DNA of 64,000 bases, from the NCBI RefSeq assembly GCF_000300005.1, contig NC_018691.1, forward strand, positions 1,550,001-1,614,000, in the 5' to 3' direction. Of this stretch, positions 1 to 64,000 are shown in pieces. Each line of letters opens with the position of its first letter. Within the stretch, counting starts at the first letter, position 1. The notes below the pieces were generated by a model that searched no databases, was not told the origin of the DNA, and saw only the letters and a list, made by a program, of their open reading frames with translations. The translations under genes and the position numbers were made by a program. This DNA is from Alloalcanivorax dieselolei B5. Lineage in GTDB: Bacteria > Pseudomonadota > Gammaproteobacteria > Pseudomonadales > Alcanivoracaceae.

Positions 1-226
1 CGGCGGCGGCCCGGCTCAGCCGGCTCAGATCAATGTGGGTTTCGTGCCGCTGGTAACGGCCGGCCAGCATACCCGGCAGCATGCCGGAGTAGGCGGTGAG
101 ACTGTCGGGGGAAATCAGCGTCAGGCGCAGCCCCGGCACTGGCCGCATGCTCAGACGCCGCAGTACCAGCGCGTGGCTGTGTCCGCCTCCCACCAGTACC
201 AGGTCGTGATGCGCGACCGCCGTCAT
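1..226 (-). CDS. selD: N-terminus of FAD/NAD(P)-binding oxidoreductase, probably the SelD fusion protein (partial)
   Basis: Only the first 75 codons are inside the window; the gene runs off the left edge. The visible start has a dinucleotide-binding beta-alpha-beta motif (DLVLVGGGHSHALVL, about residues 8-22) followed by LISPDSLTAYSGMLPGMLAG. This is the opening of the NADH-dehydrogenase-like flavoprotein domain that many gammaproteobacteria carry fused in front of selenide, water dikinase. The start ATG overlaps the mnmH stop codon (TGATG), so the two are translationally coupled. Selenophosphate made by SelD is the Se donor for MnmH, which supports the assignment. The kinase domain itself is outside the window, so a stand-alone flavoprotein cannot be excluded. 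Confidence 0.7.
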   Translation of the reverse strand, partial: MTAVAHHDLVLVGGGHSHALVLRRLSMRPVPGLRLTLISPDSLTAYSGMLPGMLAGRYQRHETHIDLSRLSRAAA

Positions 227-1350
227 CACCGTGGGTGTCCCTCCGGTTGCGCCTGCTCTTTGCGTTCCCATTCTTGCAGGGTGGCGATGACTGCGCCGCG
301 GTTGCCGCGAAAGTGCACCGGTCCCTGGCGATGGCGCAGCATGTAGTCATACATCGGATCGTAATAGTCGCTTAGCAGGGCGCGAATCCAGCGGCGATGC
401 TCGTCGCTGCCATCGCCACGGCGATGTTGCTCCAGCCCCCGGGTCATGGTTTCGCGCAGGGTCTGGTGGCGGGCGCCGCCGAGGCGCTTGCGGATGCGGT
501 CCAGCGCGCCGAGCAAATGCTCGGCGAACAGACTCCGGGCCTGCTCTTCGTCGTGGCCGTCGAGAAATTCCCGCAGTGGTGTGAGGACATAATCTTCCAG
601 GATCACTTCCACCCGGCTTTCCAGCGGCTCTTCGATGTCGATGCGCGGCATGCTCCGCAGTCGCTGGTTCAAGGACAACGGCAACGCGCAACGGCCGATC
701 AGATGCCCTTCGTCCTCCACCAGCACCGGCGCCCGGTCCCCGAGTTTCAGCAAGCGGATGGCCAGGGCATTTTCAAAGTCGATCTGCGCCGGTTGTCCGC
801 CGGGCCGGCGGCCGAAGGCGGAGCCGCGATGGTGGGCCAGCCCTTCCAGGTCCACAGCCCGGTGCAGTTGATGCAGGACGCGGGTCTTGCCGCAACCGGT
901 GCGGCCAGTCAGCACCCATAATGGCCCCTGGAGCACATGCTGTTCCAGGTGCTCCAACAGAAAACGCCGCAGGGCCTTATAACCGCCGGTTACCAGGGGC
1001 GCGTCGATACCGGCCTGACGCAGCCAGTCCTGGGTAGTGCGGCTACGCAGGCCGCCACGAAAACAATACAGATAGCCGTCGGGATGTGCCCGCCACCAGT
1101 CGCTCCAGGCGCGTAGACGGCGTTCCTTGACCTCGCCACGGACCAGCTCATTGCCGAGATCAATAGCCGCCTGTTGCCCTTGCTGCTTGTAGCGCAGGCC
1201 GATCAGATGGCGTTCCCGGTCGTCGATCAGAGGAAGGTTGGTGGCATGGGGAAACGCGCCCCGGGCGAATTCCACCGGGGCGCGGACATCCAGGAGCGGC
1301 GTGTCGTCCAGGAACAGCGCTGCGTAATCGTTAGTGTCGTCGCGGGTCAT
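226..1350 (-). CDS. mnmH: tRNA 2-selenouridine synthase MnmH (SelU/YbbB)
   Basis: A 374-residue protein, the usual length for the family. It replaces sulfur by selenium at the wobble 2-thiouridine of tRNAs for Lys, Glu and Gln, through a geranylated intermediate and using selenophosphate. An N-terminal rhodanese domain carries the active-site Cys at about residue 96 in YCFRGGLRS. A P-loop follows (TGRTGCGKT, about residues 148-156) in the P-loop half of the protein. The gene is first in a coupled pair with the downstream SelD-type gene, sharing the TGATG junction. The operon therefore makes both the selenium donor and the tRNA-modifying enzyme. No promoter was recognised upstream; a truncated palindromic repeat lies between this gene and the MaoC gene. 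Confidence 0.93.
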   Translation of the reverse strand: MTRDDTNDYAALFLDDTPLLDVRAPVEFARGAFPHATNLPLIDDRERHLIGLRYKQQGQQAAIDLGNELVRGEVKERRLRAWSDWWRAHPDGYLYCFRGGLRSRTTQDWLRQAGIDAPLVTGGYKALRRFLLEHLEQHVLQGPLWVLTGRTGCGKTRVLHQLHRAVDLEGLAHHRGSAFGRRPGGQPAQIDFENALAIRLLKLGDRAPVLVEDEGHLIGRCALPLSLNQRLRSMPRIDIEEPLESRVEVILEDYVLTPLREFLDGHDEEQARSLFAEHLLGALDRIRKRLGGARHQTLRETMTRGLEQHRRGDGSDEHRRWIRALLSDYYDPMYDYMLRHRQGPVHFRGNRGAVIATLQEWERKEQAQPEGHPR

Positions 1351-1410
1351 GGGCGGCAGTGTACACCGCCCTTATTTGTGGTTCATCGCGGAATGACGGG
1401 GATGAGCGTC

Positions 1411-1483
1411 GCCATCGGGGGCACGGGCCTGCACGGAGGCCTTCTGGGATCGCCGTAAATACATCCCTGTAAGCTGCCGGTTT
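1411..1483. repeat. Truncated copy of the hairpin repeat family (copy 1)
   Basis: This stretch matches the left half of the element at 20852-20976 almost base for base: a GGGGGCACGGG segment, the arm CTGCACGGAGGCCTTC, then the core AAATACATCCCTGTAAGCT. It stops at CCGGTTT, exactly at the stop codon of the MaoC gene (1482-1484). The right arm that would close the hairpin is absent, so this is a half copy. Confidence 0.75.
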
Positions 1484-2369
1484 AGTCGCTGACCGGACGC
1501 AGTTCGCCGCTCAGGTGCGGTTTGACGCCGTCGGCGGCCAGCAACTGAAAATCGATCCCGTCATTCTGGCGGGTACGGGCAAACTTTACCTTGGCGGGAA
1601 TGAACATGGGCAGCTTGAAGCGTACATCCACGGTGAAAGCCTGCTCCGGCAGTTCCGGCTGCAAAGCCGCCAGGCAACGTGCCTTGGACCACATGCCATG
1701 GGCGATCTGACGCTTGAAGCCGAAGACCTTGGCGGTCAGCGGGTACAGGTGAATCGGATTACGGTCGCCGGATACGCTGGCGTAGCGCCGGCCGGTGTCG
1801 GCGGGAACTTCCCATTCCTCGATCAGATCCGGAGCAGGGGCTGTGGTTTGCGCGTCTCTTTGCGCATCCGGGGCCTTTTTCTCGCCGTGGCCGCCGCCGC
1901 GATGGAAATTCACCGATTCACTCTGCCAGACCCGCTCACCGGCGGTGCTGACCACGGTGAAGATGGAGAACTCGTAGCCTTTTTCCACCTGGGTCAGATT
2001 GCCGGTATAGCACTTGATATTGAGCTGTTCCCGTTCGCCGATCGGGCGGAACTGGGTGATGCGGTTGCGCACATGAACCAGCCCCATGGCCGGGAACGGG
2101 AAACCGTCACCGAGGATCAAGGCCATGTGCAGCGCAAACGCGTGCATGTGCGGGTAGGTGATGGGCAGATGACCGTCGGCGCTGAAACCGCATACCTGGC
2201 GGTAGGCCGCCAAATGGCGAGATTTCTGAGCCACATCGTTGAGCCGCAGCCCCTCGTCGGACAGTACCGGAGCGCTGCCCGGGCGTACTCGCGCACGCAG
2301 CACTGCTTTGGCGAAATTCACCGCCATGGGCGGCGCGTGACGCAGCTCCTTGAATCGAACCTCACTCAT
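1482..2369 (-). CDS. MaoC-like acyl dehydratase (hot-dog fold)
   Basis: A 295-residue protein. The C-terminal third contains the MaoC/R-specific enoyl-CoA hydratase signature: YASVSGDRNPIHLYP, then QIAHGMWSKA, with the Asp and His expected at the hydratase active site. The N-terminal half is consistent with the double hot-dog arrangement of long MaoC proteins. It probably hydrates trans-2-enoyl-CoA or a related acyl thioester. I start at ATG 2369, which has a GGAGAAGG ribosome site, rather than at an upstream in-frame start at 2468 that would overlap the desT 3' end. It follows desT by about 90 bases on the same strand and may be co-transcribed. The exact substrate cannot be read from sequence. 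Confidence 0.85.
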   Translation of the reverse strand: MSEVRFKELRHAPPMAVNFAKAVLRARVRPGSAPVLSDEGLRLNDVAQKSRHLAAYRQVCGFSADGHLPITYPHMHAFALHMALILGDGFPFPAMGLVHVRNRITQFRPIGEREQLNIKCYTGNLTQVEKGYEFSIFTVVSTAGERVWQSESVNFHRGGGHGEKKAPDAQRDAQTTAPAPDLIEEWEVPADTGRRYASVSGDRNPIHLYPLTAKVFGFKRQIAHGMWSKARCLAALQPELPEQAFTVDVRFKLPMFIPAKVKFARTRQNDGIDFQLLAADGVKPHLSGELRPVSD

Positions 2370-2460
2370 AAGGACACCCTTCTCCCACGAACATTTAGCG
2401 CAATGTCGTGGCAGTATAGGCAGAGCGCCGGAGAGGCTGATTGGCCGTATCGCCGACGGC

Positions 2461-3114
2461 TCAGGCAATCCTGTCGGGTTCGGAACGCCATTGGGCCACC
2501 CCGAAATAAATCAGACGGACTTGTTTCTCCGCCATGATCAGCATTTCGTTCTGGCCGGCTTCATCGTCCTCGCTCAGTTCCAACATTTCCTGCGTCAGTG
2601 CCACCACGCTGTTAACCACCAGCGTGGCCATCATTTGCAGATCCTGGGAACTGACATTGATAAGGAAAGGGAATCGCGCCATGTCCATGGCCAACTCGCT
2701 GACGAACAGGCGGATCTCCCGCCGGATCGCCTGCCGCATGGTGGCGGAGCCGCCGTACAGTTCCTTGGAGACAAAAAGAAAATAGGTGCGATTGTTGCGC
2801 ACATAATTGAAGTAGGTCTCCATGGACCCGCGGATCATTTGCTCATTGGGCAATTGATGCTGGCGGACTTCGCGCATCATCAGCCGCAGAGTACGAAACG
2901 ATTCATCCAGCAGGGTCAGGCCAAGTGCGCTCATATCGGTGAAATGACGATAGAACGCCGTGGGCACAACACCGGCTTTCTTGGTCACTTCCCTGAGGCT
3001 GAGGGAAGAAAAGGGGGCCTTTTTCGCCACCAGATCCAAGGCCGCGTCCATCAGCGCCTGGCGAGTCCGTCCCTTTCTGGCTTTCCTTCCCCGGGGGGCG
3101 GTTTCTCTGGTCAT
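2461..3114 (-). CDS. desT: TetR-family repressor of fatty acid desaturation (DesT/FabR type)
   Basis: A 217-residue TetR-family regulator. The N-terminal helix-turn-helix spans about residues 17-63, with LSLREVTKKAGVVPTAFYRH as recognition region; the rest is an all-alpha ligand domain. Sequence style (AFYRHFTDMSALGLTLLDES) and length fit FabR/DesT, which sense the saturated versus unsaturated acyl-CoA balance. In Pseudomonas, desT is divergent from desCB, exactly the layout here with the reductase and desaturase genes starting at 3377. Two operator-like sequences lie in the intergenic region. It probably represses desCB when unsaturated acyl-CoA is low in demand. Confidence 0.85.
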   Translation of the reverse strand: MTRETAPRGRKARKGRTRQALMDAALDLVAKKAPFSSLSLREVTKKAGVVPTAFYRHFTDMSALGLTLLDESFRTLRLMMREVRQHQLPNEQMIRGSMETYFNYVRNNRTYFLFVSKELYGGSATMRQAIRREIRLFVSELAMDMARFPFLINVSSQDLQMMATLVVNSVVALTQEMLELSEDDEAGQNEMLIMAEKQVRLIYFGVAQWRSEPDRIA

Positions 3115-3299
3115 GTGTCAGACAGTCTCCCGAATTGTTGTTTTAACCAACGAATCAAATCTCACCAATCAAGCAAGAAGCAGTGATGCGGCCTGGGTAT
3201 TGTCGTTGCGCTTTTGTCCCGGGCTCCGGCGGCAATGGTATTCAATTTCCGCCTCGGGATATAGCAAAGCGCTTGACAACTCCGGTCACAATTATTTTT

Positions 3300-3316
3300 G
3301 TGAACAGGTGTTGACT
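3300..3316 (+). promoter_or_regulatory. Candidate DesT operator 1
   Basis: GTGAACAGGTGTTGACT resembles the FabR/DesT operator style and recurs in inverted orientation at 3339-3355. It overlaps the likely -35 hexamer TTGACT (3311-3316) of desCB, so a bound repressor would block RNA polymerase. Confidence 0.65.
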
Positions 3317-3339
3317 ATAAAATCGACTCCCTGTAAAAA
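3311..3339 (+). promoter_or_regulatory. Candidate desCB promoter
   Basis: TTGACT at 3311-3316 and TAAAAA at 3334-3339 are separated by 17 bases. The -35 hexamer lies in operator 1 and the -10 hexamer touches operator 2. Translation starts at 3377 behind the ribosome site AGGAAG. Confidence 0.5.
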
Positions 3340-3355
3340 GTGTACAACTGTTCAC
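3339..3355 (-). promoter_or_regulatory. Candidate DesT operator 2
   Basis: On the minus strand this reads GTGAACAGTTGTACACT. It matches operator 1 (GTGAACAGGTGTTGACT) at 13 of 17 positions and sits over the expected transcription start of desCB. Confidence 0.65.
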
Positions 3356-3376
3356 ATAAACCATAGGAAGTGCCGT

Positions 3377-4456
3377 ATGCAGACCATTATCGAGCCTCGT
3401 CGGGGCTGGTTTGGCCGCCTCGGCCAGGCCCTGACCAGCCCGTTTCAGCCGGAAGACTACCTGGCGCTGATCAACCCGGTGGCCTCGGCCCGGGAAATTC
3501 GCGCCCGCGTCACCGGTGTTCACCGGGAAACCGATCGGGCGGTTTCTCTGGTGTTGCGTCCGAACCGTCTGTGGCCAGGATTTCAGGCCGGCCAGCATGT
3601 GATGCTCGGCATCGACGTGAACGGCGCGCGACAATGGCGCTGCTTTTCCCTGTCCAGCGCCCCGCAGTCGGGGACCTTGACCATCACCGTCAAGTGTCAT
3701 CGGGCCGGCGGTGTGACCGAACATCTGCTCGAGCGTACCCTCCCCGGCGATGTGGTAACGCTCAGCGAACCCGCCGGTGAGTTCCTGTTGCCGGCCCGGG
3801 TTCCGGACCGGTTGCTGTTCCTGACCGCTGGTTCCGGCATTACACCCGTTCACAGTATAGCAAGATACCTGGAAAACGCCTCTTTTGACGGTCAGGTGGA
3901 ATGGTTGCATTTCGACCGCCGTTATGAAGATGTGATTTTGTTGGAGTCCCTGCGGGAACTGGGACGCCATTCCCAATTGAACACCCGTGTGGTGCTGGGA
4001 CATCAGGCGCCGCTACCCGGTGATGAGCAGGGCCGTTTCGACGCCGCGCTGCTGGCCGCTCTGGTCCCGGACGCCGCCGACCGTCAGGTCTATGCCTGCG
4101 GCCCGGCCGGCTTCCTCGACGCGGTCAGCGAGTGGCACCGCACGGAAGGTCGGGCGCCGCTGTTGCATGAGCGGTTCCAGCCGCTGACCAGCAACGCCGG
4201 CAACGGTGGCCGCATCCGCTTCTCCGGCAGCGATCTGGCCACCGAGGCCGGTGGCGGCGAAAGCCTGCTGGAGGCCGCCGAGCGCAGTGGGCTGAATCCG
4301 GCCCATGGCTGTCGCATGGGCATTTGTCATACCTGCCGGTGCTCGGTGCGGGGTTCGGTCCGTGACCTGCAGACCGGTGAGAGCCGGACGGTGGACAACC
4401 AGCGGGTAAGACTTTGTATCCATGCCGCCGAAGGCGACGTGGAAGTGGCGCTATAA
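3377..4456 (+). CDS. desC: Ferredoxin-type reductase, electron donor to the acyl desaturase
   Basis: A 359-residue reductase with three modules in order: an FAD-binding barrel (RQWRCFSLSSAPQ, about residues 90-102), an NAD(P)-binding domain (LLFLTAGSGITPVHSIARYL and VYACGPAGF), and a C-terminal 2Fe-2S ferredoxin domain with CRMGICHTCRC and a later Cys. It should pass electrons from NAD(P)H to the di-iron desaturase encoded next. The start at 3377 is preferred because of AGGAAG seven bases upstream; an open frame extends further upstream but runs through the promoter and operators. It forms an operon with desB, 26 bases downstream, matching the Pseudomonas desCB order. Confidence 0.88.
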   Translation: MQTIIEPRRGWFGRLGQALTSPFQPEDYLALINPVASAREIRARVTGVHRETDRAVSLVLRPNRLWPGFQAGQHVMLGIDVNGARQWRCFSLSSAPQSGTLTITVKCHRAGGVTEHLLERTLPGDVVTLSEPAGEFLLPARVPDRLLFLTAGSGITPVHSIARYLENASFDGQVEWLHFDRRYEDVILLESLRELGRHSQLNTRVVLGHQAPLPGDEQGRFDAALLAALVPDAADRQVYACGPAGFLDAVSEWHRTEGRAPLLHERFQPLTSNAGNGGRIRFSGSDLATEAGGGESLLEAAERSGLNPAHGCRMGICHTCRCSVRGSVRDLQTGESRTVDNQRVRLCIHAAEGDVEVAL

Positions 4457-4482
4457 GCGACGCAAACACAAGGAGTTGAACA

Positions 4483-5604
4483 ATGGGATACGCAATGCAA
4501 CAAGAGCACGACCCAATCGTCTTTCAACGCGACGGTGTCAGCCTGACCCGTTCCCAGGTGGATGCCTTCGGCGCGGAAATCGACGCTCTGCGTCAGCAGG
4601 TGATGGCGGACCGTGGTGAATCCGACGCCCGCTATATCCGCCGTGTGGTGCGCTTCCAGAAAGGCTGCGAAGTGGCCGGGCGGGGGCTGCTGTTCCTCGG
4701 CTTTCTGCCGCCGGCATGGCTGGCGGGAACCGGTCTGTTGGCGCTCTCCAAGATTCTGGAGAACATGGAGATCGGCCATAACGTGATGCATGGCCAGTGG
4801 GACTGGCTGGGCGATCCGAATCTGGACTCCGCTCACTACGACTGGGATAACACTTGCCCGGCCGAGCAATGGAAACACTCCCACAATTATATGCACCACA
4901 CTTACACCAATGTGGTGGGCAAGGACCGGGACGTCGGCTATGGCATCATGCGCATGTCCGAGCACCAGAGCTGGAATCCGGCCTATCTGTTCCAGCCGAT
5001 CTACAACTGGGTGCTGGCGCTGTTGTTTGAGTGGGGGGTGGCGTTCCACGACCTGGAGATCGAACGGGTGATCCGTGGCGACAAGAGCCGCGAGCAGTAC
5101 CGCAAGGAGCGGAAACTGATCCTCAAGAAAGTGCGCCGTCAGGTACTCAAGGATTACGTGCTGTTCCCGCTGCTGGCGGGGCCGTTTTTCCTGTTCGTGC
5201 TGTCCGGTAACTTCACCGCCAACATCCTGCGCAATCTGTGGTCCTACCTGATTATTTTCTGCGGCCACTTCACCGAGCGCGCGGAGATGTTCACCGAGGA
5301 AGAGGTGGAAGGCGAAAGCCGCGGACAGTGGTATCTGCGTCAGCTGCTTGGCTCCTCCAATCTGGAGGGCGGCCGGTTGTTTCATATTCTCAGCGGCAAC
5401 CTCAGCCACCAGATTGAGCACCATCTGTTCCCGGATATGCCGTCCAATCGTTATCGGCAGGTGGCGCCCAAGGTGCGCGAGATCGCCGAGCGGTATGGTT
5501 TGCACTACAACAGCGGCAGTTTGCGCCGTCAGTTCGGCTCGGTGATGCGGCGCATCCACCGTTTGGCGCTGCCTTCCCGCCGTGGGGCGCCGGCAGTGAG
5601 CTGA
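4483..5604 (+). CDS. desB: Acyl-CoA delta-9-type fatty acid desaturase
   Basis: A 373-residue integral-membrane di-iron desaturase. The three histidine boxes are visible: GHNVMHGQ (H99, H103), HSHNYMHHT (H132, H134, H138, H139) and HQIEHH (H309, H313, H314). Hydrophobic segments around residues 66-90 and 225-262 fit the usual four-helix topology. It introduces a cis double bond into acyl chains using O2 and electrons from the reductase upstream. The ribosome site AAGGAG precedes ATG 4483; a second in-frame ATG follows four codons later. Divergent DesT and the two operators indicate control by acyl-CoA pools. The regiospecificity (delta-9) is inferred from the DesB family and not from sequence features. 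Confidence 0.9.
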   Translation: MGYAMQQEHDPIVFQRDGVSLTRSQVDAFGAEIDALRQQVMADRGESDARYIRRVVRFQKGCEVAGRGLLFLGFLPPAWLAGTGLLALSKILENMEIGHNVMHGQWDWLGDPNLDSAHYDWDNTCPAEQWKHSHNYMHHTYTNVVGKDRDVGYGIMRMSEHQSWNPAYLFQPIYNWVLALLFEWGVAFHDLEIERVIRGDKSREQYRKERKLILKKVRRQVLKDYVLFPLLAGPFFLFVLSGNFTANILRNLWSYLIIFCGHFTERAEMFTEEEVEGESRGQWYLRQLLGSSNLEGGRLFHILSGNLSHQIEHHLFPDMPSNRYRQVAPKVREIAERYGLHYNSGSLRRQFGSVMRRIHRLALPSRRGAPAVS

Positions 5605-5678
5605 TGCTGTTCCGGCCTCCCCGGGCATGTGCTACTCTCGCTCGTTGATACCAAAAAATTCGGGGAAGTCGCGAAAGG

Positions 5679-6701
5679 ATGGCAGAGCTTACCGACTCCG
5701 GCGTGTTGTTGCGCATGGCCTACCGGGCCATGGTCAACGCAGGCATTGATGCAGACGCGGTTCTTGCTGAAGTGGGCGTGGACCGCGCCATTCTCCAGGT
5801 ACCTGACCTGCGTACGCCGCATGATGCCCAGGAATGGTTCTGGCAGGCCGCGGAAAAGGTCTCCAAGGACCCGCACATCGGTCTGCACCTGGGCCAGCAC
5901 ATGCCGGTCTACAAAGGCCAGGTATTGGAATACCTGTTTCTCTCCAGTCCCTCATTCGGGGAAGGCTTGCGGCGGGCGCTGAATTATCAGCGTTTGCTGT
6001 CCGATGCCGCCCGGGCGGAGTTGATGGAAGAGGAGGGGGATCGTGCCTTCCTGCGCCAGCCGTTCTGGGGCCGCCGTCTGGCCCATCTCAACGAATGTGT
6101 GATGGTGGGGGTGATCAAATTCTTCCGCTTCGTCACCGACGGCGCCTTTGAACCGCTGGAAATTCACTTTGCCCATGAGCGTCATGCGGACCCGAGTGAG
6201 TACGAACGCGCCTTTGGTTGTCCGGTGAAGTTCGAGATGAACTCGGTTGGGGTGTACTTTGATGCCCGCCTGATGGCTCTCCCCTCGGCCCATCACGAGC
6301 CGGAATTGCTGCGCCTGCACGAGCAGCTCGCCAGTGAGCAGGTGGCGCGGCTGGAAAAACAGGATCTGGTGGCTCAGGTGAATCGCCTGATCGCCGAGCT
6401 GCTGGAATCCGGACACGCCAATCTGGAGGAAGTGGCGGAACGTCTTGGCATCAAGGCGCGCCAGCTGCGCACCCGCCTGGCGGATGCCGGCACCAACTTC
6501 AACCAGTTGGTGGCGGATTATCGCTGCAAACTGGCCAAGCGGTTGCTGGCCGGTACCGACGAATCCATCGACGAGATCGTCTATTTGACCGGTTTCTCGG
6601 AGCCTTCCACTTTCTATCGGGCCTTCAAGCGCTGGGTGGGCATGACGCCCATCGAATACCGCAAGATGAAAGCCGAAGAGGACGCCGTCGCTCGCGGTTG
6701 A
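5679..6701 (+). CDS. AraC-family transcriptional regulator
   Basis: A 340-residue regulator. The N-terminal two thirds match the arabinose-binding-like domain of the OruR/ArgR/QhpR group (start ELTDSGVLLRMAYRAMVNAG). The C-terminal 100 residues form the double helix-turn-helix, ending with the signature GFSEPSTFYRAFKRWVGMTP. It lies 74 bases downstream of desB on the same strand. Read-through from desCB is possible, but this family often regulates a neighbouring catabolic gene. The effector and target are unknown. Relatives of this group often respond to lipids or alkanol derivatives, but nothing in the sequence proves it here. Confidence 0.85.
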   Translation: MAELTDSGVLLRMAYRAMVNAGIDADAVLAEVGVDRAILQVPDLRTPHDAQEWFWQAAEKVSKDPHIGLHLGQHMPVYKGQVLEYLFLSSPSFGEGLRRALNYQRLLSDAARAELMEEEGDRAFLRQPFWGRRLAHLNECVMVGVIKFFRFVTDGAFEPLEIHFAHERHADPSEYERAFGCPVKFEMNSVGVYFDARLMALPSAHHEPELLRLHEQLASEQVARLEKQDLVAQVNRLIAELLESGHANLEEVAERLGIKARQLRTRLADAGTNFNQLVADYRCKLAKRLLAGTDESIDEIVYLTGFSEPSTFYRAFKRWVGMTPIEYRKMKAEEDAVARG

Positions 6702-6817
6702 CGCGGGCGGTGATCGAAGGCACCGTCGCTCTGGAACCATCCCCGGAAACACCTCTCTAAGCCTGTCCTGACGGGAGTGCGGTTTTGCACTTCAACGTGA
6801 GTAGGATGGGTTTTTTT

Positions 6818-7750
6818 ATGGGGAAGCTTTCCTTCAGTCGTCGTTCCCGGCGCGCCACGAAGGCGCGCTGGTGGTTCGGTGGCGCGCTGGTGATGGCGCT
6901 GCTGGCCGGCGTGGCATATTGGCAACATTGGTATGAACCCCTGTTTTTCCATCTGAAGGAACGGATCGAGGGGCCGCGGCAGGGATTGCGGCTGGAAGAG
7001 TATCGCATGGTCATCGAAGGCAAGGCCGTGGCCGGCGTGAGCCGCAATCTGTCCGCGATCAGCTATGACCGGGAGCGGGACCGGTTGCTGGCGGTGACCA
7101 ACGATCCGCCAGTGATGCTGGAGCTGGATCGCCAGGGCGAGGTGCTGGACCGCCATTCGTTGGAGGGGTTCGGCGATATCGAGGGGATCGCCTCTCTGGG
7201 TAACGGCCGCGTGGTGGTGGTGGATGAGCGTCGCCAGCGTTTCAGTGTGTTTGCAATGCCGGAGCCCGGCGCGGCGGTGGACCAGCAGCGAATCCAGTCG
7301 TTATCCCTGGGCATGGAAGAAGACGGCAACAAGGGGTTTGAAGGCATTTCCTACGATGCCGAAGGTGACCGGCTGTTCGTGGTGAAGGAGAGCCGCCCGC
7401 GGAAGCTCTACGCCATCGAGGGATTCGGTGCCAGTCTGGAACAGGGCCTGTCCCTGCACATTCGCGATCTGACCGGTTGGATTGATGGACTGGTGTTCAA
7501 CCGGGACCTCTCGGACGTGTTCTACCACGGCCCCACCGGTCATCTGCTGCTACTGAGCGACCGCTCCCATTCCCTGGTGGAGCTGGACCGGGAGGGGCGC
7601 TACGTCAGTTTTCGGGCCTTTTTGCGTGCTAATGAGGATATGCAACGGGACGCGCCGCAACTGGAAGGGGTGACCATGGACGACCAGGGTGATCTCTATC
7701 TGGTCAGCGAACCCAATCTGTTCTACCGGTTAAAGAAGACCGGCTCCTAG
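6818..7750 (+). CDS. Membrane-anchored SdiA-regulated domain protein (YjiK family, beta-propeller)
   Basis: A 310-residue protein with a cytoplasmic basic N-terminus (SRRSRRATKAR), one transmembrane helix at about residues 17-35, and a large periplasmic domain. Repeated units such as NLSAISYDRERDRLLAVTND, GDIEGIASL and GFEGISYDAEGDRLFVVKE are typical of the SdiA-regulated six-bladed propeller family. Starts at TTG 6785 and ATG 6806 are also in frame; I choose 6818 because AGGATGG sits seven bases upstream of it. Function is unknown in the family. The 3' end overlaps the convergent fxsA stop by four bases (CTAG). Confidence 0.8.
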   Translation: MGKLSFSRRSRRATKARWWFGGALVMALLAGVAYWQHWYEPLFFHLKERIEGPRQGLRLEEYRMVIEGKAVAGVSRNLSAISYDRERDRLLAVTNDPPVMLELDRQGEVLDRHSLEGFGDIEGIASLGNGRVVVVDERRQRFSVFAMPEPGAAVDQQRIQSLSLGMEEDGNKGFEGISYDAEGDRLFVVKESRPRKLYAIEGFGASLEQGLSLHIRDLTGWIDGLVFNRDLSDVFYHGPTGHLLLLSDRSHSLVELDREGRYVSFRAFLRANEDMQRDAPQLEGVTMDDQGDLYLVSEPNLFYRLKKTGS

Positions 7751-8298
7751 CTCCGCCGGTTCTGGTCATGCTCCAACGGGTCGCGACTTTCCGCTTCTTC
7801 CCGCGCCTCGCCATCGATGACCACGCCGTTGCCCGGATCGCGGTCCGCGCCGAAGGGCGCGCCGCCAGGGCCGAACGGGCCGCCGTTGAAAGAACCGCTC
7901 TGATAGAAGAATGCCGAGCCCTGTTGCCCGCCGAAGGTTTGCAGGGTGCCCCGGCGTACCAGCGTGGCGGCGAGCCGGTGGCGGCTGAACGGCAGCAGCA
8001 TGAGAAAACCGACGATGTCGCTGACGAAACCGGGGGTGATCAGCAAGGCGCCGCCAATCAGCAGCAACAGACCTTCCACCAGTTCCTGGCCGGGCATCTC
8101 GCCGGATTGCATGCGCTGATTCAGGCGTGTCCAGGTTTGCAGACCCTGGCTGCGGAACAACCAGGATCCGATGATGGCGGTGGCCAGCGTCAGAACGATG
8201 GTGATCGGCCAGCCGATCACGTCGGCCACGGCGGCCAGGACCAATACCTCCAGCAAAGCGAAGGCGAAAATCACGAAAAACAGGCGGCCAAACGTCAT
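7747..8298 (-). CDS. fxsA: FxsA family cytoplasmic membrane protein
   Basis: A 183-residue protein with hydrophobic segments at about residues 2-22, 27-45 and 72-99. The family signature is visible: a leading membrane segment MTFGRLFFVIFAFALLEV, then GWPITIVLTLATAIIGSWL and GQELVEGLLLLIGGALLITP. Overproduction of FxsA relieves phage T7 exclusion by F plasmid PifA in E. coli; its housekeeping role is unknown. The tail is Gly/Phe-rich (SFNGGPFGPGGAPFG) and then acidic, longer than in E. coli. The start at 8298 is preferred over an upstream in-frame start at 8406 because it begins at the conserved membrane segment. In many relatives fxsA precedes groESL; here it does not. Confidence 0.88.
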   Translation of the reverse strand: MTFGRLFFVIFAFALLEVLVLAAVADVIGWPITIVLTLATAIIGSWLFRSQGLQTWTRLNQRMQSGEMPGQELVEGLLLLIGGALLITPGFVSDIVGFLMLLPFSRHRLAATLVRRGTLQTFGGQQGSAFFYQSGSFNGGPFGPGGAPFGADRDPGNGVVIDGEAREEAESRDPLEHDQNRRS

Positions 8299-8448
8299 GG
8301 GGACCTCTTGGTGACGGCGTCGCAGCCGGGAGACGTGTCGCGGCACGGATTGGCCTTGCCGACGACGACCTGTCCCAAGAGATGGCGGTGAGGACTGAAA
8401 ATTCAACCCCAGAAGGTTTATCGCGGTTTAGAGGGAATCGGTATGCCC

Positions 8449-8583
8449 CTCCATCAGGGACAGCGGAGCCGCGTTACGCCTTTACGGGAACGCCGTGAAT
8501 ACGTCCCTGTAGGCTTCCGGTCGAACGTCCCTGTTCGACAGGATCCCGCAAAGGCGTAACGCGGCTCCGCTTCGAGGTAACCG
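8449..8583. repeat. Hairpin repeat element (copy 2)
   Basis: Outer arms at 8462-8483 and 8550-8571 are perfect 22-nt inverted repeats beginning AGCGGAGCCGCG. The loop carries the family core GAATACGTCCCTGTAGGCT and an inner hairpin at 8521-8538 with stems TCGAAC/GTTCGA around GTCCCT. The stems differ in sequence from those of the copy at 20.9 kb but are still complementary. The left flank CTCCATCAGGGACAGCG (8449-8465) occurs inverted at 21082-21098. Confidence 0.85.
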
Positions 8584-8623
8584 GTAAGCGCAGGGGGCCT
8601 TGGCCCCCCGGTCCGGTATTGGC

Positions 8624-10042
8624 TCAGGCGCCGAGCATCATCTGCCCGCATACGCGGACCACATTGCCGGTCAGGCCCTGGGCGGCGGGGCTGGCGAAGA
8701 AGGCGATGGTTTCCGCCACATCCACTGGTTGGCCGCCCTGATTCATGGCGTTCATGCGCCGCCCGGCCTCGCGGATGGTGAACGGGATCGCCGCGGTCAT
8801 CTGCGTTTCGATGAAACCCGGTGCCACCGCGTTGATGGTGATGCCCTGGTCCGCGTATTCCTCGCGATACGCGTCCACCATGCCGATCACCGCGGCCTTG
8901 GAGCAGCCGTAGTTGGTCTGGCCGGTGTTGCCGGCGATGCCGGCGATGGAACTGATGGAGACGATGCGGCCACCTTCGCCCATGGCGCCGTCCGCGAGCA
9001 ACTGCTCATTGATGCGCAACTGGCTGGCGATATTGATGTTCAGCACCATGTCCCAGAGGTTTTCCGGCATGTTGCCGAGCATCTTGTCGCGGGTGACCCC
9101 GGCGTTGTGCACCAGGATATCCAGCCCGCCGTGTTCCTTGGCGGTCCGTGCGATAATCCCCGGTGCTTCATCGCTGGTAATGTCCAGTTCCAGGGTATGG
9201 CCGCCGATTTCGCCGGCCACTTTGTTCAGGTCCTCCGCCATGGGCGGAATATCCAGCACGATCACCTCGGCGCCGTCGCGGGCCAGGACCCGGGCGATGG
9301 CGGCGCCGATGCCCCGGGAGCCGCCGGTGACCAGGGCTTTTTTACCGGCCAGCGGGCGTTGCCAGTCAAAGCTCTCGGCGTCGAAGCCGGCCTGGCGGGC
9401 GCGCACCACCTGCCCGGAGACATAGGCGGATTTCGGTGACAGGAAGAATTGCAGCGGCGCGGCGAGCTGGCTCTCGGCCCCGGCTTCGGCATAGACCAAC
9501 TGAACCGTGGCGCCGCGTTTGATTTCCTTGCCGACCGAACGGGTAAAGCCTTCCAGGCCCCGTTGGGCGACCCGGGCGGCACCGCGCAGGGTTTCCGGGG
9601 TGCGGCCGATCACCAACACCCGGGCGCATTTGTCCAGCTTCTTGATTACCGGGTGGAAAAAGGCCCACAGTGCTTTCAGTTGATCCGGGTTCTCGATGCC
9701 GGTGGCGTCGAACACCAACCCTTTGAAGCGGGCATCGTCTTCACGGGTGGCGGTGTAATTGTCGGCGTTGACACCGGCGGCGGCCGCCTGCTTTTGCAGC
9801 TCGCTGGCGTTGCCGTTATTGGCCAGCACCGCCAGTTGCGCGCCGGGAGCGGTTTTCAGGGTGGCCAGAATGGTGTCCATGGCGCTGCCGCCCTCGGCGG
9901 CGCCCACCAGCACGCGGCCATCAATGAACGACGCCTGACCGGGCTGCCAGCGCTCCAGGATCACCGGGATCGGCAGATTGATGGCGTTGAAAAGGGCCTT
10001 GCCCACGGAAGAGTTGGCAATCGTCTGATAGGTATCGTTCAT
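8624..10042 (-). CDS. fabG: High-molecular-weight 3-oxoacyl-ACP/CoA reductase (FabG4-type SDR)
   Basis: A 472-residue protein, about twice the length of housekeeping FabG. The N-terminal ~210 residues form a Rossmann-like domain without an intact cofactor motif. The C-terminal half is a classical short-chain dehydrogenase: cofactor motif TGGSRGIGAAIA, NAG, catalytic Ser in SISSIAG and Tyr-Lys in TNYGCSKAA. It reduces 3-oxoacyl thioesters with NAD(P)H; large FabG4-type enzymes prefer acyl-CoA or long acyl chains. I use ATG 10042 with the AGGA site rather than the upstream in-frame start at 10096. It is divergent from the thiolase gene at 10264, a common pairing, and the two may share control. 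Confidence 0.88.
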   Translation of the reverse strand: MNDTYQTIANSSVGKALFNAINLPIPVILERWQPGQASFIDGRVLVGAAEGGSAMDTILATLKTAPGAQLAVLANNGNASELQKQAAAAGVNADNYTATREDDARFKGLVFDATGIENPDQLKALWAFFHPVIKKLDKCARVLVIGRTPETLRGAARVAQRGLEGFTRSVGKEIKRGATVQLVYAEAGAESQLAAPLQFFLSPKSAYVSGQVVRARQAGFDAESFDWQRPLAGKKALVTGGSRGIGAAIARVLARDGAEVIVLDIPPMAEDLNKVAGEIGGHTLELDITSDEAPGIIARTAKEHGGLDILVHNAGVTRDKMLGNMPENLWDMVLNINIASQLRINEQLLADGAMGEGGRIVSISSIAGIAGNTGQTNYGCSKAAVIGMVDAYREEYADQGITINAVAPGFIETQMTAAIPFTIREAGRRMNAMNQGGQPVDVAETIAFFASPAAQGLTGNVVRVCGQMMLGA

Positions 10043-10263
10043 GATCCTGTCCTTCGCCGTGCGATGTACGGAATGTCGACCCTTGGTGCGGAACACGCTT
10101 TGGGGTCACTGTTGGCTGCGTATTGAATCACCCGTCCGTGACACGCGGATTGACCCGCCTGGGAAACGCCAGGGGCGCCGTAGCCAATGAGGCGCGTCAA
10201 CGGAACGATAGACTGCGCTCATCTGTTAATCTTGGCGGAAACGCCATTGTGGAGGATTTGACT

Positions 10264-11550
10264 ATGCTGGCAGGCGACGCGGTTCGCAAGGTAGCCGTGG
10301 TAGGGGGTAACCGGATTCCCTTTGCCCGTTCCAATACGGTGTATTTCGGCGCAAGCAACCAGGACATGCTCACCGCCGCCCTCAACGGCCTGGTCGATCG
10401 CTTCAAGCTGCAGGGCGAGCGGGTCGGCGAAGTGGCCGCCGGCGCGGTGATGAAGCACTCCCGGGATTTCAATCTGGTGCGCGAGTCCGTGCTGGGCTCC
10501 CGTCTGGCGCCGGAAACCCCGGCCTATGACCTGCAACAGGCCTGCGGCACCGGCCTGGAAGCGGCCATTCTGGCGGCCAACAAGATTGCGCTGGGGCAAA
10601 TCGACAGTGCCATCGCCGGTGGCGTGGACACCACCTCCGACGCACCGCTGGGTGTGAACGAGGACGCCCGCAAGGTGTTCATGAACATCAACAAGGCGAA
10701 GACCAATGGCGAGAAAATCAAGGCGGCAGTGAAACTGCTCAACCCGAAAATGATCGTGCCGGACATTCCCCGTAACGCCGAGCCGCGCACCGGCCTGTCC
10801 ATGGGCGAGCATCAGGCGATCACCGCCGCCGAATGGGGTATCAACCGCGAGGATCAGGACGAGTTGGCCTGGCGTTCCCACCAGAATCTGGCCAAATCCT
10901 ACGAAGAAGGCTGGCAGGAAGACCTGATCACGCCGTTCAAGGGCCTGGAGCGCGACAACAACATGCGTGGCGATTCCACCCTGGAAAAGCTGGCGACCTT
11001 GAAGCCGGTATTTGGTGGGCCGGAAGGCACCATGACCGCCGCCAACTCCACACCGTTGACCGACGGTGCTTCCGCGGTGCTGCTGGCTTCCGAGCAATGG
11101 GCCGAGGAGCGGGGCTTGCCGGTGCAGGCGTACATCACCCACTGCGAAGTGGCGGCGGTGGATTTCGTCGGCAAGAAAGAAGGGCTGTTGCTGGCGCCGG
11201 CTTACGCGGTACCGCGCATGCTGGCCCGCGCCGGTCTCACCCTGCAGGATTTCGATTTCTATGAAATCCACGAGGCTTTCGCCTCCCAGGTGCTGAGCAC
11301 TCTGAAAGCCTGGGAAGACGAAACCTTCTGCAAGGAGCGGCTCGGATTGGACAAGCCGCTGGGCAGCATCGACCGTAACAAGCTCAACGTGAAAGGCTCT
11401 TCACTGGCCGCCGGCCACCCGTTCGCCGCCACCGGCGGGCGGATTCTGGCCAATGCCGCCAAGCTGCTGAACCAGAAAGGCTCCGGCCGTTGCCTGATTT
11501 CCATTTGCGCCGCCGGTGGCCAGGGCGTGGTGGCGATCGTCGAGAAGTAA
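10264..11550 (+). CDS. Acetyl-CoA C-acyltransferase (thiolase, FadI-like)
   Basis: A 428-residue thiolase. The nucleophilic Cys lies in QQACGTGLEA, the catalytic His in GHPFAATGGR, the second Cys in CAAGGQGVV near the C-terminus, and EIHEAFASQ is the NEAF-type motif. Sequence style is FadI-like rather than the short-chain PhaA/AtoB type, so long acyl chains are likely substrates for thiolytic cleavage in beta-oxidation. An open frame continues upstream to 10123, but GGAGG at 10251-10255 places the start at 10264. It is divergent from the FabG4-type reductase; together with the MaoC, FabG and thioesterase genes nearby it covers several steps of acyl-CoA metabolism. Confidence 0.88.
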   Translation: MLAGDAVRKVAVVGGNRIPFARSNTVYFGASNQDMLTAALNGLVDRFKLQGERVGEVAAGAVMKHSRDFNLVRESVLGSRLAPETPAYDLQQACGTGLEAAILAANKIALGQIDSAIAGGVDTTSDAPLGVNEDARKVFMNINKAKTNGEKIKAAVKLLNPKMIVPDIPRNAEPRTGLSMGEHQAITAAEWGINREDQDELAWRSHQNLAKSYEEGWQEDLITPFKGLERDNNMRGDSTLEKLATLKPVFGGPEGTMTAANSTPLTDGASAVLLASEQWAEERGLPVQAYITHCEVAAVDFVGKKEGLLLAPAYAVPRMLARAGLTLQDFDFYEIHEAFASQVLSTLKAWEDETFCKERLGLDKPLGSIDRNKLNVKGSSLAAGHPFAATGGRILANAAKLLNQKGSGRCLISICAAGGQGVVAIVEK

Positions 11551-11670
11551 GAGCGCTGGCACGCTAGCACGCAACACGCTTGCACGCGAGGAAGAAGGAC
11601 GGCGCGGTCTGTTGACCGCGCTATTTTTATTGGATCGGGCGTTGACCAAACTGGTTCTGGTAACGTCTTA

Positions 11671-11750
11671 TGTTGCGTGTTGCGTGTTGCGTGTTGCGTG
11701 TTGCGTGTTGCGTGTTGCGTGTTGCGTGTTGCGTGTTGCGTGTTGCGTGT
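11671..11750. repeat. Heptanucleotide tandem repeat, 11 copies of TGTTGCG
   Basis: Eleven perfect head-to-tail copies of the 7-mer TGTTGCG (11671-11747) plus three bases of a twelfth. The array ends three bases before the stop codon of the thioesterase gene read from the other strand. A short stretch at 11571-11592 carries related sequence in the opposite orientation (GCACGCAACACGC). Perfect short-unit arrays of this length are prone to slippage. Confidence 0.97.
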
Positions 11751-11753
11751 CTG

Positions 11754-12614
11754 TCACATCTTCCGCATCAACCCTTCCTGGGCCACCGAAGCCACCAACT
11801 CCCCCTGCTGATTGAAAATCTGACCGCGATTGAAACCGCGGCCATCGGCGGCGATGGGGCTGTCGCTCTGGTAGAACAGCCAGTCATTGATATTCACGGG
11901 GCGGTGGAACCACAGAGCGTGGTCCAGGCTCGCCATCTGATGGTCACGGGTGAGGAAGCTCAGGCCATGGGGCAGCATTGCCGTTCCCATCAGACTGTGA
12001 TCACTGACGTAGGCGAGAATGCACTGGTGCAGCACCGGATCCTCCGGCAGTGTTTCCGGCGCGCGCATCCACACCTGACGTAATGGCGGCGCCGGTTCCG
12101 GGCGCAAAGGATGGCGTTTCACCACCGGCCTCATCTCCAGCGGCTTTCTTCTCAGCATGGCGTTGCGGAAGTTCTCCGAGATATCTTCCTGTTCCAGATA
12201 CTGGCGGTTCAGTTCCTGTTCGGTGAGCAGGCCGTCCGGGCCCTCGGGCACCGGGGCGTCGCATTGGTGTGAAGGGCCTTCCGCTGGCAGGGTGAAGGAC
12301 GCCGACAGGTCGAAGATCGGCCGGCCGCGTTGTTCCGCGACCACCCGGCGGGTGGAAAAGGTCTGGCCGTCGCGCACCCGTTCCACCCGATAGATAATCG
12401 CTTCCCGGGCGTCTCCGGGGCGTAGAAAATAGCTCTGCAAGGAATGAGCGGTGCGGCCGGGTACGCTGTGGCAGGCCGCGCGCAGTGCCTGGCCGAGCAC
12501 CTGGCCACCGAAGATGCGCGGACCGACGATATTGCGGCCTTCGCCTTGATAGAGATCGGGTTCCAGTTCGGTGAGGTCAAGCAGTTGCAGCAAATCGGAA
12601 AGATCGGTATGCAT
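11754..12614 (-). CDS. tesB: Acyl-CoA thioesterase II
   Basis: A 286-residue double hot-dog protein, the normal TesB length. Family motifs include RIFGGQVLGQALRAA, HSLQSYFLRPGD in the first domain, and ASLDHALWFHRP with the active-site Asp in the second. It hydrolyses medium- and long-chain acyl-CoA to free acid and CoA. The ribosome site upstream of ATG 12614 is weak. Its stop codon is directly followed by the 7-bp tandem array, so transcripts running past the stop carry the repeat as ACACGCA units in the 3' end. Confidence 0.92.
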   Translation of the reverse strand: MHTDLSDLLQLLDLTELEPDLYQGEGRNIVGPRIFGGQVLGQALRAACHSVPGRTAHSLQSYFLRPGDAREAIIYRVERVRDGQTFSTRRVVAEQRGRPIFDLSASFTLPAEGPSHQCDAPVPEGPDGLLTEQELNRQYLEQEDISENFRNAMLRRKPLEMRPVVKRHPLRPEPAPPLRQVWMRAPETLPEDPVLHQCILAYVSDHSLMGTAMLPHGLSFLTRDHQMASLDHALWFHRPVNINDWLFYQSDSPIAADGRGFNRGQIFNQQGELVASVAQEGLMRKM

Positions 12615-12722
12615 GGAATCGCTCTTGTTCTTTGACGGTCTGGACAGCGGCGGGGCTGCCGGAAAAGGCTCAAAGTGACCGGATGTGGCGGATTTTGCAA
12701 GAGGGTAAAGGGGGTTGACGGT

Positions 12723-12761
12723 CTTAACAATGGGTTAAGATTCCATTCAGGGAAGGTTAAG
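12723..12761 (+). promoter_or_regulatory. Candidate operator of the PepSY/two-component operon
   Basis: CTTAAC (12723-12728) and GTTAAG (12734-12739) form an inverted pair. A second GGTTAAG follows exactly 22 bases after the first GGTTAAG (12733-12739 and 12755-12761), about two helical turns. Direct repeats with such spacing are typical of OmpR/PhoP/PmrA-class sites. A -35-like TTGACG lies at 12715-12720. Autoregulation by the response regulator at 13442 is inferred. Confidence 0.5.
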
Positions 12762-12819
12762 CGGTGACGAATAAAGTGATTCCCGTACCCCAACGGAAGT
12801 GACTTAAAGGAGATACCCC

Positions 12820-13134
12820 ATGCAAGCCAAGAAAGCGATGCTGACCGCCCTGTTTCTCGGTACCGCCACCCTGACCGCCGGCGCCTACGCCGACGATGTG
12901 GGTCCCGACCAGGCCATGAAACTGGTTCAGGAAGGCAAAGTGAAGTCCTTCGAGGAGCTGAATAAAGCGGCTCTGGACCAGCATCCCAATGCCAGGATCG
13001 AGGAAACCGAGCTGGAAAAAGAGTTCGGCGGTTATGTCTACAAAGTGGAGCTGCGTGACCAGGACAACGTCCAGTGGGACGTTGAACTGAACGCCGCCAA
13101 CGGTGAAGTGATTCGTAACGAACGGGACGACTGA
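12820..13134 (+). CDS. Exported PepSY-domain protein 1
   Basis: A 104-residue protein with a signal peptide (about residues 1-23, ending TAGAYA before DDVG). The mature part is a single PepSY domain: QAMKLVQEGKVKSFEEL, then LEKEFGGYVYKVELRDQDN and ELNAANGEVIRNERDD. PepSY domains occur in periplasmic inhibitors and sensors. It is first in a four-gene operon; its TGA overlaps the next ATG (TGATG). AAAGGAG precedes the start. Small PepSY proteins beside PhoPQ/QseBC-like two-component systems are thought to modulate signalling or respond to it, but the ligand is unknown. Confidence 0.85.
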   Translation: MQAKKAMLTALFLGTATLTAGAYADDVGPDQAMKLVQEGKVKSFEELNKAALDQHPNARIEETELEKEFGGYVYKVELRDQDNVQWDVELNAANGEVIRNERDD

Positions 13135-13442
13135 TGTCTTTACCCCTCCGCGGGGCGGCAACCGCCGCCCTGTTGGTCTTGAGCGGTTCGCTGCCGGCGC
13201 TGGACGTGGGGCACGACGAAGCCTTGCGCCTGCGGCAAGAGGGCCGCATCCAGCCGTTTGAACAGATTCTGGCCGAAGCGTTGCGCCAGTACCCCGGCGG
13301 ACAATTGCTGGAGGCGGAACTGGAGCGCGAGGACGGTCATCTGATTTACGAGATCGAGTTGCTGACGCCGGATGGTGTGGTGCGGGAACTGGAGCTCGAC
13401 GCTCGTACCGGCAACATTCTCAAGGACGACGTGGACGACTGA
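13134..13442 (+). CDS. Exported PepSY-domain protein 2
   Basis: A 102-residue paralogue of the preceding protein with the same plan: a signal peptide (about residues 1-22) and one PepSY domain ([54 protein letters not shown]). Sequence similarity to the first protein is visible over the whole mature region, so the pair arose by tandem duplication. It overlaps both neighbours by single bases (TGATG at each end), implying tight translational coupling to the response regulator. Confidence 0.85.
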
Positions 13443-14110
13443 TGCGCCTGCTATTGGTGGAAGACAACGTGGCCCTGGCCGACCAGCTCAATCCGTTGTT
13501 GCGTGATCACGGTTACGCGGTGGACTGGCTGGCGGATGGCCGCGACGCTCTGGTGCGCGTACATGATGACCCTTATGACCTGGTGATTCTGGATCTGGGG
13601 CTGCCCGGCCTGGGCGGCCTGGACGTGTTGAAACAATGGCGCGAGGAAGGCGTCACGGTGCCGGTGCTGATCCTCACCGCCCGGGACAGCTGGGCGGAGC
13701 GGGTGGATGGTCTGCGCGCCGGCGCCGATGATTATCTGACCAAGCCGTTCCATCCCGAGGAGTTGCTGCTGCGAGTGCAGGCGGTGCTGCGCCGTAGCCA
13801 TGGCAACGCCAACCAGGCCTGTCTGAACGTGGGCGGCGTGGAACTGGACGAGGAGCGGCAAAGCGCCTGGCTGGAAGGCAACGAAATAGCGCTGACCGGC
13901 GCGGAATTCCGGCTGCTGCGTTATTTCATGCTGAACGCCGGCAAACTGCTGTCGCGGATGCAATTGGCCGATCATCTCTATGACGGTGAGAGCGAGCGGG
14001 ACAGCAACGTGCTGGAAGTCCATATCAATCGCGTACGCCGCAAGCTCGGGGCTCCGGTGATCCAGACCCGGCGCGGGCAAGGCTACGTCTTCACCGGATT
14101 GCCCCGGTGA
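13442..14110 (+). CDS. OmpR-family response regulator
   Basis: A 222-residue regulator with a receiver domain (phospho-acceptor D51 in ILDLGLPG, acidic pair E7-D8, Lys in YLTKPF) and a C-terminal winged helix ([25 protein letters not shown]). Sequence style resembles PhoP/QseB/PmrA. It is the cognate partner of the kinase at 14107, with which it overlaps (GTGA). It probably controls its own operon through the GTTAAG repeats at 12723-12761. The signal is unknown; cations, lipid A stress or antimicrobial peptides are family-based guesses. Confidence 0.92.
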
Positions 14111-15423
14111 CCTCCATTGCCGGCCGTCTCGGTGTCAGTTTGTTCGTCAGTTTGCTGCTGGCCGGCATCCTGGTGGGGCAGGGCGCGCTGTGGTGGCTGG
14201 ACCAACGTCAGCGGCAAGTGATGACCGCCAATCTGCGCGATGAAGCGGTCAGTGTGCTGGCGGCGATTTCCCAAGGGCCGTCCGGGCTGCAGCTGGAACA
14301 GCCGATGCTGGATCCGGCCTACCGCCAGCCGTTTTCCGGCCGCTATTTCATGGTGTCTTTTGATGACCACATCTGGCGCTCGCGATCCCTCTGGGATCAG
14401 CGCATGGCGGACACCGAAAGCCGTGGTCTCGATAACGAACTGGTACCGGGGCCGGATGGCCAGCAGTTGCTGCGTTATCGCGGCGACTACGAAATTTACG
14501 GCCGCAAACTGGCTATCGTGGTGGCCCAGGACTATACCCCGCAGTTGGAAAATTTCCGCAATACCCGCTCCGTGAGCCTGCTGGCATGGGTATTGATCCT
14601 GTCCGGCCTGGCGGCGGCGCAGCTTTGGTTGATCCGTCGTGGTCTGCGACCGCTCAACGAGGCTCGCCGCCAGATTGAGCAACTGCGTGACGGTGAGCGC
14701 ACCGAGCTGGATTGCGACGTGCCCACGGAATTGCGGCCGCTGGTGCAGGAAGTGAACCGGTTGTTGGGGCACACCGACCAGCAGTTGCGTCGCTCCCGTC
14801 ACGCCATTGGCGATCTCGGACACGCCTTGAAAACGCCTTTGGCGGTACTGCGTAACCGCTGCGATGAAAACCTGCAACGTGATCATCCGGATCTGTACCG
14901 CTTGCTGGATGAGCAACTGGCCCAGGTGGAGGACACCGTGCGCCGAGCGTTGAATCGGGCCAGGGTCGCCGCCGGTGCCACCCCCGGCACCCTGTTTCAC
15001 CCGGACCAGGATCTGGTGGCGCTACGGGACACCATGATCCAGGTTTACGGGAATCGCTGCCGCATCGAACTGATCGGCACCGAGCTGCCGCCGCAGCCGG
15101 TGGAGCGGGATGACATGCTGGAAGTGCTGGGCAATCTGATGGATAACGCCTGCAAGTGGGCTCGCGGCCGGGTGTCGGTGCGTCTTTGGCGGGAGCCCGA
15201 GGCGTTGTGGCTGAGTGTCGAGGATGACGGCCCCGGCATCGAACCGGCGCGCCGCGACCAGGTGATCCGCAGAGGCGAGCGCCTTGATCAGCGCGTGGCC
15301 GGCCACGGCCTCGGGCTGGCCATCGTCAGTGACACCGCCGAGGCTTACGGCGGCGAACTGACGCTGGGGCACAGTGAGGCGCTTGGTGGTCTGATGGCGC
15401 GGGTGTACTGGCCGCTCAGGTGA
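14107..15423 (+). CDS. Sensor histidine kinase
   Basis: A 438-residue membrane kinase. One transmembrane helix lies at about 10-30, a periplasmic sensor at about 31-153, a second helix at about 155-176, then a HAMP-like linker and the H box [15 protein letters not shown] with H239. The ATPase part shows [10 protein letters not shown] (N box), VEDDGPGI (G1) and GHGLGLAIV (G2). The PhoQ-like H-box ([10 protein letters not shown]) agrees with the PhoP/QseB type of the regulator. The start is GTG, overlapping the regulator stop. Its last eight bases overlap the convergent TetR gene. The two PepSY proteins of the operon are candidate periplasmic partners. Confidence 0.9.
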
Positions 15424-16030
15424 TGTCTTCGCCGAGGCGCAGGCCGGCGATCATCAAATCCACCGCCTGATCGCTGACCGCCTCCATGTCATCCTGGTCC
15501 AGGTAGATGCCGTCCAGCAGCAGCCGGCTCAGACCGTGCAGGGTGGCCCAACTGGCCTGGGCCAGCCGCAGCGGGTCCACGCCCGGCGGCAGGCGGGTGG
15601 CCAGCGGCGGCCGGTACATCAGCTCGATATAGCGGCGGAAACAGCCGTGGGCCACCCGGGTCAACGATTCGGTGGGGCGTCCGGTTTTCCACAGGGTGCG
15701 ACCGAACATCAATTCATACTGTTCCGGATCCTGGCTGGCGAAGCGCAAATAAGCGTGGACGAAGCGGCGCAGACCCCGGGCCGGCTCCGTCTCCAGATCC
15801 CCTTCTTCCATCAGCGCTTCCAGCTTGCGGAAGCCCTGTTCCGCCAGCGCGCACAGCAGCGCGTTCTTATCCGCGAAATGATGATAGGGCGCGGTGCGTG
15901 AAACCCCGGCCCGCTCCGCCAGACGCCTCAGTGACAGCCCCTCAATGCCCTGTTCGCGTAGCAGCACGGCGGCTTCGCGCAGCAGCGTGGCATGCAGGTC
16001 GCCGTGGTGGTAGCGGGCGGTTTGGCTCAT
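15416..16030 (-). CDS. TetR-family regulator, probably of fadH
   Basis: A 204-residue regulator beginning MSQTARYHHGDLHATLL. The helix-turn-helix is LSLRRLAERAGVSRTAPYHH (about residues 35-54); the C-terminal domain is of the WHG type. I start at ATG 16030; an in-frame start at 16060 would lie inside the operator. It is divergent from fadH with an 88-base gap containing the palindrome CTTGACAGTGTCAAG. It therefore probably represses itself and fadH, with a fatty acyl ligand as the simplest inference. Confidence 0.87.
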   Translation of the reverse strand: MSQTARYHHGDLHATLLREAAVLLREQGIEGLSLRRLAERAGVSRTAPYHHFADKNALLCALAEQGFRKLEALMEEGDLETEPARGLRRFVHAYLRFASQDPEQYELMFGRTLWKTGRPTESLTRVAHGCFRRYIELMYRPPLATRLPPGVDPLRLAQASWATLHGLSRLLLDGIYLDQDDMEAVSDQAVDLMIAGLRLGEDIT

Positions 16031-16046
16031 CGGGACTCCCGGATAT

Positions 16047-16061
16047 CTTGACAGTGTCAAG
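16047..16061. promoter_or_regulatory. Palindromic operator between tetR and fadH
   Basis: CTTGACAGTGTCAAG is a perfect 7+1+7 palindrome between the divergent TetR gene and fadH. It contains a -35-like TTGACA (16048-16053) reading towards fadH. Position and symmetry fit a TetR dimer site. Confidence 0.65.
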
Positions 16062-16118
16062 ACAGTATCCTAACTTGACGGCGTCCAGATCAAGCCGCCG
16101 CCAATTTGGAGAGCACTG

Positions 16119-18131
16119 ATGAGCGATTACTCGCGCCTGCTTTCGCCCCTGGACCTGGGGCACACACAGCTGAAAAACCGGGTCATCATGGGGTCCATGC
16201 ACACCGGACTCGAGGACCGTTTCTGGCAGTTTCCGAAACTGGCGGCGTATTTCGCCGAGCGCGCCCGTGGTGGTGTCGGCCTGATCGTCACCGGCGGCTT
16301 CAACCCCAACCGGCGCGGCTGGTTCTATCCGTTGGCGGGCACCTTCAACAGCCGCCTGGATGTGCGTAATCATCGTCTGGTCACCGACGCGGTGCATCGC
16401 GAGGGCGGCAAGATCGTGCTGCAGGTACTGCACGCTGGCCGCTACAGCTATCACCCGTTCTCCGGTTCCGCCTCGGCGATCAAAAGTCCGATCAACCCGT
16501 TCAAGCCCAAGGCCCTGTCCACCCGCGAAGTGCGCCGCACCGTGCAGGATTTCGCCCGTACCGCGGCGCTGGCCAAACAGGCCGGTTACGACGGTGTCGA
16601 GATCATGGGGTCGGAAGGCTATCTGATTAACCAGTTCACCGCGCCGCGCACCAACAAGCGCACCGATCAATACGGTGGCTCGGCGGAAAACCGCCGCCGC
16701 TTCCCGGTGGAAATCGTGGCGGAGACCCGTCGCCGGTGCGGCGATGATTTCATCGTCATGTACCGGCTCTCCGCCATTGACCTGGTGCCGGACGGCTGCA
16801 CCCGGGAAGAAGTGCTGGCATTGGCGCGGGAAGTGGAAGGCGCCGGAGCGTCGTTGATCAATACCGGTATCGGTTGGCATGAAGCGCGAGTGCCGACCAT
16901 CGTGACATCGGTGCCCCGGGCCGCCTTCGCTGAGATCACCAAACAGATCAAGGATCAGGTGTCGATCCCGGTGGTGGCGTCAAACCGTATCAATGACCCG
17001 GATGTGGCCGAGGACATTCTGGCCAACGGCTGGGCCGATGCGGTCTCCATGGCGCGGCCGATGCTGGCGGATCCGGAGTTCGTGCGTAAGACCGAACAGG
17101 GGCGGGTGGATGAGATCAACACCTGTATCGCTTGTAACCAGGCCTGTCTGGACCACACCTTTGAGCTGAAGCGGGCGTCCTGTCTGGTCAATCCGCGCGC
17201 CTGCCACGAAACCGAACTGGTCTATCTGAAGACCGCCAAGCCGAAACGGGTCGCGGTGGTGGGGGCCGGCCCGGCGGGGCTGGCCTGCGCCACGGTGGCG
17301 GCGGAACGGGGGCACCGGGTCACGCTGTTCGATCAGGCGGATGCCATCGGCGGCCAGTTCAATATGGCCAAGCGTATCCCGGGCAAGGAAGAGTTTTACC
17401 ACACCCTGCGCTACTTCCAGCGGCGTCTGGAAGTGACCGGCGTCGAGCTGCGCCTGGGCCAGCGGGTCACCACCGAGGAACTGCAACAGCAGGGCTTCGA
17501 CGAGATCGTGGTGGCCACGGGCGTGGTGCCGCGCACGCCGTCAATCCCGGGTGTTGATCATGCCAAGGTGGTGTCCTACGTGGACGTCCTGCAGGGCAAG
17601 GTCGAGGTAGGGGAGAAAGTCGCTATCATTGGCGCCGGCGGCATTGGCTTCGATGTGGCGGAATTCCTGGCCGAGGCCCCCCGTGAAGGCCATCAGCCGT
17701 TGCCAGAATGGCTGGACGAGTGGGGCGTGGACTTCACTTCTGACGCGCGCGGTGGTCTGGTGGAACCGGAACCTCCGAAACCGCAACGGCATTTGTATCT
17801 GTTGCAGCGCAAGGACAGCTCCGTGGGCAAGGGGCTGAACAAGACCTCGGGCTGGGTGCATCGGGCCACCTTGAAACAGCGCCAGGTGGAAATGCTGCCC
17901 GGCTGTGATTACCAAAAGGTGGATGACCAGGGGCTGCATCTGACGGTGAACGGCGAAGCCCGGTTACTGGACGTGGATCACGTGGTGCTTTGCGCTGGCC
18001 AGGAGCCGCTCAAGGAACTGTATCGGGAAGGTGAGGAGAATCTTCATTTGATCGGTGGTGCGCAACTGGCGGCGGAGCTGGATGCCAAGCGGGCCATTCG
18101 CCAGGGCGCCGAACTAGCCGCGGCGCTATAA
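16119..18131 (+). CDS. fadH: 2,4-dienoyl-CoA reductase (NADPH), FadH
   Basis: A 670-residue three-part flavoenzyme of the length typical for FadH. The N-terminal TIM barrel binds FMN (LLSPLDLGHTQLKNRVIMG at the start, GSEGYLINQFTAPRTNKRTD). A Cys cluster for 4Fe-4S follows (CIACNQACLD then a Cys at RASCLVN). The C-terminal half has FAD and NADPH sites (VAVVGAGPAGLACA, VAIIGAGGIGFDVAEF). It reduces 2,4-dienoyl-CoA formed from unsaturated fatty acids so they can re-enter beta-oxidation. The start at 16119 is behind TTGGAGAG. It makes functional sense near a desaturase and a cis/trans isomerase. Its stop overlaps the U-tract of the terminator of the opposing gene. Confidence 0.95.
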   Translation: MSDYSRLLSPLDLGHTQLKNRVIMGSMHTGLEDRFWQFPKLAAYFAERARGGVGLIVTGGFNPNRRGWFYPLAGTFNSRLDVRNHRLVTDAVHREGGKIVLQVLHAGRYSYHPFSGSASAIKSPINPFKPKALSTREVRRTVQDFARTAALAKQAGYDGVEIMGSEGYLINQFTAPRTNKRTDQYGGSAENRRRFPVEIVAETRRRCGDDFIVMYRLSAIDLVPDGCTREEVLALAREVEGAGASLINTGIGWHEARVPTIVTSVPRAAFAEITKQIKDQVSIPVVASNRINDPDVAEDILANGWADAVSMARPMLADPEFVRKTEQGRVDEINTCIACNQACLDHTFELKRASCLVNPRACHETELVYLKTAKPKRVAVVGAGPAGLACATVAAERGHRVTLFDQADAIGGQFNMAKRIPGKEEFYHTLRYFQRRLEVTGVELRLGQRVTTEELQQQGFDEIVVATGVVPRTPSIPGVDHAKVVSYVDVLQGKVEVGEKVAIIGAGGIGFDVAEFLAEAPREGHQPLPEWLDEWGVDFTSDARGGLVEPEPPKPQRHLYLLQRKDSSVGKGLNKTSGWVHRATLKQRQVEMLPGCDYQKVDDQGLHLTVNGEARLLDVDHVVLCAGQEPLKELYREGEENLHLIGGAQLAAELDAKRAIRQGAELAAAL

Positions 18132-18156
18132 AAAATCGCGGCTCGTGAGCCGCGAT
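18130..18156 (-). terminator. Rho-independent terminator of the acyl-CoA dehydrogenase operon
   Basis: ATCGCGGCTC and GAGCCGCGAT (18135-18156) form a 10-bp stem. Read on the minus strand it is followed by six T (complement of 18130-18135), directly overlapping the fadH stop codon. In the plus direction the tail GGTTTATTT is weaker, but bidirectional use is possible. Confidence 0.85.
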
Positions 18157-18159
18157 GGT

Positions 18160-19365
18160 TTATTTCAGTTCTTTCGAACTCAACCCCAGCACCCGCCGGG
18201 CGATCACCAGCTGCTGGATTTGCTGGGTACCTTCGAAGATGTCGAGTATCTTTGAATCGCGGGCCCATTTTTCCAGCAGTTCGTCCTCGGTGTAGCCGAG
18301 GCTACCGGCCAGTTCCACGCAGCGCAGGGTGATATAGTTACCGACGCGGCCGGCCTTGGCTTTGCTGATGGAAGCTTCCAGCGTATTGGCTTTCTTGTTG
18401 TCCGCCATCCAGGCGGCCTTCACCGCCAGCCAATACGCCGCTTCCCAGTCCGCTTCCATTTTGTAGATTTCAGCTTCCACGGCGGAGCAGTTGTCTACCG
18501 GTTTGCCGTAATCGTAGCTCATCTGTTTTTCGAGCAATTCCTTGATGCGTTCCAGTGAGGCCTTGGCGCAACCGATGGCCATGGCGGCGACCAGCGGGCG
18601 GGTGTTGTCGAAGGTCTCCATCACCCCGGCGAAGCCCTTCTTGGTATCGATCTCCGGGCTGCCCAGCAGATTCTCCGCCGGTACCCGGCAATCCACGAAG
18701 TTGATGGCGGCGGTGTCGGAGGCGCGGATGCCGAGCTTTTTCTCCAGGCGGGCCAGTTCCATGCCCGGTGTGCCCCAGTCCACCACGAAGGACTTGATGG
18801 CGGCGCGGCCCAACTGCGGATCCAGGGTCGCCCATACCACCACGCAGTCGGCGCGCTGGCCGGAAGTCACAAAGATTTTCTCGCCGTTAAGAACGTAGTG
18901 ATCGCCATCCTTTTTCGCGGTGGTGCGAATGGCGGCGGAATCGGAACCGCAGCCCGGCTCGGTGATCGCCATGGCCGCCCATTTGCCCTTGAAGCGCTCC
19001 AGTTGTTCGTCGTTGGCGACGGCGGCGATGGCGGCGTTACCCAGGCCCTGGCGGGGCATGGCCAGCAGGAAGCCGGTATCGCCATAGCACATTTCCATGG
19101 CGCCCAGGCAAACGCCCATGTTGGCGCCGTTCTTCACACTGCCGCCGTCTTCCACCTTGCCACTGCCGGTGGTGGCGGCCCCGGCGGAGTTGGCCGGGTC
19201 GCCTTCGTTGAAGCCGTCCAATACGGCGGCCAGCATGTCCAGCTCCTTGGGGTATTCGTGTTCGCCGCGGTCATACTTGCGGGAAATCGGGCGGAGGGTG
19301 CTGCGCGCCACCTGGTAGGCGTTGTTGATCAGCGGTTTGAACTTCTTCGGAATCTCGATATTCAT
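18160..19365 (-). CDS. Acyl-CoA dehydrogenase, catalytic-type subunit
   Basis: A 401-residue acyl-CoA dehydrogenase. Signatures are AITEPGCGSDSAAIRT (FAD/substrate region), GEKIFVTSG, and near the C-terminus KILDIFEGTQQIQQLVIARR, where the Glu of FEGT is the catalytic base position of medium-chain-type enzymes. It should oxidise an acyl-CoA to trans-2-enoyl-CoA, passing electrons to ETF. A strong ribosome site AAGGAGGG precedes ATG 19365. It lies 14 bases downstream of a second acyl-CoA dehydrogenase gene in the same operon; that partner lacks the catalytic Glu, which suggests a heteromeric enzyme. Confidence 0.9.
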   Translation of the reverse strand: MNIEIPKKFKPLINNAYQVARSTLRPISRKYDRGEHEYPKELDMLAAVLDGFNEGDPANSAGAATTGSGKVEDGGSVKNGANMGVCLGAMEMCYGDTGFLLAMPRQGLGNAAIAAVANDEQLERFKGKWAAMAITEPGCGSDSAAIRTTAKKDGDHYVLNGEKIFVTSGQRADCVVVWATLDPQLGRAAIKSFVVDWGTPGMELARLEKKLGIRASDTAAINFVDCRVPAENLLGSPEIDTKKGFAGVMETFDNTRPLVAAMAIGCAKASLERIKELLEKQMSYDYGKPVDNCSAVEAEIYKMEADWEAAYWLAVKAAWMADNKKANTLEASISKAKAGRVGNYITLRCVELAGSLGYTEDELLEKWARDSKILDIFEGTQQIQQLVIARRVLGLSSKELK

Positions 19366-19379
19366 GTGGGTTTCCCTCC

Positions 19380-20687
19380 TTACAGGTGCAGGCCGCCAAA
19401 GGCGACGCCAACGGCACGCAGATCACGGTACCAGCGTTCCACCGGATACTCCTTGGTAAAGCCGTGGCCGCCGAGAAGCTGAACGCCATCGGTGCCGATC
19501 TTCATGGCTTTGTCCTTGACCAGAGTACGGGCCAGATGAGCTTCGCGGCGGAACGATTTGCCCTGTTCGGCGCGACAGGCCGCGCGGTAGGTAAGCATAC
19601 GCATGGCATCCAGTTCGATGGCCATGTCGGCGATCATGAAGGCCACCGCCTGACGGTGGCTGATCGGCTCACCGAAAGCGGTACGCTCATTACAGTAAGG
19701 GACCACATAATCCAGTACCGCCTGGGCGGTGCCGATGGCCAGAGCGCACCAGGCCAGAGTGCCGAGGTCGACGAAGGCACGATAATCAAACTCCTCGTCG
19801 CCCAGGCGATTCTGTTCCGGGACCCTGACTTCATCGAGGCGCAGCGGCCGCTGGGCGCTGGCGCGAATCCCCATGGCGGGATCCTCTCCCACGGTCAGTC
19901 CCTGGGTGCCACCTTCGACGATGAACACCGCCGGCCCTTCCTCGGTGGCCGCCGCCACCAGGAACAGCTCGGCTTCCGCGGCCAGCGGAACCAGGGACTT
20001 CTCACCGTTGATGACCCAGTCGTCGCCATCGCGGGTGGCGTGGGTGTTCAGCGCCATGGGATCGAACAGCGGGCGCGGCTCCGTTACCGCGATGGTGGCC
20101 AACGGAGCCTGTTCCTCGGCGAAGCTGCCAAGGTACTTGTCCTGTTGTGTGGCCGTGCCCCAGCGGGTCAGGGCATTGGCGACGCCCATGGGCGCCAGAA
20201 TCGCCACCGCCTGGCCCATGTCGCCCCAACTCAGATCCTCGGCCACCAGCATGCTGGTGACGGTGGTGCTTTCATTGGCGGCGCCGCCGAGCGCTTCGGG
20301 GACGGCGAAGAAATTCAAACCCAGTTCCCGCGCCTGGCCCAGCACCTCTTCGGCGATCCCCTGGTCATGATCAGCCCGTTCGGCCTGTTCCCTCAGTACC
20401 TCGCCGGCGAAAGCCCGCACGCTGTCACGGATCATCTGCTGCTCTTCGGTGATATTGAGATCGAACAGATCGGTGGTGGTGCCCGGCGCGTTGAGGCGCT
20501 CGGGCCGGTCCACTTTACGGGCGGACTTGAAGGCGCGGGCGGAGGTGGTGAGTACCTGGAAACCGCCTTTGGTCAGGCGATAGGCCAGCCGCTCGGCGGT
20601 ATGGCGCATACCCAGCCGGTCCAGCAGCTCGGAGGACGCCAGACGGTTAAGGGCGGTGAGTGCGTAGCCAATAGCATCTTTGGCCAT
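19380..20687 (-). CDS. Acyl-CoA dehydrogenase-like protein lacking the catalytic Glu
   Basis: A 435-residue protein with acyl-CoA dehydrogenase domains: an N-terminal helical part (FDLNITEEQQMIRDSVRAFA, about residues 74-93), IAVTEPRPLFDPMALNTHAT, and VQLLGGHGFTKEYPVERWYRDLRA at the C-terminus. In active family members the sequence after RDLRA continues with the EGT motif carrying the catalytic Glu; here it ends RAVGVAFGGLHL and stops. About 70 extra residues precede the usual N-terminus. It is the first gene of the operon with the 401-residue dehydrogenase. A non-catalytic partner subunit, as in two-gene heteromeric dehydrogenases of actinobacterial steroid degradation, is a reasonable inference. 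Confidence 0.85.
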   Translation of the reverse strand: MAKDAIGYALTALNRLASSELLDRLGMRHTAERLAYRLTKGGFQVLTTSARAFKSARKVDRPERLNAPGTTTDLFDLNITEEQQMIRDSVRAFAGEVLREQAERADHDQGIAEEVLGQARELGLNFFAVPEALGGAANESTTVTSMLVAEDLSWGDMGQAVAILAPMGVANALTRWGTATQQDKYLGSFAEEQAPLATIAVTEPRPLFDPMALNTHATRDGDDWVINGEKSLVPLAAEAELFLVAAATEEGPAVFIVEGGTQGLTVGEDPAMGIRASAQRPLRLDEVRVPEQNRLGDEEFDYRAFVDLGTLAWCALAIGTAQAVLDYVVPYCNERTAFGEPISHRQAVAFMIADMAIELDAMRMLTYRAACRAEQGKSFRREAHLARTLVKDKAMKIGTDGVQLLGGHGFTKEYPVERWYRDLRAVGVAFGGLHL

Positions 20688-20851
20688 GAGAATCCCCGTG
20701 GTCGTTATCGAATGACCCGATTATGGGGCAGGCGGCCTCTAAGGGATTGACTGCCTCGACCAGGGACGGCGGCAGCGCAGCCGCGACAGTGACCGAGCAG
20801 TCTTGACGCTGACGGATTCGGGGCTGCCGGGCAGGGGGGCTAGAGGGAGAC

Positions 20852-20976
20852 TCCATCGGGGGCACGGGTCTGCACGGAGGTCTTCCGGGATCGCTGTAAA
20901 TACATCCCTGTAAGCTCCCGGTTTGACGTCCCTGTCAAACAGGGTCCCGGAAGGCCTCCGTACAGACCCGCTTCGA
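20852..20976. repeat. Complete hairpin repeat element (copy 3)
   Basis: Outer arms at 20865-20890 and 20945-20970 are complementary at 24 of 26 positions (CGGGTCTGCACGG against its complement). The loop has the core AAATACATCCCTGTAAGCT and an inner hairpin at 20922-20939 with stems TTTGAC/GTCAAA around GTCCCT. The right border CGCTTCGAG is shared with the 8.5 kb copy; the left half is shared with the truncated 1.4 kb copy. Confidence 0.85.
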
Positions 20977-21137
20977 GTGAACCGCCGCGTTCCGGGTTTC
21001 CAACAACGACGAGCCTTTCGGGAGAGGGGAGATGAAGCCCTCGATCCCTGTGTGATGGTTTGGAAGTAGTCATAAGGGCTTCGCTGTCCCTGATGGAGAG
21101 TCATGTCGTTACCCTCTAAATCAGCGCGCTGAACCAC

Positions 21138-21169
21138 AAAAAAAGCCCGGCGCGAAGGCCGGGCTTTTT
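21138..21169. terminator. Bidirectional rho-independent terminator after ompA
   Basis: AAAAAGCCCGGC (21140-21151) pairs with GCCGGGCTTTTT (21158-21169) around a GCGAAG loop. Runs of A and T on both sides allow function in both directions. It lies 38 bases after the OmpA stop. Confidence 0.93.
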
Positions 21170-21206
21170 CCAAGAGTCGAGGACTCTCTGTTTGAAGCGG
21201 TTCCGA

Positions 21207-22376
21207 TTAATCCTGGAACTGAGCTTCTTTCACGGTCGCTTTCATGATCGCTTCCACGCGACGGTTCTGAGCGCGGCCATCGCGAGTGCTGTTGTCAGCA
21301 ATCGGTTTGGCTTCGCCGTAACCTTCGGCGGTGATGCGGCTGTTGTCCACGTTGAAGTGGTTAACCAGCACGTCTTTCACGGCGTTGGCACGCTGCTGGG
21401 ACAGTTTCTGGTTGTAGCCTTCCGGACCGGTGCTGTCGGTGTGACCTTCCAGAACCAGGTTCGCGGACGGGTACTCGCGCATGCGGGTAGCCAGGCCTTC
21501 CAGCTCGGGGTAGGAGGTTTGACGAACAACCGCCTTGTCGAACTCGAATTCCACGTACAGGGTTTCTTTAATGTCTTCGGTCAGGTAGAGCTGGCAGCCC
21601 ACCTCGTCGACTTTCGCGCCTGCCGGGGTGTTCGGGCACTGGTCAGCGCTGTTCGGTACGCCGTCGCCGTCGTCGTCCAGCTCACAACCGCGGGCATCGA
21701 CTACCGCACCGGCCGGAGTGTTCGGGCATTGATCACGATCATCCGGAACACCGTCGCCATCGCTGTCGGTGGCCACGTCGGTTACCGGAGCCGGCTTGGC
21801 AGCGCTGGAAGCGCCGATCAGCAGGTTCAGGCCGGCATAGATCTGACCGTCCCAACGTTCACTGCGGAAGCTGTAGGTCGGGCGAGCGCCTACGTCCAGC
21901 AGGAAGTTGCGAGCCAGCGCGGTTTGCACACCGAATTCAACACCACCAACGGCTTCTTTGAAATCGTTGCTGCTTTCGCTGTTGAACTCAGTACGGGTTT
22001 CACCGGCGTTCAAACCGACGTAGGTTTCGAACGGGGAAGCGTCACCACGGAAGTGCTTGCGCAGGCTGACGAAGTTGTTGCGCAGGTCCACGCTGTTGTA
22101 GTTGTTGCGTTCCCACCATGCCTGGATAGACCAGTCACGGTTGAAGCGGTAACCAAGTTGAGCGCCCGGCAGGGTCACGGTATCGGTGCTAACACCGGGC
22201 ACGTTGTCGTCAATATACCCGTCACCCTCGTAGTGATCGCCGATATCCATCCAGCTTTGGCTGACGTGACCACCGAGGTAGAAATACCGATCGGGGATAT
22301 CCGCGGCCGTAGCGACACTCGCAACGGATACGGATGCCAGTGCGATGCTGGAGGCAAGAAAATGTTTAGCGTCCAT
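21207..22376 (-). CDS. OprF-like OmpA-family outer-membrane protein
   Basis: A 389-residue protein. A signal peptide covers about residues 1-24 (ASVATAA then DIPDRYF). The N-terminal ~180 residues fit an eight-stranded barrel. Two thrombospondin type-3-like calcium loops follow (DGDGVPDDRDQCPNTPAG and DGDGVPNSADQCPNTPAG). The C-terminal OmpA domain binds peptidoglycan: LVLEGHTDSTGPEGYN, LSQQRANAVKDVL, and AQNRRVEAIM. It tethers the outer membrane to the cell wall and may act as a low-efficiency porin, like OprF. The start at 22376 is fixed by AGGAAGGAG just upstream. An AT-rich leader of about 180 bases separates it from the next gene, and it has its own terminator, so it is monocistronic. 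Confidence 0.93.
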   Translation of the reverse strand: MDAKHFLASSIALASVSVASVATAADIPDRYFYLGGHVSQSWMDIGDHYEGDGYIDDNVPGVSTDTVTLPGAQLGYRFNRDWSIQAWWERNNYNSVDLRNNFVSLRKHFRGDASPFETYVGLNAGETRTEFNSESSNDFKEAVGGVEFGVQTALARNFLLDVGARPTYSFRSERWDGQIYAGLNLLIGASSAAKPAPVTDVATDSDGDGVPDDRDQCPNTPAGAVVDARGCELDDDGDGVPNSADQCPNTPAGAKVDEVGCQLYLTEDIKETLYVEFEFDKAVVRQTSYPELEGLATRMREYPSANLVLEGHTDSTGPEGYNQKLSQQRANAVKDVLVNHFNVDNSRITAEGYGEAKPIADNSTRDGRAQNRRVEAIMKATVKEAQFQD

Positions 22377-22563
22377 AACTCCTTCCTTTTTATCGTGTAG
22401 GCAGAACAAACACTGGAACAGTTTGTCATGCATATTTTAGGAGTAAATGGGGCGGCGCTTATTAATAAGAAAATTTACAAACACATGTCATACAGCGACA
22501 TGAAAAGCGTCAGTTTGTTAATGATTGGTACTAGAAGATTGCATTTTATATAGGTAATTAAGG

Positions 22564-23331
22564 TTAGTTTTGGTCGGCGCGTTGACGGAGATCATTCCGG
22601 CTTTGATATAGCGTGTAGTCGGCCTCATTCAGTAGAGCGTTCAGATTGGGGCCGGTGTTCTCCGTACTGGCCACCCCCAGACGAATTTCAAACTGGAGGC
22701 TGTCCTCGATCCCCGGCACCTGCATGCTGGTGACCAGCGCGCGCAGGCCCTCCGCCATATGGAGGGCATCGTGCTGGCTGGTATGAGGCAGTACCAGAAG
22801 GAACTGGGCGCCGTCGATGCGTCCGAACAGGTCGCTTTCGCGAATCTTGTCCCGGATGCGGTCGGCGAAAACCCGCAGCAGGCGATCGGCGGCGCGGCGG
22901 CCGTGACGGTCGGCCAGATCGGTGAAATCGGCGACATCCAAAAGTAAAACGGACACCACGTAATCGTGGCGCTGGCTCAGGGAAAGTTCACGTTCCAGCA
23001 TGCCCAGCAAGTGCGGACGATTGAACAAACCGGTGAGATGATCTTCGCGAACCTGTTGCCGCAGAGCGCGATTTTCCCGTCGCAGTGAGGACAGGCGCAA
23101 CAACAACGGATAGCCCAGAGGGGGGAGCAGCAGCAGGGGAATCAACAGGGCCAGGCAGATCGCGGACAGCCAGTCCCGTTCACCGGTAAGTAAGACGCCG
23201 ATGCTGGTGATCAGAGAGGACAGCAGCAAACCGCAAAAGGTGATCAGCGCGGTCATGCGCAGGGCATAGAAGCGGTCCCCGGCGCCGACCGGTGTCGGCG
23301 AATCCAAATGATCACTATGAGCCGACGCCAT
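22564..23331 (-). CDS. Membrane protein with degenerate GGDEF domain and intact I-site
   Basis: A 255-residue protein. Two transmembrane helices lie at about residues 25-50 and 56-78, followed by a short coiled segment and a GGDEF domain (DHLTGLFNR, VSVLLLDVADFTDLAD). At the active site the sequence is RIDGAQFLLVL, so GGDEF is replaced by DGAQF and cyclase activity is unlikely. Exactly five residues upstream lies RESD, matching the RxxD inhibitory site that binds c-di-GMP. A role as a membrane c-di-GMP receptor is inferred. The gene downstream of it in transcription order is ompA (187 bases), the one upstream encodes another degenerate GGDEF protein. Confidence 0.83.
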   Translation of the reverse strand: MASAHSDHLDSPTPVGAGDRFYALRMTALITFCGLLLSSLITSIGVLLTGERDWLSAICLALLIPLLLLPPLGYPLLLRLSSLRRENRALRQQVREDHLTGLFNRPHLLGMLERELSLSQRHDYVVSVLLLDVADFTDLADRHGRRAADRLLRVFADRIRDKIRESDLFGRIDGAQFLLVLPHTSQHDALHMAEGLRALVTSMQVPGIEDSLQFEIRLGVASTENTGPNLNALLNEADYTLYQSRNDLRQRADQN

Positions 23332-23415
23332 GGTTTTCCCCCAAAAAAACGATTATTTCTTAGAAGCTGAGAGTATCCGGTCAGGTGGGGGCGGGTGCAA
23401 GTTCCCGGGCGTGAC

Positions 23416-23464
23416 CCGGCATCTCCCTCAGCAGGACGCACCACTTGGTAGAGGGAGATGCCGG
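23416..23464. repeat. Inverted repeat between two GGDEF genes
   Basis: CCGGCATCTCCCTC (23416-23429) is perfectly complementary to GAGGGAGATGCCGG (23451-23464), with a 21-base loop. A small hairpin (CCGGATGAAGTCCGG, 23461-23475) overlaps its right arm. No T-run follows, so it may be a repeat or a transcript-stabilising hairpin and not a classical terminator. Confidence 0.6.
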
Positions 23465-23497
23465 ATGAAGTCCGGCATGACGTTTTCCAAAGGCTCC

Positions 23498-24373
23498 TTA
23501 ATGGACCGCGCTGTGCAACAGCACCTCGGGCTGGAGAACACCGGAATTGAGGATCAGGCTTTCCGGCTCGCACACCACCGACAGATCCTTGGCGGCGAGG
23601 GCGTCGAGGATACGCGCGCGCATGCGCAGGCTCTGCATTATCGAGGTTTCCGCGAGCAGTATCGCGAACTGGCCATGGCCGAGATAGGCCACCATGTCCT
23701 GTTCGCGCACCAGGGCGGCGAGGGAGTCGGCCAGCCGCTGCCGGCGGTCGCACCGTTCCAGGCCGGTGCCGTGCAAACGCAGAATAGTAGCGCCGAGACC
23801 GTAGTTGCGGCAGCGCTGGCGTTCTTTTTCCAGAATCCGGGACCAACCGGTGACATCGAGAATGCCGGTATCCGGATCGCGGCCGTCATCTTCGAGAAAG
23901 TCACTGACCCTTTGCTGGTTGAGCAGCGAAAGGTTCCACGACAGGGCGGTTTCCAGCAGGAACGCCTGACGTTGCAAAGAAGGAAGCAATTGCTCGGTCA
24001 GATGGGGCTGCGGTTCCGGATCCAGCGCGCAAAGCACGGCGAGCAGACGATCTCCGTCGCCGTACAGCGGCAGGCGCAGACAGGCTCCGACTTTCATCGG
24101 TCGATTCACCGGGTAGGGCGGTGAATGGGCTTCGGCGTCCAGCAGCACGCCGGCGTTGGTGTGGATTGACGGCCCGGTTCGGCCACGGGCTTCCGGCCAT
24201 CTGAAGTGCTCGCCAATGGTTAAAGCATAGCCGCTGCCGTTGCTGCGCAGCAGGCGCCAATCGTCGCCGGTTTTACGAATCAGCATCCACAGGGACAGGC
24301 CATAGCGTTCGCGCAGATCCCGTAGCTGAGTATCGACAAACCGGTGGAATGAGTGTGTTTTCCCCCACAACAT
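23498..24373 (-). CDS. GAF-like sensor with degenerate, shortened GGDEF domain
   Basis: A 291-residue soluble protein. The first ~150 residues look like a GAF-type sensor (SLWMLIRKTGDDWRLL, GACLRLPLYGDGDRLLAVLC). A GGDEF-related domain begins at DPDTGILDVTGW. The active-site stretch reads YLGHGQFAILL, so GGDEF is replaced by GHGQF. An RxxD motif (REQD) lies exactly five residues upstream, as in an I-site. The domain is shorter than a normal GGDEF after this point. Catalysis is unlikely; c-di-GMP binding is possible. No good ribosome site precedes ATG 24373. It shares orientation and degeneracy pattern with the next gene. Confidence 0.75.
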   Translation of the reverse strand: MLWGKTHSFHRFVDTQLRDLRERYGLSLWMLIRKTGDDWRLLRSNGSGYALTIGEHFRWPEARGRTGPSIHTNAGVLLDAEAHSPPYPVNRPMKVGACLRLPLYGDGDRLLAVLCALDPEPQPHLTEQLLPSLQRQAFLLETALSWNLSLLNQQRVSDFLEDDGRDPDTGILDVTGWSRILEKERQRCRNYGLGATILRLHGTGLERCDRRQRLADSLAALVREQDMVAYLGHGQFAILLAETSIMQSLRMRARILDALAAKDLSVVCEPESLILNSGVLQPEVLLHSAVH

Positions 24374-24720
24374 AATTAAACACCGCTTGCTTGTGATATT
24401 TTTTGTATATTGTGGGGTGGAAGCCGTTTCCTGACAACCGTCACTTTCGGTCTCCGCGAAATGCCTGGCCCGGTGGCGACGTTATTACCTCCGCCGGCCG
24501 GATACTCGAGGCCGCGCCCCCCAAAATGCGTCGCGTTCACTCTCGAAGCCAAGGATCCGCCTACCCCACAACACCCGTTTTACGTTCGGCATCGTTCGAG
24601 CCGCAAATATCGCCATTCCGGGGAGTATTTCCCTGGAACCGGACGGGATAGTGGCAAAAACGATCGCCTCCTGCGCCGGGCGGCATCACAACTTCCACGA
24701 ATTGGGGATGCGCACCGGCG
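24374..24720. other. 347-base intergenic stretch, no convincing gene
   Basis: The left end is AT-rich (around 24371-24415) and probably holds the promoter of the sensor gene read leftwards. The remainder is GC-rich. Open frames on the plus strand are proline- and arginine-rich, lack ribosome sites and resemble no family. No terminator with a T-run was seen for the transporter gene that ends at 24721. Confidence 0.55.
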
Positions 24721-26103
24721 TTAGCCGCCTCCCCCGGCGTCCTTACGGAAATAACGCCGCGCCGCCTGGTTCACCTTGGGTGCCAGCGCCAGAGAAGCGG
24801 TCATGGTGGGGATCGCCATGAGTGCATACATGGTGTCCACCACACTGATCACCGTATTCAGCGATGCAATGGCGCCGAGTACTATTAAAAAAAGGTAAAA
24901 CCATACGTAATGATGCTGATGGCGGGCCCCGATCATGAATCCCAGGCATTTGCTGCCGTAGTACCAGAACGTCAGCACCGTGCTGAACGCCAGCACACTC
25001 ACTGTCAGCGCCATGACCACCGAGCCGGCCTCGTCGAACAGGCTGCCGAAGGCCGCGGCGGTCAGCGAGACGCCGTCATTGTCGCCGCTGGTCCAGACGC
25101 CGCTGATCAGAATCACCAAAGCGGTGCAGGTGCACACCACCAGGGTGTCGATAATCGGGCCGAGCATGGCCACCAGCCCCTCGCTGACCGGTTCGCGGGT
25201 GCGGGCGGCGCCATGGGCCATGGCTTCGGTGCCGATGCCGGCCTCGTTGGAGAACGCGGCGCGGCGGACGCCGGTGATGATCATCGCGCCAATGGCGCCG
25301 CCGACCACCGCCTGCCCGGTGAAGGCGTCGACGACGATCAACTCCAGGGCGGGAAGAATCCGGTCGCTGTTGCTGATCAGCACCACGCCGGTGAGGCTCA
25401 GATAGCTGAGTACCATGGCCGGCACCAGGGTGGAGGTGACTCGCGCCAGACGCGGCAGTTTGCCGGCCACCACTCCCAGCACCAGGATCGCCAGCAGCGC
25501 CCCGAGTCCGAGGTCGAACAAAAAGTGCTGGTCATCGGTGGTCCAGCCGGCCGGTGTGGCGATCACATCCCGTACCACCTGGACCAGTTGATTGACCTGG
25601 AAGATCGGCATGGTGCCGAGCAGGCCGGCGAAGGCGAAGAAGTAAGCCAGCGGGCGCCAGCGCCGCCCCATGCCTTCGCGGATAATGTACATCGGGCCGC
25701 CCTGAAGCGTGCCTTCGCTGTCCTTGCCCCGGTACATCACCGCCAGGGTGCAGGTGTAGAATTTGGTGGCGATACCGAGCAGGGCGCTCATCCACATCCA
25801 GAATATGGCGCCCGGACCGCCGGTGGCGATGGCGACCGCCACACCACCCACGTTGCCCATGCCCAGAGTGCCGGACAACGCCGTGCTCAGGGCCTGAAAA
25901 TGGGACAGCGAGCCTTGGTCGTCACGGTCCGGTGGCTTGAACAGCAGGCGCAGGCCCCGGCCGAGATGGCGATAGGGCAGCAGGCGGGAATAAAGCAGGA
26001 AGAACAGGCCGCCGCCCACCAGCAACGTGACCAGTGGTGGGCCCCAGACAAAGCCGACGATCTTCCCCAGTACCAGTTCGAGTTGTGATTCTGATTCACC
26101 CAT
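24721..26103 (-). CDS. Alanine/glycine:cation symporter family (AGCS) transporter
   Basis: A 460-residue integral membrane protein with about 10-11 hydrophobic segments. Family signatures include GTLGMGNVGGVAVAIATGGP (about residues 80-99, the sodium and substrate region), FWMWMSALLGIATKF, and RAAFSNEAGIGTEAMAH. It imports small neutral amino acids with Na+ or H+. I start at ATG 26103 (MGESESQ); an upstream in-frame start at 26145 has weaker support. It follows the GlxA-type regulator by 44 bases on the same strand, so the two are probably an operon and the regulator may control uptake of an amino acid or a related amine. Confidence 0.9.
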   Translation of the reverse strand: MGESESQLELVLGKIVGFVWGPPLVTLLVGGGLFFLLYSRLLPYRHLGRGLRLLFKPPDRDDQGSLSHFQALSTALSGTLGMGNVGGVAVAIATGGPGAIFWMWMSALLGIATKFYTCTLAVMYRGKDSEGTLQGGPMYIIREGMGRRWRPLAYFFAFAGLLGTMPIFQVNQLVQVVRDVIATPAGWTTDDQHFLFDLGLGALLAILVLGVVAGKLPRLARVTSTLVPAMVLSYLSLTGVVLISNSDRILPALELIVVDAFTGQAVVGGAIGAMIITGVRRAAFSNEAGIGTEAMAHGAARTREPVSEGLVAMLGPIIDTLVVCTCTALVILISGVWTSGDNDGVSLTAAAFGSLFDEAGSVVMALTVSVLAFSTVLTFWYYGSKCLGFMIGARHQHHYVWFYLFLIVLGAIASLNTVISVVDTMYALMAIPTMTASLALAPKVNQAARRYFRKDAGGGG

Positions 26104-26147
26104 GGAGCCCCACTCTAAGGAGTGAAGCCTGGAATTGCACGCCAAGG

Positions 26148-27140
26148 TCAGTCGCGCAGGGCGCCGACGCGGGCGAAACGCTGCCGGTAATGGCTCGGCG
26201 ACAGGCCGGTGTGGCGTTTGAACAGCCGGGAGAAACTGCTCACGTCCTGATAGCCGACCTGCTCCGCCAGGGTGCCCAGATTGGTGGCGCCGCGCTCCAG
26301 CATCTTGCGTGAGGCCTCGATGCGCACCCGCTGCAAATATTGCAGGGGCGGCTCGCCGAGCGCGGCGATAAATCGCCGCTGCAACTGCCGGGGGCTGAGA
26401 TGCACGCGCTGGGCCAGGTCGGCCAGGGTGGTGGGCTCGGCATAGTGCTCGTGCAGCCAGGACTGGACCAACTGGACTTGTTCGTCGCGGTGATAGGTCT
26501 TGGCCGGCAGGCCGGCATAGATACTCTGCGGGTCGTTGCGCACGTCAATAACGAACGACTTGGCCAGCTCCCGCGCCATGTCGGCGCCGCAATAGCGCTC
26601 CACCAGCAGGATGGTCAGATCCCGCCAGGCGGTACCGCCGCCGGCACAGAAGATGTTGCCGTCCCGGGTGATCAGCTCGCGCTCGTTCAGATTCACTTGC
26701 GGGTAGCGTTGGCGGAACAACGGGCTGTAACCCCAATGGGTGGTGGCGCGGCGGCCGTCCAGCAGGCCGGCTTCGGCGAGCAGGAAGGCGCCGGTGCAGT
26801 TGCTGGCCAGATCGGCGCCGCCGGCATGCAGGAAACGCAGCCATTCCAGAGTGTCCTGTTCCGCTTTGAGCACACTGGTGATCTCGTTGCCGATGGTGGG
26901 CACCAGCACCAGATCGCTGCTGTCGACCCGTTCGATGGCGTTGTCCACCGCCAGCCGCAGTCCGGCGTTGCAGCGCACCGGCTGGCCGCCACGGGAGACC
27001 ACCTGGACCTTGAATTGCCGGTCCAGGGGCAGACCGTGGATACGGTTCCAGGTCACGCCGGTAAGGTTGAGCAGATCCACCACCCCTGCCAGGGCGGAGG
27101 CGAAAACGCCGTCATAGGCCAGGACGCTGACTTGATACAT
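26148..27140 (-). CDS. GlxA-family AraC-type transcriptional regulator
   Basis: A 330-residue regulator. The N-terminal DJ-1/PfpI-like domain (about residues 3-185) has the nucleophile-elbow stretch DLASNCTGAFLLAEAGLLDG with a Cys. The C-terminal AraC DNA-binding domain carries LADLAQRVHLSPRQLQRRF and VGYQDVSSFSRLFKRHTGLS. Relatives such as GbdR, CdhR and ArgR respond to nitrogen compounds including betaine, carnitine and arginine. The downstream AGCS transporter supports a link to amino-acid or amine metabolism. The specific effector is unknown. Confidence 0.88.
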   Translation of the reverse strand: MYQVSVLAYDGVFASALAGVVDLLNLTGVTWNRIHGLPLDRQFKVQVVSRGGQPVRCNAGLRLAVDNAIERVDSSDLVLVPTIGNEITSVLKAEQDTLEWLRFLHAGGADLASNCTGAFLLAEAGLLDGRRATTHWGYSPLFRQRYPQVNLNERELITRDGNIFCAGGGTAWRDLTILLVERYCGADMARELAKSFVIDVRNDPQSIYAGLPAKTYHRDEQVQLVQSWLHEHYAEPTTLADLAQRVHLSPRQLQRRFIAALGEPPLQYLQRVRIEASRKMLERGATNLGTLAEQVGYQDVSSFSRLFKRHTGLSPSHYRQRFARVGALRD

Positions 27141-27461
27141 TGTTGTCCTTGGTAGGTTTGTCGCAAATCACCATGAATAAGTCATAGGCGACAATACCAG
27201 TCCTGGAGGAAGGGTGCCATTATTAGTTTGATTACTCCTGAATCCTGTGGTCATGGCCGGTGCGACGTTGCCAGATGCCGGCGGTGACCTTGCCAACAGG
27301 CGCTGATTCAGCCGGGCTGATTGCCCGCGTAAGTCGTATATCGTCATCAGGCTCGGGAGCCTGCTTCGCAGGCATGCTGTGACGGTACTTTAAACCCCGG
27401 ACCCCAGGTCCGGGGTTTTTTTTGTTTATCGCGCCCCGCAATGATTTGGCGGTACATCGTA
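27141..27461. other. 321-base intergenic stretch with an orphan plus-strand terminator
   Basis: It lies between the GlxA-type gene and the Sel1 lipoprotein gene, both read leftwards. The only strong signal is a terminator reading rightwards at 27392-27423, although no plus-strand gene precedes it. A short noncoding transcript on the plus strand is possible. I found no recognisable RNA family and no clear promoter. Confidence 0.5.
27392..27423 (+). terminator. Strong rho-independent terminator without an upstream gene on its strand
   Basis: AAACCCCGGACC (27392-27403) pairs perfectly with GGTCCGGGGTTT (27407-27418) around a CCA loop, followed by T to 27423. Read leftwards the tail is only TTTAAAG, so it would be a weaker terminator for the transcript of the GlxA/AGCS or Sel1 side. 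Confidence 0.85.
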
Positions 27462-28436
27462 TTACTGGCGGGTCGATAACTTCGGCATACCGTACTCGAT
27501 CCAATACAGGACCTTGGCCTGTCGTTCACTCTCACTCAGGCGCGAACTGGTGTCGCCAGCCTCCTGGATGAACAGCTTCGCCGCCTTGACGCTGGCACTG
27601 GGGCGCCCCTTTTCCACCGCTTTTTCAAAGTAGGACAGTGCCGTGTACGGTGCTTTGATGGCCGGCTCCCCACCCACGGCATAGTAAGTGCCGATTTGCT
27701 GAAGCGCGAACGCATTGCCTTGTCGGGCGGCCCGTTCGAACCAGGGAAAGGCCTCTTCCTGTTTCCCGTCAATGAGAAGGAGCTGGGCGAAGTTGGCCAT
27801 GCCGGTGGCATTGCCGGTGTTGGCCGATTTCCGGTACCAGGATTCGGCCTTGGAGCGGTCGCCCCAGCCATCGCGCTGGTAGAGCGTGCTGCCCAGATAA
27901 TTCATCGCCCCGATGTGCCCGGCTTTGGCGGCACTTTGGTAGGCGTTGACGGCCTTGTCGATATCCTTTGGCGTGCCTCTGCCGTACCGGTAGGCATGTC
28001 CTTGCTGGATCAGCGCGTAGAGACTGCCGGCCTCGGCGGCCTGGCCACTGAGCCTGAAGGCTTCGTCATAGCGGAAGGCTTCGGCATAGGCGCGGGCCAG
28101 CTCCGCCTGCAGGCGGCGGTGACCGGGGTGTTCGGCCAGTGCTTTTTCGCAGGCGGGAATCGCGGCGGCGATATCGATATCCTCGCCATCCACGGGAGGA
28201 ACACCGTTGACGCGATCCCAGTCGTCTTCGTGGGTTGTCAGCTGATCACAGCGGGTGACGCCGATATCGGCCACGGGCTGCCCCCTGGCGGCCGCCTGGT
28301 CGCTGCCGAGCAGGCTGTCGAGAGAGAGATCGGGCATTTGATAACCAGCGCTGGCGCAACCGGTTAGCAGCCAGGGTAGCAAGCCGGCGATAAGACGCCA
28401 GTGGGAGGCAATGCTTTTGGGGGCGAACGTGTGCAT
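27462..28436 (-). CDS. Sel1-repeat lipoprotein
   Basis: A 324-residue protein. The N-terminus is a lipoprotein signal with lipobox LLTGC (Cys about residue 27). From about residue 110 there are Sel1-like/TPR helical repeats, each with the A-x-x-x-Y/L-G pattern: ALIQQGHAYRYGRGTPKDID, AMNYLGSTLYQRDGWGDRSK, GMANFAQLLLIDGKQEE, ALQQIGTYYAVGGEP. Such proteins act as periplasmic scaffolds, for example in signalling or envelope assembly. It follows the exported protein of unknown function by 42 bases on the same strand, so the two are likely co-transcribed. Specific role unknown. Confidence 0.82.
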   Translation of the reverse strand: MHTFAPKSIASHWRLIAGLLPWLLTGCASAGYQMPDLSLDSLLGSDQAAARGQPVADIGVTRCDQLTTHEDDWDRVNGVPPVDGEDIDIAAAIPACEKALAEHPGHRRLQAELARAYAEAFRYDEAFRLSGQAAEAGSLYALIQQGHAYRYGRGTPKDIDKAVNAYQSAAKAGHIGAMNYLGSTLYQRDGWGDRSKAESWYRKSANTGNATGMANFAQLLLIDGKQEEAFPWFERAARQGNAFALQQIGTYYAVGGEPAIKAPYTALSYFEKAVEKGRPSASVKAAKLFIQEAGDTSSRLSESERQAKVLYWIEYGMPKLSTRQ

Positions 28437-28478
28437 GGTTAGCCGCCTTTTTGGTTTTTTTATGGTAGCCGGCTAGGA

Positions 28479-29207
28479 CTAATTACTGTAACCGACTTCG
28501 CACTTCCCAGCTGAATCCCTGGGCGTCCCTCCCGGGCAGGTGCCAGAGCCGCTTGGACTCCCTCCGCCTCCCGAGCCTGACATGGCTCCCGCCGCGGTGC
28601 CTACTGCATTGGATACGCCGATTATGATGTCACTGAACGTGCTCCAGCCGGCGGCTTTGCGGGCCTCGGCTTCGGCCTCGGCACGGCCCTGGGCAATCCG
28701 CTTTTGACGATCGGCGATCGCCTCCGATGGGGGCGCCGGTCTTTCGAGGTCGGAGGGCGCCAGGCCGAGTTGGCACTCCATCGCCTGGATAATCGACATT
28801 TCCACCACATTGGTTTCCCAGCCCTGCCGGTACACCGACTGGACTTGAGGCAGCAACGGCGTGCCGGGATCGGCGACCAGGGAGGCCATCTCGCTCAGCC
28901 ATTTCATGTTGGCTTGGTATTGCCGGCGGCTGGCCCGCAGGAGCGCGGCGGGGCCGCCGGCCCTGGCGGCCAGCGCCGCCATGTCCAGCTCATACTGGCC
29001 ATTGGGCAGCCGGGTCATGCCGGCCTGTCTGGCCAGCTCGGGGGAAATGTGCGGAATGGTCGAGTTGGCGCAACCCCCCCGCGAGGGGATTGCCTCGGCC
29101 AGGGCTGGGGAAATCCAGATCGTCAGGAACAGGGCCGAAGCGCTCATTGTCGCCCGGATCAGGGGGGATGGGGCATATCTACTGCTATTGCGGTCGTCCG
29201 GCTCCAT
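28479..29207 (-). CDS. Exported protein of unknown function
   Basis: 242 residues from ATG 29207, which has GGGAG six bases upstream. An in-frame ATG at 29147 would give 222 residues and a more ordinary signal peptide (MSASALFLTIWISPALAEA), but it has a poor ribosome site. After the signal there is a Cys (RGGCANST), a helical Ala/Arg-rich middle with charged repeats (RQKRIAQGRAEAEAEARKAA), and a Gly/Ser-rich tail with two Cys (GTCPGGTPRDSAGKCEVG). I do not recognise the family. It is first in a probable operon with the Sel1 lipoprotein, so a shared periplasmic role is plausible. Confidence 0.65.
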   Translation of the reverse strand: MEPDDRNSSRYAPSPLIRATMSASALFLTIWISPALAEAIPSRGGCANSTIPHISPELARQAGMTRLPNGQYELDMAALAARAGGPAALLRASRRQYQANMKWLSEMASLVADPGTPLLPQVQSVYRQGWETNVVEMSIIQAMECQLGLAPSDLERPAPPSEAIADRQKRIAQGRAEAEAEARKAAGWSTFSDIIIGVSNAVGTAAGAMSGSGGGGSPSGSGTCPGGTPRDSAGKCEVGYSN

Positions 29208-29281
29208 GGGTAGCTCCCGCTCAGCGTGATGCGTTCCTCATTGTAGGACTGCCGGATTTCATATCGCAACGCCCGCCACTG

Positions 29282-31621
29282 TTAAAGATTCTGATAGCGG
29301 TTCAGGTCCAGCACCCCGGCCTGGGTCGGTTCATGTTCCAACAAATAGTCCCCCAGATCGTCGAAATAACGCCAGAATTCCGGGTGGGTACGGCGCACGC
29401 CAAAACGCTGTACCAGCCGTTCGAAGCCGCTCTCATCGCCCGCCCGCTCCATGGCCCGCACAAAGTCTTCCAACTCGCCCTCACGCAGATGGAACATGAA
29501 ATTCGGATAGCTGGCGAGAACGCCGGGGTAAATCGTCACCGTGTCCAATTCGGGCTGATAGCGCAGTGATTCGCCCATCATGAACGCCACGTTGCTGTGG
29601 GCACGGTTGCGCAGCAGTGTGTACACCGCCAGGTCACCGTCCTCGCCACGCACCCGCAGCAGGGACACTTCCGGCAGATGATCGATCACCGGCAGATCGT
29701 CGGCCCGCCGCGATGCCAGCGGGCTCAGCGCCTGCTGCACGCGCTGTTCGAGACCGTTGGCGCCGGGCAGGGCGCAATGCTCGTCCTGGCAGCGGTTCAG
29801 CGGGTCCGGGCGGGCATTGAGATGGGCGAAACGGGTCAGCAGCTTGCCGTCGAATTCCTGCTTGGGCGTGCTGGTGCCATAGTCAATGCCGGTGGGGGTG
29901 TCGGTATCGACGCTGGCGTAGCTGATGAACAACTTGAGTTTGCCGGTCTTCTGATACCAATCGTCCAGCACCGGCTTGCGCGCCGCCGCCGGCAGGTAAC
30001 GCAGCATGTTCTGTTCGGCGCCGTTGCGGATCAGGTCGAAGTACAGGCGGGTCTGGGCCTGATGGGAGACCGAGCCGAACACGTCGAAATTCACCACCAG
30101 GGCATAGTAAGTACGCTCGAACAGCGGGTAATCCATGACCCAGGTGGTCAAGGGCAGGTCGCCGATCAGACCACGGCGCACCGAGGCACTGTCATGATGG
30201 CGGAAGATAGTCAGCAGGGCATTGCTGTTGTCGCCATCGCCGTCCCAGAGCGTTTCCCAGGTGGGCCCATTGGGGGCGTGCCGGGCGTAGGCCTGCTGAC
30301 GTTCGCGCAGGTAGCGATTGCGTTTGTGCTTGTACTTGAGCCATTGCGGGCCCAACGAAATCAGATTGTCGTGCTGGCCGGGCAGGCCCAGTAGCGGCGT
30401 CGCCCGGCGTTGATAGTCGGCGTCGTCCACATAAAGGTCATGGGCCGGATCCTGGAACACCGTCCAGAACTGGTCGCGGATCACATCGGTGGCGATTTGT
30501 CCCCGGCATACCGGACCACGAATAAAGGTGCGCACGAAGTACTCGGCGTCGTCCAGCATGATCTGGTAACGGGCGCGGGCGGGAATGGCCTGAAACGTCA
30601 GGAACGGATTGGCGCGGGCATCGGCGTCATACTCGGGCAGCGCCTCCAGTTTCCACGGTGTATCGAAGAACAACGTCTCCATCCGTTCGCGCTTGGCGTC
30701 GGTGAGCGCGTAGGTGATGTGGGTCTTGTGGACGATGGTCTCGGTGATCGGCCACAACCGGTACCAGAACGGCGCGCCGGGATCGCCATTGGGGCGGCGG
30801 CTGGCCACCGGCTCGATCGGTTCCCCTGGAGGCGTGTACGAGCGAACCAGGGAAAAGAAGTGTGGTGGCCGGCCCTGGCGGCCATCGTCGAAGTAGAGGT
30901 GAGCCAGGAACAGGTGCTCGTAGACCCAGCGGGCGACCAGACGCTGGCGCGGATTTTCCCGGTTGAGCCAGCTTTCCCAGGCCCGGATCCGGCTTTGTTC
31001 CGCCAGCGTCAGCTTCACCGGCGTGGCCTCCAGCGGCGCGCCCTGGGCCAGCCAGCCTGTCAGCAGATCGAATTCCCGCTCGCTCAATGGCGGCAGCCCC
31101 AGTGGCATGCCTTCCAGCGGATGCTCGCGGGCGTAGTCCGCCATGTCCTCCGGTGCCGGGCAAACGTTGGCGCGGCCCAATCCCAGTTGAATCTCTTCCG
31201 GCAGCTTGCTGTTCGGCTCGAAGCGGTGGTGCCGGCCCAGTACCAGCATCTGATAAAGCAGGCCTTCGTCCATGGTCTGGCGGCCTTCCAGTACCGAGAA
31301 GAAGCCGCGATTACGCCATTCGCCGGAACTGCTCGCGTCAATGAACAGACGGGACGGCGCTGCCGCCGAGGTGCGCTGGCCGTTATACACCGGCGTCTGG
31401 TTGGCGCCCCGGGCCAGCCCTTCCGGCGATTCCAGTTTCAATTGGCAGGGGGCGTCATAACAGCCGTGGCAGGCGATACAGCGTTGCTCCAGGACCGGTC
31501 TGACCTGTTGCTGAAAGGAGACCGGCTGTGCCGATCCGGAGGAGGGCGCGGCCGCGCCGATGCTGATCAGAGGCACAAAAAAAACCACGGCTCCCAACAG
31601 AGCCTTTTGCAATCTTGTCAC
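29282..31621 (-). CDS. cti: Fatty acid cis/trans isomerase
   Basis: A 779-residue periplasmic c-type cytochrome, the usual Cti length. A signal peptide covers about residues 1-25 and the single heme motif CIACH lies at residues 48-52, followed by GCYDAPCQLKLESPEGLARG, a family hallmark. Cti converts cis double bonds of membrane phospholipid acyl chains to trans without breaking them, rapidly stiffening the membrane under solvent or heat stress. The start is GTG at 31621, seven bases after GGAGGG. It fits the hydrocarbon-lifestyle picture with desB and fadH. It appears monocistronic; expression of known cti genes is constitutive. Confidence 0.95.
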   Translation of the reverse strand: MTRLQKALLGAVVFFVPLISIGAAAPSSGSAQPVSFQQQVRPVLEQRCIACHGCYDAPCQLKLESPEGLARGANQTPVYNGQRTSAAAPSRLFIDASSSGEWRNRGFFSVLEGRQTMDEGLLYQMLVLGRHHRFEPNSKLPEEIQLGLGRANVCPAPEDMADYAREHPLEGMPLGLPPLSEREFDLLTGWLAQGAPLEATPVKLTLAEQSRIRAWESWLNRENPRQRLVARWVYEHLFLAHLYFDDGRQGRPPHFFSLVRSYTPPGEPIEPVASRRPNGDPGAPFWYRLWPITETIVHKTHITYALTDAKRERMETLFFDTPWKLEALPEYDADARANPFLTFQAIPARARYQIMLDDAEYFVRTFIRGPVCRGQIATDVIRDQFWTVFQDPAHDLYVDDADYQRRATPLLGLPGQHDNLISLGPQWLKYKHKRNRYLRERQQAYARHAPNGPTWETLWDGDGDNSNALLTIFRHHDSASVRRGLIGDLPLTTWVMDYPLFERTYYALVVNFDVFGSVSHQAQTRLYFDLIRNGAEQNMLRYLPAAARKPVLDDWYQKTGKLKLFISYASVDTDTPTGIDYGTSTPKQEFDGKLLTRFAHLNARPDPLNRCQDEHCALPGANGLEQRVQQALSPLASRRADDLPVIDHLPEVSLLRVRGEDGDLAVYTLLRNRAHSNVAFMMGESLRYQPELDTVTIYPGVLASYPNFMFHLREGELEDFVRAMERAGDESGFERLVQRFGVRRTHPEFWRYFDDLGDYLLEHEPTQAGVLDLNRYQNL

Positions 31622-31710
31622 CTGGGTTCCCTCCGGTCGTGATTCGGTCGTCGCTCACCGGCAGTCTAGCGGATCGGAATATTGTCTGACCACGATGGCG
31701 AAAACGTGAA

Positions 31711-32220
31711 TCAGCGGCGGCCGGGCCGATCGGGCCGGTTGGCAGGGATAACCGGTGGCATCGGAATCGGTCTGAGCGCTTTCGGCAGGTAAAGCGGATG
31801 AGCGGGTTCCCCCGAGCCGTTCATGCGCAGACAGTGCAGGGCGTCGCCGAGGCGGTCGCGCACCTGGGCGGCGCGATTGCCATGACGGCCGTGATTGCCC
31901 CAGCCGGCCACCACCAGACTGGCGTCGCGGGCGAGTTTGCTCAGCCACTGATCGTTGCGCGGGCCCACCGGATCGGCGGCGGCGAACAGGTCGCTCGGAT
32001 AAGTGGCACGGTAGGCGAACAGGTTGGCCACGCACAACGCGGAATAGCCCCAGTCCCGGGCGAAGCCGATGCAGCGGCGAATGGTCGGGTCATCGCGGCG
32101 GTGATCGGCGGTGGACGGGTTCAGCGCCACCAGCAGCACATAGTCGTCGCCCTCGGCCCAGCGACGCCAAAGGGCGTAGCGGTATTGGCGGCAGCGGGAA
32201 AAATGGGCACTTCGTTGCAT
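31711..32220 (-). CDS. DUF1643 domain protein
   Basis: 169 residues from ATG 32220. Conserved DUF1643 blocks are visible: CRQYRYALWRRW, LLVALNPSTADHRRDDPTIRR, DWGYSALCVANLFAYRAT, and VVAGWGNHG. Function is unknown; the family is sometimes linked to mobile DNA or nucleotide metabolism. A TTG start at 32244 is in frame, but a perfect -10 hexamer TATAAT on the minus strand (32254-32259) puts the transcription start near 32247, which favours ATG 32220 or a nearly leaderless TTG. The C-terminus is Pro/Arg-rich. Confidence 0.75.
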   Translation of the reverse strand: MQRSAHFSRCRQYRYALWRRWAEGDDYVLLVALNPSTADHRRDDPTIRRCIGFARDWGYSALCVANLFAYRATYPSDLFAAADPVGPRNDQWLSKLARDASLVVAGWGNHGRHGNRAAQVRDRLGDALHCLRMNGSGEPAHPLYLPKALRPIPMPPVIPANRPDRPGRR

Positions 32221-32391
32221 GGCGGATGGGGCGGCTGGCTTCAAGGGGGGACGATTATAGCGTTCGCGGGAGTGGGTGCCGAATCCGGGATGCGGTTGGC
32301 GTTTTATCTTTGACCCGCGGGCGTGTCAGGGCTCACTCTGAAGGGGAACAGATCGTGTAATCAGGCCTCAACGAGTATGAAGGAGGACCTT

Positions 32392-32601
32392 ATGAGCGAG
32401 CATGTATATAAAAAGCTGGAACTGGTCGGTTCATCCAAGGACAGCATCGAAGGCGCCATTCATAACGCCATCGCCGCCGCCGGCAAGAGCGTCAAGAACG
32501 TGGAATGGTTCGAAGTCCGGGAAACCCGTGGCCATGTGGAAAACGGCAAAGTCGCCCATTTCCAGGTGGTGGTGAAGGTGGGCTTTCGGGTTGATGTCTG
32601 A
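32392..32601 (+). CDS. Dodecin family flavin-binding protein
   Basis: A 69-residue protein matching dodecin over its length: VYKKLELVGSSKDSIEGAI, the conserved NVEWFEVRETRGHV with the Trp that stacks on flavin, and HFQVVVKVGFRV. Dodecins form hollow 12-mers that store or buffer riboflavin and FMN. AAGGAGG (32380-32386) precedes ATG 32392. It stands alone on the plus strand between two minus-strand genes. The following hairpin may end its transcript. Confidence 0.92.
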   Translation: MSEHVYKKLELVGSSKDSIEGAIHNAIAAAGKSVKNVEWFEVRETRGHVENGKVAHFQVVVKVGFRVDV

Positions 32602-32622
32602 AACGCCGGTCGCCGCTGAAAC

Positions 32623-32671
32623 ACACGCCAACGGAACTATCCGTTGGCGTGTACCCTCCGTTGGCGTGTGT
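32623..32671. repeat. Three-armed hairpin between dodecin and DEAD-box gene
   Basis: ACACGCCAACGGA (32623-32635) is perfectly complementary to TCCGTTGGCGTGT (32640-32652) with a four-base loop. A third copy of the right arm, CTCCGTTGGCGTGTGT, follows at about 32656-32671, so arm 1 can pair with either. It separates convergent genes and may serve as a terminator although no T-run follows. Confidence 0.7.
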
Positions 32672-32676
32672 CGGCG

Positions 32677-34356
32677 TCAGAGGGCTTCCAGAGAGAGCGG
32701 CCGCTGACAAACGCGGGTGCGCTTGAGGATGTTGAGCTGCTTCGCGGTGAGGTCGTGCGGCAGCGCCACGGTGCTGTGTTCCTGGTGAATCCGGATGGCG
32801 CCGATCTGGCGGCTGGGCAGACCCGCCTCGTTGGCGATGGCACCGACCAGATTACCCGGCCGTACACCGTGGGCGTGGCCCACTTCCACCCGGTAAACCT
32901 GCATGTCACCGTTGGCGTCGCCGTCGCTGCCGGCGGTACGGCGGCGATTGTTGGCCGGACGGCCTTCCTTGCGCGGACCTTCCTTGCGCGGGCCGTCCTT
33001 GTGCTGTGAATGGGCACGCGGCGGTTTGCCCACCGGGGCCGGCTTCAGAATCACCGGTTCCTTGGCCACCAGCAGCGCCGCCAGGCCCAGGGCCAGCTTT
33101 TCGTCGTCCAGATCGAGCTGTTCGCGCAGGGCGCTCAGCACCGTCTCCGCCTCTTCGCGGTGTTTGCTTTCCAGACCCGCCACCAGCTGCTCCTGCAACT
33201 TGGCCAGACGCTTGCTGTTGAGCGCGTCGACGCTGGGCAGGTCCATGGATTCCAGGCTTTGGCCGGTGGCGCGCTCGATGGCGCGCAGCATGCCCCGCTC
33301 GCGGTGCGACACGAACAGGATCGCTTCGCCATTACGTCCGGCCCGGCCGGTGCGGCCGATCCGGTGCACATAGGCTTCGGTGTCGGCGGGCATGTCGTAG
33401 TTGATCACATGGCTGATACGCGGCACGTCCAGGCCACGGGCCACCACGTCGGTGGCGATCAGCAGATCGAAGCGGCCTTCACGCAGGCGGGCCACGGTTT
33501 TTTCCCGCTGCGCCTGGGGGATGTCGCCATTCAGGGCTTCCGCGCGCAGGCCACGGCGTTGCAATTGCTCGGCCAGTTCCAGGGTGGACTGCTTGGTGCG
33601 GGCGAAGACGATGACGCCGTCGTGGGTCTCGCCCTCCAGGATACGGCACATGGCGTCCAGCTTGTTGAGGCCGGAGACCGACCAGAAGCGCTGGCGGATG
33701 CCGCTCTTGGTGGTGGTGTCGTTTTCAATGCGAATCCACTTCGGCGACTTCAGATGACGCTCGGCCACGCGCCGGATCACGTTCGGCATGGTGGCGGAAA
33801 ACAGTGCCAATTGCCGTTCGTCCGGGGTGTGTTCCAGGATCCATTCGACGTCGTCGATAAAACCCATGCGCAGCATTTCGTCGGCTTCGTCCAGCACCAG
33901 CGCCTGCAAGCGGTCCAGGTTCAGACTGCCGCGCTGCATGTGGTCCATGATCCGGCCAGGGGTGCCCACCACCACCTGGGCGCCGTCTCGCAACGCGCGC
34001 AATTGGGTGCGGTATTCGCTACCGCCGTATACCGCCACGACCTTAACGCCGCGCAACTGGCGGGCGAAGGTTTCCATGGCGTCGGCCACTTGCAGGGCCA
34101 GTTCGCGAGTGGGGGCGATCACCAGCAGCTGTGGGCAACGCTGCTCCGGATCGATACGGGCGAGCAACGGCAGGCCGAAAGCGGCGGTCTTGCCGGTACC
34201 GGTTTGTGCTTGGCCGAGCAGATCATCGCCGTCCAGCAGGACGGGGATGCTTCGCTCCTGGATCGGCGACGGGGTTTCAAAACCCAGTTTGCCGATGGCA
34301 TCAAGAAGGGGCGCGGGCAAGCCCAAAGCGGCGAACCCGGAATCGCTATGCAACAT
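32677..34356 (-). CDS. deaD: DEAD-box ATP-dependent RNA helicase (DeaD/CsdA type)
   Basis: A 559-residue helicase with motifs in order: Q motif GFETPSPIQ, Walker A AQTGTGKT, PTRELA, GTPGR, DEAD, SAT, and HRIGRTGR in the second RecA domain. An extension follows: a basic linker (HKDGPRKEGPRKEGRPANN) and a C-terminal RNA-binding domain of the DbpA/CsdA type (VYRVEVGHAHGVRPGNLVGA). It unwinds RNA in ribosome assembly and cold adaptation. It is shorter than E. coli DeaD in the tail. The gene is monocistronic on the minus strand. Confidence 0.92.
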   Translation of the reverse strand: MLHSDSGFAALGLPAPLLDAIGKLGFETPSPIQERSIPVLLDGDDLLGQAQTGTGKTAAFGLPLLARIDPEQRCPQLLVIAPTRELALQVADAMETFARQLRGVKVVAVYGGSEYRTQLRALRDGAQVVVGTPGRIMDHMQRGSLNLDRLQALVLDEADEMLRMGFIDDVEWILEHTPDERQLALFSATMPNVIRRVAERHLKSPKWIRIENDTTTKSGIRQRFWSVSGLNKLDAMCRILEGETHDGVIVFARTKQSTLELAEQLQRRGLRAEALNGDIPQAQREKTVARLREGRFDLLIATDVVARGLDVPRISHVINYDMPADTEAYVHRIGRTGRAGRNGEAILFVSHRERGMLRAIERATGQSLESMDLPSVDALNSKRLAKLQEQLVAGLESKHREEAETVLSALREQLDLDDEKLALGLAALLVAKEPVILKPAPVGKPPRAHSQHKDGPRKEGPRKEGRPANNRRRTAGSDGDANGDMQVYRVEVGHAHGVRPGNLVGAIANEAGLPSRQIGAIRIHQEHSTVALPHDLTAKQLNILKRTRVCQRPLSLEAL

Positions 34357-34470
34357 GAAGGGGACCTTTCAGTGAAAAGGACGCAGGCCAGTATGGCGGG
34401 GGGCACGGACTATACGGTAAATGGCGGGAGAATGCATCTTTTTCTTTGTCGGCACGCCTGCATGGGGAGG

Positions 34471-34525
34471 ATCGCTCCCACAGCGGCTTTGTAAAACCCG
34501 CTGTGGGAACTGCCCTGGCGGCGAA
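34471..34525. repeat. REP-type inverted pair (copy 1, degenerate)
   Basis: TCCCACAGCGG (34476-34486) pairs with CCGCTGTGGGA (34498-34508). The right flank CTGGCGGCGAAT resembles the outer part of the REP arm seen at 61.7 kb. It lies between deaD and the DUF4198 gene. Confidence 0.6.
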
Positions 34526-34541
34526 TAGCGTGTGGTTGGCC

Positions 34542-35351
34542 TTACAGCGGCAGCACCTCGAAAGTGCCCAGGTACTCCAGGCGGCGGCGTTCGGCCTGTT
34601 TGTGGCTGGTGTTCTGATCGCTGGCTTCCGCCTCCAGGAAGAAGCGGCCGGCGTGGGGCCAGTCGATCGCCACTTCGCCGTTGTCGTCGCTGGTGACGGT
34701 CCAGTCTTGCTGGGCGTCGCGGTAGCGGGTGCCGGCGGGCAGCAGGTGGACTTCCAGGCCGGCGGCGGGCTTGCCGTCGACGACGAAGCGGAAGCGCGCG
34801 GTTTCACCGCTGTAGAGATCGTTCGGGTGGGTCACCGGCACCAGCTCCAGGCCCTTGCCGGTGGGTTTCAGCGCGGCGGTGTCGGGTGCGCCGACGGAGG
34901 CGAAGGTCTCGATGCGGCTGACCGATTCCAGCAGGCGTACCTTGTCGGCGCCTTTCGGTACTTTCTTCAGCAGCGCCTTGGCATCCTCGCCGAACAGCCG
35001 CTTGCGCTCGCCGTCCTGCTCGAAGAAGGCGAGGAAGAAATGGCCCGGCAGGGCAATGCGATAGCTGCCGGCTGCCGCCAGATTGACGTCAAATACGCTG
35101 CGCCGATGCATCTCCAGTAGATGATTGGTTTCCGCCGCCTTGCCGTCGGGGCCGGTGACTTGCAGGCGTTCCAGGGAGTAAGCGCGATCCGGGTAAAAGA
35201 TGTCGTTGGAAACGCTGGCGTCGACGCTGATCCATTGCGCTTCGGAGACCACGGTGTGGGTCGGCAGCAGCCAGCGCTTGTGGGCCTGGGCGGCGGGGGA
35301 GAGCAGTAGCAACGCGGAGACCGCGGCGGCGGCCAGGGAAACGGGTTTCAT
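34542..35351 (-). CDS. Periplasmic DUF4198 protein
   Basis: A 269-residue exported protein with a signal peptide (about 1-23, SPAAQA before HKRWLLP). DUF4198 features are HKRWLLPTHTVVSEAQ at the mature N-terminus, conserved His and Trp, and VPVTHPNDLYSGETARFRFV before a C-terminal Ig-like part (PAAGLEVHLLP, DDNGEVAIDWPHAGRFF). The family is linked to metal uptake (relatives near nickel, cobalt or iron transporters). It is last in a three-gene operon after DUF2271 and PepSY-membrane genes; AGGAG precedes ATG 35351. A ferric-uptake accessory role is inferred from the PfeRS-receptor neighbourhood. Confidence 0.82.
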   Translation of the reverse strand: MKPVSLAAAAVSALLLLSPAAQAHKRWLLPTHTVVSEAQWISVDASVSNDIFYPDRAYSLERLQVTGPDGKAAETNHLLEMHRRSVFDVNLAAAGSYRIALPGHFFLAFFEQDGERKRLFGEDAKALLKKVPKGADKVRLLESVSRIETFASVGAPDTAALKPTGKGLELVPVTHPNDLYSGETARFRFVVDGKPAAGLEVHLLPAGTRYRDAQQDWTVTSDDNGEVAIDWPHAGRFFLEAEASDQNTSHKQAERRRLEYLGTFEVLPL

Positions 35352-35391
35352 GGTTTGGCTCCTGTCAATGCCGGTATTTAAAGGGAAAGAG

Positions 35392-35880
35392 CTAAGGAGT
35401 AAGGGTCAGAGTGACGTCATGCAGTTCTTCCGTGCCTTGGGCACGGAGCTGTTGGGCGCTGGCGGGAGGCCATTGGAACGGAATCCGTACCACCTCGCGG
35501 CCACCCACTTCGCGGGCGGCTTCCACCACCAGTTGGTAGTCGCCGGCGGGCAGTTCGGCCACCGCCGGCAGATCGGAAAAGTCCACGCTGTGTTTGCCCG
35601 GCGACCGGGTGGCGCCGGTGAGACCGTCATAAGGGGCGCTTTGTGTGCGGCCGGTGCGGCGCCACCACTGGCGCAGGTCCTTGAGCCATTTTTCCTGGTC
35701 GTCGTACCACAGCCCCAGGGGCGCGGCCACGGCGTGGTCCGGCGTCTCGATCCAGAACGCCACATAGGGCGCGTGGTATTCCGCCACCCGCAACCGCGGC
35801 ACTTCCACCTCCACCTGGAATTGGGCGGCCTCGGCGGCGAGGGTCAGGGCGGACAGCATCACTATCGGGATCAAACGCAT
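35392..35880 (-). CDS. Periplasmic DUF2271 protein
   Basis: A 162-residue exported protein with a signal peptide (about 1-18, TLAAEA). Conserved features of DUF2271 are APYVAFWIETPDHA, LGLWYDDQEKWLKDLRQWWR, YDGLTGATRSPGKH and LPAGDYQLVVEAAREVGGRE. The family regularly accompanies PepSY-membrane and DUF4198 genes beside TonB-dependent receptors, as here. Its function is unproven; a role in periplasmic metal or heme handling is likely. Strong ribosome site AGGAG; nine bases after the PepSY gene. Confidence 0.82.
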   Translation of the reverse strand: MRLIPIVMLSALTLAAEAAQFQVEVEVPRLRVAEYHAPYVAFWIETPDHAVAAPLGLWYDDQEKWLKDLRQWWRRTGRTQSAPYDGLTGATRSPGKHSVDFSDLPAVAELPAGDYQLVVEAAREVGGREVVRIPFQWPPASAQQLRAQGTEELHDVTLTLTP

Positions 35881-35889
35881 GACAGTCTC

Positions 35890-36495
35890 CTAGTGCATAA
35901 AGAGGGCAATCAGCAGCCAGGGCAGCACCAGCCCCAGTGCCGTTACCGGCCAGGTGGCCGGGCGCCGGCGGGCGTGCAGGAACATCAGAGCCAGGCCGGT
36001 GAAGGCGAACAGCAGCGTGGCGACAGCGAAAATATCGATGAACCAGCGCCACACGGTGCCGGTATCGCGGCCCTTGTGCAGATCATTGAGAAAAGCAATC
36101 CAGCCCCGGTCGGTGTTTTCGTAAAGCACCTCGCCACTGCTTCGATCTATGGCCAGCCAAGCGTCACCGCCGGCCCGGGGCATGGCCAGATACACCTCCC
36201 GGCCGGACCATTCCGCCTCGCGGCCGTCCACGCCGATGTCCAGGGCCTGCTTCAGCCAGTCCCGCAGGGGCTGGGGCAGGGCGCCTTGATCCTGCCGGTT
36301 CAATGCGGCCAGCAGCGGTTCGGGCAGGGCTCCGGTCCGCTCTTCCACTTTCGGCTCGCCGTCGATCTGGGCGGCATGGTTGAGGGTGATACCGGTGACG
36401 CTGAACAGCACCATGCAGACCAGGCACAGGGCCGAACTGACCCAATGCCATTGGTGAAGCTGCTTGAGCCAGCGCGCTTTTGCTTTCTTGTCCAA
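35890..36495 (-). CDS. PepSY-associated membrane protein (iron-uptake accessory)
   Basis: A 201-residue protein with three hydrophobic segments (about 18-39, 150-172, 180-200). The family pattern is LHQWHWVSSALCLVCMVLFS with an early His, FLNDLHKGRDTG with another His, and FIDIFAVATLLFAFTGLAL. Such proteins are thought to reduce or release periplasmic ferric iron. The start is TTG 36495 (GGAAGA upstream); no suitable ATG lies before the first membrane helix. It leads an operon with DUF2271 and DUF4198 and is divergent from the PfeRS-like genes, with a palindrome and a Fur-like box in between. Confidence 0.83.
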   Translation of the reverse strand: MDKKAKARWLKQLHQWHWVSSALCLVCMVLFSVTGITLNHAAQIDGEPKVEERTGALPEPLLAALNRQDQGALPQPLRDWLKQALDIGVDGREAEWSGREVYLAMPRAGGDAWLAIDRSSGEVLYENTDRGWIAFLNDLHKGRDTGTVWRWFIDIFAVATLLFAFTGLALMFLHARRRPATWPVTALGLVLPWLLIALFMH

Positions 36496-36538
36496 GCCGG
36501 AGATCTTCCACTGCCCTGGGTTTGCGGATGGCTGGCAT

Positions 36539-36563
36539 GTTATTGCGAATGGTTCGCACTAAC
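36539..36563. promoter_or_regulatory. Palindromic regulatory site upstream of the PepSY-DUF2271-DUF4198 operon
   Basis: GTTATTGCGAA and TTCGCACTAAC flank TGG and are complementary at 10 of 11 positions (36539-36563). It sits 44 bases upstream of the TTG start of the leftward operon. The inner TGCGAAT resembles Fur-box half sites in pseudomonads; PfeR binding is an alternative. Confidence 0.5.
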
Positions 36564-36637
36564 AATGAAGGAGGCGGGTAAAGAATGTAAGCAGGGAGCC
36601 TTGCGGCGAGATCAGGGACGAACCAGCCATTCCCTTT

Positions 36638-36656
36638 GTGAATGATAATTCTTATT
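36638..36656. promoter_or_regulatory. Fur-like box upstream of the response-regulator gene
   Basis: GTGAATGATAATTCTTATT matches the 19-base Fur consensus GATAATGATAATCATTATC at 14 positions. A -10-like TATTCT overlaps its end (36653-36658), only seven bases before ATG 36665, so the transcript may be leaderless and iron-repressed. Confidence 0.65.
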
Positions 36657-36664
36657 CTTTACAA

Positions 36665-37375
36665 ATGACTGCCCTATCTCCCTGTCCGGCCCGTCTTTTG
36701 GTGATCGAGGACGACGCCGTACTTTGCACCCATTTGCAGGACTTTCTCGCCTCCCGGCGGCACCAGGTGACGGTGTGCCGGGACGGTCGGGCCGGCTTGC
36801 AACAAGCGCTGGACCAGCCGTTCGACCTGGTGTTGCTGGATATTCTGTTGCCCGGCATGAATGGCCTCGACCTGCTGGCGGAACTGCGTCAGCGCAGCGG
36901 CGTGCCGGTGATCGTGCTGTCCGCCCTGGGCGACGAGCAGGATCGTATCAGTGGTCTGATGAAAGGGGCCGACGACTATTTGCCCAAGCCCTTCAGCTCC
37001 GCCGAACTGGCGGTGCGGGTGGAGGCGGTATTGCGGCGGGTGACGCTGGAGCGGCGTCAGAGCCAGGGCGTGGCACCAGTGGGCGCTCTGGTTCTGCGCA
37101 CCGAGGATGAAACCGCTTGGTACCGGGAGGCCGATCTGGGGCTGACCACCACCGAGTTTCGCCTGCTGCAGGTGTTCCTGGAACATCGCGATCAGGTCCT
37201 CAGCAAGGCGTTCCTGTATCAGGCGGTGCTGCATCGCGGCTATGGCCGTCACGACCGCAGTCTCGATCTGCATGTCAGCCATCTGCGCCGCAAGTTGCGC
37301 GATGTCGGCATGGCCGAACAACCGCTGCGCACGGTCTGGGGCCAGGGCTACACCCTGGTGTCCGAGGCGCTGTAA
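36665..37375 (+). CDS. OmpR-family response regulator (PfeR-like)
   Basis: A 236-residue regulator: receiver domain with acceptor D59 (VLLDILLPGMNG), acidic pair E15-D16-D17 and KPFSS Lys, then a winged helix (LGLTTTEFRLLQVFLEHRDQ, SLDLHVSHLRRKLRDVG, LRTVWGQGYTLV). The order regulator-kinase-TonB receptor and the Fur-like box match PfeR-PfeS-PfeA of Pseudomonas, which induces catecholate siderophore uptake. No ribosome site precedes ATG 36665, nor a GTG at 36638 that lies inside the Fur box; a leaderless start is likely. Its stop overlaps the kinase start (TAATG). Confidence 0.85.
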   Translation: MTALSPCPARLLVIEDDAVLCTHLQDFLASRRHQVTVCRDGRAGLQQALDQPFDLVLLDILLPGMNGLDLLAELRQRSGVPVIVLSALGDEQDRISGLMKGADDYLPKPFSSAELAVRVEAVLRRVTLERRQSQGVAPVGALVLRTEDETAWYREADLGLTTTEFRLLQVFLEHRDQVLSKAFLYQAVLHRGYGRHDRSLDLHVSHLRRKLRDVGMAEQPLRTVWGQGYTLVSEAL

Positions 37376-38721
37376 TGCCCGGCCGTCATTCCCTGTTCTG
37401 GCGCCTTGCCCTGGTGTTGTGTCTGAGCGCGGTGGTGATCGTGGCCTGCAGCCGCTGGGTGACGATCTGGGTGGCCAACCAGGTGGTGCTGCTCAGTGAT
37501 CAGGCCAAGGCGGAAATGCTGGGCTACGCCCATGAGGCGGAAGCGGCCTGGCGGGCGGGCGGCGAGCAGGGCGTGGCCGCCTGGCTGGCGGAACTCCACC
37601 AGCGGGTGCCGGGGGAGGCCATGGTGGTGGATACCGCCGGACGCTCTCTGAGCGGCACCCCGCTCACCGACAGCCAGATCGCCGGCTTTCGTTTTCAGCG
37701 CGAGCTGGATTGGCGCATGAGCTTCCGCTACCGCGACATGCCGTTCATCGGCATGCCCTTTCCCGATGCGCCGGACCAGGGCCGCCTGGTAATGCAGTTA
37801 CCGCCGGAACACATGCCCGGTGGGGCCTGGCCACTGCAACGTACCCTGATTCTGACCTTGCTGCCCGGCATCATGGCGCTGCTGGCGGTGATTCTGATCT
37901 ATTGGCGCATCATGGTGCCGTTGCGGGCGCTGGAAGCCCAGGTGCACCGCTTCCGCGACGAGCCCGCGTCGCGGGTGGAAACCACCCTGACCGAACGGCG
38001 CGACGAATTCGGGGAACTGGGGCGCAGTTTCAACAGCATGGCGGAACGGGTGTCCGGTTTGCTGGCAAGCCAGCGGCAGCTCCTGCACGACATGTCCCAC
38101 GAGCTACGCACGCCTTTGAGCCGGTTGAACGTGGCGCTGGACAGCCCGCTGGAGGAACCGGCTCTGCGCCAGCGGGTCGCCACGGAAGTGGACAAGATGC
38201 GCACCCTGGTGGACGACACCCTGGCCCTGGTGTGGCACGACACCGAACAACACGGCTCGGAAACCGGCCCGTTGTCGGTCCGCGAAATCTGGGATCTGGT
38301 GGTGGACGATGCCGCCTTTGAAAGCGGCTGGGACCCGTTGCGGTTCCGTTGCCAGTTGCCCGAGCACGCCATGGTGCTCGGCAATCTCAATGACTTCGCC
38401 TTGACCCTGGAAAACCTGGTGCGCAATGCCATCCGCCATTCTCCGGTGAACGGTGAAGTGGTGCTGCACGGGAACCGGGAAGGGCAATACTGGCACCTGT
38501 GGCTGGCGGACCAGGGGCCGGGGGTACCGGAGGAACGGCTGGAGTCGATCTTCGCGCCGTTCGTGCGTCTGGACCCGGCCCGCACCACCGACAGCGGCTT
38601 CGGGCTGGGGCTCAGTATCGCGCGCCGCGCGGTGATCCGGCAGGCCGGCGAGTTATGGGCGGACAATGGCCACCCCGGTCTGCGAGTGCATGTGCGCCTG
38701 GCGGCAGCCGGAAATGTATAA
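37375..38721 (+). CDS. Sensor histidine kinase (PfeS-like)
   Basis: A 448-residue kinase: first transmembrane helix about 8-27, periplasmic sensor about 28-155 rich in aromatic and Met residues (RYRDMPFIGMPFPDAP), second helix about 157-178, HAMP, H box LLHDMSHELRTPLSRLN with H242, N box ENLVRNAIRHSP, and G boxes LADQGPGVPEERL and GFGLGLSIARRAV. It is translationally coupled to the regulator. By analogy with PfeS it senses a ferric siderophore in the periplasm. An open frame extends upstream to 37117 in another frame of the regulator, but the ATG at 37375 begins at the expected membrane anchor. Confidence 0.86.
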   Translation: MPGRHSLFWRLALVLCLSAVVIVACSRWVTIWVANQVVLLSDQAKAEMLGYAHEAEAAWRAGGEQGVAAWLAELHQRVPGEAMVVDTAGRSLSGTPLTDSQIAGFRFQRELDWRMSFRYRDMPFIGMPFPDAPDQGRLVMQLPPEHMPGGAWPLQRTLILTLLPGIMALLAVILIYWRIMVPLRALEAQVHRFRDEPASRVETTLTERRDEFGELGRSFNSMAERVSGLLASQRQLLHDMSHELRTPLSRLNVALDSPLEEPALRQRVATEVDKMRTLVDDTLALVWHDTEQHGSETGPLSVREIWDLVVDDAAFESGWDPLRFRCQLPEHAMVLGNLNDFALTLENLVRNAIRHSPVNGEVVLHGNREGQYWHLWLADQGPGVPEERLESIFAPFVRLDPARTTDSGFGLGLSIARRAVIRQAGELWADNGHPGLRVHVRLAAAGNV

Positions 38722-38744
38722 AGTGTAATCCCATCTTTTTCATT

Positions 38745-38764
38745 AAATAAGAATCTATATCATT
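38745..38764. promoter_or_regulatory. Fur-like box upstream of the TonB receptor
   Basis: AAATAAGAATCTATATCATT resembles the reverse complement of the box at 36638 (AATAAGAATTATCATT) with a three-base insertion (CTA). It is 67 bases upstream of the receptor start. Confidence 0.55.
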
Positions 38765-38831
38765 CCTGTTCGCAATTTTACGTCCGGGGTCGGGTCTTTG
38801 GGCGCCATTGGAAAACTGCGGGAGTTCAGGA

Positions 38832-40784
38832 ATGAAATTACGTTGTGCCTTGACCGGGGTGGTACTCGGCTTGGGGGCGGGTTCGGTGATCGCCGATGAT
38901 ACCGTCAATGAAATCGAACGGGTCACGGTGACCGCCGCGGGACGCATCCAGCAGTTGGAGGACGCGCCGGCTTCGATCAGCGTTATTGATCGCGAACAAC
39001 TGGAACAGCGCTTCTACAAGGACGCCACCGATGCGCTGCGGGATATCCCCGGTGTCATCGTTACCGGCGGCGGTTCCGGCGACAACGGTAACGACATCGT
39101 CATGCGCGGGATGCCGGCTCAATACACGCTGATCCTGGTGGACGGCAAACCGGTTTCCTCCCGGGAAAGCCGCCCCAACGGCAGCGCCGGTTTCGAACAG
39201 GACTGGCTGCCGCCGCTGCAGGCCATCGAGCGGATCGAAGTAGTACGCGGTCCCATGTCCACGCTGTACGGCTCCGACGCCATTGGCGGCGTGATCAACA
39301 TCATCACCCGCAAGGTCGCCGAGGAGTGGGGCGGCGGCATGCAGCTGGATGCCATTATTCAGGACGACTCCCGTTCCGGCGATCAGCAACAGGCGAACTT
39401 CTTTCTCAATGGCCCGCTGAAAAAAGACCTGCTGGGTTTGCAGCTTTCGGGCAAGTTCAGCAATCGTGATGAAGACCGCTTCGCTTATGGTTTCGAGGAC
39501 AAAAGTCTGCGCAGTCTCAACGCCAAGCTGGCGTTCACGCCCACCGCTGATCACGACTTCACCCTGGAAGCCGGCGAAACCCGTCAGCGTCGGCGGGGAC
39601 ACGTGGGTGAGAGCGTGGACCCGGACGGTTGCCGTGGCCCCTGTACCGATAACGACGATGAGTTCCGCCGTGAAGTGCTGGCGCTGACCCACACCGGCCG
39701 TTGGGCCATCGGCACTTCCGACAGCTATGTACAGCGGGAAGAAAGCGAAAACGAAAGCCGCGAGATGACCATCACCAACACCACCGCCAAGAGCAGCCTG
39801 ATGGTGCCGCTGGGGGATCATATGCTGACCCTGGGCGCGGACTTCGAAAAGGAAGAGCTGTCCGACAAGACGTCGAACCGCATTTCCGACCTTACCCGGG
39901 TGGACAGTTCCAAATGGGCGATGTTCGTCGAAGACGAATGGATGTTGCCGTACAACGTGAGCCTCACCGGCGGTGTGCGTCTGGACGACGATGAAAACTA
40001 CGGCAGCCAGGTCAGCCCGCGCCTCTACGCCGTATGGGGCTTCGCGCCGCGCTGGACCATCAAGGGGGGCGTTTCCACCGGTTACCGTTCGCCGAACCTG
40101 CGTGAAATCACCCCGGGTTGGGGGCAGGTGAGTCGGGGCGGCAACATTTACGGTAACCCGGACCTGGAACCGGAAACCTCGTTGAACAAGGAGCTGGGCC
40201 TGTACTTCAATGCCGGTCGCACGCTCACCGCCAGCATTACCGTGTTCCATAACGACTTCGAGGACAAAATCACCCGGGTCACCTGTCCGGTCAGCATCTG
40301 TACCGATGGGGCCAACGACTGGGGCTCCGACCCGACCTATCGCATCAACGTGGACGAGGCGGTAACCAAAGGGGTGGAAGCGACCCTGGCCACCTCCCTG
40401 TGGCGCCAGCTGGATCTGACCTTCAGCTACACCTACACCGACTCCGAGCAGAAGTCCGGCGAATACAAAGGCCAGCCGCTGACCCAGATTCCGGAGCACC
40501 TGGCGTCCCTGCGGGCGGATTGGCGCGCCACCGAGCGGGTATCGCCCTGGGCGTCGGTGCATTATCGCGGTAAGGAGAGTCAGCCGGTGAGCACGCCGTC
40601 CGGCAGTGATATCGTGGCGCCGTCGAACACCCTGGTGGATGCCGGCGTTGCCTTCCAGCTGTCACCGCAAACCACGCTGAATGCGGGTATCTATAATCTG
40701 GCCGATAAAGACATCACCTACGATGAGTACGGCTACGTGGAAGACGGCCGCCGCTACTGGCTGGGCATGAGAGTGACGTTCTGA
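38832..40784 (+). CDS. TonB-dependent ferric catecholate-type receptor (FepA/PfeA/CirA family)
   Basis: A 650-residue outer-membrane receptor. A signal peptide (about 1-22, GSVIA before DD) precedes a TonB box region (IERVTVTAAG), the plug (ASISVIDREQLEQ, VIVTGGGSGDNGNDIVMRGM, RIEVVRGPMSTLYGSDAIGG) and a 22-strand barrel ending WLGMRVTF. Two Cys pairs in predicted extracellular loops (CRGPC and CPVSIC) are typical of FepA-like receptors. It imports a ferric siderophore, probably a catecholate. Upstream are a PfeRS-like sensor system and a Fur-like box. ATG 38832 lies behind AGTTCAGGA; an in-frame TTG at 38808 is less likely. Confidence 0.88.
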   Translation: MKLRCALTGVVLGLGAGSVIADDTVNEIERVTVTAAGRIQQLEDAPASISVIDREQLEQRFYKDATDALRDIPGVIVTGGGSGDNGNDIVMRGMPAQYTLILVDGKPVSSRESRPNGSAGFEQDWLPPLQAIERIEVVRGPMSTLYGSDAIGGVINIITRKVAEEWGGGMQLDAIIQDDSRSGDQQQANFFLNGPLKKDLLGLQLSGKFSNRDEDRFAYGFEDKSLRSLNAKLAFTPTADHDFTLEAGETRQRRRGHVGESVDPDGCRGPCTDNDDEFRREVLALTHTGRWAIGTSDSYVQREESENESREMTITNTTAKSSLMVPLGDHMLTLGADFEKEELSDKTSNRISDLTRVDSSKWAMFVEDEWMLPYNVSLTGGVRLDDDENYGSQVSPRLYAVWGFAPRWTIKGGVSTGYRSPNLREITPGWGQVSRGGNIYGNPDLEPETSLNKELGLYFNAGRTLTASITVFHNDFEDKITRVTCPVSICTDGANDWGSDPTYRINVDEAVTKGVEATLATSLWRQLDLTFSYTYTDSEQKSGEYKGQPLTQIPEHLASLRADWRATERVSPWASVHYRGKESQPVSTPSGSDIVAPSNTLVDAGVAFQLSPQTTLNAGIYNLADKDITYDEYGYVEDGRRYWLGMRVTF

Positions 40785-40819
40785 CCGAAAAGCCGCCTGC
40801 CTGAGGGCGGAGGAAAAAC

Positions 40820-40847
40820 AAAAGGACCGGCACTCGCCGGTCCTTTT
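40820..40847. terminator. Bidirectional rho-independent terminator
   Basis: AAAAGGACCGGC (40820-40831) pairs with GCCGGTCCTTTT (40836-40847) around ACTC. It separates the convergent receptor and DUF4168 genes, 35 and 33 bases from their stops. Confidence 0.9.
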
Positions 40848-40879
40848 GGGTTAGGGACGTTGCGTTCCGGGCAGAGCCG

Positions 40880-41302
40880 TTACTGGGACTCGATGCGCTG
40901 GCGCAATTCGTTGTCGTACTGGGCCAGCTGCGCGATCTGGTTGTACTGCTGCACATCCATGCCGCTGTCCTGTACCGCCTGCACCATCTCCTGTTGAGCC
41001 TCCTGCTGTATTTCCATGGCTTTCTGCGGATCCTGGGCACTCTCCTGCAACTTGCCCTGGTACTCCTGCTTGATGTCGTTCACCTTGCCCTGGGCCTCGG
41101 CGAAGCGTTGTACATCCTGATCGGAAATGCCGGCGCTTTGTGGCATGGCGCCTTGCTGTTGCGGGGCCGGCTGCGCGGCTCCGGCCGGTGGCGCCGCCGG
41201 GTTTTCGGTGGTGTGCTGTTGCGCCAGCGCGAGACTGCTGGCACCGGTGGCCAGAACAAAGGTGGCCACTGCGACCATCGGACCCTTGAACGAAGCTTTC
41301 AT
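40880..41302 (-). CDS. Exported DUF4168 protein
   Basis: A 140-residue protein with a signal peptide (about 1-27, SSLALA before QQ), a Pro/Gln/Ala-rich linker (about 28-52), and a helical Gln-rich DUF4168 domain: ISDQDVQRFAEAQGKVNDIK, then EAQQEMVQAVQDSGMDVQQY and IAQLAQYDNELRQRI. The family is found in cyanobacteria and proteobacteria and has no assigned function; an envelope-stress or adhesion role is a guess. CAGGAGG precedes ATG 41302. It is monocistronic. Confidence 0.85.
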   Translation of the reverse strand: MKASFKGPMVAVATFVLATGASSLALAQQHTTENPAAPPAGAAQPAPQQQGAMPQSAGISDQDVQRFAEAQGKVNDIKQEYQGKLQESAQDPQKAMEIQQEAQQEMVQAVQDSGMDVQQYNQIAQLAQYDNELRQRIESQ

Positions 41303-41534
41303 GGTGTTTCCTCCTGATTGCTTCCGTGACAACGGCACGCCTTCCAGGCATGCCATTGAAGAGTCCGACAGCGATCACAACGAAGGTTCGATGGACGTTT
41401 CCGGAATGTGACGGGCTTATCTTTTATATTTCAGTTAGGTATAAAAGTAGCACTATTTATTTCTTTATAATGTGTCCAGCGCCCTTATCATGGCCACTCC
41501 AGATACCTAAAGCGACTTGAGGTACAGCGACGTC

Positions 41535-42245
41535 ATGGGCAATGCACAACTGATTACACGGGTAGGCGACAACAGCGCCGGTCTGTCCCGGGAGACCCTT
41601 GCCGACCTGAACCGGATCTACCGTTCGCTGAGTTTCGCCGAGCGCATTCGCCGTGTGTATCAGGATTTCGCCCCGGACCGGATCATGGTGACGTCGTCCT
41701 TCGCCGCCACCTCTGCGTACTTCTTGCATATCATTTCCACCATCCGGCCGGAACAGAAGGTGCATTTCATTGATACCGGGTACCACTTCCAGGAGACCCT
41801 GGATTACAAGGATTACCTGATCAAGCGCTTCGATCTGGATGTCATCGACGTGACCCCGGACCCGCAGCATCATGAAGTGTCCCAGCAGGAACGCATGTGG
41901 GAAACCGACCCGGACCTGTGCTGCCAGGTGAACAAGGTGGCACCGCTGGAAGAGGCCAAGGAGAACTATGACCTGTGGATCTCCAGCCTGATGTCCTGGC
42001 AGACCGAACACCGCGCCGGTCTGGAGATCTTCGAGGAGCGTCGCGGCATGATCAAATTCAACCCGATGATCGACGTGACCCGGGAAGAACGTGACGCCTA
42101 CATCGCCGAACACGACCTGCCGTTCCACCCGCTGGTCAAGGAAGGCTACCACTCCATCGGCTGCAGCCATTGCACCTGGAAAGGCGAGGGCCGCGAAGGC
42201 CGCTGGCAGGGCCAGGGTAAAACCGAGTGCGGCATCCACCTGTAA
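41535..42245 (+). CDS. cysH: Assimilatory adenylyl-sulfate reductase (4Fe-4S type CysH)
   Basis: A 236-residue reductase. The SSFAATSAYFLHI loop replaces the usual PP-loop-like SSF motif; HFIDTGYHFQETLDY follows. The Cys pattern CCQVNK and CSHCT supplies four iron-sulfur ligands, and the C-terminal ECGIHL carries the catalytic Cys. The CC...CxxC set indicates an APS-reducing enzyme with a 4Fe-4S cluster, unlike E. coli PAPS reductase. It reduces activated sulfate to sulfite for cysteine synthesis. A TATAAT (41466-41471) lies upstream; the ribosome site is weak and an in-frame TTG at 41517 is possible. No other cys genes adjoin it. Confidence 0.88.
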   Translation: MGNAQLITRVGDNSAGLSRETLADLNRIYRSLSFAERIRRVYQDFAPDRIMVTSSFAATSAYFLHIISTIRPEQKVHFIDTGYHFQETLDYKDYLIKRFDLDVIDVTPDPQHHEVSQQERMWETDPDLCCQVNKVAPLEEAKENYDLWISSLMSWQTEHRAGLEIFEERRGMIKFNPMIDVTREERDAYIAEHDLPFHPLVKEGYHSIGCSHCTWKGEGREGRWQGQGKTECGIHL

Positions 42246-42290
42246 CCCTCCACCGGTAAGAAGGTTGGGGCCGCACACTGACCACCACTG

Positions 42291-42357
42291 TTCGCTGGCA
42301 AGCCCGCTTCCCACGACCGCTTCGTAGCCCCCTGTGGGAAGCGGGTTTGCCAGCGAA
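42291..42357. repeat. REP-type inverted pair (copy 2)
   Basis: Arms at 42291-42314 and 42334-42357 are complementary at 23 of 24 positions, from TTCGCTGGCAAGCCCGC to GTGGGAAGCGGG. The arm shares TTCGCTG and GCTTCCCAC with the pairs at 61.7 and 63.5 kb. It follows cysH. Confidence 0.88.
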
Positions 42358-42540
42358 TCCATACCCTTCACACTCTCACTCCCGAACGTTCTCTTTCTCG
42401 CCGGGATCGAAGCGGCGACGACCGCGACGGCTCCGGGTTACCCTGTTTTACGGTTTTGTCTTCCGTTTTCAGGCAACTTGTCCTGTTCCCCCGGGTCTAT
42501 GCCTGAGTGGTTGCATCAGGACGAACGGAAAAGGATGACG

Positions 42541-42957
42541 ATGAGACGCATTATTAAGCCCGTGTTGGCGTTGTTGTTGCTGGCGGGGCTGGTGACGGTG
42601 TTTCTGTGGCGCAATGCCAGCACCCCCGAACCGGTGGACGGTCTGGCGGTGGCCCTCGACCAGGACGGCGACACCCGGGTAATGCGGGTGATTCTGCACG
42701 ACGCCGATCAGCGGGTCCGCTGGCAGGGCAAGGGCGACGACTATCTGGTGGACGTGCGTCGTGATGGCGCCGACGTTTACCACCTGATCGTGGTGTTGGT
42801 GGACGAACGCAAGCGCTACCGGGTCAATTCCACCGTTCGTCTGGAACCCGGCAGCCGCACCGTGGTGGCCAACTTCGGTCCGGAAACCCGGGTCAGCCAG
42901 GAAGGCAAGGTCCAGATCAGCGGTGGCCGTCGGATCGTCGTCGAGCTCCAACCTTGA
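42541..42957 (+). CDS. Small membrane-anchored protein of unknown function
   Basis: 138 residues: one N-terminal transmembrane helix (about 5-23, PVLALLLLAGLVTVFLW) and a periplasmic domain predicted to be mainly beta (GDTRVMRVILHDADQRVRW, DVYHLIVVLVDERKRYRV, STVRLEPGSRTVVANFG). I do not recognise a family. ATG 42541 has AAGGA six bases upstream; ATG 42535 is two codons earlier in the same frame. It stands alone between a REP pair and the catabolic operon. Confidence 0.65.
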   Translation: MRRIIKPVLALLLLAGLVTVFLWRNASTPEPVDGLAVALDQDGDTRVMRVILHDADQRVRWQGKGDDYLVDVRRDGADVYHLIVVLVDERKRYRVNSTVRLEPGSRTVVANFGPETRVSQEGKVQISGGRRIVVELQP

Positions 42958-43045
42958 AAACCTGCTTACGATTTGTTGTGGGCTAAAGAGGTTGCCTTGC
43001 CTCTTTGTCGTAGTGGCCGATGATTTGAATTTGCTGACATTTATC

Positions 43046-43093
43046 GATGCTGTAGATTGTTTTCATTGGGATTAATCATTTTTAACCATTTTA
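43046..43093 (+). promoter_or_regulatory. Shared 48-bp regulatory box, copy A (candidate LysR-regulon promoter)
   Basis: From GATGCTGTAGATTG through TTTTCATTGG and ATCATTTTTAACCATTTTA, this matches 37 of 48 positions, without gaps, of the sequence at 55365-55412 beside the LysR gene. It ends 72 bases before the hydrolase start codon; copy B ends 71 bases before its start codon. The GATGCT, TTTTCAT and TTTTAACCA blocks are identical. Binding by the LysR protein encoded at 54443 is inferred. Confidence 0.7.
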
Positions 43094-43165
43094 ACGCCCC
43101 TCTATATTGCTTTTCAGGCCCTCTTCATCGGTTCCCATCACACAACAAAAGAGGAGCGCAACACG

Positions 43166-43984
43166 ATGAAGGCAACGACGATTTCCGCCCCGGGCGCTCA
43201 CCGCCCGGACCCTGACCGGCCGGTTCTCATGCTGCTGCCCGGCATGGTGTGCAACGGCCGCGCCTGGCGCGACCAGGCCCGCCACTTGGCGGGCCGCTGC
43301 GAACCGCGCATCGCCGACTATGGCGGCGCCTGCCACATGACCGACATGGCCCGGGCGGTGCTCGCCCAGGCGCCGGATCGCTTCCTGCTGGCCGGTCACT
43401 CCATGGGCGCCCGGGTGGCCATGGAAGTGCAGCGGCTGGCGCCGGAGCGGGTGCTCGGGCTGTGCTTCGCCGGCACCGAATACGGCCCCAGCCCCGCCGG
43501 CGAGGCAGGCCGCCGGGAAACCGAAAGCCGCGACGCCTTGCTGGCGGTGGCCCGGCAACAGGGCATGCCCGCCATGGCCCGCCGCTGGCTGCCGGCCCTG
43601 ATTCCCGAAGCCCGGCTCGCCGACGAGAAACTGGTCGAGGACATCCTCACCATGATCGCCGAGCATTCCCCGGACCAACTGGAAGCCCACATCGCCGCTG
43701 GCGCCACGCGCCCGGATTCCCGCGCGGTGCTGCGCGCCATCACCACGCCCACCTTGCTCCTGGCGGGCGCCGAGGACCGGCTCCGCCCACCGGCGGCCCA
43801 CTGGGAAATGGCCGCCCTGATCCCCGATGCCCGGCTGGTGGAGATCCCCGGCGCCGGGCACATGCTCACCATGGAAAACCCCGAGGCCGTTAACACCGCC
43901 CTGGACCAATGGGTCGCGGCGTGTCGGCCGTTTTGTTCCCGAGGGGCGGCGTCCACCCCGGCGCGCCCCGTCAATGTCGACTAA
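43166..43984 (+). CDS. Alpha/beta hydrolase
   Basis: A 272-residue hydrolase with oxyanion strand LMLLPGMVCNGRAW, nucleophile elbow AGHSMGARVA (Ser), an acidic residue in LLLAGAEDRLRPP and the catalytic His in IPGAGHMLTMENP. It could hydrolyse an ester, lactone or ring-cleavage product. It is first in a six-gene operon with a VOC dioxygenase-like protein, Rieske oxygenase and reductase, an outer-membrane channel and formaldehyde dehydrogenase. The leader of about 70 bases carries the shared 48-bp box. Substrate unknown. Confidence 0.85.
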   Translation: MKATTISAPGAHRPDPDRPVLMLLPGMVCNGRAWRDQARHLAGRCEPRIADYGGACHMTDMARAVLAQAPDRFLLAGHSMGARVAMEVQRLAPERVLGLCFAGTEYGPSPAGEAGRRETESRDALLAVARQQGMPAMARRWLPALIPEARLADEKLVEDILTMIAEHSPDQLEAHIAAGATRPDSRAVLRAITTPTLLLAGAEDRLRPPAAHWEMAALIPDARLVEIPGAGHMLTMENPEAVNTALDQWVAACRPFCSRGAASTPARPVNVD

Positions 43985-43996
43985 CAAAAAGAGGAC

Positions 43997-44614
43997 ATGA
44001 CGATGATCGAAGCCACTACCGTTACCGGCAATCCCGAACGCATCGCCGCCCTGCGCGAAGGTAACCGCGTGGGCAAGCTGCACCACCACGCCTTCATGGC
44101 CCGGGACATGGAAGAAACCCGTCACTTCTACGAGGACATCCTCGGCCTGCCGCTGGTGGGCACCTGGGTGGAGCGGGTCAACCCGGTCACCGGCGAGCCG
44201 GACAACTATGTGCACACCTTCTTCGAGCTCAACGACGGCAGCTGCCTGGCGTTCTTCCAGTTCAAATCCGAGAAGGCGAGTCAGGAAACGTCGGTGAACA
44301 AGTTTGAAGACATCAACCCGTTCGCTCACCACATCGCGCTCACCGTGGAGGGTAAGGACATGGTACGGAACTTCAAAGAGAAGCTGGCCGATGCCGGCGT
44401 CTCCGCGTTTGAAACCGATCACGGCTACTGCTACTCGATCTATTTCCACGATCCCAACGGGCTGCAGGTGGAACTGACCACCCTGGTGCCGGCCACCGAC
44501 CGGCTGATGAGCGAAGCCGCCGACAGCGCCCACGAGACCCTGGCCACTTGGCTTAAGGAAGAGGACATGGCCACCAACAATACCGCGCGTGGCGACGGCT
44601 GGGTGCGCGACTGA
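43997..44614 (+). CDS. VOC-superfamily protein, possibly an extradiol-type dioxygenase
   Basis: A 205-residue single-module protein. Metal ligands expected for the vicinal oxygen chelate fold are present: His in KLHHHAFMARDMEET, His in FAHHIALTV, and Glu in DPNGLQVELTT. The NGLQVEL motif is shared with glyoxalases and type I extradiol dioxygenases; two-domain dioxygenases are longer, so ring cleavage is not proven. AGAGG precedes ATG 43997. It lies between the hydrolase and the Rieske oxygenase genes, which suggests action on the demethylated product before hydrolysis. Confidence 0.78.
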   Translation: MTMIEATTVTGNPERIAALREGNRVGKLHHHAFMARDMEETRHFYEDILGLPLVGTWVERVNPVTGEPDNYVHTFFELNDGSCLAFFQFKSEKASQETSVNKFEDINPFAHHIALTVEGKDMVRNFKEKLADAGVSAFETDHGYCYSIYFHDPNGLQVELTTLVPATDRLMSEAADSAHETLATWLKEEDMATNNTARGDGWVRD

Positions 44615-44664
44615 CGCCATCCGACGAACGACAACAACAAAACAGCAACAATGAGGTAACGACT

Positions 44665-45720
44665 ATGTATCCTTACGCCGAAGGCCTGTGGGCGGCTCGC
44701 AATCAATGGTATGTGGCCGGCTGGAGCGATGAAGTCAGCCGTGAGCCCATGGAGCGCTGGCTGCTCAACGAACCCGTGGTGTTTTACCGTAGGGAAGACG
44801 GCGCCATCGTGGCCCTGCATGGCCGCTGCCCGCACCGGCAGTTCCCGCTGGCCAAGGGTCGAGTGGTCGGCGACCGCCTGGAATGCGGTTACCACGGCTT
44901 TACCTTCGACCAAAGCGGCGCCTGTACCCGCATTCCCACCCAGGAAGTGATTCCGTCATCATGCCGGATCGATGCCTACCCAGTGGTGGAGCGCTGGAAC
45001 TGGTTCTGGATCTGGATGGGCGACCCGGACAAGGCCGATGAATCCCTGATTCCGGACCACGATATCGTCAAGCTCACCGATCCGGACTGGCTGCCGGTGA
45101 AAGCCGCCACCCATTTGCTCAAGGCCCGTCATCAACTGATGCACGAGAACCTGTGTGACCTGTCGCACCTGACCTTCCTGCATCCGGGCATCATCGGTGT
45201 CGACGCCGTGGCCGACACCGGCTTCGATGTCAGCGGCGAAGGTATGTGGTATCGGGATGCCCGGGCCATGTACAACCAGGCGCCCACTGGGTTCTTCTCC
45301 GACATCCTGGATTACCACGAGCCCATCGACCGGCTGATGTCCATGGAGTTCTACCTGCCGTGCTTGCATCTGGCCGAGGAAGTGTTCCTTGCCCACGACA
45401 AGAAGGACGGCGAACCGGGCCGCGAACTCGGTACCTACAAGGTACACCATGCGGTAACACCGGCCACGGACCACGAAACCCATTATTTCGTGGCGTATTC
45501 CCGTAACTTCGCCACCGATGACGACAACGTTACCGAGATCATCAATGGCGCCTTCGCCGCTGTCCTGCAGCAGGACGTGGACGCGGTGGAAACCCTTGAG
45601 GAGATGCTGCAAAAAAGCGGCGATTGCGCCTTCAAGGATTTCCTCGCCAAGGGCGACGTCACCTCCGTGAAGGTGCGCCGCAGCATGGAAGCTCTGATTC
45701 GCGCGGAAATTCCGCAGTAG
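44665..45720 (+). CDS. Rieske non-heme iron oxygenase, O-demethylase (VanA-like) alpha subunit
   Basis: A 351-residue oxygenase of the VanA/TsaM/dicamba monooxygenase type. The Rieske 2Fe-2S ligands are C55, H57 (CPHRQFPLA) and C74, H77 (CGYHGF). The mononuclear iron site is NLCDLSHLTFLH, with D165, H168 and H173. The family removes O-methyl or N-methyl groups as formaldehyde, or hydroxylates methyl groups. A formaldehyde dehydrogenase at the end of the operon strongly favours demethylation. Electrons come from the reductase gene 59 bases downstream. The sequence alone does not show whether vanillate is the substrate. Confidence 0.9.
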   Translation: MYPYAEGLWAARNQWYVAGWSDEVSREPMERWLLNEPVVFYRREDGAIVALHGRCPHRQFPLAKGRVVGDRLECGYHGFTFDQSGACTRIPTQEVIPSSCRIDAYPVVERWNWFWIWMGDPDKADESLIPDHDIVKLTDPDWLPVKAATHLLKARHQLMHENLCDLSHLTFLHPGIIGVDAVADTGFDVSGEGMWYRDARAMYNQAPTGFFSDILDYHEPIDRLMSMEFYLPCLHLAEEVFLAHDKKDGEPGRELGTYKVHHAVTPATDHETHYFVAYSRNFATDDDNVTEIINGAFAAVLQQDVDAVETLEEMLQKSGDCAFKDFLAKGDVTSVKVRRSMEALIRAEIPQ

Positions 45721-45728
45721 TAGCCGTA

Positions 45729-45766
45729 CCGGGATGGAGGAGGGTGCCTGACTCCGCCCCGGCTTT
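45729..45766 (+). terminator. Possible attenuator hairpin within the oxygenase operon
   Basis: CCGGG (45729-45733) pairs with CCCGG (45758-45762), extended by GGAG with CTCC, and is followed by CTTTTT just before the reductase ribosome site. It could reduce transcription of the reductase and downstream genes relative to the oxygenase. Confidence 0.45.
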
Positions 45767-45779
45767 TTCGAGGTGCCCC

Positions 45780-46751
45780 ATGTCCATCACTTGGATGACC
45801 CTGAAGGTCGTACGTAAAGAATTGGAAGCAGAAAACGTCGTGAGTCTTGAACTGGCGGGGCCGACCGGCAAGGAATTGCCGACGTTTACCGCCGGTGCCC
45901 ACGTCGATGTGGAGATCCGGCCTGGTCTGATCCGCCAATACTCTCTGTACGGCGATCCCCAGGAGTGCCGCCGTTACCGCATCGCCGTGCTGCGCACCGA
46001 GACCTCCCGCGGTGGCTCAGTGACCGTGCATCAGTCCCTGCGTCAAGGAGATACGGTGCGCGTCAGTGTGCCGCGCAATCATTTCCAGCTCAGCGAAGGC
46101 GACCATCCGTCCATTCTGCTCGCCGGAGGTATCGGCATCACGCCGCTGTACGGCATGGCTCGCACTCTGCACCGCCAGGGTGCCGAGTTCGAGTTGCATT
46201 ACTGCGCGCGCAGCGAAGCCCGCTGCGCGTTTCTCGGCGCGCTCCAGGATGCGGACTACCGCGACCGGGTGCGCTTCTACCTCACCGGGCAGTCGCCGGA
46301 CTACCGGCTCGATCTGGACGGGGTGATGAGCAACGCCGCTCCGGGCGCGCATTTCTATGTGTGCGGCCCGGCCCGCTTCATCGACCAAGTACTGGAGACC
46401 GGTCGTCGCCACGGGATCGATGAGGACCGGTTGCATCGGGAATTCTTCGCGCCACCAGAACCCGCCTCCGACGCCGACCCGGACGGAGCGTTCGAGGTCC
46501 GGCTGGAGCGCAGCGGCAAAACCCTTGAGGTATCGGCGGACCAAACCATCGCCCAAGCCCTGCAGGATAACGGCGTGGAGGTGGAACTGTCCTGCGAGCA
46601 GGGGGTGTGCGGAACCTGTTTGACCGCGCTTTTGGAAGGCGAGGCCGATCACCGCGACTTCTACCAAACCGAGGTGGAGCAGGCGGCCAACGAGCGGATC
46701 GCGTTGTGCTGTTCCCGGGCCCGTTCGCCGTTGCTGGTCCTCGACTTGTGA
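45780..46751 (+). CDS. Rieske oxygenase reductase (VanB-like, PDR family)
   Basis: A 323-residue reductase. It has an FMN-binding barrel (RQYSLYGDP, about residues 50-58), an NADH domain (ILLAGGIGITPLYGMARTL, HFYVCGPARFID) and a C-terminal plant-type 2Fe-2S domain (SCEQGVCGTC and a later Cys in LCCSRA). The module order is that of phthalate dioxygenase reductase and VanB, which use FMN and not FAD. It supplies electrons to the Rieske oxygenase encoded upstream. ATG 45780 with AGGTG upstream is chosen; the frame is open further upstream but that part lies in the oxygenase gene. Confidence 0.9.
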   Translation: MSITWMTLKVVRKELEAENVVSLELAGPTGKELPTFTAGAHVDVEIRPGLIRQYSLYGDPQECRRYRIAVLRTETSRGGSVTVHQSLRQGDTVRVSVPRNHFQLSEGDHPSILLAGGIGITPLYGMARTLHRQGAEFELHYCARSEARCAFLGALQDADYRDRVRFYLTGQSPDYRLDLDGVMSNAAPGAHFYVCGPARFIDQVLETGRRHGIDEDRLHREFFAPPEPASDADPDGAFEVRLERSGKTLEVSADQTIAQALQDNGVEVELSCEQGVCGTCLTALLEGEADHRDFYQTEVEQAANERIALCCSRARSPLLVLDL

Positions 46752-46799
46752 AGCGGGCTGGTCCTGGCCGACCGGCCGGTTAAAACATCGGAAAGAATA

Positions 46800-47753
46800 A
46801 TGACAAGACAACCGTTCCAAAAAATGCGTATAGGCAATATGGGAGGCGATTTTATTGCGCTTTCGGCGGCGTTGCTTGCCCTTGGCGCGGGGGGGCTGAG
46901 CGTGCCCGTCCAGGCTGCGGAAAACGGCAATATCTCCTGGCCGATCGGTGTCAACACAGTACTTAACGGCGTCGCCACTGCCCCCGGGGAAAACCGCCTG
47001 TACAACTACACCCTGTTTTACAGCGCCAACCGGCTCAACGGCGGCGCCGGGGATGACAGCGGCGTGGACGTGGATGCGAAGGTGTTCGTGAATGCCCTGC
47101 GCCTTGACCATGGCTGGGGCATGATCGGGCGCAAGACTCATCTGGTGTCCGGTTTCGTGCTGCCCTACGTGGATGCCTCCATCACCCTGTTTGGCGACAA
47201 AAGCACCGACAACGGCCTCGGCAACCTCAGCCTCAAGCCGCTGATCATTGGCACCCATAACGACGCCAACACCTTCTTTATGCAGATCGCGCCGCTGGAT
47301 CTGGACCTGCCCAGCGGTTCCTACGATCGGGATGGCGCCGCCAACGCGGCAGTGAACTACACCTCCTGGCAACCCAACGCCGGCTATAGCTGGTTCCCGG
47401 CGCCGGGCTGGGAAATCGGCGGCACCCTGTCGGCGGCGGTGAACACCGAGAACGACGACACCAACTACCAGACCGGCTGGCTGATGCATTACGAACAGGT
47501 GGTGGCCTGGTCGGTGACCGACAAACTGCAGCTTGGTGTGCAGGGCTTCTATTTCAAACAGATGGCGGACGACGAAGTGGATGGCCACACCTACCTGGAC
47601 GGCTACCGCACCCGTGGCGCCGCCCTGGGCCCCCAGATCCGCTATGACTTCCGGCCCGGCGTGGCGGTGGTGGCCAAATACCAGAAGGAATTCGACTCGG
47701 AAAACAAGGCCGAGGGCGAACGCTTCTGGGTGCAATTCACTTTCCCTTTCTGA
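46800..47753 (+). CDS. Outer-membrane channel of the MetA/SphA phenol-degradation type
   Basis: A 317-residue exported protein with a signal peptide (about 1-39, ending VPVQA before AENG). The mature part alternates hydrophobic and polar residues like a beta barrel and carries family blocks: NISWPIGVNTVLNG, LDLDLPSGSYDRDG, YTSWQPNAGYSWFPAPGWEI and a terminal FWVQFTFPF ending in Phe. The family is encoded in aromatic-compound clusters and is thought to let hydrophobic substrates cross the outer membrane. It supports a hydrophobic, aromatic-like substrate for this operon. Confidence 0.85.
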   Translation: MTRQPFQKMRIGNMGGDFIALSAALLALGAGGLSVPVQAAENGNISWPIGVNTVLNGVATAPGENRLYNYTLFYSANRLNGGAGDDSGVDVDAKVFVNALRLDHGWGMIGRKTHLVSGFVLPYVDASITLFGDKSTDNGLGNLSLKPLIIGTHNDANTFFMQIAPLDLDLPSGSYDRDGAANAAVNYTSWQPNAGYSWFPAPGWEIGGTLSAAVNTENDDTNYQTGWLMHYEQVVAWSVTDKLQLGVQGFYFKQMADDEVDGHTYLDGYRTRGAALGPQIRYDFRPGVAVVAKYQKEFDSENKAEGERFWVQFTFPF

Positions 47754-47777
47754 ATCCGGAACAAGAGGACGAGCATC

Positions 47778-48977
47778 ATGACGAACGACAATCGTGGCGT
47801 GGTCTACGTGGGCGACGGCAAGGTCGAGGTCCGCACCATCGGCTACCCGAAAATGGAGGACCCTCGCGGCCGGCGCATTGAGCACGGCGTTATTCTCAAG
47901 GTGGTGTCCACCAATATCTGCGGCTCGGACCAGCACATGGTGCGTGGCCGCACCACGGCGCCGGAAGGCCTGGTGCTGGGGCACGAGATCACCGGCGAGG
48001 TGATTGAGAAAGGCCGCGACGTGGAGAACCTGGCGTTGGGCGACCTGGTGTCCGTGCCCTTCAACGTGGCCTGCGGGCGCTGCCGTTCCTGCCAGGAGCA
48101 GCACACCGGCGTGTGCCTGAACGTGAACCCGGACCGCGCCGGCGGCGCCTACGGCTACGTGGACATGGGCGGCTGGGTGGGTGGCCAGTCCGAGTACGCG
48201 CTGGTGCCCTACGCCGACTTCAATCTGCTCAGGTTCCCGGACCGCGACCGGGCCATGGAGAAGATCCGTGATCTGACCTGCCTCTCCGACATTCTGCCCA
48301 CCGGTTTCCACGGCGCGGTGAGCGCCGGGGTGGCGCCGGGGCGTACCGTCTACATCGCCGGCGCCGGCCCGGTGGGGCTGGCCGCCGCCGCCTCGGCCCG
48401 GTTGCTGGGCGCGGCGGTGGTGATCGTCGGCGACGTCAACCCGCGCCGTCTGCAACACGCCAAGGCCCAGGGCTTCGAGATCGCCGACCTGTCCCTGGAT
48501 ACGCCCCTGGTGGATCAGATCGCCGCCCTGCTGGGTGAGCCGGAAGTGGACTGCGCGGTGGACGCGGTGGGCTTCGAGGCGCGTGGTCACGGCCGCGAGG
48601 GGGCGCGCAGCGAAGCGCCGGCGACGGTGCTCAATGCCCTCATGGAGGTGACCCGGGTGGCCGGCCACATCGGCATTCCCGGCCTCTACGTCACCGAGGA
48701 CCCGGGTGCCGTGGACGGCGCCGCCAAGCTGGGCAACCTGAGCGTGCGCTTCGGGCTCGGCTGGGCCAAGTCCCACGCCTTCCATACCGGCCAGACCCCG
48801 GTGATGAAATACAACCGGCAATTGATGCAGGCCATCCTCTGGGACCGCATCAACATCGCCGAGGTGGTCAACGTCCAGGTCATTGATCTGGACCAGGCTC
48901 CGGAGGGTTACGGCGAGTTTGATGCCGGCGTGCCGAAAAAATTTGTGCTCGACCCCCACGGCCTGGTGCCGGCCTGA
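47778..48977 (+). CDS. fdhA: Glutathione-independent formaldehyde dehydrogenase
   Basis: A 399-residue zinc alcohol-dehydrogenase family enzyme of FdhA length. Catalytic zinc ligands lie in NICGSDQHMVRGR and LGHEITG; structural zinc Cys in CGRCRSCQEQHTGVC; the NAD site is YIAGAGPVGLAAAA. It oxidises formaldehyde to formate with tightly bound NAD and no thiol cofactor. As the last gene of the operon, 24 bases after the channel gene, it removes the formaldehyde expected from Rieske demethylation. This pairing is known in methoxy-aromatic and N-methyl catabolic clusters. Confidence 0.92.
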   Translation: MTNDNRGVVYVGDGKVEVRTIGYPKMEDPRGRRIEHGVILKVVSTNICGSDQHMVRGRTTAPEGLVLGHEITGEVIEKGRDVENLALGDLVSVPFNVACGRCRSCQEQHTGVCLNVNPDRAGGAYGYVDMGGWVGGQSEYALVPYADFNLLRFPDRDRAMEKIRDLTCLSDILPTGFHGAVSAGVAPGRTVYIAGAGPVGLAAAASARLLGAAVVIVGDVNPRRLQHAKAQGFEIADLSLDTPLVDQIAALLGEPEVDCAVDAVGFEARGHGREGARSEAPATVLNALMEVTRVAGHIGIPGLYVTEDPGAVDGAAKLGNLSVRFGLGWAKSHAFHTGQTPVMKYNRQLMQAILWDRINIAEVVNVQVIDLDQAPEGYGEFDAGVPKKFVLDPHGLVPA

Positions 48978-48987
48978 CCGCACCCAC

Positions 48988-49010
48988 CCAAGGGGGCTCC
49001 GCCCCCTTGG
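48988..49010. terminator. Hairpin between convergent fdhA and cytochrome gene
   Basis: CCAAGGGGGC (48988-48997) and GCCCCCTTGG (49001-49010) form a perfect 10-bp stem around TCC. No T-run follows on either strand, so termination efficiency is uncertain. Confidence 0.6.
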
Positions 49011-49025
49011 CTTCCTCCAGTGCCG

Positions 49026-51296
49026 TCACTGCAATCGATTCAGCAAAAGCCGTGCGCGTCGATCCTTTGGATAGTGTGATAGCAGTTGGTGAGCATAGGT
49101 TAACGCTTCCTCCCTCCGGCCAGATCGTGCATTGAAGGACGCCCCGGCCCAGAGCAAATCGTGATCGAATGGATGCTTTCGGATGGCGCCCTCAATCAGG
49201 GAAAGCGCTTGTTCCGGCTCGCTGTTGAAAAGCGCCACCGCCAGCACATAGCTATACCGGGCGCTCTCGGGCTGCAAACGATAGGCTTCCTTGAAAGCGG
49301 CCAAGGCTTCCTCATTGCGTTGTTGGCGCACCAGCGAGAAGCCCAGTGCTTGATGAAGCTCGGGGGAAGCAGGGGATTGCGATAGCCCATCAAGCAAAAC
49401 CGCTTCGCTTTTGGATTCTTGATTGCTGGAAGACCAATAGCTGGCAAGGTTGAGATAGGTTTGCGTGCTAAATGGATCAAGCGCGGTGGCGCGCAACCAG
49501 TATTGCGTCGGGTCGTCACGCTGTAATGCCAACTCTAGCATCGCCTTTCGATTCAAGTGTTCGGCGCGATCACTGTTTAGCTCCAGTTCTTTCTCATGGT
49601 CTTCAAGCGCGGAAGACAGCGTTGGCGGTGCATCGGGGGCTCCCGCGAGGAGCCGCGCCGCGCTGGACCGCAAGCCGCGATAGCGGTCTTCGAGCACAGA
49701 TCCCAATAAGTCCGCTCTTTCTTCGATAGGCAGCCCCCCCGCGCTCTCCAGTGCGCCCTGCCGAAGCAACGGATCATCACTCCGCAGAAGCTGCGCAATT
49801 ATTCGGCTATTCTCCATGACCTGCGGGTCCAGTCTGGCTGCGGCACTCGCACGTACCATGGAACTATAGGCCGTTGAGGTGGATAAACGCCGAAGGTCAA
49901 GCTGTGCGGAGGGGGCCCCGGCATCGGCGGCCGAAAAGACCGAACCGTAGTGTTCGGTGAGCCAACGGCCTTCCGGGTAGTGGTCGCGGAGCCGGCTCGC
50001 GGCCCACTCCGCCGACTTGTCCTCGTGGCATCCATTACAGGCATTAGGAACGCCCAGCGTTATGCTGAGGTCGGGCCGGGGTATGGCGATACGGTGATCC
50101 CGCCGCGGATCCACCTTCATATAGGTGGTCTCCGGCATATGGCAGTTAACGCATTGCGCGCCGTCCGAGCCAGGGGGATGGAAATGATGAGTGGGTTGGT
50201 CGAACTCCGTTTCAGCGTGGCAGCGGGCACAGAGTGCGTTGCCTTCCTCGTGGGTCCGCTGGGTATGTGGATCGTGGCAATCGACGCAGGTCACGCCCTC
50301 CATCGCCATCCTGCTTTGCTCGAAGGAGCCGGTGATGAACACCTCGGCCCGTTGTTGACCGTCGGCATGGTACAAGGGAGGGTGTATCAGCTCCGGACGG
50401 TAGTGATCGAAGAGGGCGCCGCCTTGCTGCATACCCTCTTGTACCAGGTGACGAAGGCTGTGGCATTGGGCGCAAACGTCCTGCTCGCCTTTATCATTCC
50501 CCACCTTACGGGCGGTATTTTCATCCTCCGTTCGTTGCCAATCCGATTCATGATGGGCGTCCAGGATTCGATTCAACCCTGAATCAGGAAGTGCGGTGTT
50601 TCCCCGGGCCCACTGTATGTGCCTGCTTGCCGGGCCGTGACAGGATTCGCAGCCCACTCCCAGCTCGGAAAACTGACTTTCAAATCGGTCCTGTTGTGGC
50701 AGATAGTTCTTTTGAAAATTCGTGACGTGGCAATCCGCGCACATGGCGTTCCAGTTTTGATCCGGCCGTAGCCAGTGAGCCGGCCCCTCAGATCCATGGG
50801 CCTCCGAGGTATCCAACGAGAACCAGCGTTGCCCGCCCTGGGCGGTCGGTCGGCTGTCCCAGGCCACGGAAAACGCTTGCAGTCGGCCACCCCCCACATC
50901 CAGAAGATACTGTTGAAGAGGGCTGACCCCGAAGGTGTAAAGGACCTTGAATTCCCGCTCCGCGCCGTTTGGCCCACGGGTCAGGATCTTGAAGTCGTCT
51001 TCCCGGCGGATGAATTCGGCGACAATACCGGACGCTTTGAATTGCACGCCATTGAAGTCTCCCAGCACTGTTTCGGCACTGGCATGTTGCATGGCATTGG
51101 CGTGCTGGCTCTCCCGCCAGTCCCTGTAAATGGCCTGGTGGCAGCCGGCGCAGGCCTCGGAGCCGATGAAGGTCGGGCTTTCGGTGGTTGCCACTGAACG
51201 GGTCTCTGAATCCGGACTTGCCCGGAAAAGGAAAAAACAGAGAACGGGGATAAGGAATAAGAACGCGGTAACCGTCAATGGGAAGCGTCTATTCAT
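49026..51296 (-). CDS. Octaheme c-type cytochrome with C-terminal tetratricopeptide repeats
   Basis: A 756-residue exported protein: a membrane-anchor or signal segment (about 8-25) and eight CxxCH heme motifs in the first ~430 residues (CAGCH, CADCH, CESCH, CAQCH, CVDCH, CARCH, CVNCH, CNGCH). Residues ~590-755 form TPR helices (ALGFSLVRQQRNEEALAAFK, YVLAVALFNSEPEQALSLIE). Proteins of this build occur in marine bacteria; the function is unknown, electron transfer with a docking platform being likely. It follows the arylsulfatase by 72 bases on the same strand. Base composition here is visibly lower in GC than neighbouring operons, suggesting acquisition. Confidence 0.85.
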   Translation of the reverse strand: MNRRFPLTVTAFLFLIPVLCFFLFRASPDSETRSVATTESPTFIGSEACAGCHQAIYRDWRESQHANAMQHASAETVLGDFNGVQFKASGIVAEFIRREDDFKILTRGPNGAEREFKVLYTFGVSPLQQYLLDVGGGRLQAFSVAWDSRPTAQGGQRWFSLDTSEAHGSEGPAHWLRPDQNWNAMCADCHVTNFQKNYLPQQDRFESQFSELGVGCESCHGPASRHIQWARGNTALPDSGLNRILDAHHESDWQRTEDENTARKVGNDKGEQDVCAQCHSLRHLVQEGMQQGGALFDHYRPELIHPPLYHADGQQRAEVFITGSFEQSRMAMEGVTCVDCHDPHTQRTHEEGNALCARCHAETEFDQPTHHFHPPGSDGAQCVNCHMPETTYMKVDPRRDHRIAIPRPDLSITLGVPNACNGCHEDKSAEWAASRLRDHYPEGRWLTEHYGSVFSAADAGAPSAQLDLRRLSTSTAYSSMVRASAAARLDPQVMENSRIIAQLLRSDDPLLRQGALESAGGLPIEERADLLGSVLEDRYRGLRSSAARLLAGAPDAPPTLSSALEDHEKELELNSDRAEHLNRKAMLELALQRDDPTQYWLRATALDPFSTQTYLNLASYWSSSNQESKSEAVLLDGLSQSPASPELHQALGFSLVRQQRNEEALAAFKEAYRLQPESARYSYVLAVALFNSEPEQALSLIEGAIRKHPFDHDLLWAGASFNARSGRREEALTYAHQLLSHYPKDRRARLLLNRLQ

Positions 51297-51368
51297 GGAA
51301 CTCCGGGGCTCTTTCTTAACGCAGCGCGGACGAGCCGCAAGCCGTCCGCGTGGATCATGGCCAGGATT

Positions 51369-53060
51369 CTAGCGAATAAATTCAGGCCAGGGGTAGGGGT
51401 TCAGTTGCACGCCAACTCTTTCCATGTAGTTACTCCACTCCTTCTTGAGCTGCTTGGTGACGTCCGGGTTTTCTTTGTACAAATCGTTTATTTCGCCTCT
51501 GTCGGAGCTCAGGTCATAAAGCTGCCACTGTCCGGTTCCATTCGGAGGATCGATCCAGAGCATTTTCCAATCGCCTTTGCGAATCCCTCTTCGGCTGAAT
51601 AACTCCCAGCCCACGGCGTGGTCCTGTTCCGGCATGACGTCGATCTCACCGGAAATCATGGGAAGCCACGAACGCCCCATCGGAGCGATGACACTCCTTC
51701 CCTTGTACTCGTTGTCGGGCACCGGGACTTTGGCGATATCCAGTACCGTGGGAAGGATGTCCATCACATTTATTACACTCCTGTTCGGGGTGCCGCCGCC
51801 GTCCATGCCGGGCATGTTGATGATTAATGGCGAGGATATGCCACCTTCGGAGGTCATGGTTTTGGTTCCGCGAAACGGGGTGGAACTGACATGCGCCCAA
51901 TGGGGGCCGTACATGACATAGGATGTTCCGGTACCCATGTTCTCCGTGCTGTTGTCGTAGTGGGCGAATGTTGCTTCGAAAAGACCTTTTCCCGTAGTGC
52001 CATCCGCGCCGTTATCCGAGAAGAAGAGAATCAGGGTGTTTTCCAGATCCCCGGAGGATTTCAGATAATCAAGAACACGGCCAATATTATGATCCATGTT
52101 GTCAACCATCGCGGCGTATATCTCCATGCGCTTCGCTTCGCGCGCTCGCTCTTTATCAGGAAGTTCCCGCCAGATTTCCGCCAAGTCCTCATCTTGGAAG
52201 GTTGTGTCGTCTGAATCAATGATGCCGAGCGCTTTCATTTTCTTTAAGCGCGCGTTTCTGATGTCCTCATAACCAGAATCGTAACGGCCTTGATATTTTT
52301 TGATGTAAGCGTCTGGTGCTTGAAGTGGCCAGTGCGGCGCGGTGTAGGAAAGCATGGCGAAGAACGGAGCTTCGGATTCGGACTCATGGCGCTCTTTGAG
52401 ATAAGTGAGCATTTTGCTCGTATAGAAATCAGAAGAATAGAAACTCTCGGGTAGATCCGTGGGCTCATCATTCTCGGTGTATTGAGCTTTCGGCATCTTT
52501 TCCCGGCCGGGGGGAATAAAGGCGCCGTCCTGAGTGAAATGGTTGGCGGCTCCGTCCAGTAGCGCGAAGGAGCGCTCGAAGCCTCGCGCTCCGGGACGAG
52601 TGGCTGCCGATCTGCCGAGATGCCATTTTCCAGTCATGTACGTATGGTACCCATGATCGAGCAGTATCTGGGGTAAAGATAATGCTTTATCGTTCAACTC
52701 GCCTTCATAACCGGGCTTTCCTTGCGCCCCCGGAGTCAGAGGCAGATTCTCGGCCATGGTGCCAAGACCGACCAGATGGTGATCGGCGCCAGAGAAGATT
52801 TGTGCCCGCGTTGGCGAGCAGGCCGGTGCCACATAAAAATCGGTAAAAACGCTTCCTTCATTCGCAAGGTCATCCAGGTTAGGCGTATCAATTTCCCCAC
52901 CGAAAGCGCCGACGTCGGAATAGCCCAGGTCATCGGCCACGATGACCAGGATATTCGGGCGCTCCCCGGGTTCAGAATTGGCCGAGAAAGCGGTTGATGA
53001 AAGGCAAGAAAAAGCGAATAAAAACAGAATTCTGGTCCACTCTCGACGATGGCGCGGCAT
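51369..53060 (-). CDS. Exported arylsulfatase (formylglycine type)
   Basis: A 563-residue sulfatase with signal peptide (about 1-27, STAFSA). Metal ligands are VADDLGYSD (D43, D44); the active-site motif is C81-S-P-T-R followed by A, so Cys is to be converted to formylglycine. Further motifs are YMTGKWHLGR and FFSDNGADG. It hydrolyses sulfate esters in the periplasm or outside the cell. Length and sequence style are of the broad arylsulfatase A/AtsA-like group, so aryl or alkyl sulfates are both possible. No formylglycine-generating enzyme or anaerobic maturase gene is in the window. It lies between the porin and octaheme cytochrome genes, 28 bases after the porin. Confidence 0.9.
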   Translation of the reverse strand: MPRHRREWTRILFLFAFSCLSSTAFSANSEPGERPNILVIVADDLGYSDVGAFGGEIDTPNLDDLANEGSVFTDFYVAPACSPTRAQIFSGADHHLVGLGTMAENLPLTPGAQGKPGYEGELNDKALSLPQILLDHGYHTYMTGKWHLGRSAATRPGARGFERSFALLDGAANHFTQDGAFIPPGREKMPKAQYTENDEPTDLPESFYSSDFYTSKMLTYLKERHESESEAPFFAMLSYTAPHWPLQAPDAYIKKYQGRYDSGYEDIRNARLKKMKALGIIDSDDTTFQDEDLAEIWRELPDKERAREAKRMEIYAAMVDNMDHNIGRVLDYLKSSGDLENTLILFFSDNGADGTTGKGLFEATFAHYDNSTENMGTGTSYVMYGPHWAHVSSTPFRGTKTMTSEGGISSPLIINMPGMDGGGTPNRSVINVMDILPTVLDIAKVPVPDNEYKGRSVIAPMGRSWLPMISGEIDVMPEQDHAVGWELFSRRGIRKGDWKMLWIDPPNGTGQWQLYDLSSDRGEINDLYKENPDVTKQLKKEWSNYMERVGVQLNPYPWPEFIR

Positions 53061-53088
53061 TGTGAGCTCCTTTTTTCAGGCGTTGAGC

Positions 53089-54210
53089 TTAGAGAAGAAA
53101 GCTGTGTCTTATACCGATCTGGAAGGCGCGTGGGTCCGCGCCGGTCGGCAGGTTGGAAATAAAGCTCGGCGGTCCCTGCAGGCCACCCACCTGGGCGTGT
53201 GTTTGAAAGTCGTATTTCGCGTTTTCTTCGTTGTAGATCTTCGAATAGCTGATATACAGATTGGTGGATCGGGTCAGGAAGTATGAATAGCCCACCATGC
53301 TGAACTGAGCACCGGAATCGTCGATTCCCGAGACTCCGGATGCCTTGGCGTAGGTGCCGGCGAAAACATGCTTGCCATTGCGATACCAGACCGGGATGCC
53401 GAAGGTGGTTCGCGTCATGCCATTGGCGTAGTTGGGATCGTCGGTGGTCTGCCGGTCCACCACGATGGCCGCGTTCAGCCCCTGCTTGGGCGAATAGCTC
53501 AGCACGAACCGGTTACCACGAATCCGAAAGTCATCCACGGCGGAGATTGAGCTGCTGTCCTCCGTGCGCAGGTGAGAGTACAGAGTAAACCAGTTCCCAT
53601 GGGTATAGGTAAGCGTGCCGCCGTAGAGTCGGCCGGCGTTGCCGGAGGTGGTGAGCTCTTCGTTTGGGCGCGCGAAAAAGTAAGAGGTGTTCAGTCCTTT
53701 CCAAGTCGGGGTGCTGTATTCAACAACGTTTCGAACACGCCCGCCTGCTGACGAAGAGAAAGTCTGTCCATTGCCGTACACGAGCGGCAACATCAGCGTG
53801 CTCATGCCCATATAAACCGCCGCCCCATCCCATTTAAGAATGCCCGTCGGGTTGTGTACCTGAAAGTAGCCGGCTCTAAGAGCGCCGTAGCGGCGACTTT
53901 TCAGGCCAATGTGGCATTGGTCCTCGCAAAAGCCGTTGTTGATCGAAGACGGTTCAGTACTCCCGGAGCTGTCGAACATCGTCTGCGCAACGGCATACAC
54001 GCTGAGGTCATCGTTGATTTTATGGTCGGAACGCAGGGCGACCCAGGAGTAGGAGTCACTGATCTTGAACTGGTCCTTAATATCCGGAGTGGCACCAACG
54101 TGCTCCAAGGTAAGATTGATAGCACCGTATATTGATAAGCCCTCCGCTTTTAGTGGAGGGCATGCCAGTGAAGCACCGAGCACTGTCGCAATAGCGAACT
54201 TTCTAATCAT
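53089..54210 (-). CDS. Gram-negative general porin family protein
   Basis: A 373-residue exported protein with a signal peptide (about 1-22, PPLKA before EGLSIYG). The mature start EGLSIYGAINLTLEHVG and end QIGIRHSFLL, with beta-barrel alternation and SRRYGALRAGYFQVHNPTG, fit the Gram-negative porin (OmpC/Omp32-like) family. One Cys pair (CEDQC) is present. It probably admits the substrate of the sulfatase to the periplasm. It is the first gene of the porin-sulfatase-cytochrome block. The upstream 230 bases are AT-rich, with a short GCTATCGA shared with the LysR box. Confidence 0.85.
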   Translation of the reverse strand: MIRKFAIATVLGASLACPPLKAEGLSIYGAINLTLEHVGATPDIKDQFKISDSYSWVALRSDHKINDDLSVYAVAQTMFDSSGSTEPSSINNGFCEDQCHIGLKSRRYGALRAGYFQVHNPTGILKWDGAAVYMGMSTLMLPLVYGNGQTFSSSAGGRVRNVVEYSTPTWKGLNTSYFFARPNEELTTSGNAGRLYGGTLTYTHGNWFTLYSHLRTEDSSSISAVDDFRIRGNRFVLSYSPKQGLNAAIVVDRQTTDDPNYANGMTRTTFGIPVWYRNGKHVFAGTYAKASGVSGIDDSGAQFSMVGYSYFLTRSTNLYISYSKIYNEENAKYDFQTHAQVGGLQGPPSFISNLPTGADPRAFQIGIRHSFLL

Positions 54211-54442
54211 GGAAACCCCTTGTTACTTTTTTTGCTTATACGGAGAGTTTTTATTTTCTTGACACGCGATCCTTATTAGGAAGCGTCTGAAGCCGCATGC
54301 TAGGTTGGGGGGGCTATCGACAAAAATGATTTTTTTGAATTGTTATCAGCGATGGGGGCGATGATTGGCTGGATATCCGGCTCCACGCTCATCGGCGGGG
54401 AATGCGGAGTTGTGCATGACGGGAGAGGCGATGGTGGCGTAC

Positions 54443-55345
54443 TTAGGACGCGCCGTCACGCGGTTTGGCGCCCTTGAGAACCCGGCGGATCTGTTTCGCG
54501 AACGCCTGACTTGTGGTCGGGGCGGCGGCGCCGCGCATCCACAGCAGCCCCGGGGTGCGGATCGGTGTGGGGTTCTCCAGGGGCACCACGCTGACGCCTT
54601 CAGAATCGGCGATGGCGATCTCGCCGACGATACCGGCCAATTCTGATTTTCGGACCAGCTGGATCATGGCGCCGATGGAGTCCAGTTCCACCACCACCTG
54701 AGGTTGAGCGTTGGCGGAACGGAAGTGTTCGTCAATAAGCTGTCGCGTGGAGTATTGGCGTGGGAATAGGGTCATAGGCAGGTTATTCAGCTCGACCATT
54801 CGCACGCGCTTGCGGGTCGCAAAAGGGTGCCAGTTCGCGACCACCAGAACCATTTCCTCGTTATACAAAGGTTCGAACCATAGGTCGTGATCGTCCGGCG
54901 GCCGGTAGGCGATGCCGAGATCCAGGTCGCCGGATTTGAGCCGTTCGACGATGCGGTGTTGGGGCAACTCCTCCACTTTGATGCGCAGGGCCGGGTAGCG
55001 GTCCAGGAAGGCGGAGATGCAGGCCGGCACCAGCCGGGTGTTGAAGCTCTGAATCACCGCCACGCGCACTTCGCCCTGCACCGCATCGGTGGGCTGGTGG
55101 AGCGTGCTGACGGCGCCGTCGATCTGCTGCAGGGCTGGCATGATGCGGCTCAAAAAGGTGTCGCCGGCCTCGGTGATTACCACCCGTTTACCAATTCGCT
55201 CGAACAAGGGAGTGTCTAGTTCGGTTTCCAGCTGCTTGATTTGATGGGACAAGGTTGACTGCGTGACGTGGCACTTCTCCGCAGCACGAGTGAAGTTGAG
55301 GGTTTCCGCCAGAGTGGCGAAGTAGCGCAAATGTCGCAGTTCCAT
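54443..55345 (-). CDS. LysR-family transcriptional regulator
   Basis: A 300-residue regulator with an N-terminal winged helix (LRYFATLAETLNFTRAAEKC, VTQSTLSHQIKQLE) and a periplasmic-binding-protein-like effector domain (VRVAVIQSFNTRLVPACISA, LDLGIAYRPP, LAGIVGEIAIADSEG). CynR-like by sequence style. It is divergent from the citrate-synthase-fold/CoA-transferase operon; copy B of the shared 48-bp box lies in between, and copy A precedes the hydrolase operon 11 kb away. It is therefore the best candidate for a regulator of both operons, with a pathway intermediate as inducer. Confidence 0.88.
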   Translation of the reverse strand: MELRHLRYFATLAETLNFTRAAEKCHVTQSTLSHQIKQLETELDTPLFERIGKRVVITEAGDTFLSRIMPALQQIDGAVSTLHQPTDAVQGEVRVAVIQSFNTRLVPACISAFLDRYPALRIKVEELPQHRIVERLKSGDLDLGIAYRPPDDHDLWFEPLYNEEMVLVVANWHPFATRKRVRMVELNNLPMTLFPRQYSTRQLIDEHFRSANAQPQVVVELDSIGAMIQLVRKSELAGIVGEIAIADSEGVSVVPLENPTPIRTPGLLWMRGAAAPTTSQAFAKQIRRVLKGAKPRDGAS

Positions 55346-55364
55346 AGGATGTCTCTATTTAGTG

Positions 55365-55412
55365 ATGCTATCGATCATTTTCATGGATATTTATCACTTT
55401 TAACCACTATAG
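55365..55412 (+). promoter_or_regulatory. Shared 48-bp regulatory box, copy B
   Basis: From GATGCTATCGATCATT through TTCATGGATA and ATCACTTTTAACCACTATA, it lies between the LysR gene and the divergent operon. It matches copy A (43046-43093) at 37 of 48 ungapped positions. It contains ATCGAT and several T-N11-A spacings expected of LysR sites. Confidence 0.72.
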
Positions 55413-55483
55413 CCCGGTTCTAGGCTTTATTGAAAGCGGCGCCGCCGCGAGGCGGTGATTCATTGATCGACTGGATGAGAATA

Positions 55484-56296
55484 ATGAAGATTGGTAAGGA
55501 AACGGTTCCAAGAACCGCCATTTGTACTTCGAACCAGGACACCATCGTGGTGCGCGGCCTGGACCTTTGTCAGGACGCCATCGGCAAACTGTCCTTCACC
55601 GATTATTTTTATCTGCTACTCACCGGTCACCAGGCGACGCCGGCTGCCCGGGCGGTGCTGGATGCCACCCTGGTGGCCATCGCCGAGCACGGCCTGGTGC
55701 CCAGTGTGCAGGCGGCGCGTATGACCTATGCAGCGGCCCCGGAGGCAGTTCAAGGCGCGGTGGCGGCTGGTTTGCTTGGCTGCGGATCGGTGATCTTGGG
55801 GGCGGCCCAGCAGGCCGGTGAACTGTTCGACGCTATCGAACGGCGCACTCAGGAGCAGAGCGAGGAACTGGACCGCGCGGCTCACGTGGTGGTAGCGGAG
55901 TACCGTACTGCCAAACGCGCCATCCCCGGTTATGGACACCCGCTGCACAAGGCTCGCGACCCGCGCGTGGAAGCGTTGTTCAAGACCTCGAGGGAAGCCG
56001 GTGCTGGGCAGCGTTATGTGGACATCGCCGAAGCGGTGGAGCGGGTGATTCCGGCTGTGATGGGCAAAGACCTGCGCCTGAACGTGTCGGCGGCGATTCC
56101 GGCGGTGCTGCTGGGCGCGGATTTTCCTCTTAAGGCCCTGCGCGGCGTGCCGATCCTGGCGCGTAGCGCCGGCTTGATCGCCCATTTGTTTGAAGAGATG
56201 AACCATTCCATTGGATTCGCCCTGTCTTATCAGGCCGCCCGGAATGTGGAGTATCAGGGGGAAGTCCCCGCCGGCTTTCGGGAGCAACGGTCATGA
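55484..56296 (+). CDS. Citrate-synthase-fold protein (citryl-CoA lyase-like)
   Basis: A 270-residue protein matching the short citrate synthase/citryl-CoA lyase group. The conserved His of the family is present at about residue 152 (IPGYGHPLHKARDPR). By eye, the other two catalytic positions differ: the HGG-type His is replaced in GSVILGAAQQAG, and the Asp of NVDFY is Ser (NVSAAIPAVLL, about residue 202). Ordinary citrate synthesis is therefore unlikely; C-C cleavage or condensation of a CoA ester is the inference. ATG 55484 has GGATGAGA upstream; ATG 55475 is an alternative. Its stop overlaps the CoA-transferase start (ATGA). Confidence 0.8.
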   Translation: MKIGKETVPRTAICTSNQDTIVVRGLDLCQDAIGKLSFTDYFYLLLTGHQATPAARAVLDATLVAIAEHGLVPSVQAARMTYAAAPEAVQGAVAAGLLGCGSVILGAAQQAGELFDAIERRTQEQSEELDRAAHVVVAEYRTAKRAIPGYGHPLHKARDPRVEALFKTSREAGAGQRYVDIAEAVERVIPAVMGKDLRLNVSAAIPAVLLGADFPLKALRGVPILARSAGLIAHLFEEMNHSIGFALSYQAARNVEYQGEVPAGFREQRS

Positions 56297-57438
56297 TCAA
56301 GGTTCTCGAAGGCGTTCGGGTGATTGAGCAGGGTACGTTTATCACAGGTCCGAATGCGGGCATGTTGCTGGCCGACCTCGGCGCGGAGGTGATCAAGGTG
56401 GAGAAGCCCGGCAGCGGTGACCCGTTCCGGGCTTTCAAAGGCGGCCTTTATAGCCCCCATTTCCAGACCTACAACCGAAACAAACGCAGCGTCACACTCG
56501 ATACCAGGGAGCCGGAGGATCTGGCGTTGTTCGACCGCCTGATCGTCGACGCGGACGTTTATATCCAAAATTTCCGCCCTGGCACCGCTGAGCGCTTGGG
56601 TGCCGGCGAGGAGCGACTACGCGAAATCAACCCGAAGCTGATCTATTGTTCCATCAGTGGCTTTGGCCAGGACGGGCCCGCCGCCGGTCGCCCGGCCTAT
56701 GACACCGTAGCCCAGGCCGCCAGCGGTTTCCTGGGATTGCTGATCAATCCGGAGAACCCTCGGGTGGTCGGCCCGGCCATGGCCGATGCATTGACCGGTT
56801 TCTATGCGGCCTACGGCATTCTCGGCGCGCTCCATGAGCGCCATCGCACCGGCCGCGGTCGGGCGGTGGATGTGTCCATGCTGGAGGCCATGTGCCATTT
56901 CAATCTGGACGCCTTCACCCATTACTTCGCCGAGGGTGAGGTAATGACACCGTACAGCCGGCCAAGCGTGTCCCAGTCCTATGTGCTGGAGTGCGGCGAT
57001 GGCAAATGGATTGCGCTGCACATGTCGTCACCGGAGAAATTCTGGCAGGGCCTGGCCAACGCCATCGATCAGCCGGATCTGTTACGCGATGACCGTTTCT
57101 GCAGCCGGGAGAAGCGAATCGATAATCAGCAACTGCTCATCGACTTGCTTGGGGCGCGTTTCAAACAGCGGGATAGGGAGGCTTGGTGTCGACGCCTGGA
57201 AGAGGAAGATGTGCCCTATGCGCCCATGTACGACAGCAGTGAGGCGTTGAGGGACCCTCAGGCGCGTCACCTGAAACTGGAAGTGAGCGCCCCCCACCCC
57301 GCTGGCGGTGAATGGCGCACGGTGCGCTCACCAGTGAGTTTCGATCATCAGCCGCCGCTGACAGTAAGCGCTCCGCCGGAGTTGGGGGATTACAATGAAG
57401 CGTTGCGCTCCTTGGTCCAGACTCGCCTGCTGGAATAA
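56293..57438 (+). CDS. Class III (CaiB/BaiF) CoA-transferase
   Basis: A 381-residue CoA-transferase: VLEGVRVIEQGTFITGPNAG at the start, DLGAEVIKVEKPGSGDPFR, NRNKRSVTLD, and the catalytic Asp at about residue 193 in RAVDVSMLEAM. It moves CoA between carboxylic acids without a ping-pong acyl-enzyme release. Coupled by an ATGA overlap to the citrate-synthase-fold gene, it probably makes the CoA ester that the lyase-like protein acts on. Donor and acceptor acids are unknown; a C4-C6 hydroxy-dicarboxylate from ring cleavage would fit. Confidence 0.88.
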   Translation: MIKVLEGVRVIEQGTFITGPNAGMLLADLGAEVIKVEKPGSGDPFRAFKGGLYSPHFQTYNRNKRSVTLDTREPEDLALFDRLIVDADVYIQNFRPGTAERLGAGEERLREINPKLIYCSISGFGQDGPAAGRPAYDTVAQAASGFLGLLINPENPRVVGPAMADALTGFYAAYGILGALHERHRTGRGRAVDVSMLEAMCHFNLDAFTHYFAEGEVMTPYSRPSVSQSYVLECGDGKWIALHMSSPEKFWQGLANAIDQPDLLRDDRFCSREKRIDNQQLLIDLLGARFKQRDREAWCRRLEEEDVPYAPMYDSSEALRDPQARHLKLEVSAPHPAGGEWRTVRSPVSFDHQPPLTVSAPPELGDYNEALRSLVQTRLLE

Positions 57439-57543
57439 GACCACTCGGCTGGCAGGGCGGCCGCGACAATATGCCACATTCCCTTCTGCCCCCGTACCGC
57501 TAGGCTTGCGTGCCAAAGTGTCCGCGTTCGCCTGGAGGTTTTC

Positions 57544-59712
57544 TTGTCGCTGCCGTTCCCCGTCTTTCCACGTTATGCCCTGTCCGGTTGTTTGTTCTGC
57601 GCGGCCCTGTGGCCGGGAGCGGCCTGGTCTCAGCAGCAGCCCCATGTATTGGAGTCGGTGGAAGTGGGCGCGGACATCGAGGCCCAGCCCCGGCCGACCA
57701 CCACCGCCGGACGGCTGAGCCTGGAACCCCGGGAGGTTCCGGCCACCGTTAACCGCGTGGACCGCGAGGACATCGAACAACAGGGCCTGCGCAACCTGAT
57801 CGAGTTGTATCGCAGCGCGCCGGGCGTCAGTGCCGGCAACATTCCCGGTTCGCCGGCCACCGCCGTGATGCGCGGCCTCACCGACGTGGGTTATCTGTTC
57901 GATGGCGTGCGGGTGGCGGATCCGGGCATGGTGGCGCGCAACCTGGACACCTGGAACCTGGAGCGGGCGGAGATTCTCAAAGGGCCCGCCTCGGTGCTGC
58001 ACGGCACTGGCGCCCTCGCCGGCAGCATCAATCTGGTGCCGCGCAAGGCCAGCCTGGCAGGGGACAGCCGCGAAGGGATGATTTCCTATGGCAGCAATGA
58101 CACCGTGCGTCTGGGTGTCGGCGGCAACAAAATGGTGAGCGACCGGTTGGCGTTGCGCGCCGATCTCAGCCACGGCGAGAGCAACGGCTACATCGACGAC
58201 ACCTCGTCCCGCACCAACGCCCTGACCACCAGCCTGTTGTTCCAGGCCACCGAACGGCTCACCCTCAGCGCCGCCTTCGATGTCTACCAGGACCGTTACA
58301 CCACCCCTTATCAGGGTGCGCCGTTGCTGCCGGCCTCGGTGGCACGGGATCCCAGTGACGTGGTGTCCGGCGGTGATCTGGTACTGGACGAATCGATCCG
58401 CGACAACAACTACAACGTTCGTGACGGTGCCATGACCGCCGACAGCCAGTGGCTGCGCACCAAGGTGGACTATGAACTGACGCCCGACTGGCGGCTGGTC
58501 AACGAATTGGGCCTGTACAACGCCAACCGCGACTGGGCCAATTCCGAGGATTTCACCTATAACGATGGCACGGGACTGATGGATCGTGGCACCACCCGCA
58601 TCAACCACCATCACCGCTTCGCCTCCGAGCGGGCCTACGCCGCCTATGACGGTTACTGGGGCGAGCGTCGCCATCGCTTCACCGCCGGCGTGGAATACCA
58701 GTACACCGACTTCGACACCCGCCGCCGCTTCGGCACCACCACGGCGGTGGACCCGTTCAACCCGGACCGGGGCTATCTGCCGCCCAACTCGCCGGCGAAC
58801 TACACCTCTTCCCGGGTTGACTACGACAGCACTGTCTCCGGCCGCGCCCTGTTTGTGGAGGACGCTCTCAACCTGACGCCGCGCTGGCTGATGGTGGCGG
58901 GTTTGCGCTACGAGTACCTGGATCTGGACCGGGGCATCGATGATCTCGACGCCGGCAGCCGCGAGACTTTCGGCCAGACCTTCGAGGATCTGTCCTGGCG
59001 GCTTGGCACTGTTTACGACCTGACCAACACCACGCAGGTGTTCCTGCAGTACAACCGGGCCTCGGCTCCGGTGGGCGGGCTGTTGCTGAGCAACGCCACC
59101 AATGCCCGTTTCGATCTGACCACCGGCCGCTCCATGGAAGCCGGGGTCCGCGGCCAGTTGTGGGATAACCGTTTGACGCTGATGACCTCGGTGTACCGCA
59201 TTCGTCAGGACGACATCATCACCCGTGACCCCAACAATGCCGGCCTCTCGATCCAGGGCGGCAGCCTGGAATCCAAGGGCGTGGAAGTGGATCTGACCCT
59301 GCGCCCGCACCCGCGCTGGTGGCTGAACCTGAACGGTGCCTTCAACGACGCCGAGTACACCCGCATGACCAGCAGCAGCGGCGCCGACCAATCCGGCAAC
59401 CGGCTCACCAACGTGCCGGAGAAAACCTGGAATCTGAGCAGCGCCTACACCTTCGCTCCGTTGCCGGTCACCGTCGGCGGCGCGGTACGCTACACCGGCG
59501 ACTTCTTCACCGGCACCGCCAACCAATACCGGGTGGCCAGCCGCACTTTGCTGGACGCCTGGGTCGGCTACCCGCTGGCCGGCGGCACCCTGACCCTGCG
59601 CGGGCGCAACCTCACCGACGAGTTCTACGCCGAGTGGTCCGGCTACAGCCCCACCCAGGTGTATATCGGTGAACCGCGCACCGTGGAACTGGGCTGGACC
59701 GGCCGCTTCTGA
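57544..59712 (+). CDS. TonB-dependent siderophore receptor
   Basis: A 722-residue receptor starting at TTG 57544, five bases after GGAGG; no in-frame ATG precedes the signal peptide (about 1-29, AAWS before QQQ). The plug shows EVPATVNRVDREDIEQQ, AVMRGLTDVGYLFDGVRV and ERAEILKGPASVLHGTGALA; the barrel ends VELGWTGRF. It resembles FhuE/FpvA-type hydroxamate receptors in the plug. No Fur box was seen in the 105 bases upstream, and the CoA-transferase gene ends just before it, so read-through from the catabolic operon is possible. Its stop overlaps the PepSY gene start (TGATG). Confidence 0.87.
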   Translation: MSLPFPVFPRYALSGCLFCAALWPGAAWSQQQPHVLESVEVGADIEAQPRPTTTAGRLSLEPREVPATVNRVDREDIEQQGLRNLIELYRSAPGVSAGNIPGSPATAVMRGLTDVGYLFDGVRVADPGMVARNLDTWNLERAEILKGPASVLHGTGALAGSINLVPRKASLAGDSREGMISYGSNDTVRLGVGGNKMVSDRLALRADLSHGESNGYIDDTSSRTNALTTSLLFQATERLTLSAAFDVYQDRYTTPYQGAPLLPASVARDPSDVVSGGDLVLDESIRDNNYNVRDGAMTADSQWLRTKVDYELTPDWRLVNELGLYNANRDWANSEDFTYNDGTGLMDRGTTRINHHHRFASERAYAAYDGYWGERRHRFTAGVEYQYTDFDTRRRFGTTTAVDPFNPDRGYLPPNSPANYTSSRVDYDSTVSGRALFVEDALNLTPRWLMVAGLRYEYLDLDRGIDDLDAGSRETFGQTFEDLSWRLGTVYDLTNTTQVFLQYNRASAPVGGLLLSNATNARFDLTTGRSMEAGVRGQLWDNRLTLMTSVYRIRQDDIITRDPNNAGLSIQGGSLESKGVEVDLTLRPHPRWWLNLNGAFNDAEYTRMTSSSGADQSGNRLTNVPEKTWNLSSAYTFAPLPVTVGGAVRYTGDFFTGTANQYRVASRTLLDAWVGYPLAGGTLTLRGRNLTDEFYAEWSGYSPTQVYIGEPRTVELGWTGRF

Positions 59713-61064
59713 TGGCGCGCAACGGGTACGCCACGGTGTGGCGCTGGCACTTCTACGCGGGGCTGTTCACGGCCCCGTTTCTGCTGATCCTGGCGATCAC
59801 CGGCGCCCTTTATCTGTTCAACGATGAACTCAACGACCTGATTTATCCGCAACTGCGTTTCGCCCCCAGCGGCGACGCCGTGCTGCCCGCCGGCGATCTG
59901 GTGGCGGCGGTGCGCGAGGCTTATCCGCGTGACACCGTCACCCGTATCGACATGCCGGTGAACCCCGGCCGCACCGCCATGGTGTTCGTGACGCCGGAGC
60001 AGGGCGAGCCGCTGCGTGTGTTCGTTGATCCGGGGGACGGGACGATTCTGGGTGACGTCATTTATGCCCGCACTTTGGCGGGCTTCGCCGATGTCATGCA
60101 CGGCTCGTTGCTATTGGGGCGCGGCGGTGACGCGCTGGTAGAACTGGCCGCCAGTTGGGCGTTGGTACTGGTGATCACCGGGCTGTATTTGTGGTGGCCG
60201 CGCGGACGCCGGAGCAGGTCGTTTACGTTTGACCGGCGCACCCGGGGCCGCAAACGCTGGCGGGAAATTCACCGGCTGGTGGGCGTGTACACGGCGGTGA
60301 TGATCGTGTTCCTGATCATCACCGGTCTGCCCTGGGCGTCGTTCTGGGGCGACCGCGTGCTGAGCCCGGTGAGCAACGCCCTGGGGCTGGGTTACCCGCC
60401 GCAGCTGCGCCATCACGGCGGCGGCGAAGCATCCGCCGAGCCTGTTAAAACCATGGTGGATACGCTGGGTGACGCGCCCTGGGCGCTGCAACAAGCGCCG
60501 CTGCCGCATGGCCACCATCATCACGGCGAGCACGGTGGTAAGCTGGATACTTCGGCGGTGGCGATCAACCGTGTCCATGACATTCTTGCCGGGCAGGGGT
60601 TGCCTTACGGCTATCGGCTGTCGATTCCCTCTGACGCGGGGGAACCCTACAGCGCCTATACCTACCCGGACCGCCCCCAGGGCCAGCGTACCCTGCACGT
60701 GGACAGCGGCGGCCACCGGTTGCTGGTGAACGTGGGCTTCGACGATTACGGCGCCATCGCCAAGGCGGTGGAACTGGGCGTGGCGCTGCACATGGGCAAC
60801 TACTTCGGCCGCGCCAATCAGATCGTCATGTTGCTCACCTGCGTCGCCATTGTCGCGCTGGTGATCACCGGCGTGGTGATGTGGTGGCGCCGGCGGCCGG
60901 CCGGTGGCCTCGGCGCGCCGGACTCGCCGCCGATCCGCAAACGCTATTGGCTGGCGATCACGCTGACGCTGCTGGCGCTGTTGCCGCTGGCGGGACTCAG
61001 CCTGTTGCTGGTGCTGGCATTGGAGAAAGGGATGATGGCGCGGCGCCGGTCAGTGGCCGGCTAA
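59712..61064 (+). CDS. PepSY-associated membrane protein (ferric reductase-like)
   Basis: A 450-residue protein with four main transmembrane segments (about 15-38, 140-162, 195-217, 375-398) and a further C-terminal pair. Family features: WRWHFYAGLFTAPFLLILAI with an early His, FADVMHGSLLLG, REIHRLVGVYTAVM and ALHMGNYFGRANQ, each with a conserved His likely to bind heme. An insert is His-rich (PHGHHHHGEHGG). Members coupled to siderophore receptors reduce ferric iron or release it from the siderophore in the periplasm. Translationally coupled to the receptor. Its last 15 bases overlap the convergent unknown gene. Confidence 0.87.
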   Translation: MARNGYATVWRWHFYAGLFTAPFLLILAITGALYLFNDELNDLIYPQLRFAPSGDAVLPAGDLVAAVREAYPRDTVTRIDMPVNPGRTAMVFVTPEQGEPLRVFVDPGDGTILGDVIYARTLAGFADVMHGSLLLGRGGDALVELAASWALVLVITGLYLWWPRGRRSRSFTFDRRTRGRKRWREIHRLVGVYTAVMIVFLIITGLPWASFWGDRVLSPVSNALGLGYPPQLRHHGGGEASAEPVKTMVDTLGDAPWALQQAPLPHGHHHHGEHGGKLDTSAVAINRVHDILAGQGLPYGYRLSIPSDAGEPYSAYTYPDRPQGQRTLHVDSGGHRLLVNVGFDDYGAIAKAVELGVALHMGNYFGRANQIVMLLTCVAIVALVITGVVMWWRRRPAGGLGAPDSPPIRKRYWLAITLTLLALLPLAGLSLLLVLALEKGMMARRRSVAG

Positions 61065-61535
61065 CCGGTCCTCCTTGCGGACGTGGACCAGCAGGGCGTC
61101 GAAAGCGACCTTGAGCGCCTTGAAGTCCCGATAGTCCGTCACCGGCTGATGCGAAAACCAGTGCGCCTCCTGCCGTTCCCATAGGCGGCTGTCCGGCCAG
61201 ACACGAAGTTCACAGGCATCGCCGATCACCACCAGATAGAAATCGCGCTGCCCGTCGGTGAAGGATATGTGTCGTGGAATGTAGGCCTCTACATCGCAGG
61301 GCAGGGTGTAATGCAATGCCTCGCTACGCCACATGATGTTGCCCATGGGCGCCTTCACCGAGCAGCCGAAGGAGTTGTGGTGGTTGTGGAGCACGCGGTT
61401 GATGTCGTCCAGGGGAAACGCTTCCCTGGTCCTGGCCTGCCGTGGCCGTTCCAGCAGCCGGTCGATCCAGTCCTGTTTTTCTCCGTTCCCGGACAAGCCG
61501 CCGCACAGGCGTTCCTCGCGGTAATAGATGTTCAT
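61050..61535 (-). CDS. Conserved-looking protein of unknown function
   Basis: 161 residues, no signal peptide or membrane segment. Rich in aromatic and charged residues (DINRVLHNHHNSFGCSV, FYLVVIGDACELRVWPDS, WFSHQPVTDYRDFKALKVAF). I recognise no domain. GGGAG lies nine bases upstream of ATG 61535. The good hydrophobic-core pattern and the ribosome site argue for a real gene. It is alone on the minus strand and overlaps the end of the PepSY gene by 15 bases. Confidence 0.65.
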   Translation of the reverse strand: MNIYYREERLCGGLSGNGEKQDWIDRLLERPRQARTREAFPLDDINRVLHNHHNSFGCSVKAPMGNIMWRSEALHYTLPCDVEAYIPRHISFTDGQRDFYLVVIGDACELRVWPDSRLWERQEAHWFSHQPVTDYRDFKALKVAFDALLVHVRKEDRLAGH

Positions 61536-61653
61536 CGTGGCGCTGCTCCCCTGGCCGGGTGTCCTGGCTTCCGTCTAAACACGGGGGCAACTTATAAGGG
61601 CCGGGAAAGATTGTCCACGGACGTCGCGGTTCGTGGATCATTGCTGCGCCACG

Positions 61654-61725
61654 ATTCGCTGCCAAGGCAGCTTCCCACGGAGGGTGGCTGCGGAGCCGCT
61701 GTGGGAAGCTGCCTTGGCAGCGAAT
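61654..61725. repeat. REP-type inverted pair (copy 3)
   Basis: Arms at 61654-61678 and 61701-61725 are perfectly complementary over 25 bases. Each arm includes the inner palindrome GCTGCCAAGGCAGC and ends in GCTTCCCAC. It lies upstream of the ABC-F gene. Confidence 0.95.
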
Positions 61726-61822
61726 AAAACCCCTGGCAGTGTGACCCGGGCCGGCCGCTGTGCCATAATCCACGCCGCTTTTCTCTTTCCTCTCCATTCG
61801 CTCTTCGATCCGGAATCCGACC

Positions 61823-63412
61823 TTGCTGACCACCGCCAATATCACCATGCAGTTTGGTGCCAAGCCGCTGTTTGAGAACGTCTCCGTCAAATTTGGTGAC
61901 GGCAACCGCTATGGACTGATCGGCGCCAACGGCTCCGGCAAGTCCACCTTCATGAAGATCCTCGGCCGTGATCTGGAGCCGTCCGCCGGCAATGTGTCCA
62001 AGGACCCCAACGAGCGCATCGGCAAGCTGCGCCAGGACCAGTTCGCCTACGAGCAGTACTCGGTGGTGGACACGGTGATCATGGGCCACGAGGAACTGTG
62101 GAAGGTCAAGGAGGAGCGCGACGCCATCTACTCGAAAGACGAGATGAGCGAAGAGGACGGCATCCGCGCCGGTGAACTGGAAGCGGAATTCGCCGAGCTG
62201 GACGGCTACACCGCCGAGTCCCGCGCCGGCGACCTGCTGCTCGGTGTCGGTATTCCGGTGGAGCAGCATTTCGGCCCCATGAGCGAAGTGGCGCCGGGCT
62301 GGAAACTGCGCGTGCTGCTGGCCCAGGTATTGTTCTCCGACCCGGACATCATGTTGCTGGACGAGCCCACCAACAACCTGGACATCAACACCATCCGCTG
62401 GCTGGAAGACGTGCTCAACCAGCGCCAGTGCACCATGATCATCATTTCCCACGACCGCCACTTCCTCAACAGCGTGTGCACGCACATGGCGGACCTGGAC
62501 TACGGTGAGCTGCGTGTCTACCCGGGCAACTACGACGAGTACATGACCGCCGCCACCCAGGCGCTGGAACGCAAGCGCGCGGACAACGCCAAGAAGAAGG
62601 CGCAGATCGCCGACCTGCAGCAGTTCGTCAGCCGCTTCTCCGCCAACGCCTCCAAATCCAAGCAGGCGACCTCGCGGGCCAAACAGATCGACAAGATCAA
62701 ACTGGAGGAGATCAAACCCTCCAGCCGTCAGAACCCGTACATCGTGTTCGAGCAGGAGAAAAAGCTGTTCCGCAACGCGCTGGAAGTGAAGAGCCTGGCG
62801 AAAAGCTTCGACGAGGAATTGTTCTCCGGACTGGATCTGCGTGTGGAAGTGGGCGAACGCATCGCCATTATCGGCCCCAACGGCGTCGGTAAATCCACCT
62901 TGCTGCGCTGCCTGGTCGGCGACCTGGAACCCAGCGCCGGCGAAGTGAAATGGTCGGAAAACGCCACCCTGGGCTATTACGCCCAGGATCACGCCGCCGA
63001 CTTCGAGGAAAAACTGAACCTGTTCGACTGGATGGCCCAATGGGGCAAACCCAGCGACGACGAGCAGGTGATTCGCGGCACCCTGGGCCGGCTGCTGTTC
63101 TCCTCCAGCGAGATCAACAAAACCGTGGACGTGATTTCCGGTGGCGAGCAGGGCCGCATGCTGTTCGGCAAGATCATGCTGCAACGGCCCAACATCCTGC
63201 TGCTCGACGAACCCACCAACCACCTGGACATGGAGTCCATCGAGTCGCTCAACCTGGCGCTGGAAAACTACCCCGGCACCTTGCTGTTCGTCAGCCACGA
63301 CCGCGAGTTCGTCTCCTCCCTGGCCACCCGCATCATCGAACTGACGCCCACCGGCATCGTCGACTTCCACGGCAACTACGAGGACTACCTGCGCAGCCAG
63401 GGCGTGGTCTGA
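61823..63412 (+). CDS. ybiT: ABC-F family ATPase (YbiT-like)
   Basis: A 529-residue soluble protein with two ABC domains: Walker [10 protein letters not shown] and GPNGVGKST; Walker [13 protein letters not shown] and [12 protein letters not shown]; second signature ISGGEQGRM. The first signature is APGWKLRV, as in YbiT. The linker (about 240-300, basic and helical) is the arm that contacts tRNA in the ribosomal E site. ABC-F proteins ease stalled or unusual translation and have no membrane part. The start is TTG 61823, at the position of the YbiT N-terminus ([12 protein letters not shown]); no upstream ATG exists in frame. REP pairs flank the gene on both sides. Confidence 0.9.
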
Positions 63413-63439
63413 TCCAGCCATGCAATGCGCAGGTACCTC

Positions 63440-63510
63440 ATTCGCTGCCAAGGCAGCTTCCCACAGACCGGACTACGTAGCCGCTGTGGGAAGCTGCTTA
63501 AGCAGCGAAT
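63440..63510. repeat. REP-type inverted pair (copy 4)
   Basis: Arms at 63440-63464 and 63486-63510. The left arm is identical to that at 61654; the right arm differs at three inner bases, but these keep its own palindrome (GCTGCTTAAGCAGC). It follows the ABC-F gene by 27 bases. Confidence 0.92.
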
Positions 63511-63558
63511 AGCGAGTTACTTGGTATCTCCAAGACCAGTGGGCTGGCGACAGCGCCC

Positions 63559-64000
63559 TCAAACCACATCCACCAGCACCACCTCGCTGTCCGCCTCGGC
63601 GCTGACCGTCAGCCGGGTTTCGTCGTCGATGGCGAGACCATCCCCGGCTTCCGCCAACACACCGTTGACGCGCACCCGGCCCTTGGCCGGCACCAGATAG
63701 GCCTTGCGCCCCGGCGCCAGCTCGTAGACCGCCTCCTGACCGTCATTCAGCGTCGCCGCCACCACCCGGGCGTCGGCCTGGATCGGCAGCGCTCCGTCTG
63801 CCGCCGGATCACCGCTGGCCAGGATCACGAACCCGCCGGCCCGGTCACCCTTGGGAAACGGCTTGCTGCCCCAGGTGGGCGGCAGGCCCGTGGCGTTCGG
63901 GATGATCCAGATCTGGAAGATGCGTGTCTCGGTCTCCTCCAGGTTGTACTCGCTGTGGGTGATCCCGGTGCCCGCGGACATCACCTGCACATCGCCGGCC
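63559..64000 (-). CDS. Pirin family protein (C-terminal part, runs off the window)
   Basis: 147 codons to the window edge. The frame enters as AGDVQVMSAGTGITHSEYN, the pirin signature around the first cupin metal site, with His and Glu ligands. IFQIWIIPNATGLPPTW and the C-terminal half (RKAYLVPAKGRVRVNGVL, AGDGLAIDDETRLTV) follow the YhaK/quercetin dioxygenase-like pirin pattern. Pirins are iron-binding bicupins; some have quercetinase activity, some are regulators. The start is outside the window. Confidence 0.88.
   Translation of the reverse strand, partial: AGDVQVMSAGTGITHSEYNLEETETRIFQIWIIPNATGLPPTWGSKPFPKGDRAGGFVILASGDPAADGALPIQADARVVAATLNDGQEAVYELAPGRKAYLVPAKGRVRVNGVLAEAGDGLAIDDETRLTVSAEADSEVVLVDVV

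Follow-up and report, generated by a model that had tools for sequence, protein, structure and literature searches.

An exported sulfatase and an octaheme cytochrome encoded side by side in Alloalcanivorax dieselolei B5 form a pair that, at the level of predicted genes, recurs in several phyla and with several sulfatase subfamilies. In the genomes sampled, the predicted cytochrome occurs almost only where a formylglycine (FGly) sulfatase is detected. It is proposed here that the cytochrome matures exported sulfatases, converting their catalytic cysteine to formylglycine and passing the electrons to its own hemes, a reading to which we assign a probability of roughly 0.5. The wider idea of a third, heme-based maturation system, in which an octaheme cytochrome, exported and equipped with a peptide-binding repeat tail, would work in the periplasm of bacteria from several phyla without FGE or radical SAM enzymes, is put forward tentatively, at somewhat short of even odds.

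Genes of the block

The pair lies in the 64,000-nucleotide stretch of DNA analysed (the window). The original prediction had described three leftward genes encoding a porin, a sulfatase and an eight-heme TPR cytochrome, and the open reading frames (ORFs), Pfam matches and eight CXXCH motifs bear this out (Table 1). Pfam assigns Cytochrome_C554, paired CXXCH and TPR matches to the cytochrome, Sulfatase (PF00884, E 1.1e-57) to the 563-aa protein and Porin_4 (E 1.2e-16) to the porin. The ORF coordinates leave gaps of only 72 bp between cytochrome and sulfatase and 28 bp between sulfatase and porin, so the block appears operon-like.

Table 1. Features of the block, with positions counted from the first letter of the window.
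Feature	Position	Strand	Basis
Octaheme c-type cytochrome with HEAT/TPR tail, 756 aa	49026..51296	(-)	ORF, Pfam, alignment, model
N-terminal signal/anchor, residues 1-30	51207..51296	(-)	Sequence; helix 11-23 in model
Octaheme domain, residues 40-444	49965..51179	(-)	OcwA/MccA-like fold, strands between heme motifs 1 and 2 (model)
Helical-repeat tail, HEAT then TPR, residues 446-756	49029..49961	(-)	Pfam, model fold
Heme motif 1 CAGCH (C49-H53)	51138..51152	(-)	Sequence, alignment
Heme motif 2 CADCH (C186-H190)	50727..50741	(-)	Sequence, alignment
Heme motif 3 CESCH (C216-H220)	50637..50651	(-)	Sequence, alignment
Heme motif 4 CAQCH (C275-H279)	50460..50474	(-)	Sequence, alignment
Heme motif 5 CVDCH (C337-H341)	50274..50288	(-)	Sequence, alignment
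Heme motif 6 CARCH (C356-H360)	50217..50231	(-)	Sequence, alignment
Heme motif 7 CVNCH (C382-H386)	50139..50153	(-)	Sequence, alignment
Heme motif 8 CNGCH (C420-H424)	50025..50039	(-)	Sequence, alignment
Exported formylglycine sulfatase of Cys type (563 aa), a relative of P. aeruginosa AtsA	51369..53060	(-)	ORF, Pfam, 1HDH match
Sulfatase signature CSPTR (Cys81-Arg85), C-x-P-x-R type	52806..52820	(-)	Sequence, alignment
Outer-membrane porin (Porin_4), 373 aa, first gene of block	53089..54210	(-)	ORF, Pfam
LysR-type regulator	54443..55345	(-)	ORF, Pfam; 232 bp upstream of porin, same strand

The best-scoring solved relative of the sulfatase is the P. aeruginosa arylsulfatase AtsA (1HDH, E 4.9e-164). 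The catalytic residues and calcium ligands of AtsA, as listed in PMC6388578 and mapped through the 1HDH alignment, are kept: D43, D44, C81, R85, G91, H243, D349, N350 and K400 are invariant or nearly so in 27 sequences. Formylglycine would be expected to form at Cys81. The two proteins differ at the N-terminus, residue 3 of the 1HDH chain aligning to residue 33 of the sulfatase, so that the solved chain is without the N-terminal signal segment. Among sulfatases from cytochrome loci, the catalytic cysteine is present in 68/68 with a readable column, and the N-terminus is hydrophobic, as judged by crude hydropathy scoring, in 25/25 with a judgeable start.

Linkage and co-occurrence of cytochrome and sulfatase

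An FGly sulfatase lies within 1.5 kb of the cytochrome homologue in 15/31 loci of close relatives and in 24/80 named loci from several phyla (25 with looser ORFs), so the adjacency is not confined to one genome; such confinement was what the original prediction had set down as counting against it. The sulfatase density of the relatives' genomes predicts 0.35 linked loci among the 31 (from counts tallied by hand from listed matches), and 14 of the 15 linked pairs are codirectional, with gaps of at most 250 bp. The linked named loci include records of Alphaproteobacteria, Planctomycetota and Gemmatimonadetes, several of them MAGs. Linkage was found in only two of the 19 loci fetched from a class sample (drawn from 18 of its 23 cytochrome genomes, the window's own genome, the 24th, being excluded), and the unlinked cytochrome loci have unrelated neighbours. 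The sulfatase is the most frequent recurrent neighbour of the cytochrome (32/80 named loci). The 41 sulfatases adjoining a cytochrome form six single-linkage clusters at 40% identity, which indicates that what the loci share is a sulfatase and not a particular substrate, and which also disfavours a partnership specific to aryl sulfates.

The association extends to whole genomes. Across two samples totalling 411 genomes, an FGly sulfatase was detected in 49/52 genomes with the cytochrome, as against 41/359 without it; the proportions were 28/29 among 94 relatives and 22/24 in the class sample of 321, the window's own genome included. With stratification by family (14 families), 22 co-occurrences were observed against 9.3 expected, and 12 against 6.7 (p 4e-4) with the largest family left out; strata and counts were tallied by hand from listed matches, with 37 match-free class genomes unlisted in one search and 245 in another. 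The co-occurrence may be inflated, because the sulfatase profile A1 was seeded from cytochrome-linked sulfatases and detection leans towards these; A1 and A2 scored no more than three first-look candidates from each genome of the class sample. The three genomes with only the cytochrome comprise one truncated gene, one frameshifted gene and one 72%-complete genome. They had been considered as proof of correlated decay, a case weakened by G041, which fits a single deletion across the linked locus, and by G269, the 72%-complete genome, in which the cytochrome gene sits at a contig end; only G296, with the frameshift, is left.

Known maturases and the role of the cytochrome

The 49 genomes with both cytochrome and sulfatase are poor in known maturases: Cu-Cys FGE was found in one, anSME over the cut-off in three, and neither in 45. 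Of the 41 genomes that have a sulfatase but no cytochrome, 13 show a Cu-Cys FGE and two an anSME over the cut-off. A known maturase is thus present in 4/49 versus 15/41 genomes (Fisher p 0.0015, with counts entered by hand from listed matches). Counting against the cytochrome as maturase, G305, G331, G052 and G075 have cytochrome and known maturase together. FGE was called by the Cys pair GGSxxCx4C, as in solved FGEs, read in fetched loci. Of 43 FGE-family loci read, the pair occurs in L061 of G088 alone, and none of the rest exceeds 94.6 bits, where the query scores 704 against itself; 30 further loci and another set were also read for the pair, and weaker matches lie outside the fetched loci. 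SPASM-type matches under the anSME cut-off (e.g., G053, G082 and G092) were not counted as anSME. In the B5 genome, the one FGly-sulfatase match is the block's own sulfatase, the search for anSME gave no match, and the FGE-family matches are only NirV-like and EgtB-like proteins without the Cys pair, as labelled from their sequences.

The original prediction had suggested that the cytochrome supplies oxidizing power for sulfatase maturation or, alternatively, accepts electrons from oxidation of the desulfated phenol. The first suggestion is the better supported, given the 45 genomes with neither known maturase and the recurrence of the sulfatase, and is extended here in that the cytochrome itself may be the maturase. 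The main evidence against the cytochrome as maturase comes from 26 of the 41 cytochrome-free sulfatase genomes, which have neither Cu-type FGE nor anSME over the cut-off; the absence of the cytochrome from them held on recheck, with nearly all candidates scored. Either there is a different route, or some maturases escaped detection. The sulfatases of these orphan genomes have the catalytic cysteine in 33/33 cases with a readable column, and mostly a hydrophobic N-terminus, so the distinction between Ser- and Cys-type sulfatases proved uninformative as a discriminating test.

If the orphan genomes need some other maturase, the cytochrome could be an accessory to it, as electron sink, chaperone or assembly factor, possibly acting with MoxR-vWA chaperones. 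In 8/80 named loci, genes for MoxR, DUF58 and vWA proteins occur no more than 8 kb from the cytochrome (with Pfam applied to those of L362 alone), homologues are found near it in four loci of relatives, and the modelled tail folds like protein-binding repeats. The sulfatase, however, recurs more often than any other family; only the porin joins the pair in the B5 genome, and the fold of the heme core belongs to a superfamily with catalytic members. We regard this accessory role as unlikely, at perhaps one chance in five.

Rather less probable is a catabolic role, in which the cytochrome would accept electrons from periplasmic oxidation of a desulfated phenol, alcohol or sugar while another system activates the sulfatase. 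Such a system seems to exist anyway, because the 26 orphan genomes carry Cys-type sulfatases where these were read; the heme domain has the fold of respiratory multiheme cytochromes, and the block is flanked on one side by a VanA-like oxygenase and a formaldehyde dehydrogenase, with a CoA-transferase at its opposite end. The six clusters of adjoining sulfatases, from different phyla, nonetheless make one shared aromatic product unlikely and leave the desulfated-phenol suggestion weakly supported. The annotated neighbour families include no shared oxidase of desulfated products, the top recurrent neighbour is the sulfatase itself, and the cytochrome is found without a detected FGly sulfatase in just three of 52 genomes.

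Fold and heme sites of the cytochrome

Fold searches with the whole model filled with TPR matches, and the heme domain was therefore folded and searched alone. The modelled domain is of the OcwA/MccA fold, in a superfamily with catalytic members. It matches OcwA (6i5b) with Z 21.6 (3.3 A, 329 residues aligned), an undecaheme cytochrome with Z 14.4 and MccA (4rkm/4rkn) with Z 9.7 (279 aligned); the matches to NrfA (Z 7.2) and c554 (Z 5.5) are in a range where a common arrangement may suffice. Hydroxylamine oxidoreductase was not among the fold matches listed, from which no exclusion follows. The OcwA relationship is also seen in a profile match (E 2e-24). OcwA, from Thermincola potens, differs in being a nonaheme cell-surface terminal reductase with a C-terminal three-helix bundle (PMC6703420), whereas the cytochrome has eight CXXCH motifs and ends in a HEAT/TPR tail. 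The octaheme sulfite reductase MccA has the same number of hemes and a similar fold, and has a copper site with cysteine ligands. The cytochrome family is unlike MccA in its HEAT/TPR tail and in the lack of invariant cysteines outside CXXCH. To our knowledge, the nearest solved folds are small-molecule reducers or outward electron carriers, none of them acting on protein cysteines.

All eight CXXCH motifs are invariant in a 60-row alignment, and hold the only invariant cysteines of the family. Only six invariant histidines lie outside the motifs, versus eight hemes (the structure model itself holding no hemes), which suggests open or non-His heme sites. Going by its counterparts in OcwA and MccA (PMC6703420), the heme at motif 2 is the likely candidate for an open, catalytic heme.

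A function as reductase of nitrite, sulfite, hydroxylamine or sulfur species, sharing niche and regulation with sulfatases and making no direct contact with them, would suit the likeness to OcwA, MccA and, more weakly, NrfA, and nitrite is reduced by OcwA, which also reacts with hydroxylamine though not with sulfite (PMC6703420), but it is improbable, as it leaves unexplained both the tight linkage to several sulfatase subfamilies and how rarely those genomes carry FGE or anSME, and a cysteine-bound copper site like that of MccA is not apparent.

A possible mechanism of heme-based maturation

The block would provide an exported formylglycine sulfatase together with a membrane-anchored octaheme cytochrome of the periplasm dedicated to it, and maturation by the cytochrome would take place after export of the sulfatase. 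The HEAT/TPR tail may hold the secreted, still unfolded sulfatase, such that its catalytic cysteine reaches an open heme of the OcwA/MccA-type core. Two-electron oxidation of the cysteine would give a thioaldehyde, hydrolysis of which would yield formylglycine, and the electrons would leave through the eight hemes to the respiratory chain.

The proposed role resembles that of FGE/SUMF1 (PF03781), which also converts sulfatase cysteine to formylglycine and need not adjoin the sulfatases that it serves, but heme would take the place of copper, and Pfam found no PF03781 domain in the cytochrome. Like anSME/AtsB (TIGR03942), the cytochrome would carry out a two-electron oxidation of the catalytic residue; unlike it, the cytochrome has no TIGR03942 match at E <= 0.01. 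In 2007, Benjdia reportedly raised the suspicion of a third sulfatase maturation system in E. coli. Such a system is also mentioned as suspected in PMC8379841 and, as proposed for the cytochrome, would generate formylglycine without FGE or known anSME. One anSME can serve several sulfatases (PMC6388578). Among the papers listed, titles and opening lines of abstracts contained nothing tying a multiheme cytochrome to sulfatase maturation.

The cytochrome is a candidate activator of Cys-type sulfatases for bacteria with neither FGE nor anSME. If the proposal is true, it would represent a new post-translational chemistry by a multiheme cytochrome, make it easier to produce sulfatases of marine and other bacteria in active form, and open another way of preparing aldehyde-tagged proteins.

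Genomic setting of the block

The lower GC content originally noted for the block holds in a per-gene profile, at 0.53-0.59 against 0.61-0.68 for the flanks. Individual values for cytochrome, sulfatase and porin are 0.587, 0.533 and 0.552 (six flanking genes, 0.607-0.683), and those for GC3 are 0.649, 0.610 and 0.676 (0.714-0.887). A single 14.4-kb alignment with G012, of the same genus, at 84.6% DNA identity, spans the block and both flanks, ruling out a recent insertion private to the B5 genome as the source of the dip. The description of the block as wedged inside a catabolic island is to be qualified accordingly. Searches of the window for tandem repeats and tRNAs found none. Among the first loci examined, the porin occurred only in G012 and the B5 genome, and was rejected as a member of a conserved unit; it formed no recurrent cluster in the cytochrome neighbourhoods of relatives and the class sample. 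It probably serves the entry of the sulfate ester into the periplasm, and the LysR-type gene is a possible regulator of the whole block.

The gene block

The porin, sulfatase and cytochrome genes lie within the window (positions 1,550,001-1,614,000 of a 4.93-Mb genome in a single contig), with a LysR-type regulator gene 232 bp upstream. The original prediction that the block is of lower base composition was confirmed by a per-gene comparison, both GC and GC3 being below those of flanking genes. A second member of the genus (G012) has these three genes too, and a single 14.4-kb alignment between the two genomes spans the block plus its flanks. The flanking genes encode a VanA-like Rieske oxygenase, a glutathione-independent formaldehyde dehydrogenase, a citryl-CoA-lyase-like protein and a class III CoA-transferase, a set that suggests O-demethylation and catabolism of the ring products.

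The sulfatase is related to P. aeruginosa AtsA (1HDH; E 4.9e-164); it starts with a signal segment, carries CSPTR as its cysteine signature, and its catalytic positions are conserved. In the cytochrome, a hydrophobic anchor at the N-terminus is followed by eight CXXCH motifs and then by a tail of helical repeats. Its predicted model is confident (mean pLDDT 91.4, pTM 0.90), and the heme domain, modelled separately (mean pLDDT 89.5), resembles OcwA (Z 21.6, 3.3 Å, 329 aligned), an undecaheme S-layer cytochrome (Z 14.4), MccA (Z 9.7) and NrfA (Z 7.2). In OcwA two of the hemes are open, and its beta domain is also present in MccA, the active site of which is heme 2 (PMC6703420). All eight CXXCH motifs are kept in 60 aligned cytochromes and only six other histidines are invariant, so at least two hemes would have no conserved distal histidine.

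Coordinates of the features discussed
Feature	Source	Coordinates	Strand	Remarks
Porin, sulfatase and cytochrome block	window	49026-54210	leftward	gaps of 28 and 72 bp (ORF calls)
Flanking catabolic genes	window	44665-57438		
FGE gene overlapping sulfatase gene	L145 (G088)	242-2912		
Type I phosphodiesterase-like protein	L277	1356-3212		
MoxR, DUF58 and vWA genes	L362	10241-16427		
HAD-like hydrolase	L332	6668-7753		
Shorter cytochrome relative	L276 (G179)	3396-4697		433 aa
Shorter cytochrome relative	L045	3166-4467		433 aa
FGE-family matches	G043, contig 1	about 1192009-1217400		

Association with formylglycine sulfatases

Among 94 relatives, the cytochrome (E < 1e-70) was found in 29 genomes, a formylglycine (FGly) sulfatase (profile A1, E <= 1e-25) in 35, and both in 28. 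In a class sample of 321 genomes, four of them shared with the relatives' set, the corresponding figures were 24 (full-length or long partial matches), 56 (E <= 1e-30) and 22. For the samples combined, FGly sulfatases occur in 49 of 52 cytochrome genomes vs 41 of 359 others, an association that may be inflated because profile A1 was seeded with linked sulfatases. With the genomes stratified by family, the two occur together 22 times where 9.3 would be expected; leaving out the largest family gives 12 where 6.7 would be expected (p 4e-4). The cytochrome without a sulfatase was found in three genomes: G041, in which residues 1-268 are missing, G296, in which it is frameshifted, and G269, a 72% complete genome in which its gene lies at a contig end. 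G041 is not independent evidence, since it fits one deletion across the linked locus. Two loci of one genus (L376 and L059, from G038 and G041) are mere remnants of an RND-sulfatase-sulfatase-cytochrome locus and fit single deletions.

The two genes are also frequently neighbors. An FGly sulfatase lies within 1.5 kb of the cytochrome in 15 of 31 relatives' loci and anywhere in the fetched flank in 17, against 0.35 linked loci expected given how densely sulfatase matches occur across these genomes. In 13 of the 16 cytochrome genomes with one to four sulfatase matches, a sulfatase is located about 2.3 kb or nearer, and two cytochromes and two sulfatases in one genome (G082) form two pairs, spaced about 2.2 kb and 0.2 kb. 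In the best 80 loci from named genomes, the sulfatase is the commonest recurrent neighbor (within 1.5 kb in 24, within the fetched flank in 32); linked loci come from records of Gammaproteobacteria, Alphaproteobacteria (Bradyrhizobium, Rhodoplanes, Ensifer), Planctomycetota and Gemmatimonadetes, and several of these records are MAGs. The 41 adjacent sulfatases fall into six single-linkage clusters at 40% identity.

Linkage in only two of 19 fetched cytochrome loci of the class sample counts against a general pairing. Genes near unlinked cytochromes include those for DNA polymerase I, LpxC, citrate synthase and phosphoglucomutase, with single cases of a glycoside hydrolase 3, a sulfotransferase and a type I phosphodiesterase; such neighborhoods might be compatible with a trans-acting factor or with an unrelated gene. 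The phosphodiesterase-like protein (L277) is encoded about 100 bp upstream of its otherwise unlinked cytochrome; type I phosphodiesterases and sulfatases belong to one superfamily.

Known maturases

Two maturation systems are named in a review (PMC3920027), and a third is suspected according to another paper (PMC8379841). By the family tests run, the cytochrome is neither FGE nor anSME. Searches of an open-access library found no paper that ties a multiheme cytochrome to sulfatase maturation.

True FGEs were recognized by the Cys pair of solved FGEs; in one phmmer comparison of the class sample, proteins with the pair scored at least 129.9 bits and those without it at most 117.6. The window's genome has no anSME match, and its FGE-family matches, both without the pair, read as EgtB-like and NirV-like, the latter adjoining a NirK-like gene. 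A Cys-pair FGE is present in one of the 49 genomes with both cytochrome and sulfatase (G305) and an anSME over the cut-off in three (G052, G075, G331), vs 13 and two of the 41 sulfatase genomes without the cytochrome (Fisher p 0.0015 for either maturase, 0.00017 for FGE alone). One genome in which no cytochrome was found (G088) encodes a true FGE whose N-terminus is signal-like, possibly a periplasmic FGE; the gene for this FGE overlaps an AtsA-like sulfatase gene.

Neither maturase was found in 26 of these 41 genomes, and full-length cytochromes were likewise missing from the 26 on a recheck in which nearly all candidates were scored. Their sulfatases are Cys-type in all 33 cases with a readable column and have a hydrophobic N-terminus in most cases with a judgeable start. 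Either another system exists, therefore, or maturases were missed.

A possible role in maturation

The constant partner of linked cytochromes is an FGly sulfatase of whatever subfamily, and the substrates probably differ among subfamilies, so a factor whose target is the sulfatase protein itself fits better than one that acts on a product. Linked sulfatases appear to be exported (25 of 25 with a judgeable start, by a crude score), and c-type cytochromes mature outside the cytoplasm. The repeat tail could hold an unfolded protein and the heme core, from a superfamily with catalytic members, could accept two electrons from a cysteine. Sulfatase-directed action, exported partners and this combination of core and tail lead us to prefer sulfatase maturation, with putative formylglycine formation, as the role of the cytochrome, at a probability of roughly one half.

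Other observations

MoxR, DUF58 and vWA genes, which may be part of the cytochrome system, lie less than 8 kb from the cytochrome in eight of the best 80 named loci (L362 and seven others), with homologs in four relatives' loci (L037, L044, L046, L050). A HAD-like hydrolase near the cytochrome (L332, the copy on which the Pfam assignment rests) has homologs in eight further named loci, and adjoins a CTAGR-type sulfatase in several. The shorter cytochrome relative of L276 has eight CXXCH motifs and a profile match confined to the heme part; its source, G179, has sulfatases, and no full-length cytochrome was found there.

FGE-like proteins whose Cys pair is displaced by one residue (GGSWWDCSFYQC or similar) were seen in L209, L215-L218, L229, L230, L232, L234, L250, L251, L253 and L254, many with an in-frame CXXCH heme motif and a second FGE-like gene nearby. 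In G043, seven of the listed FGE-family matches lie in 25 kb, in two groups with near-identical scores within each, an unusual amplification.
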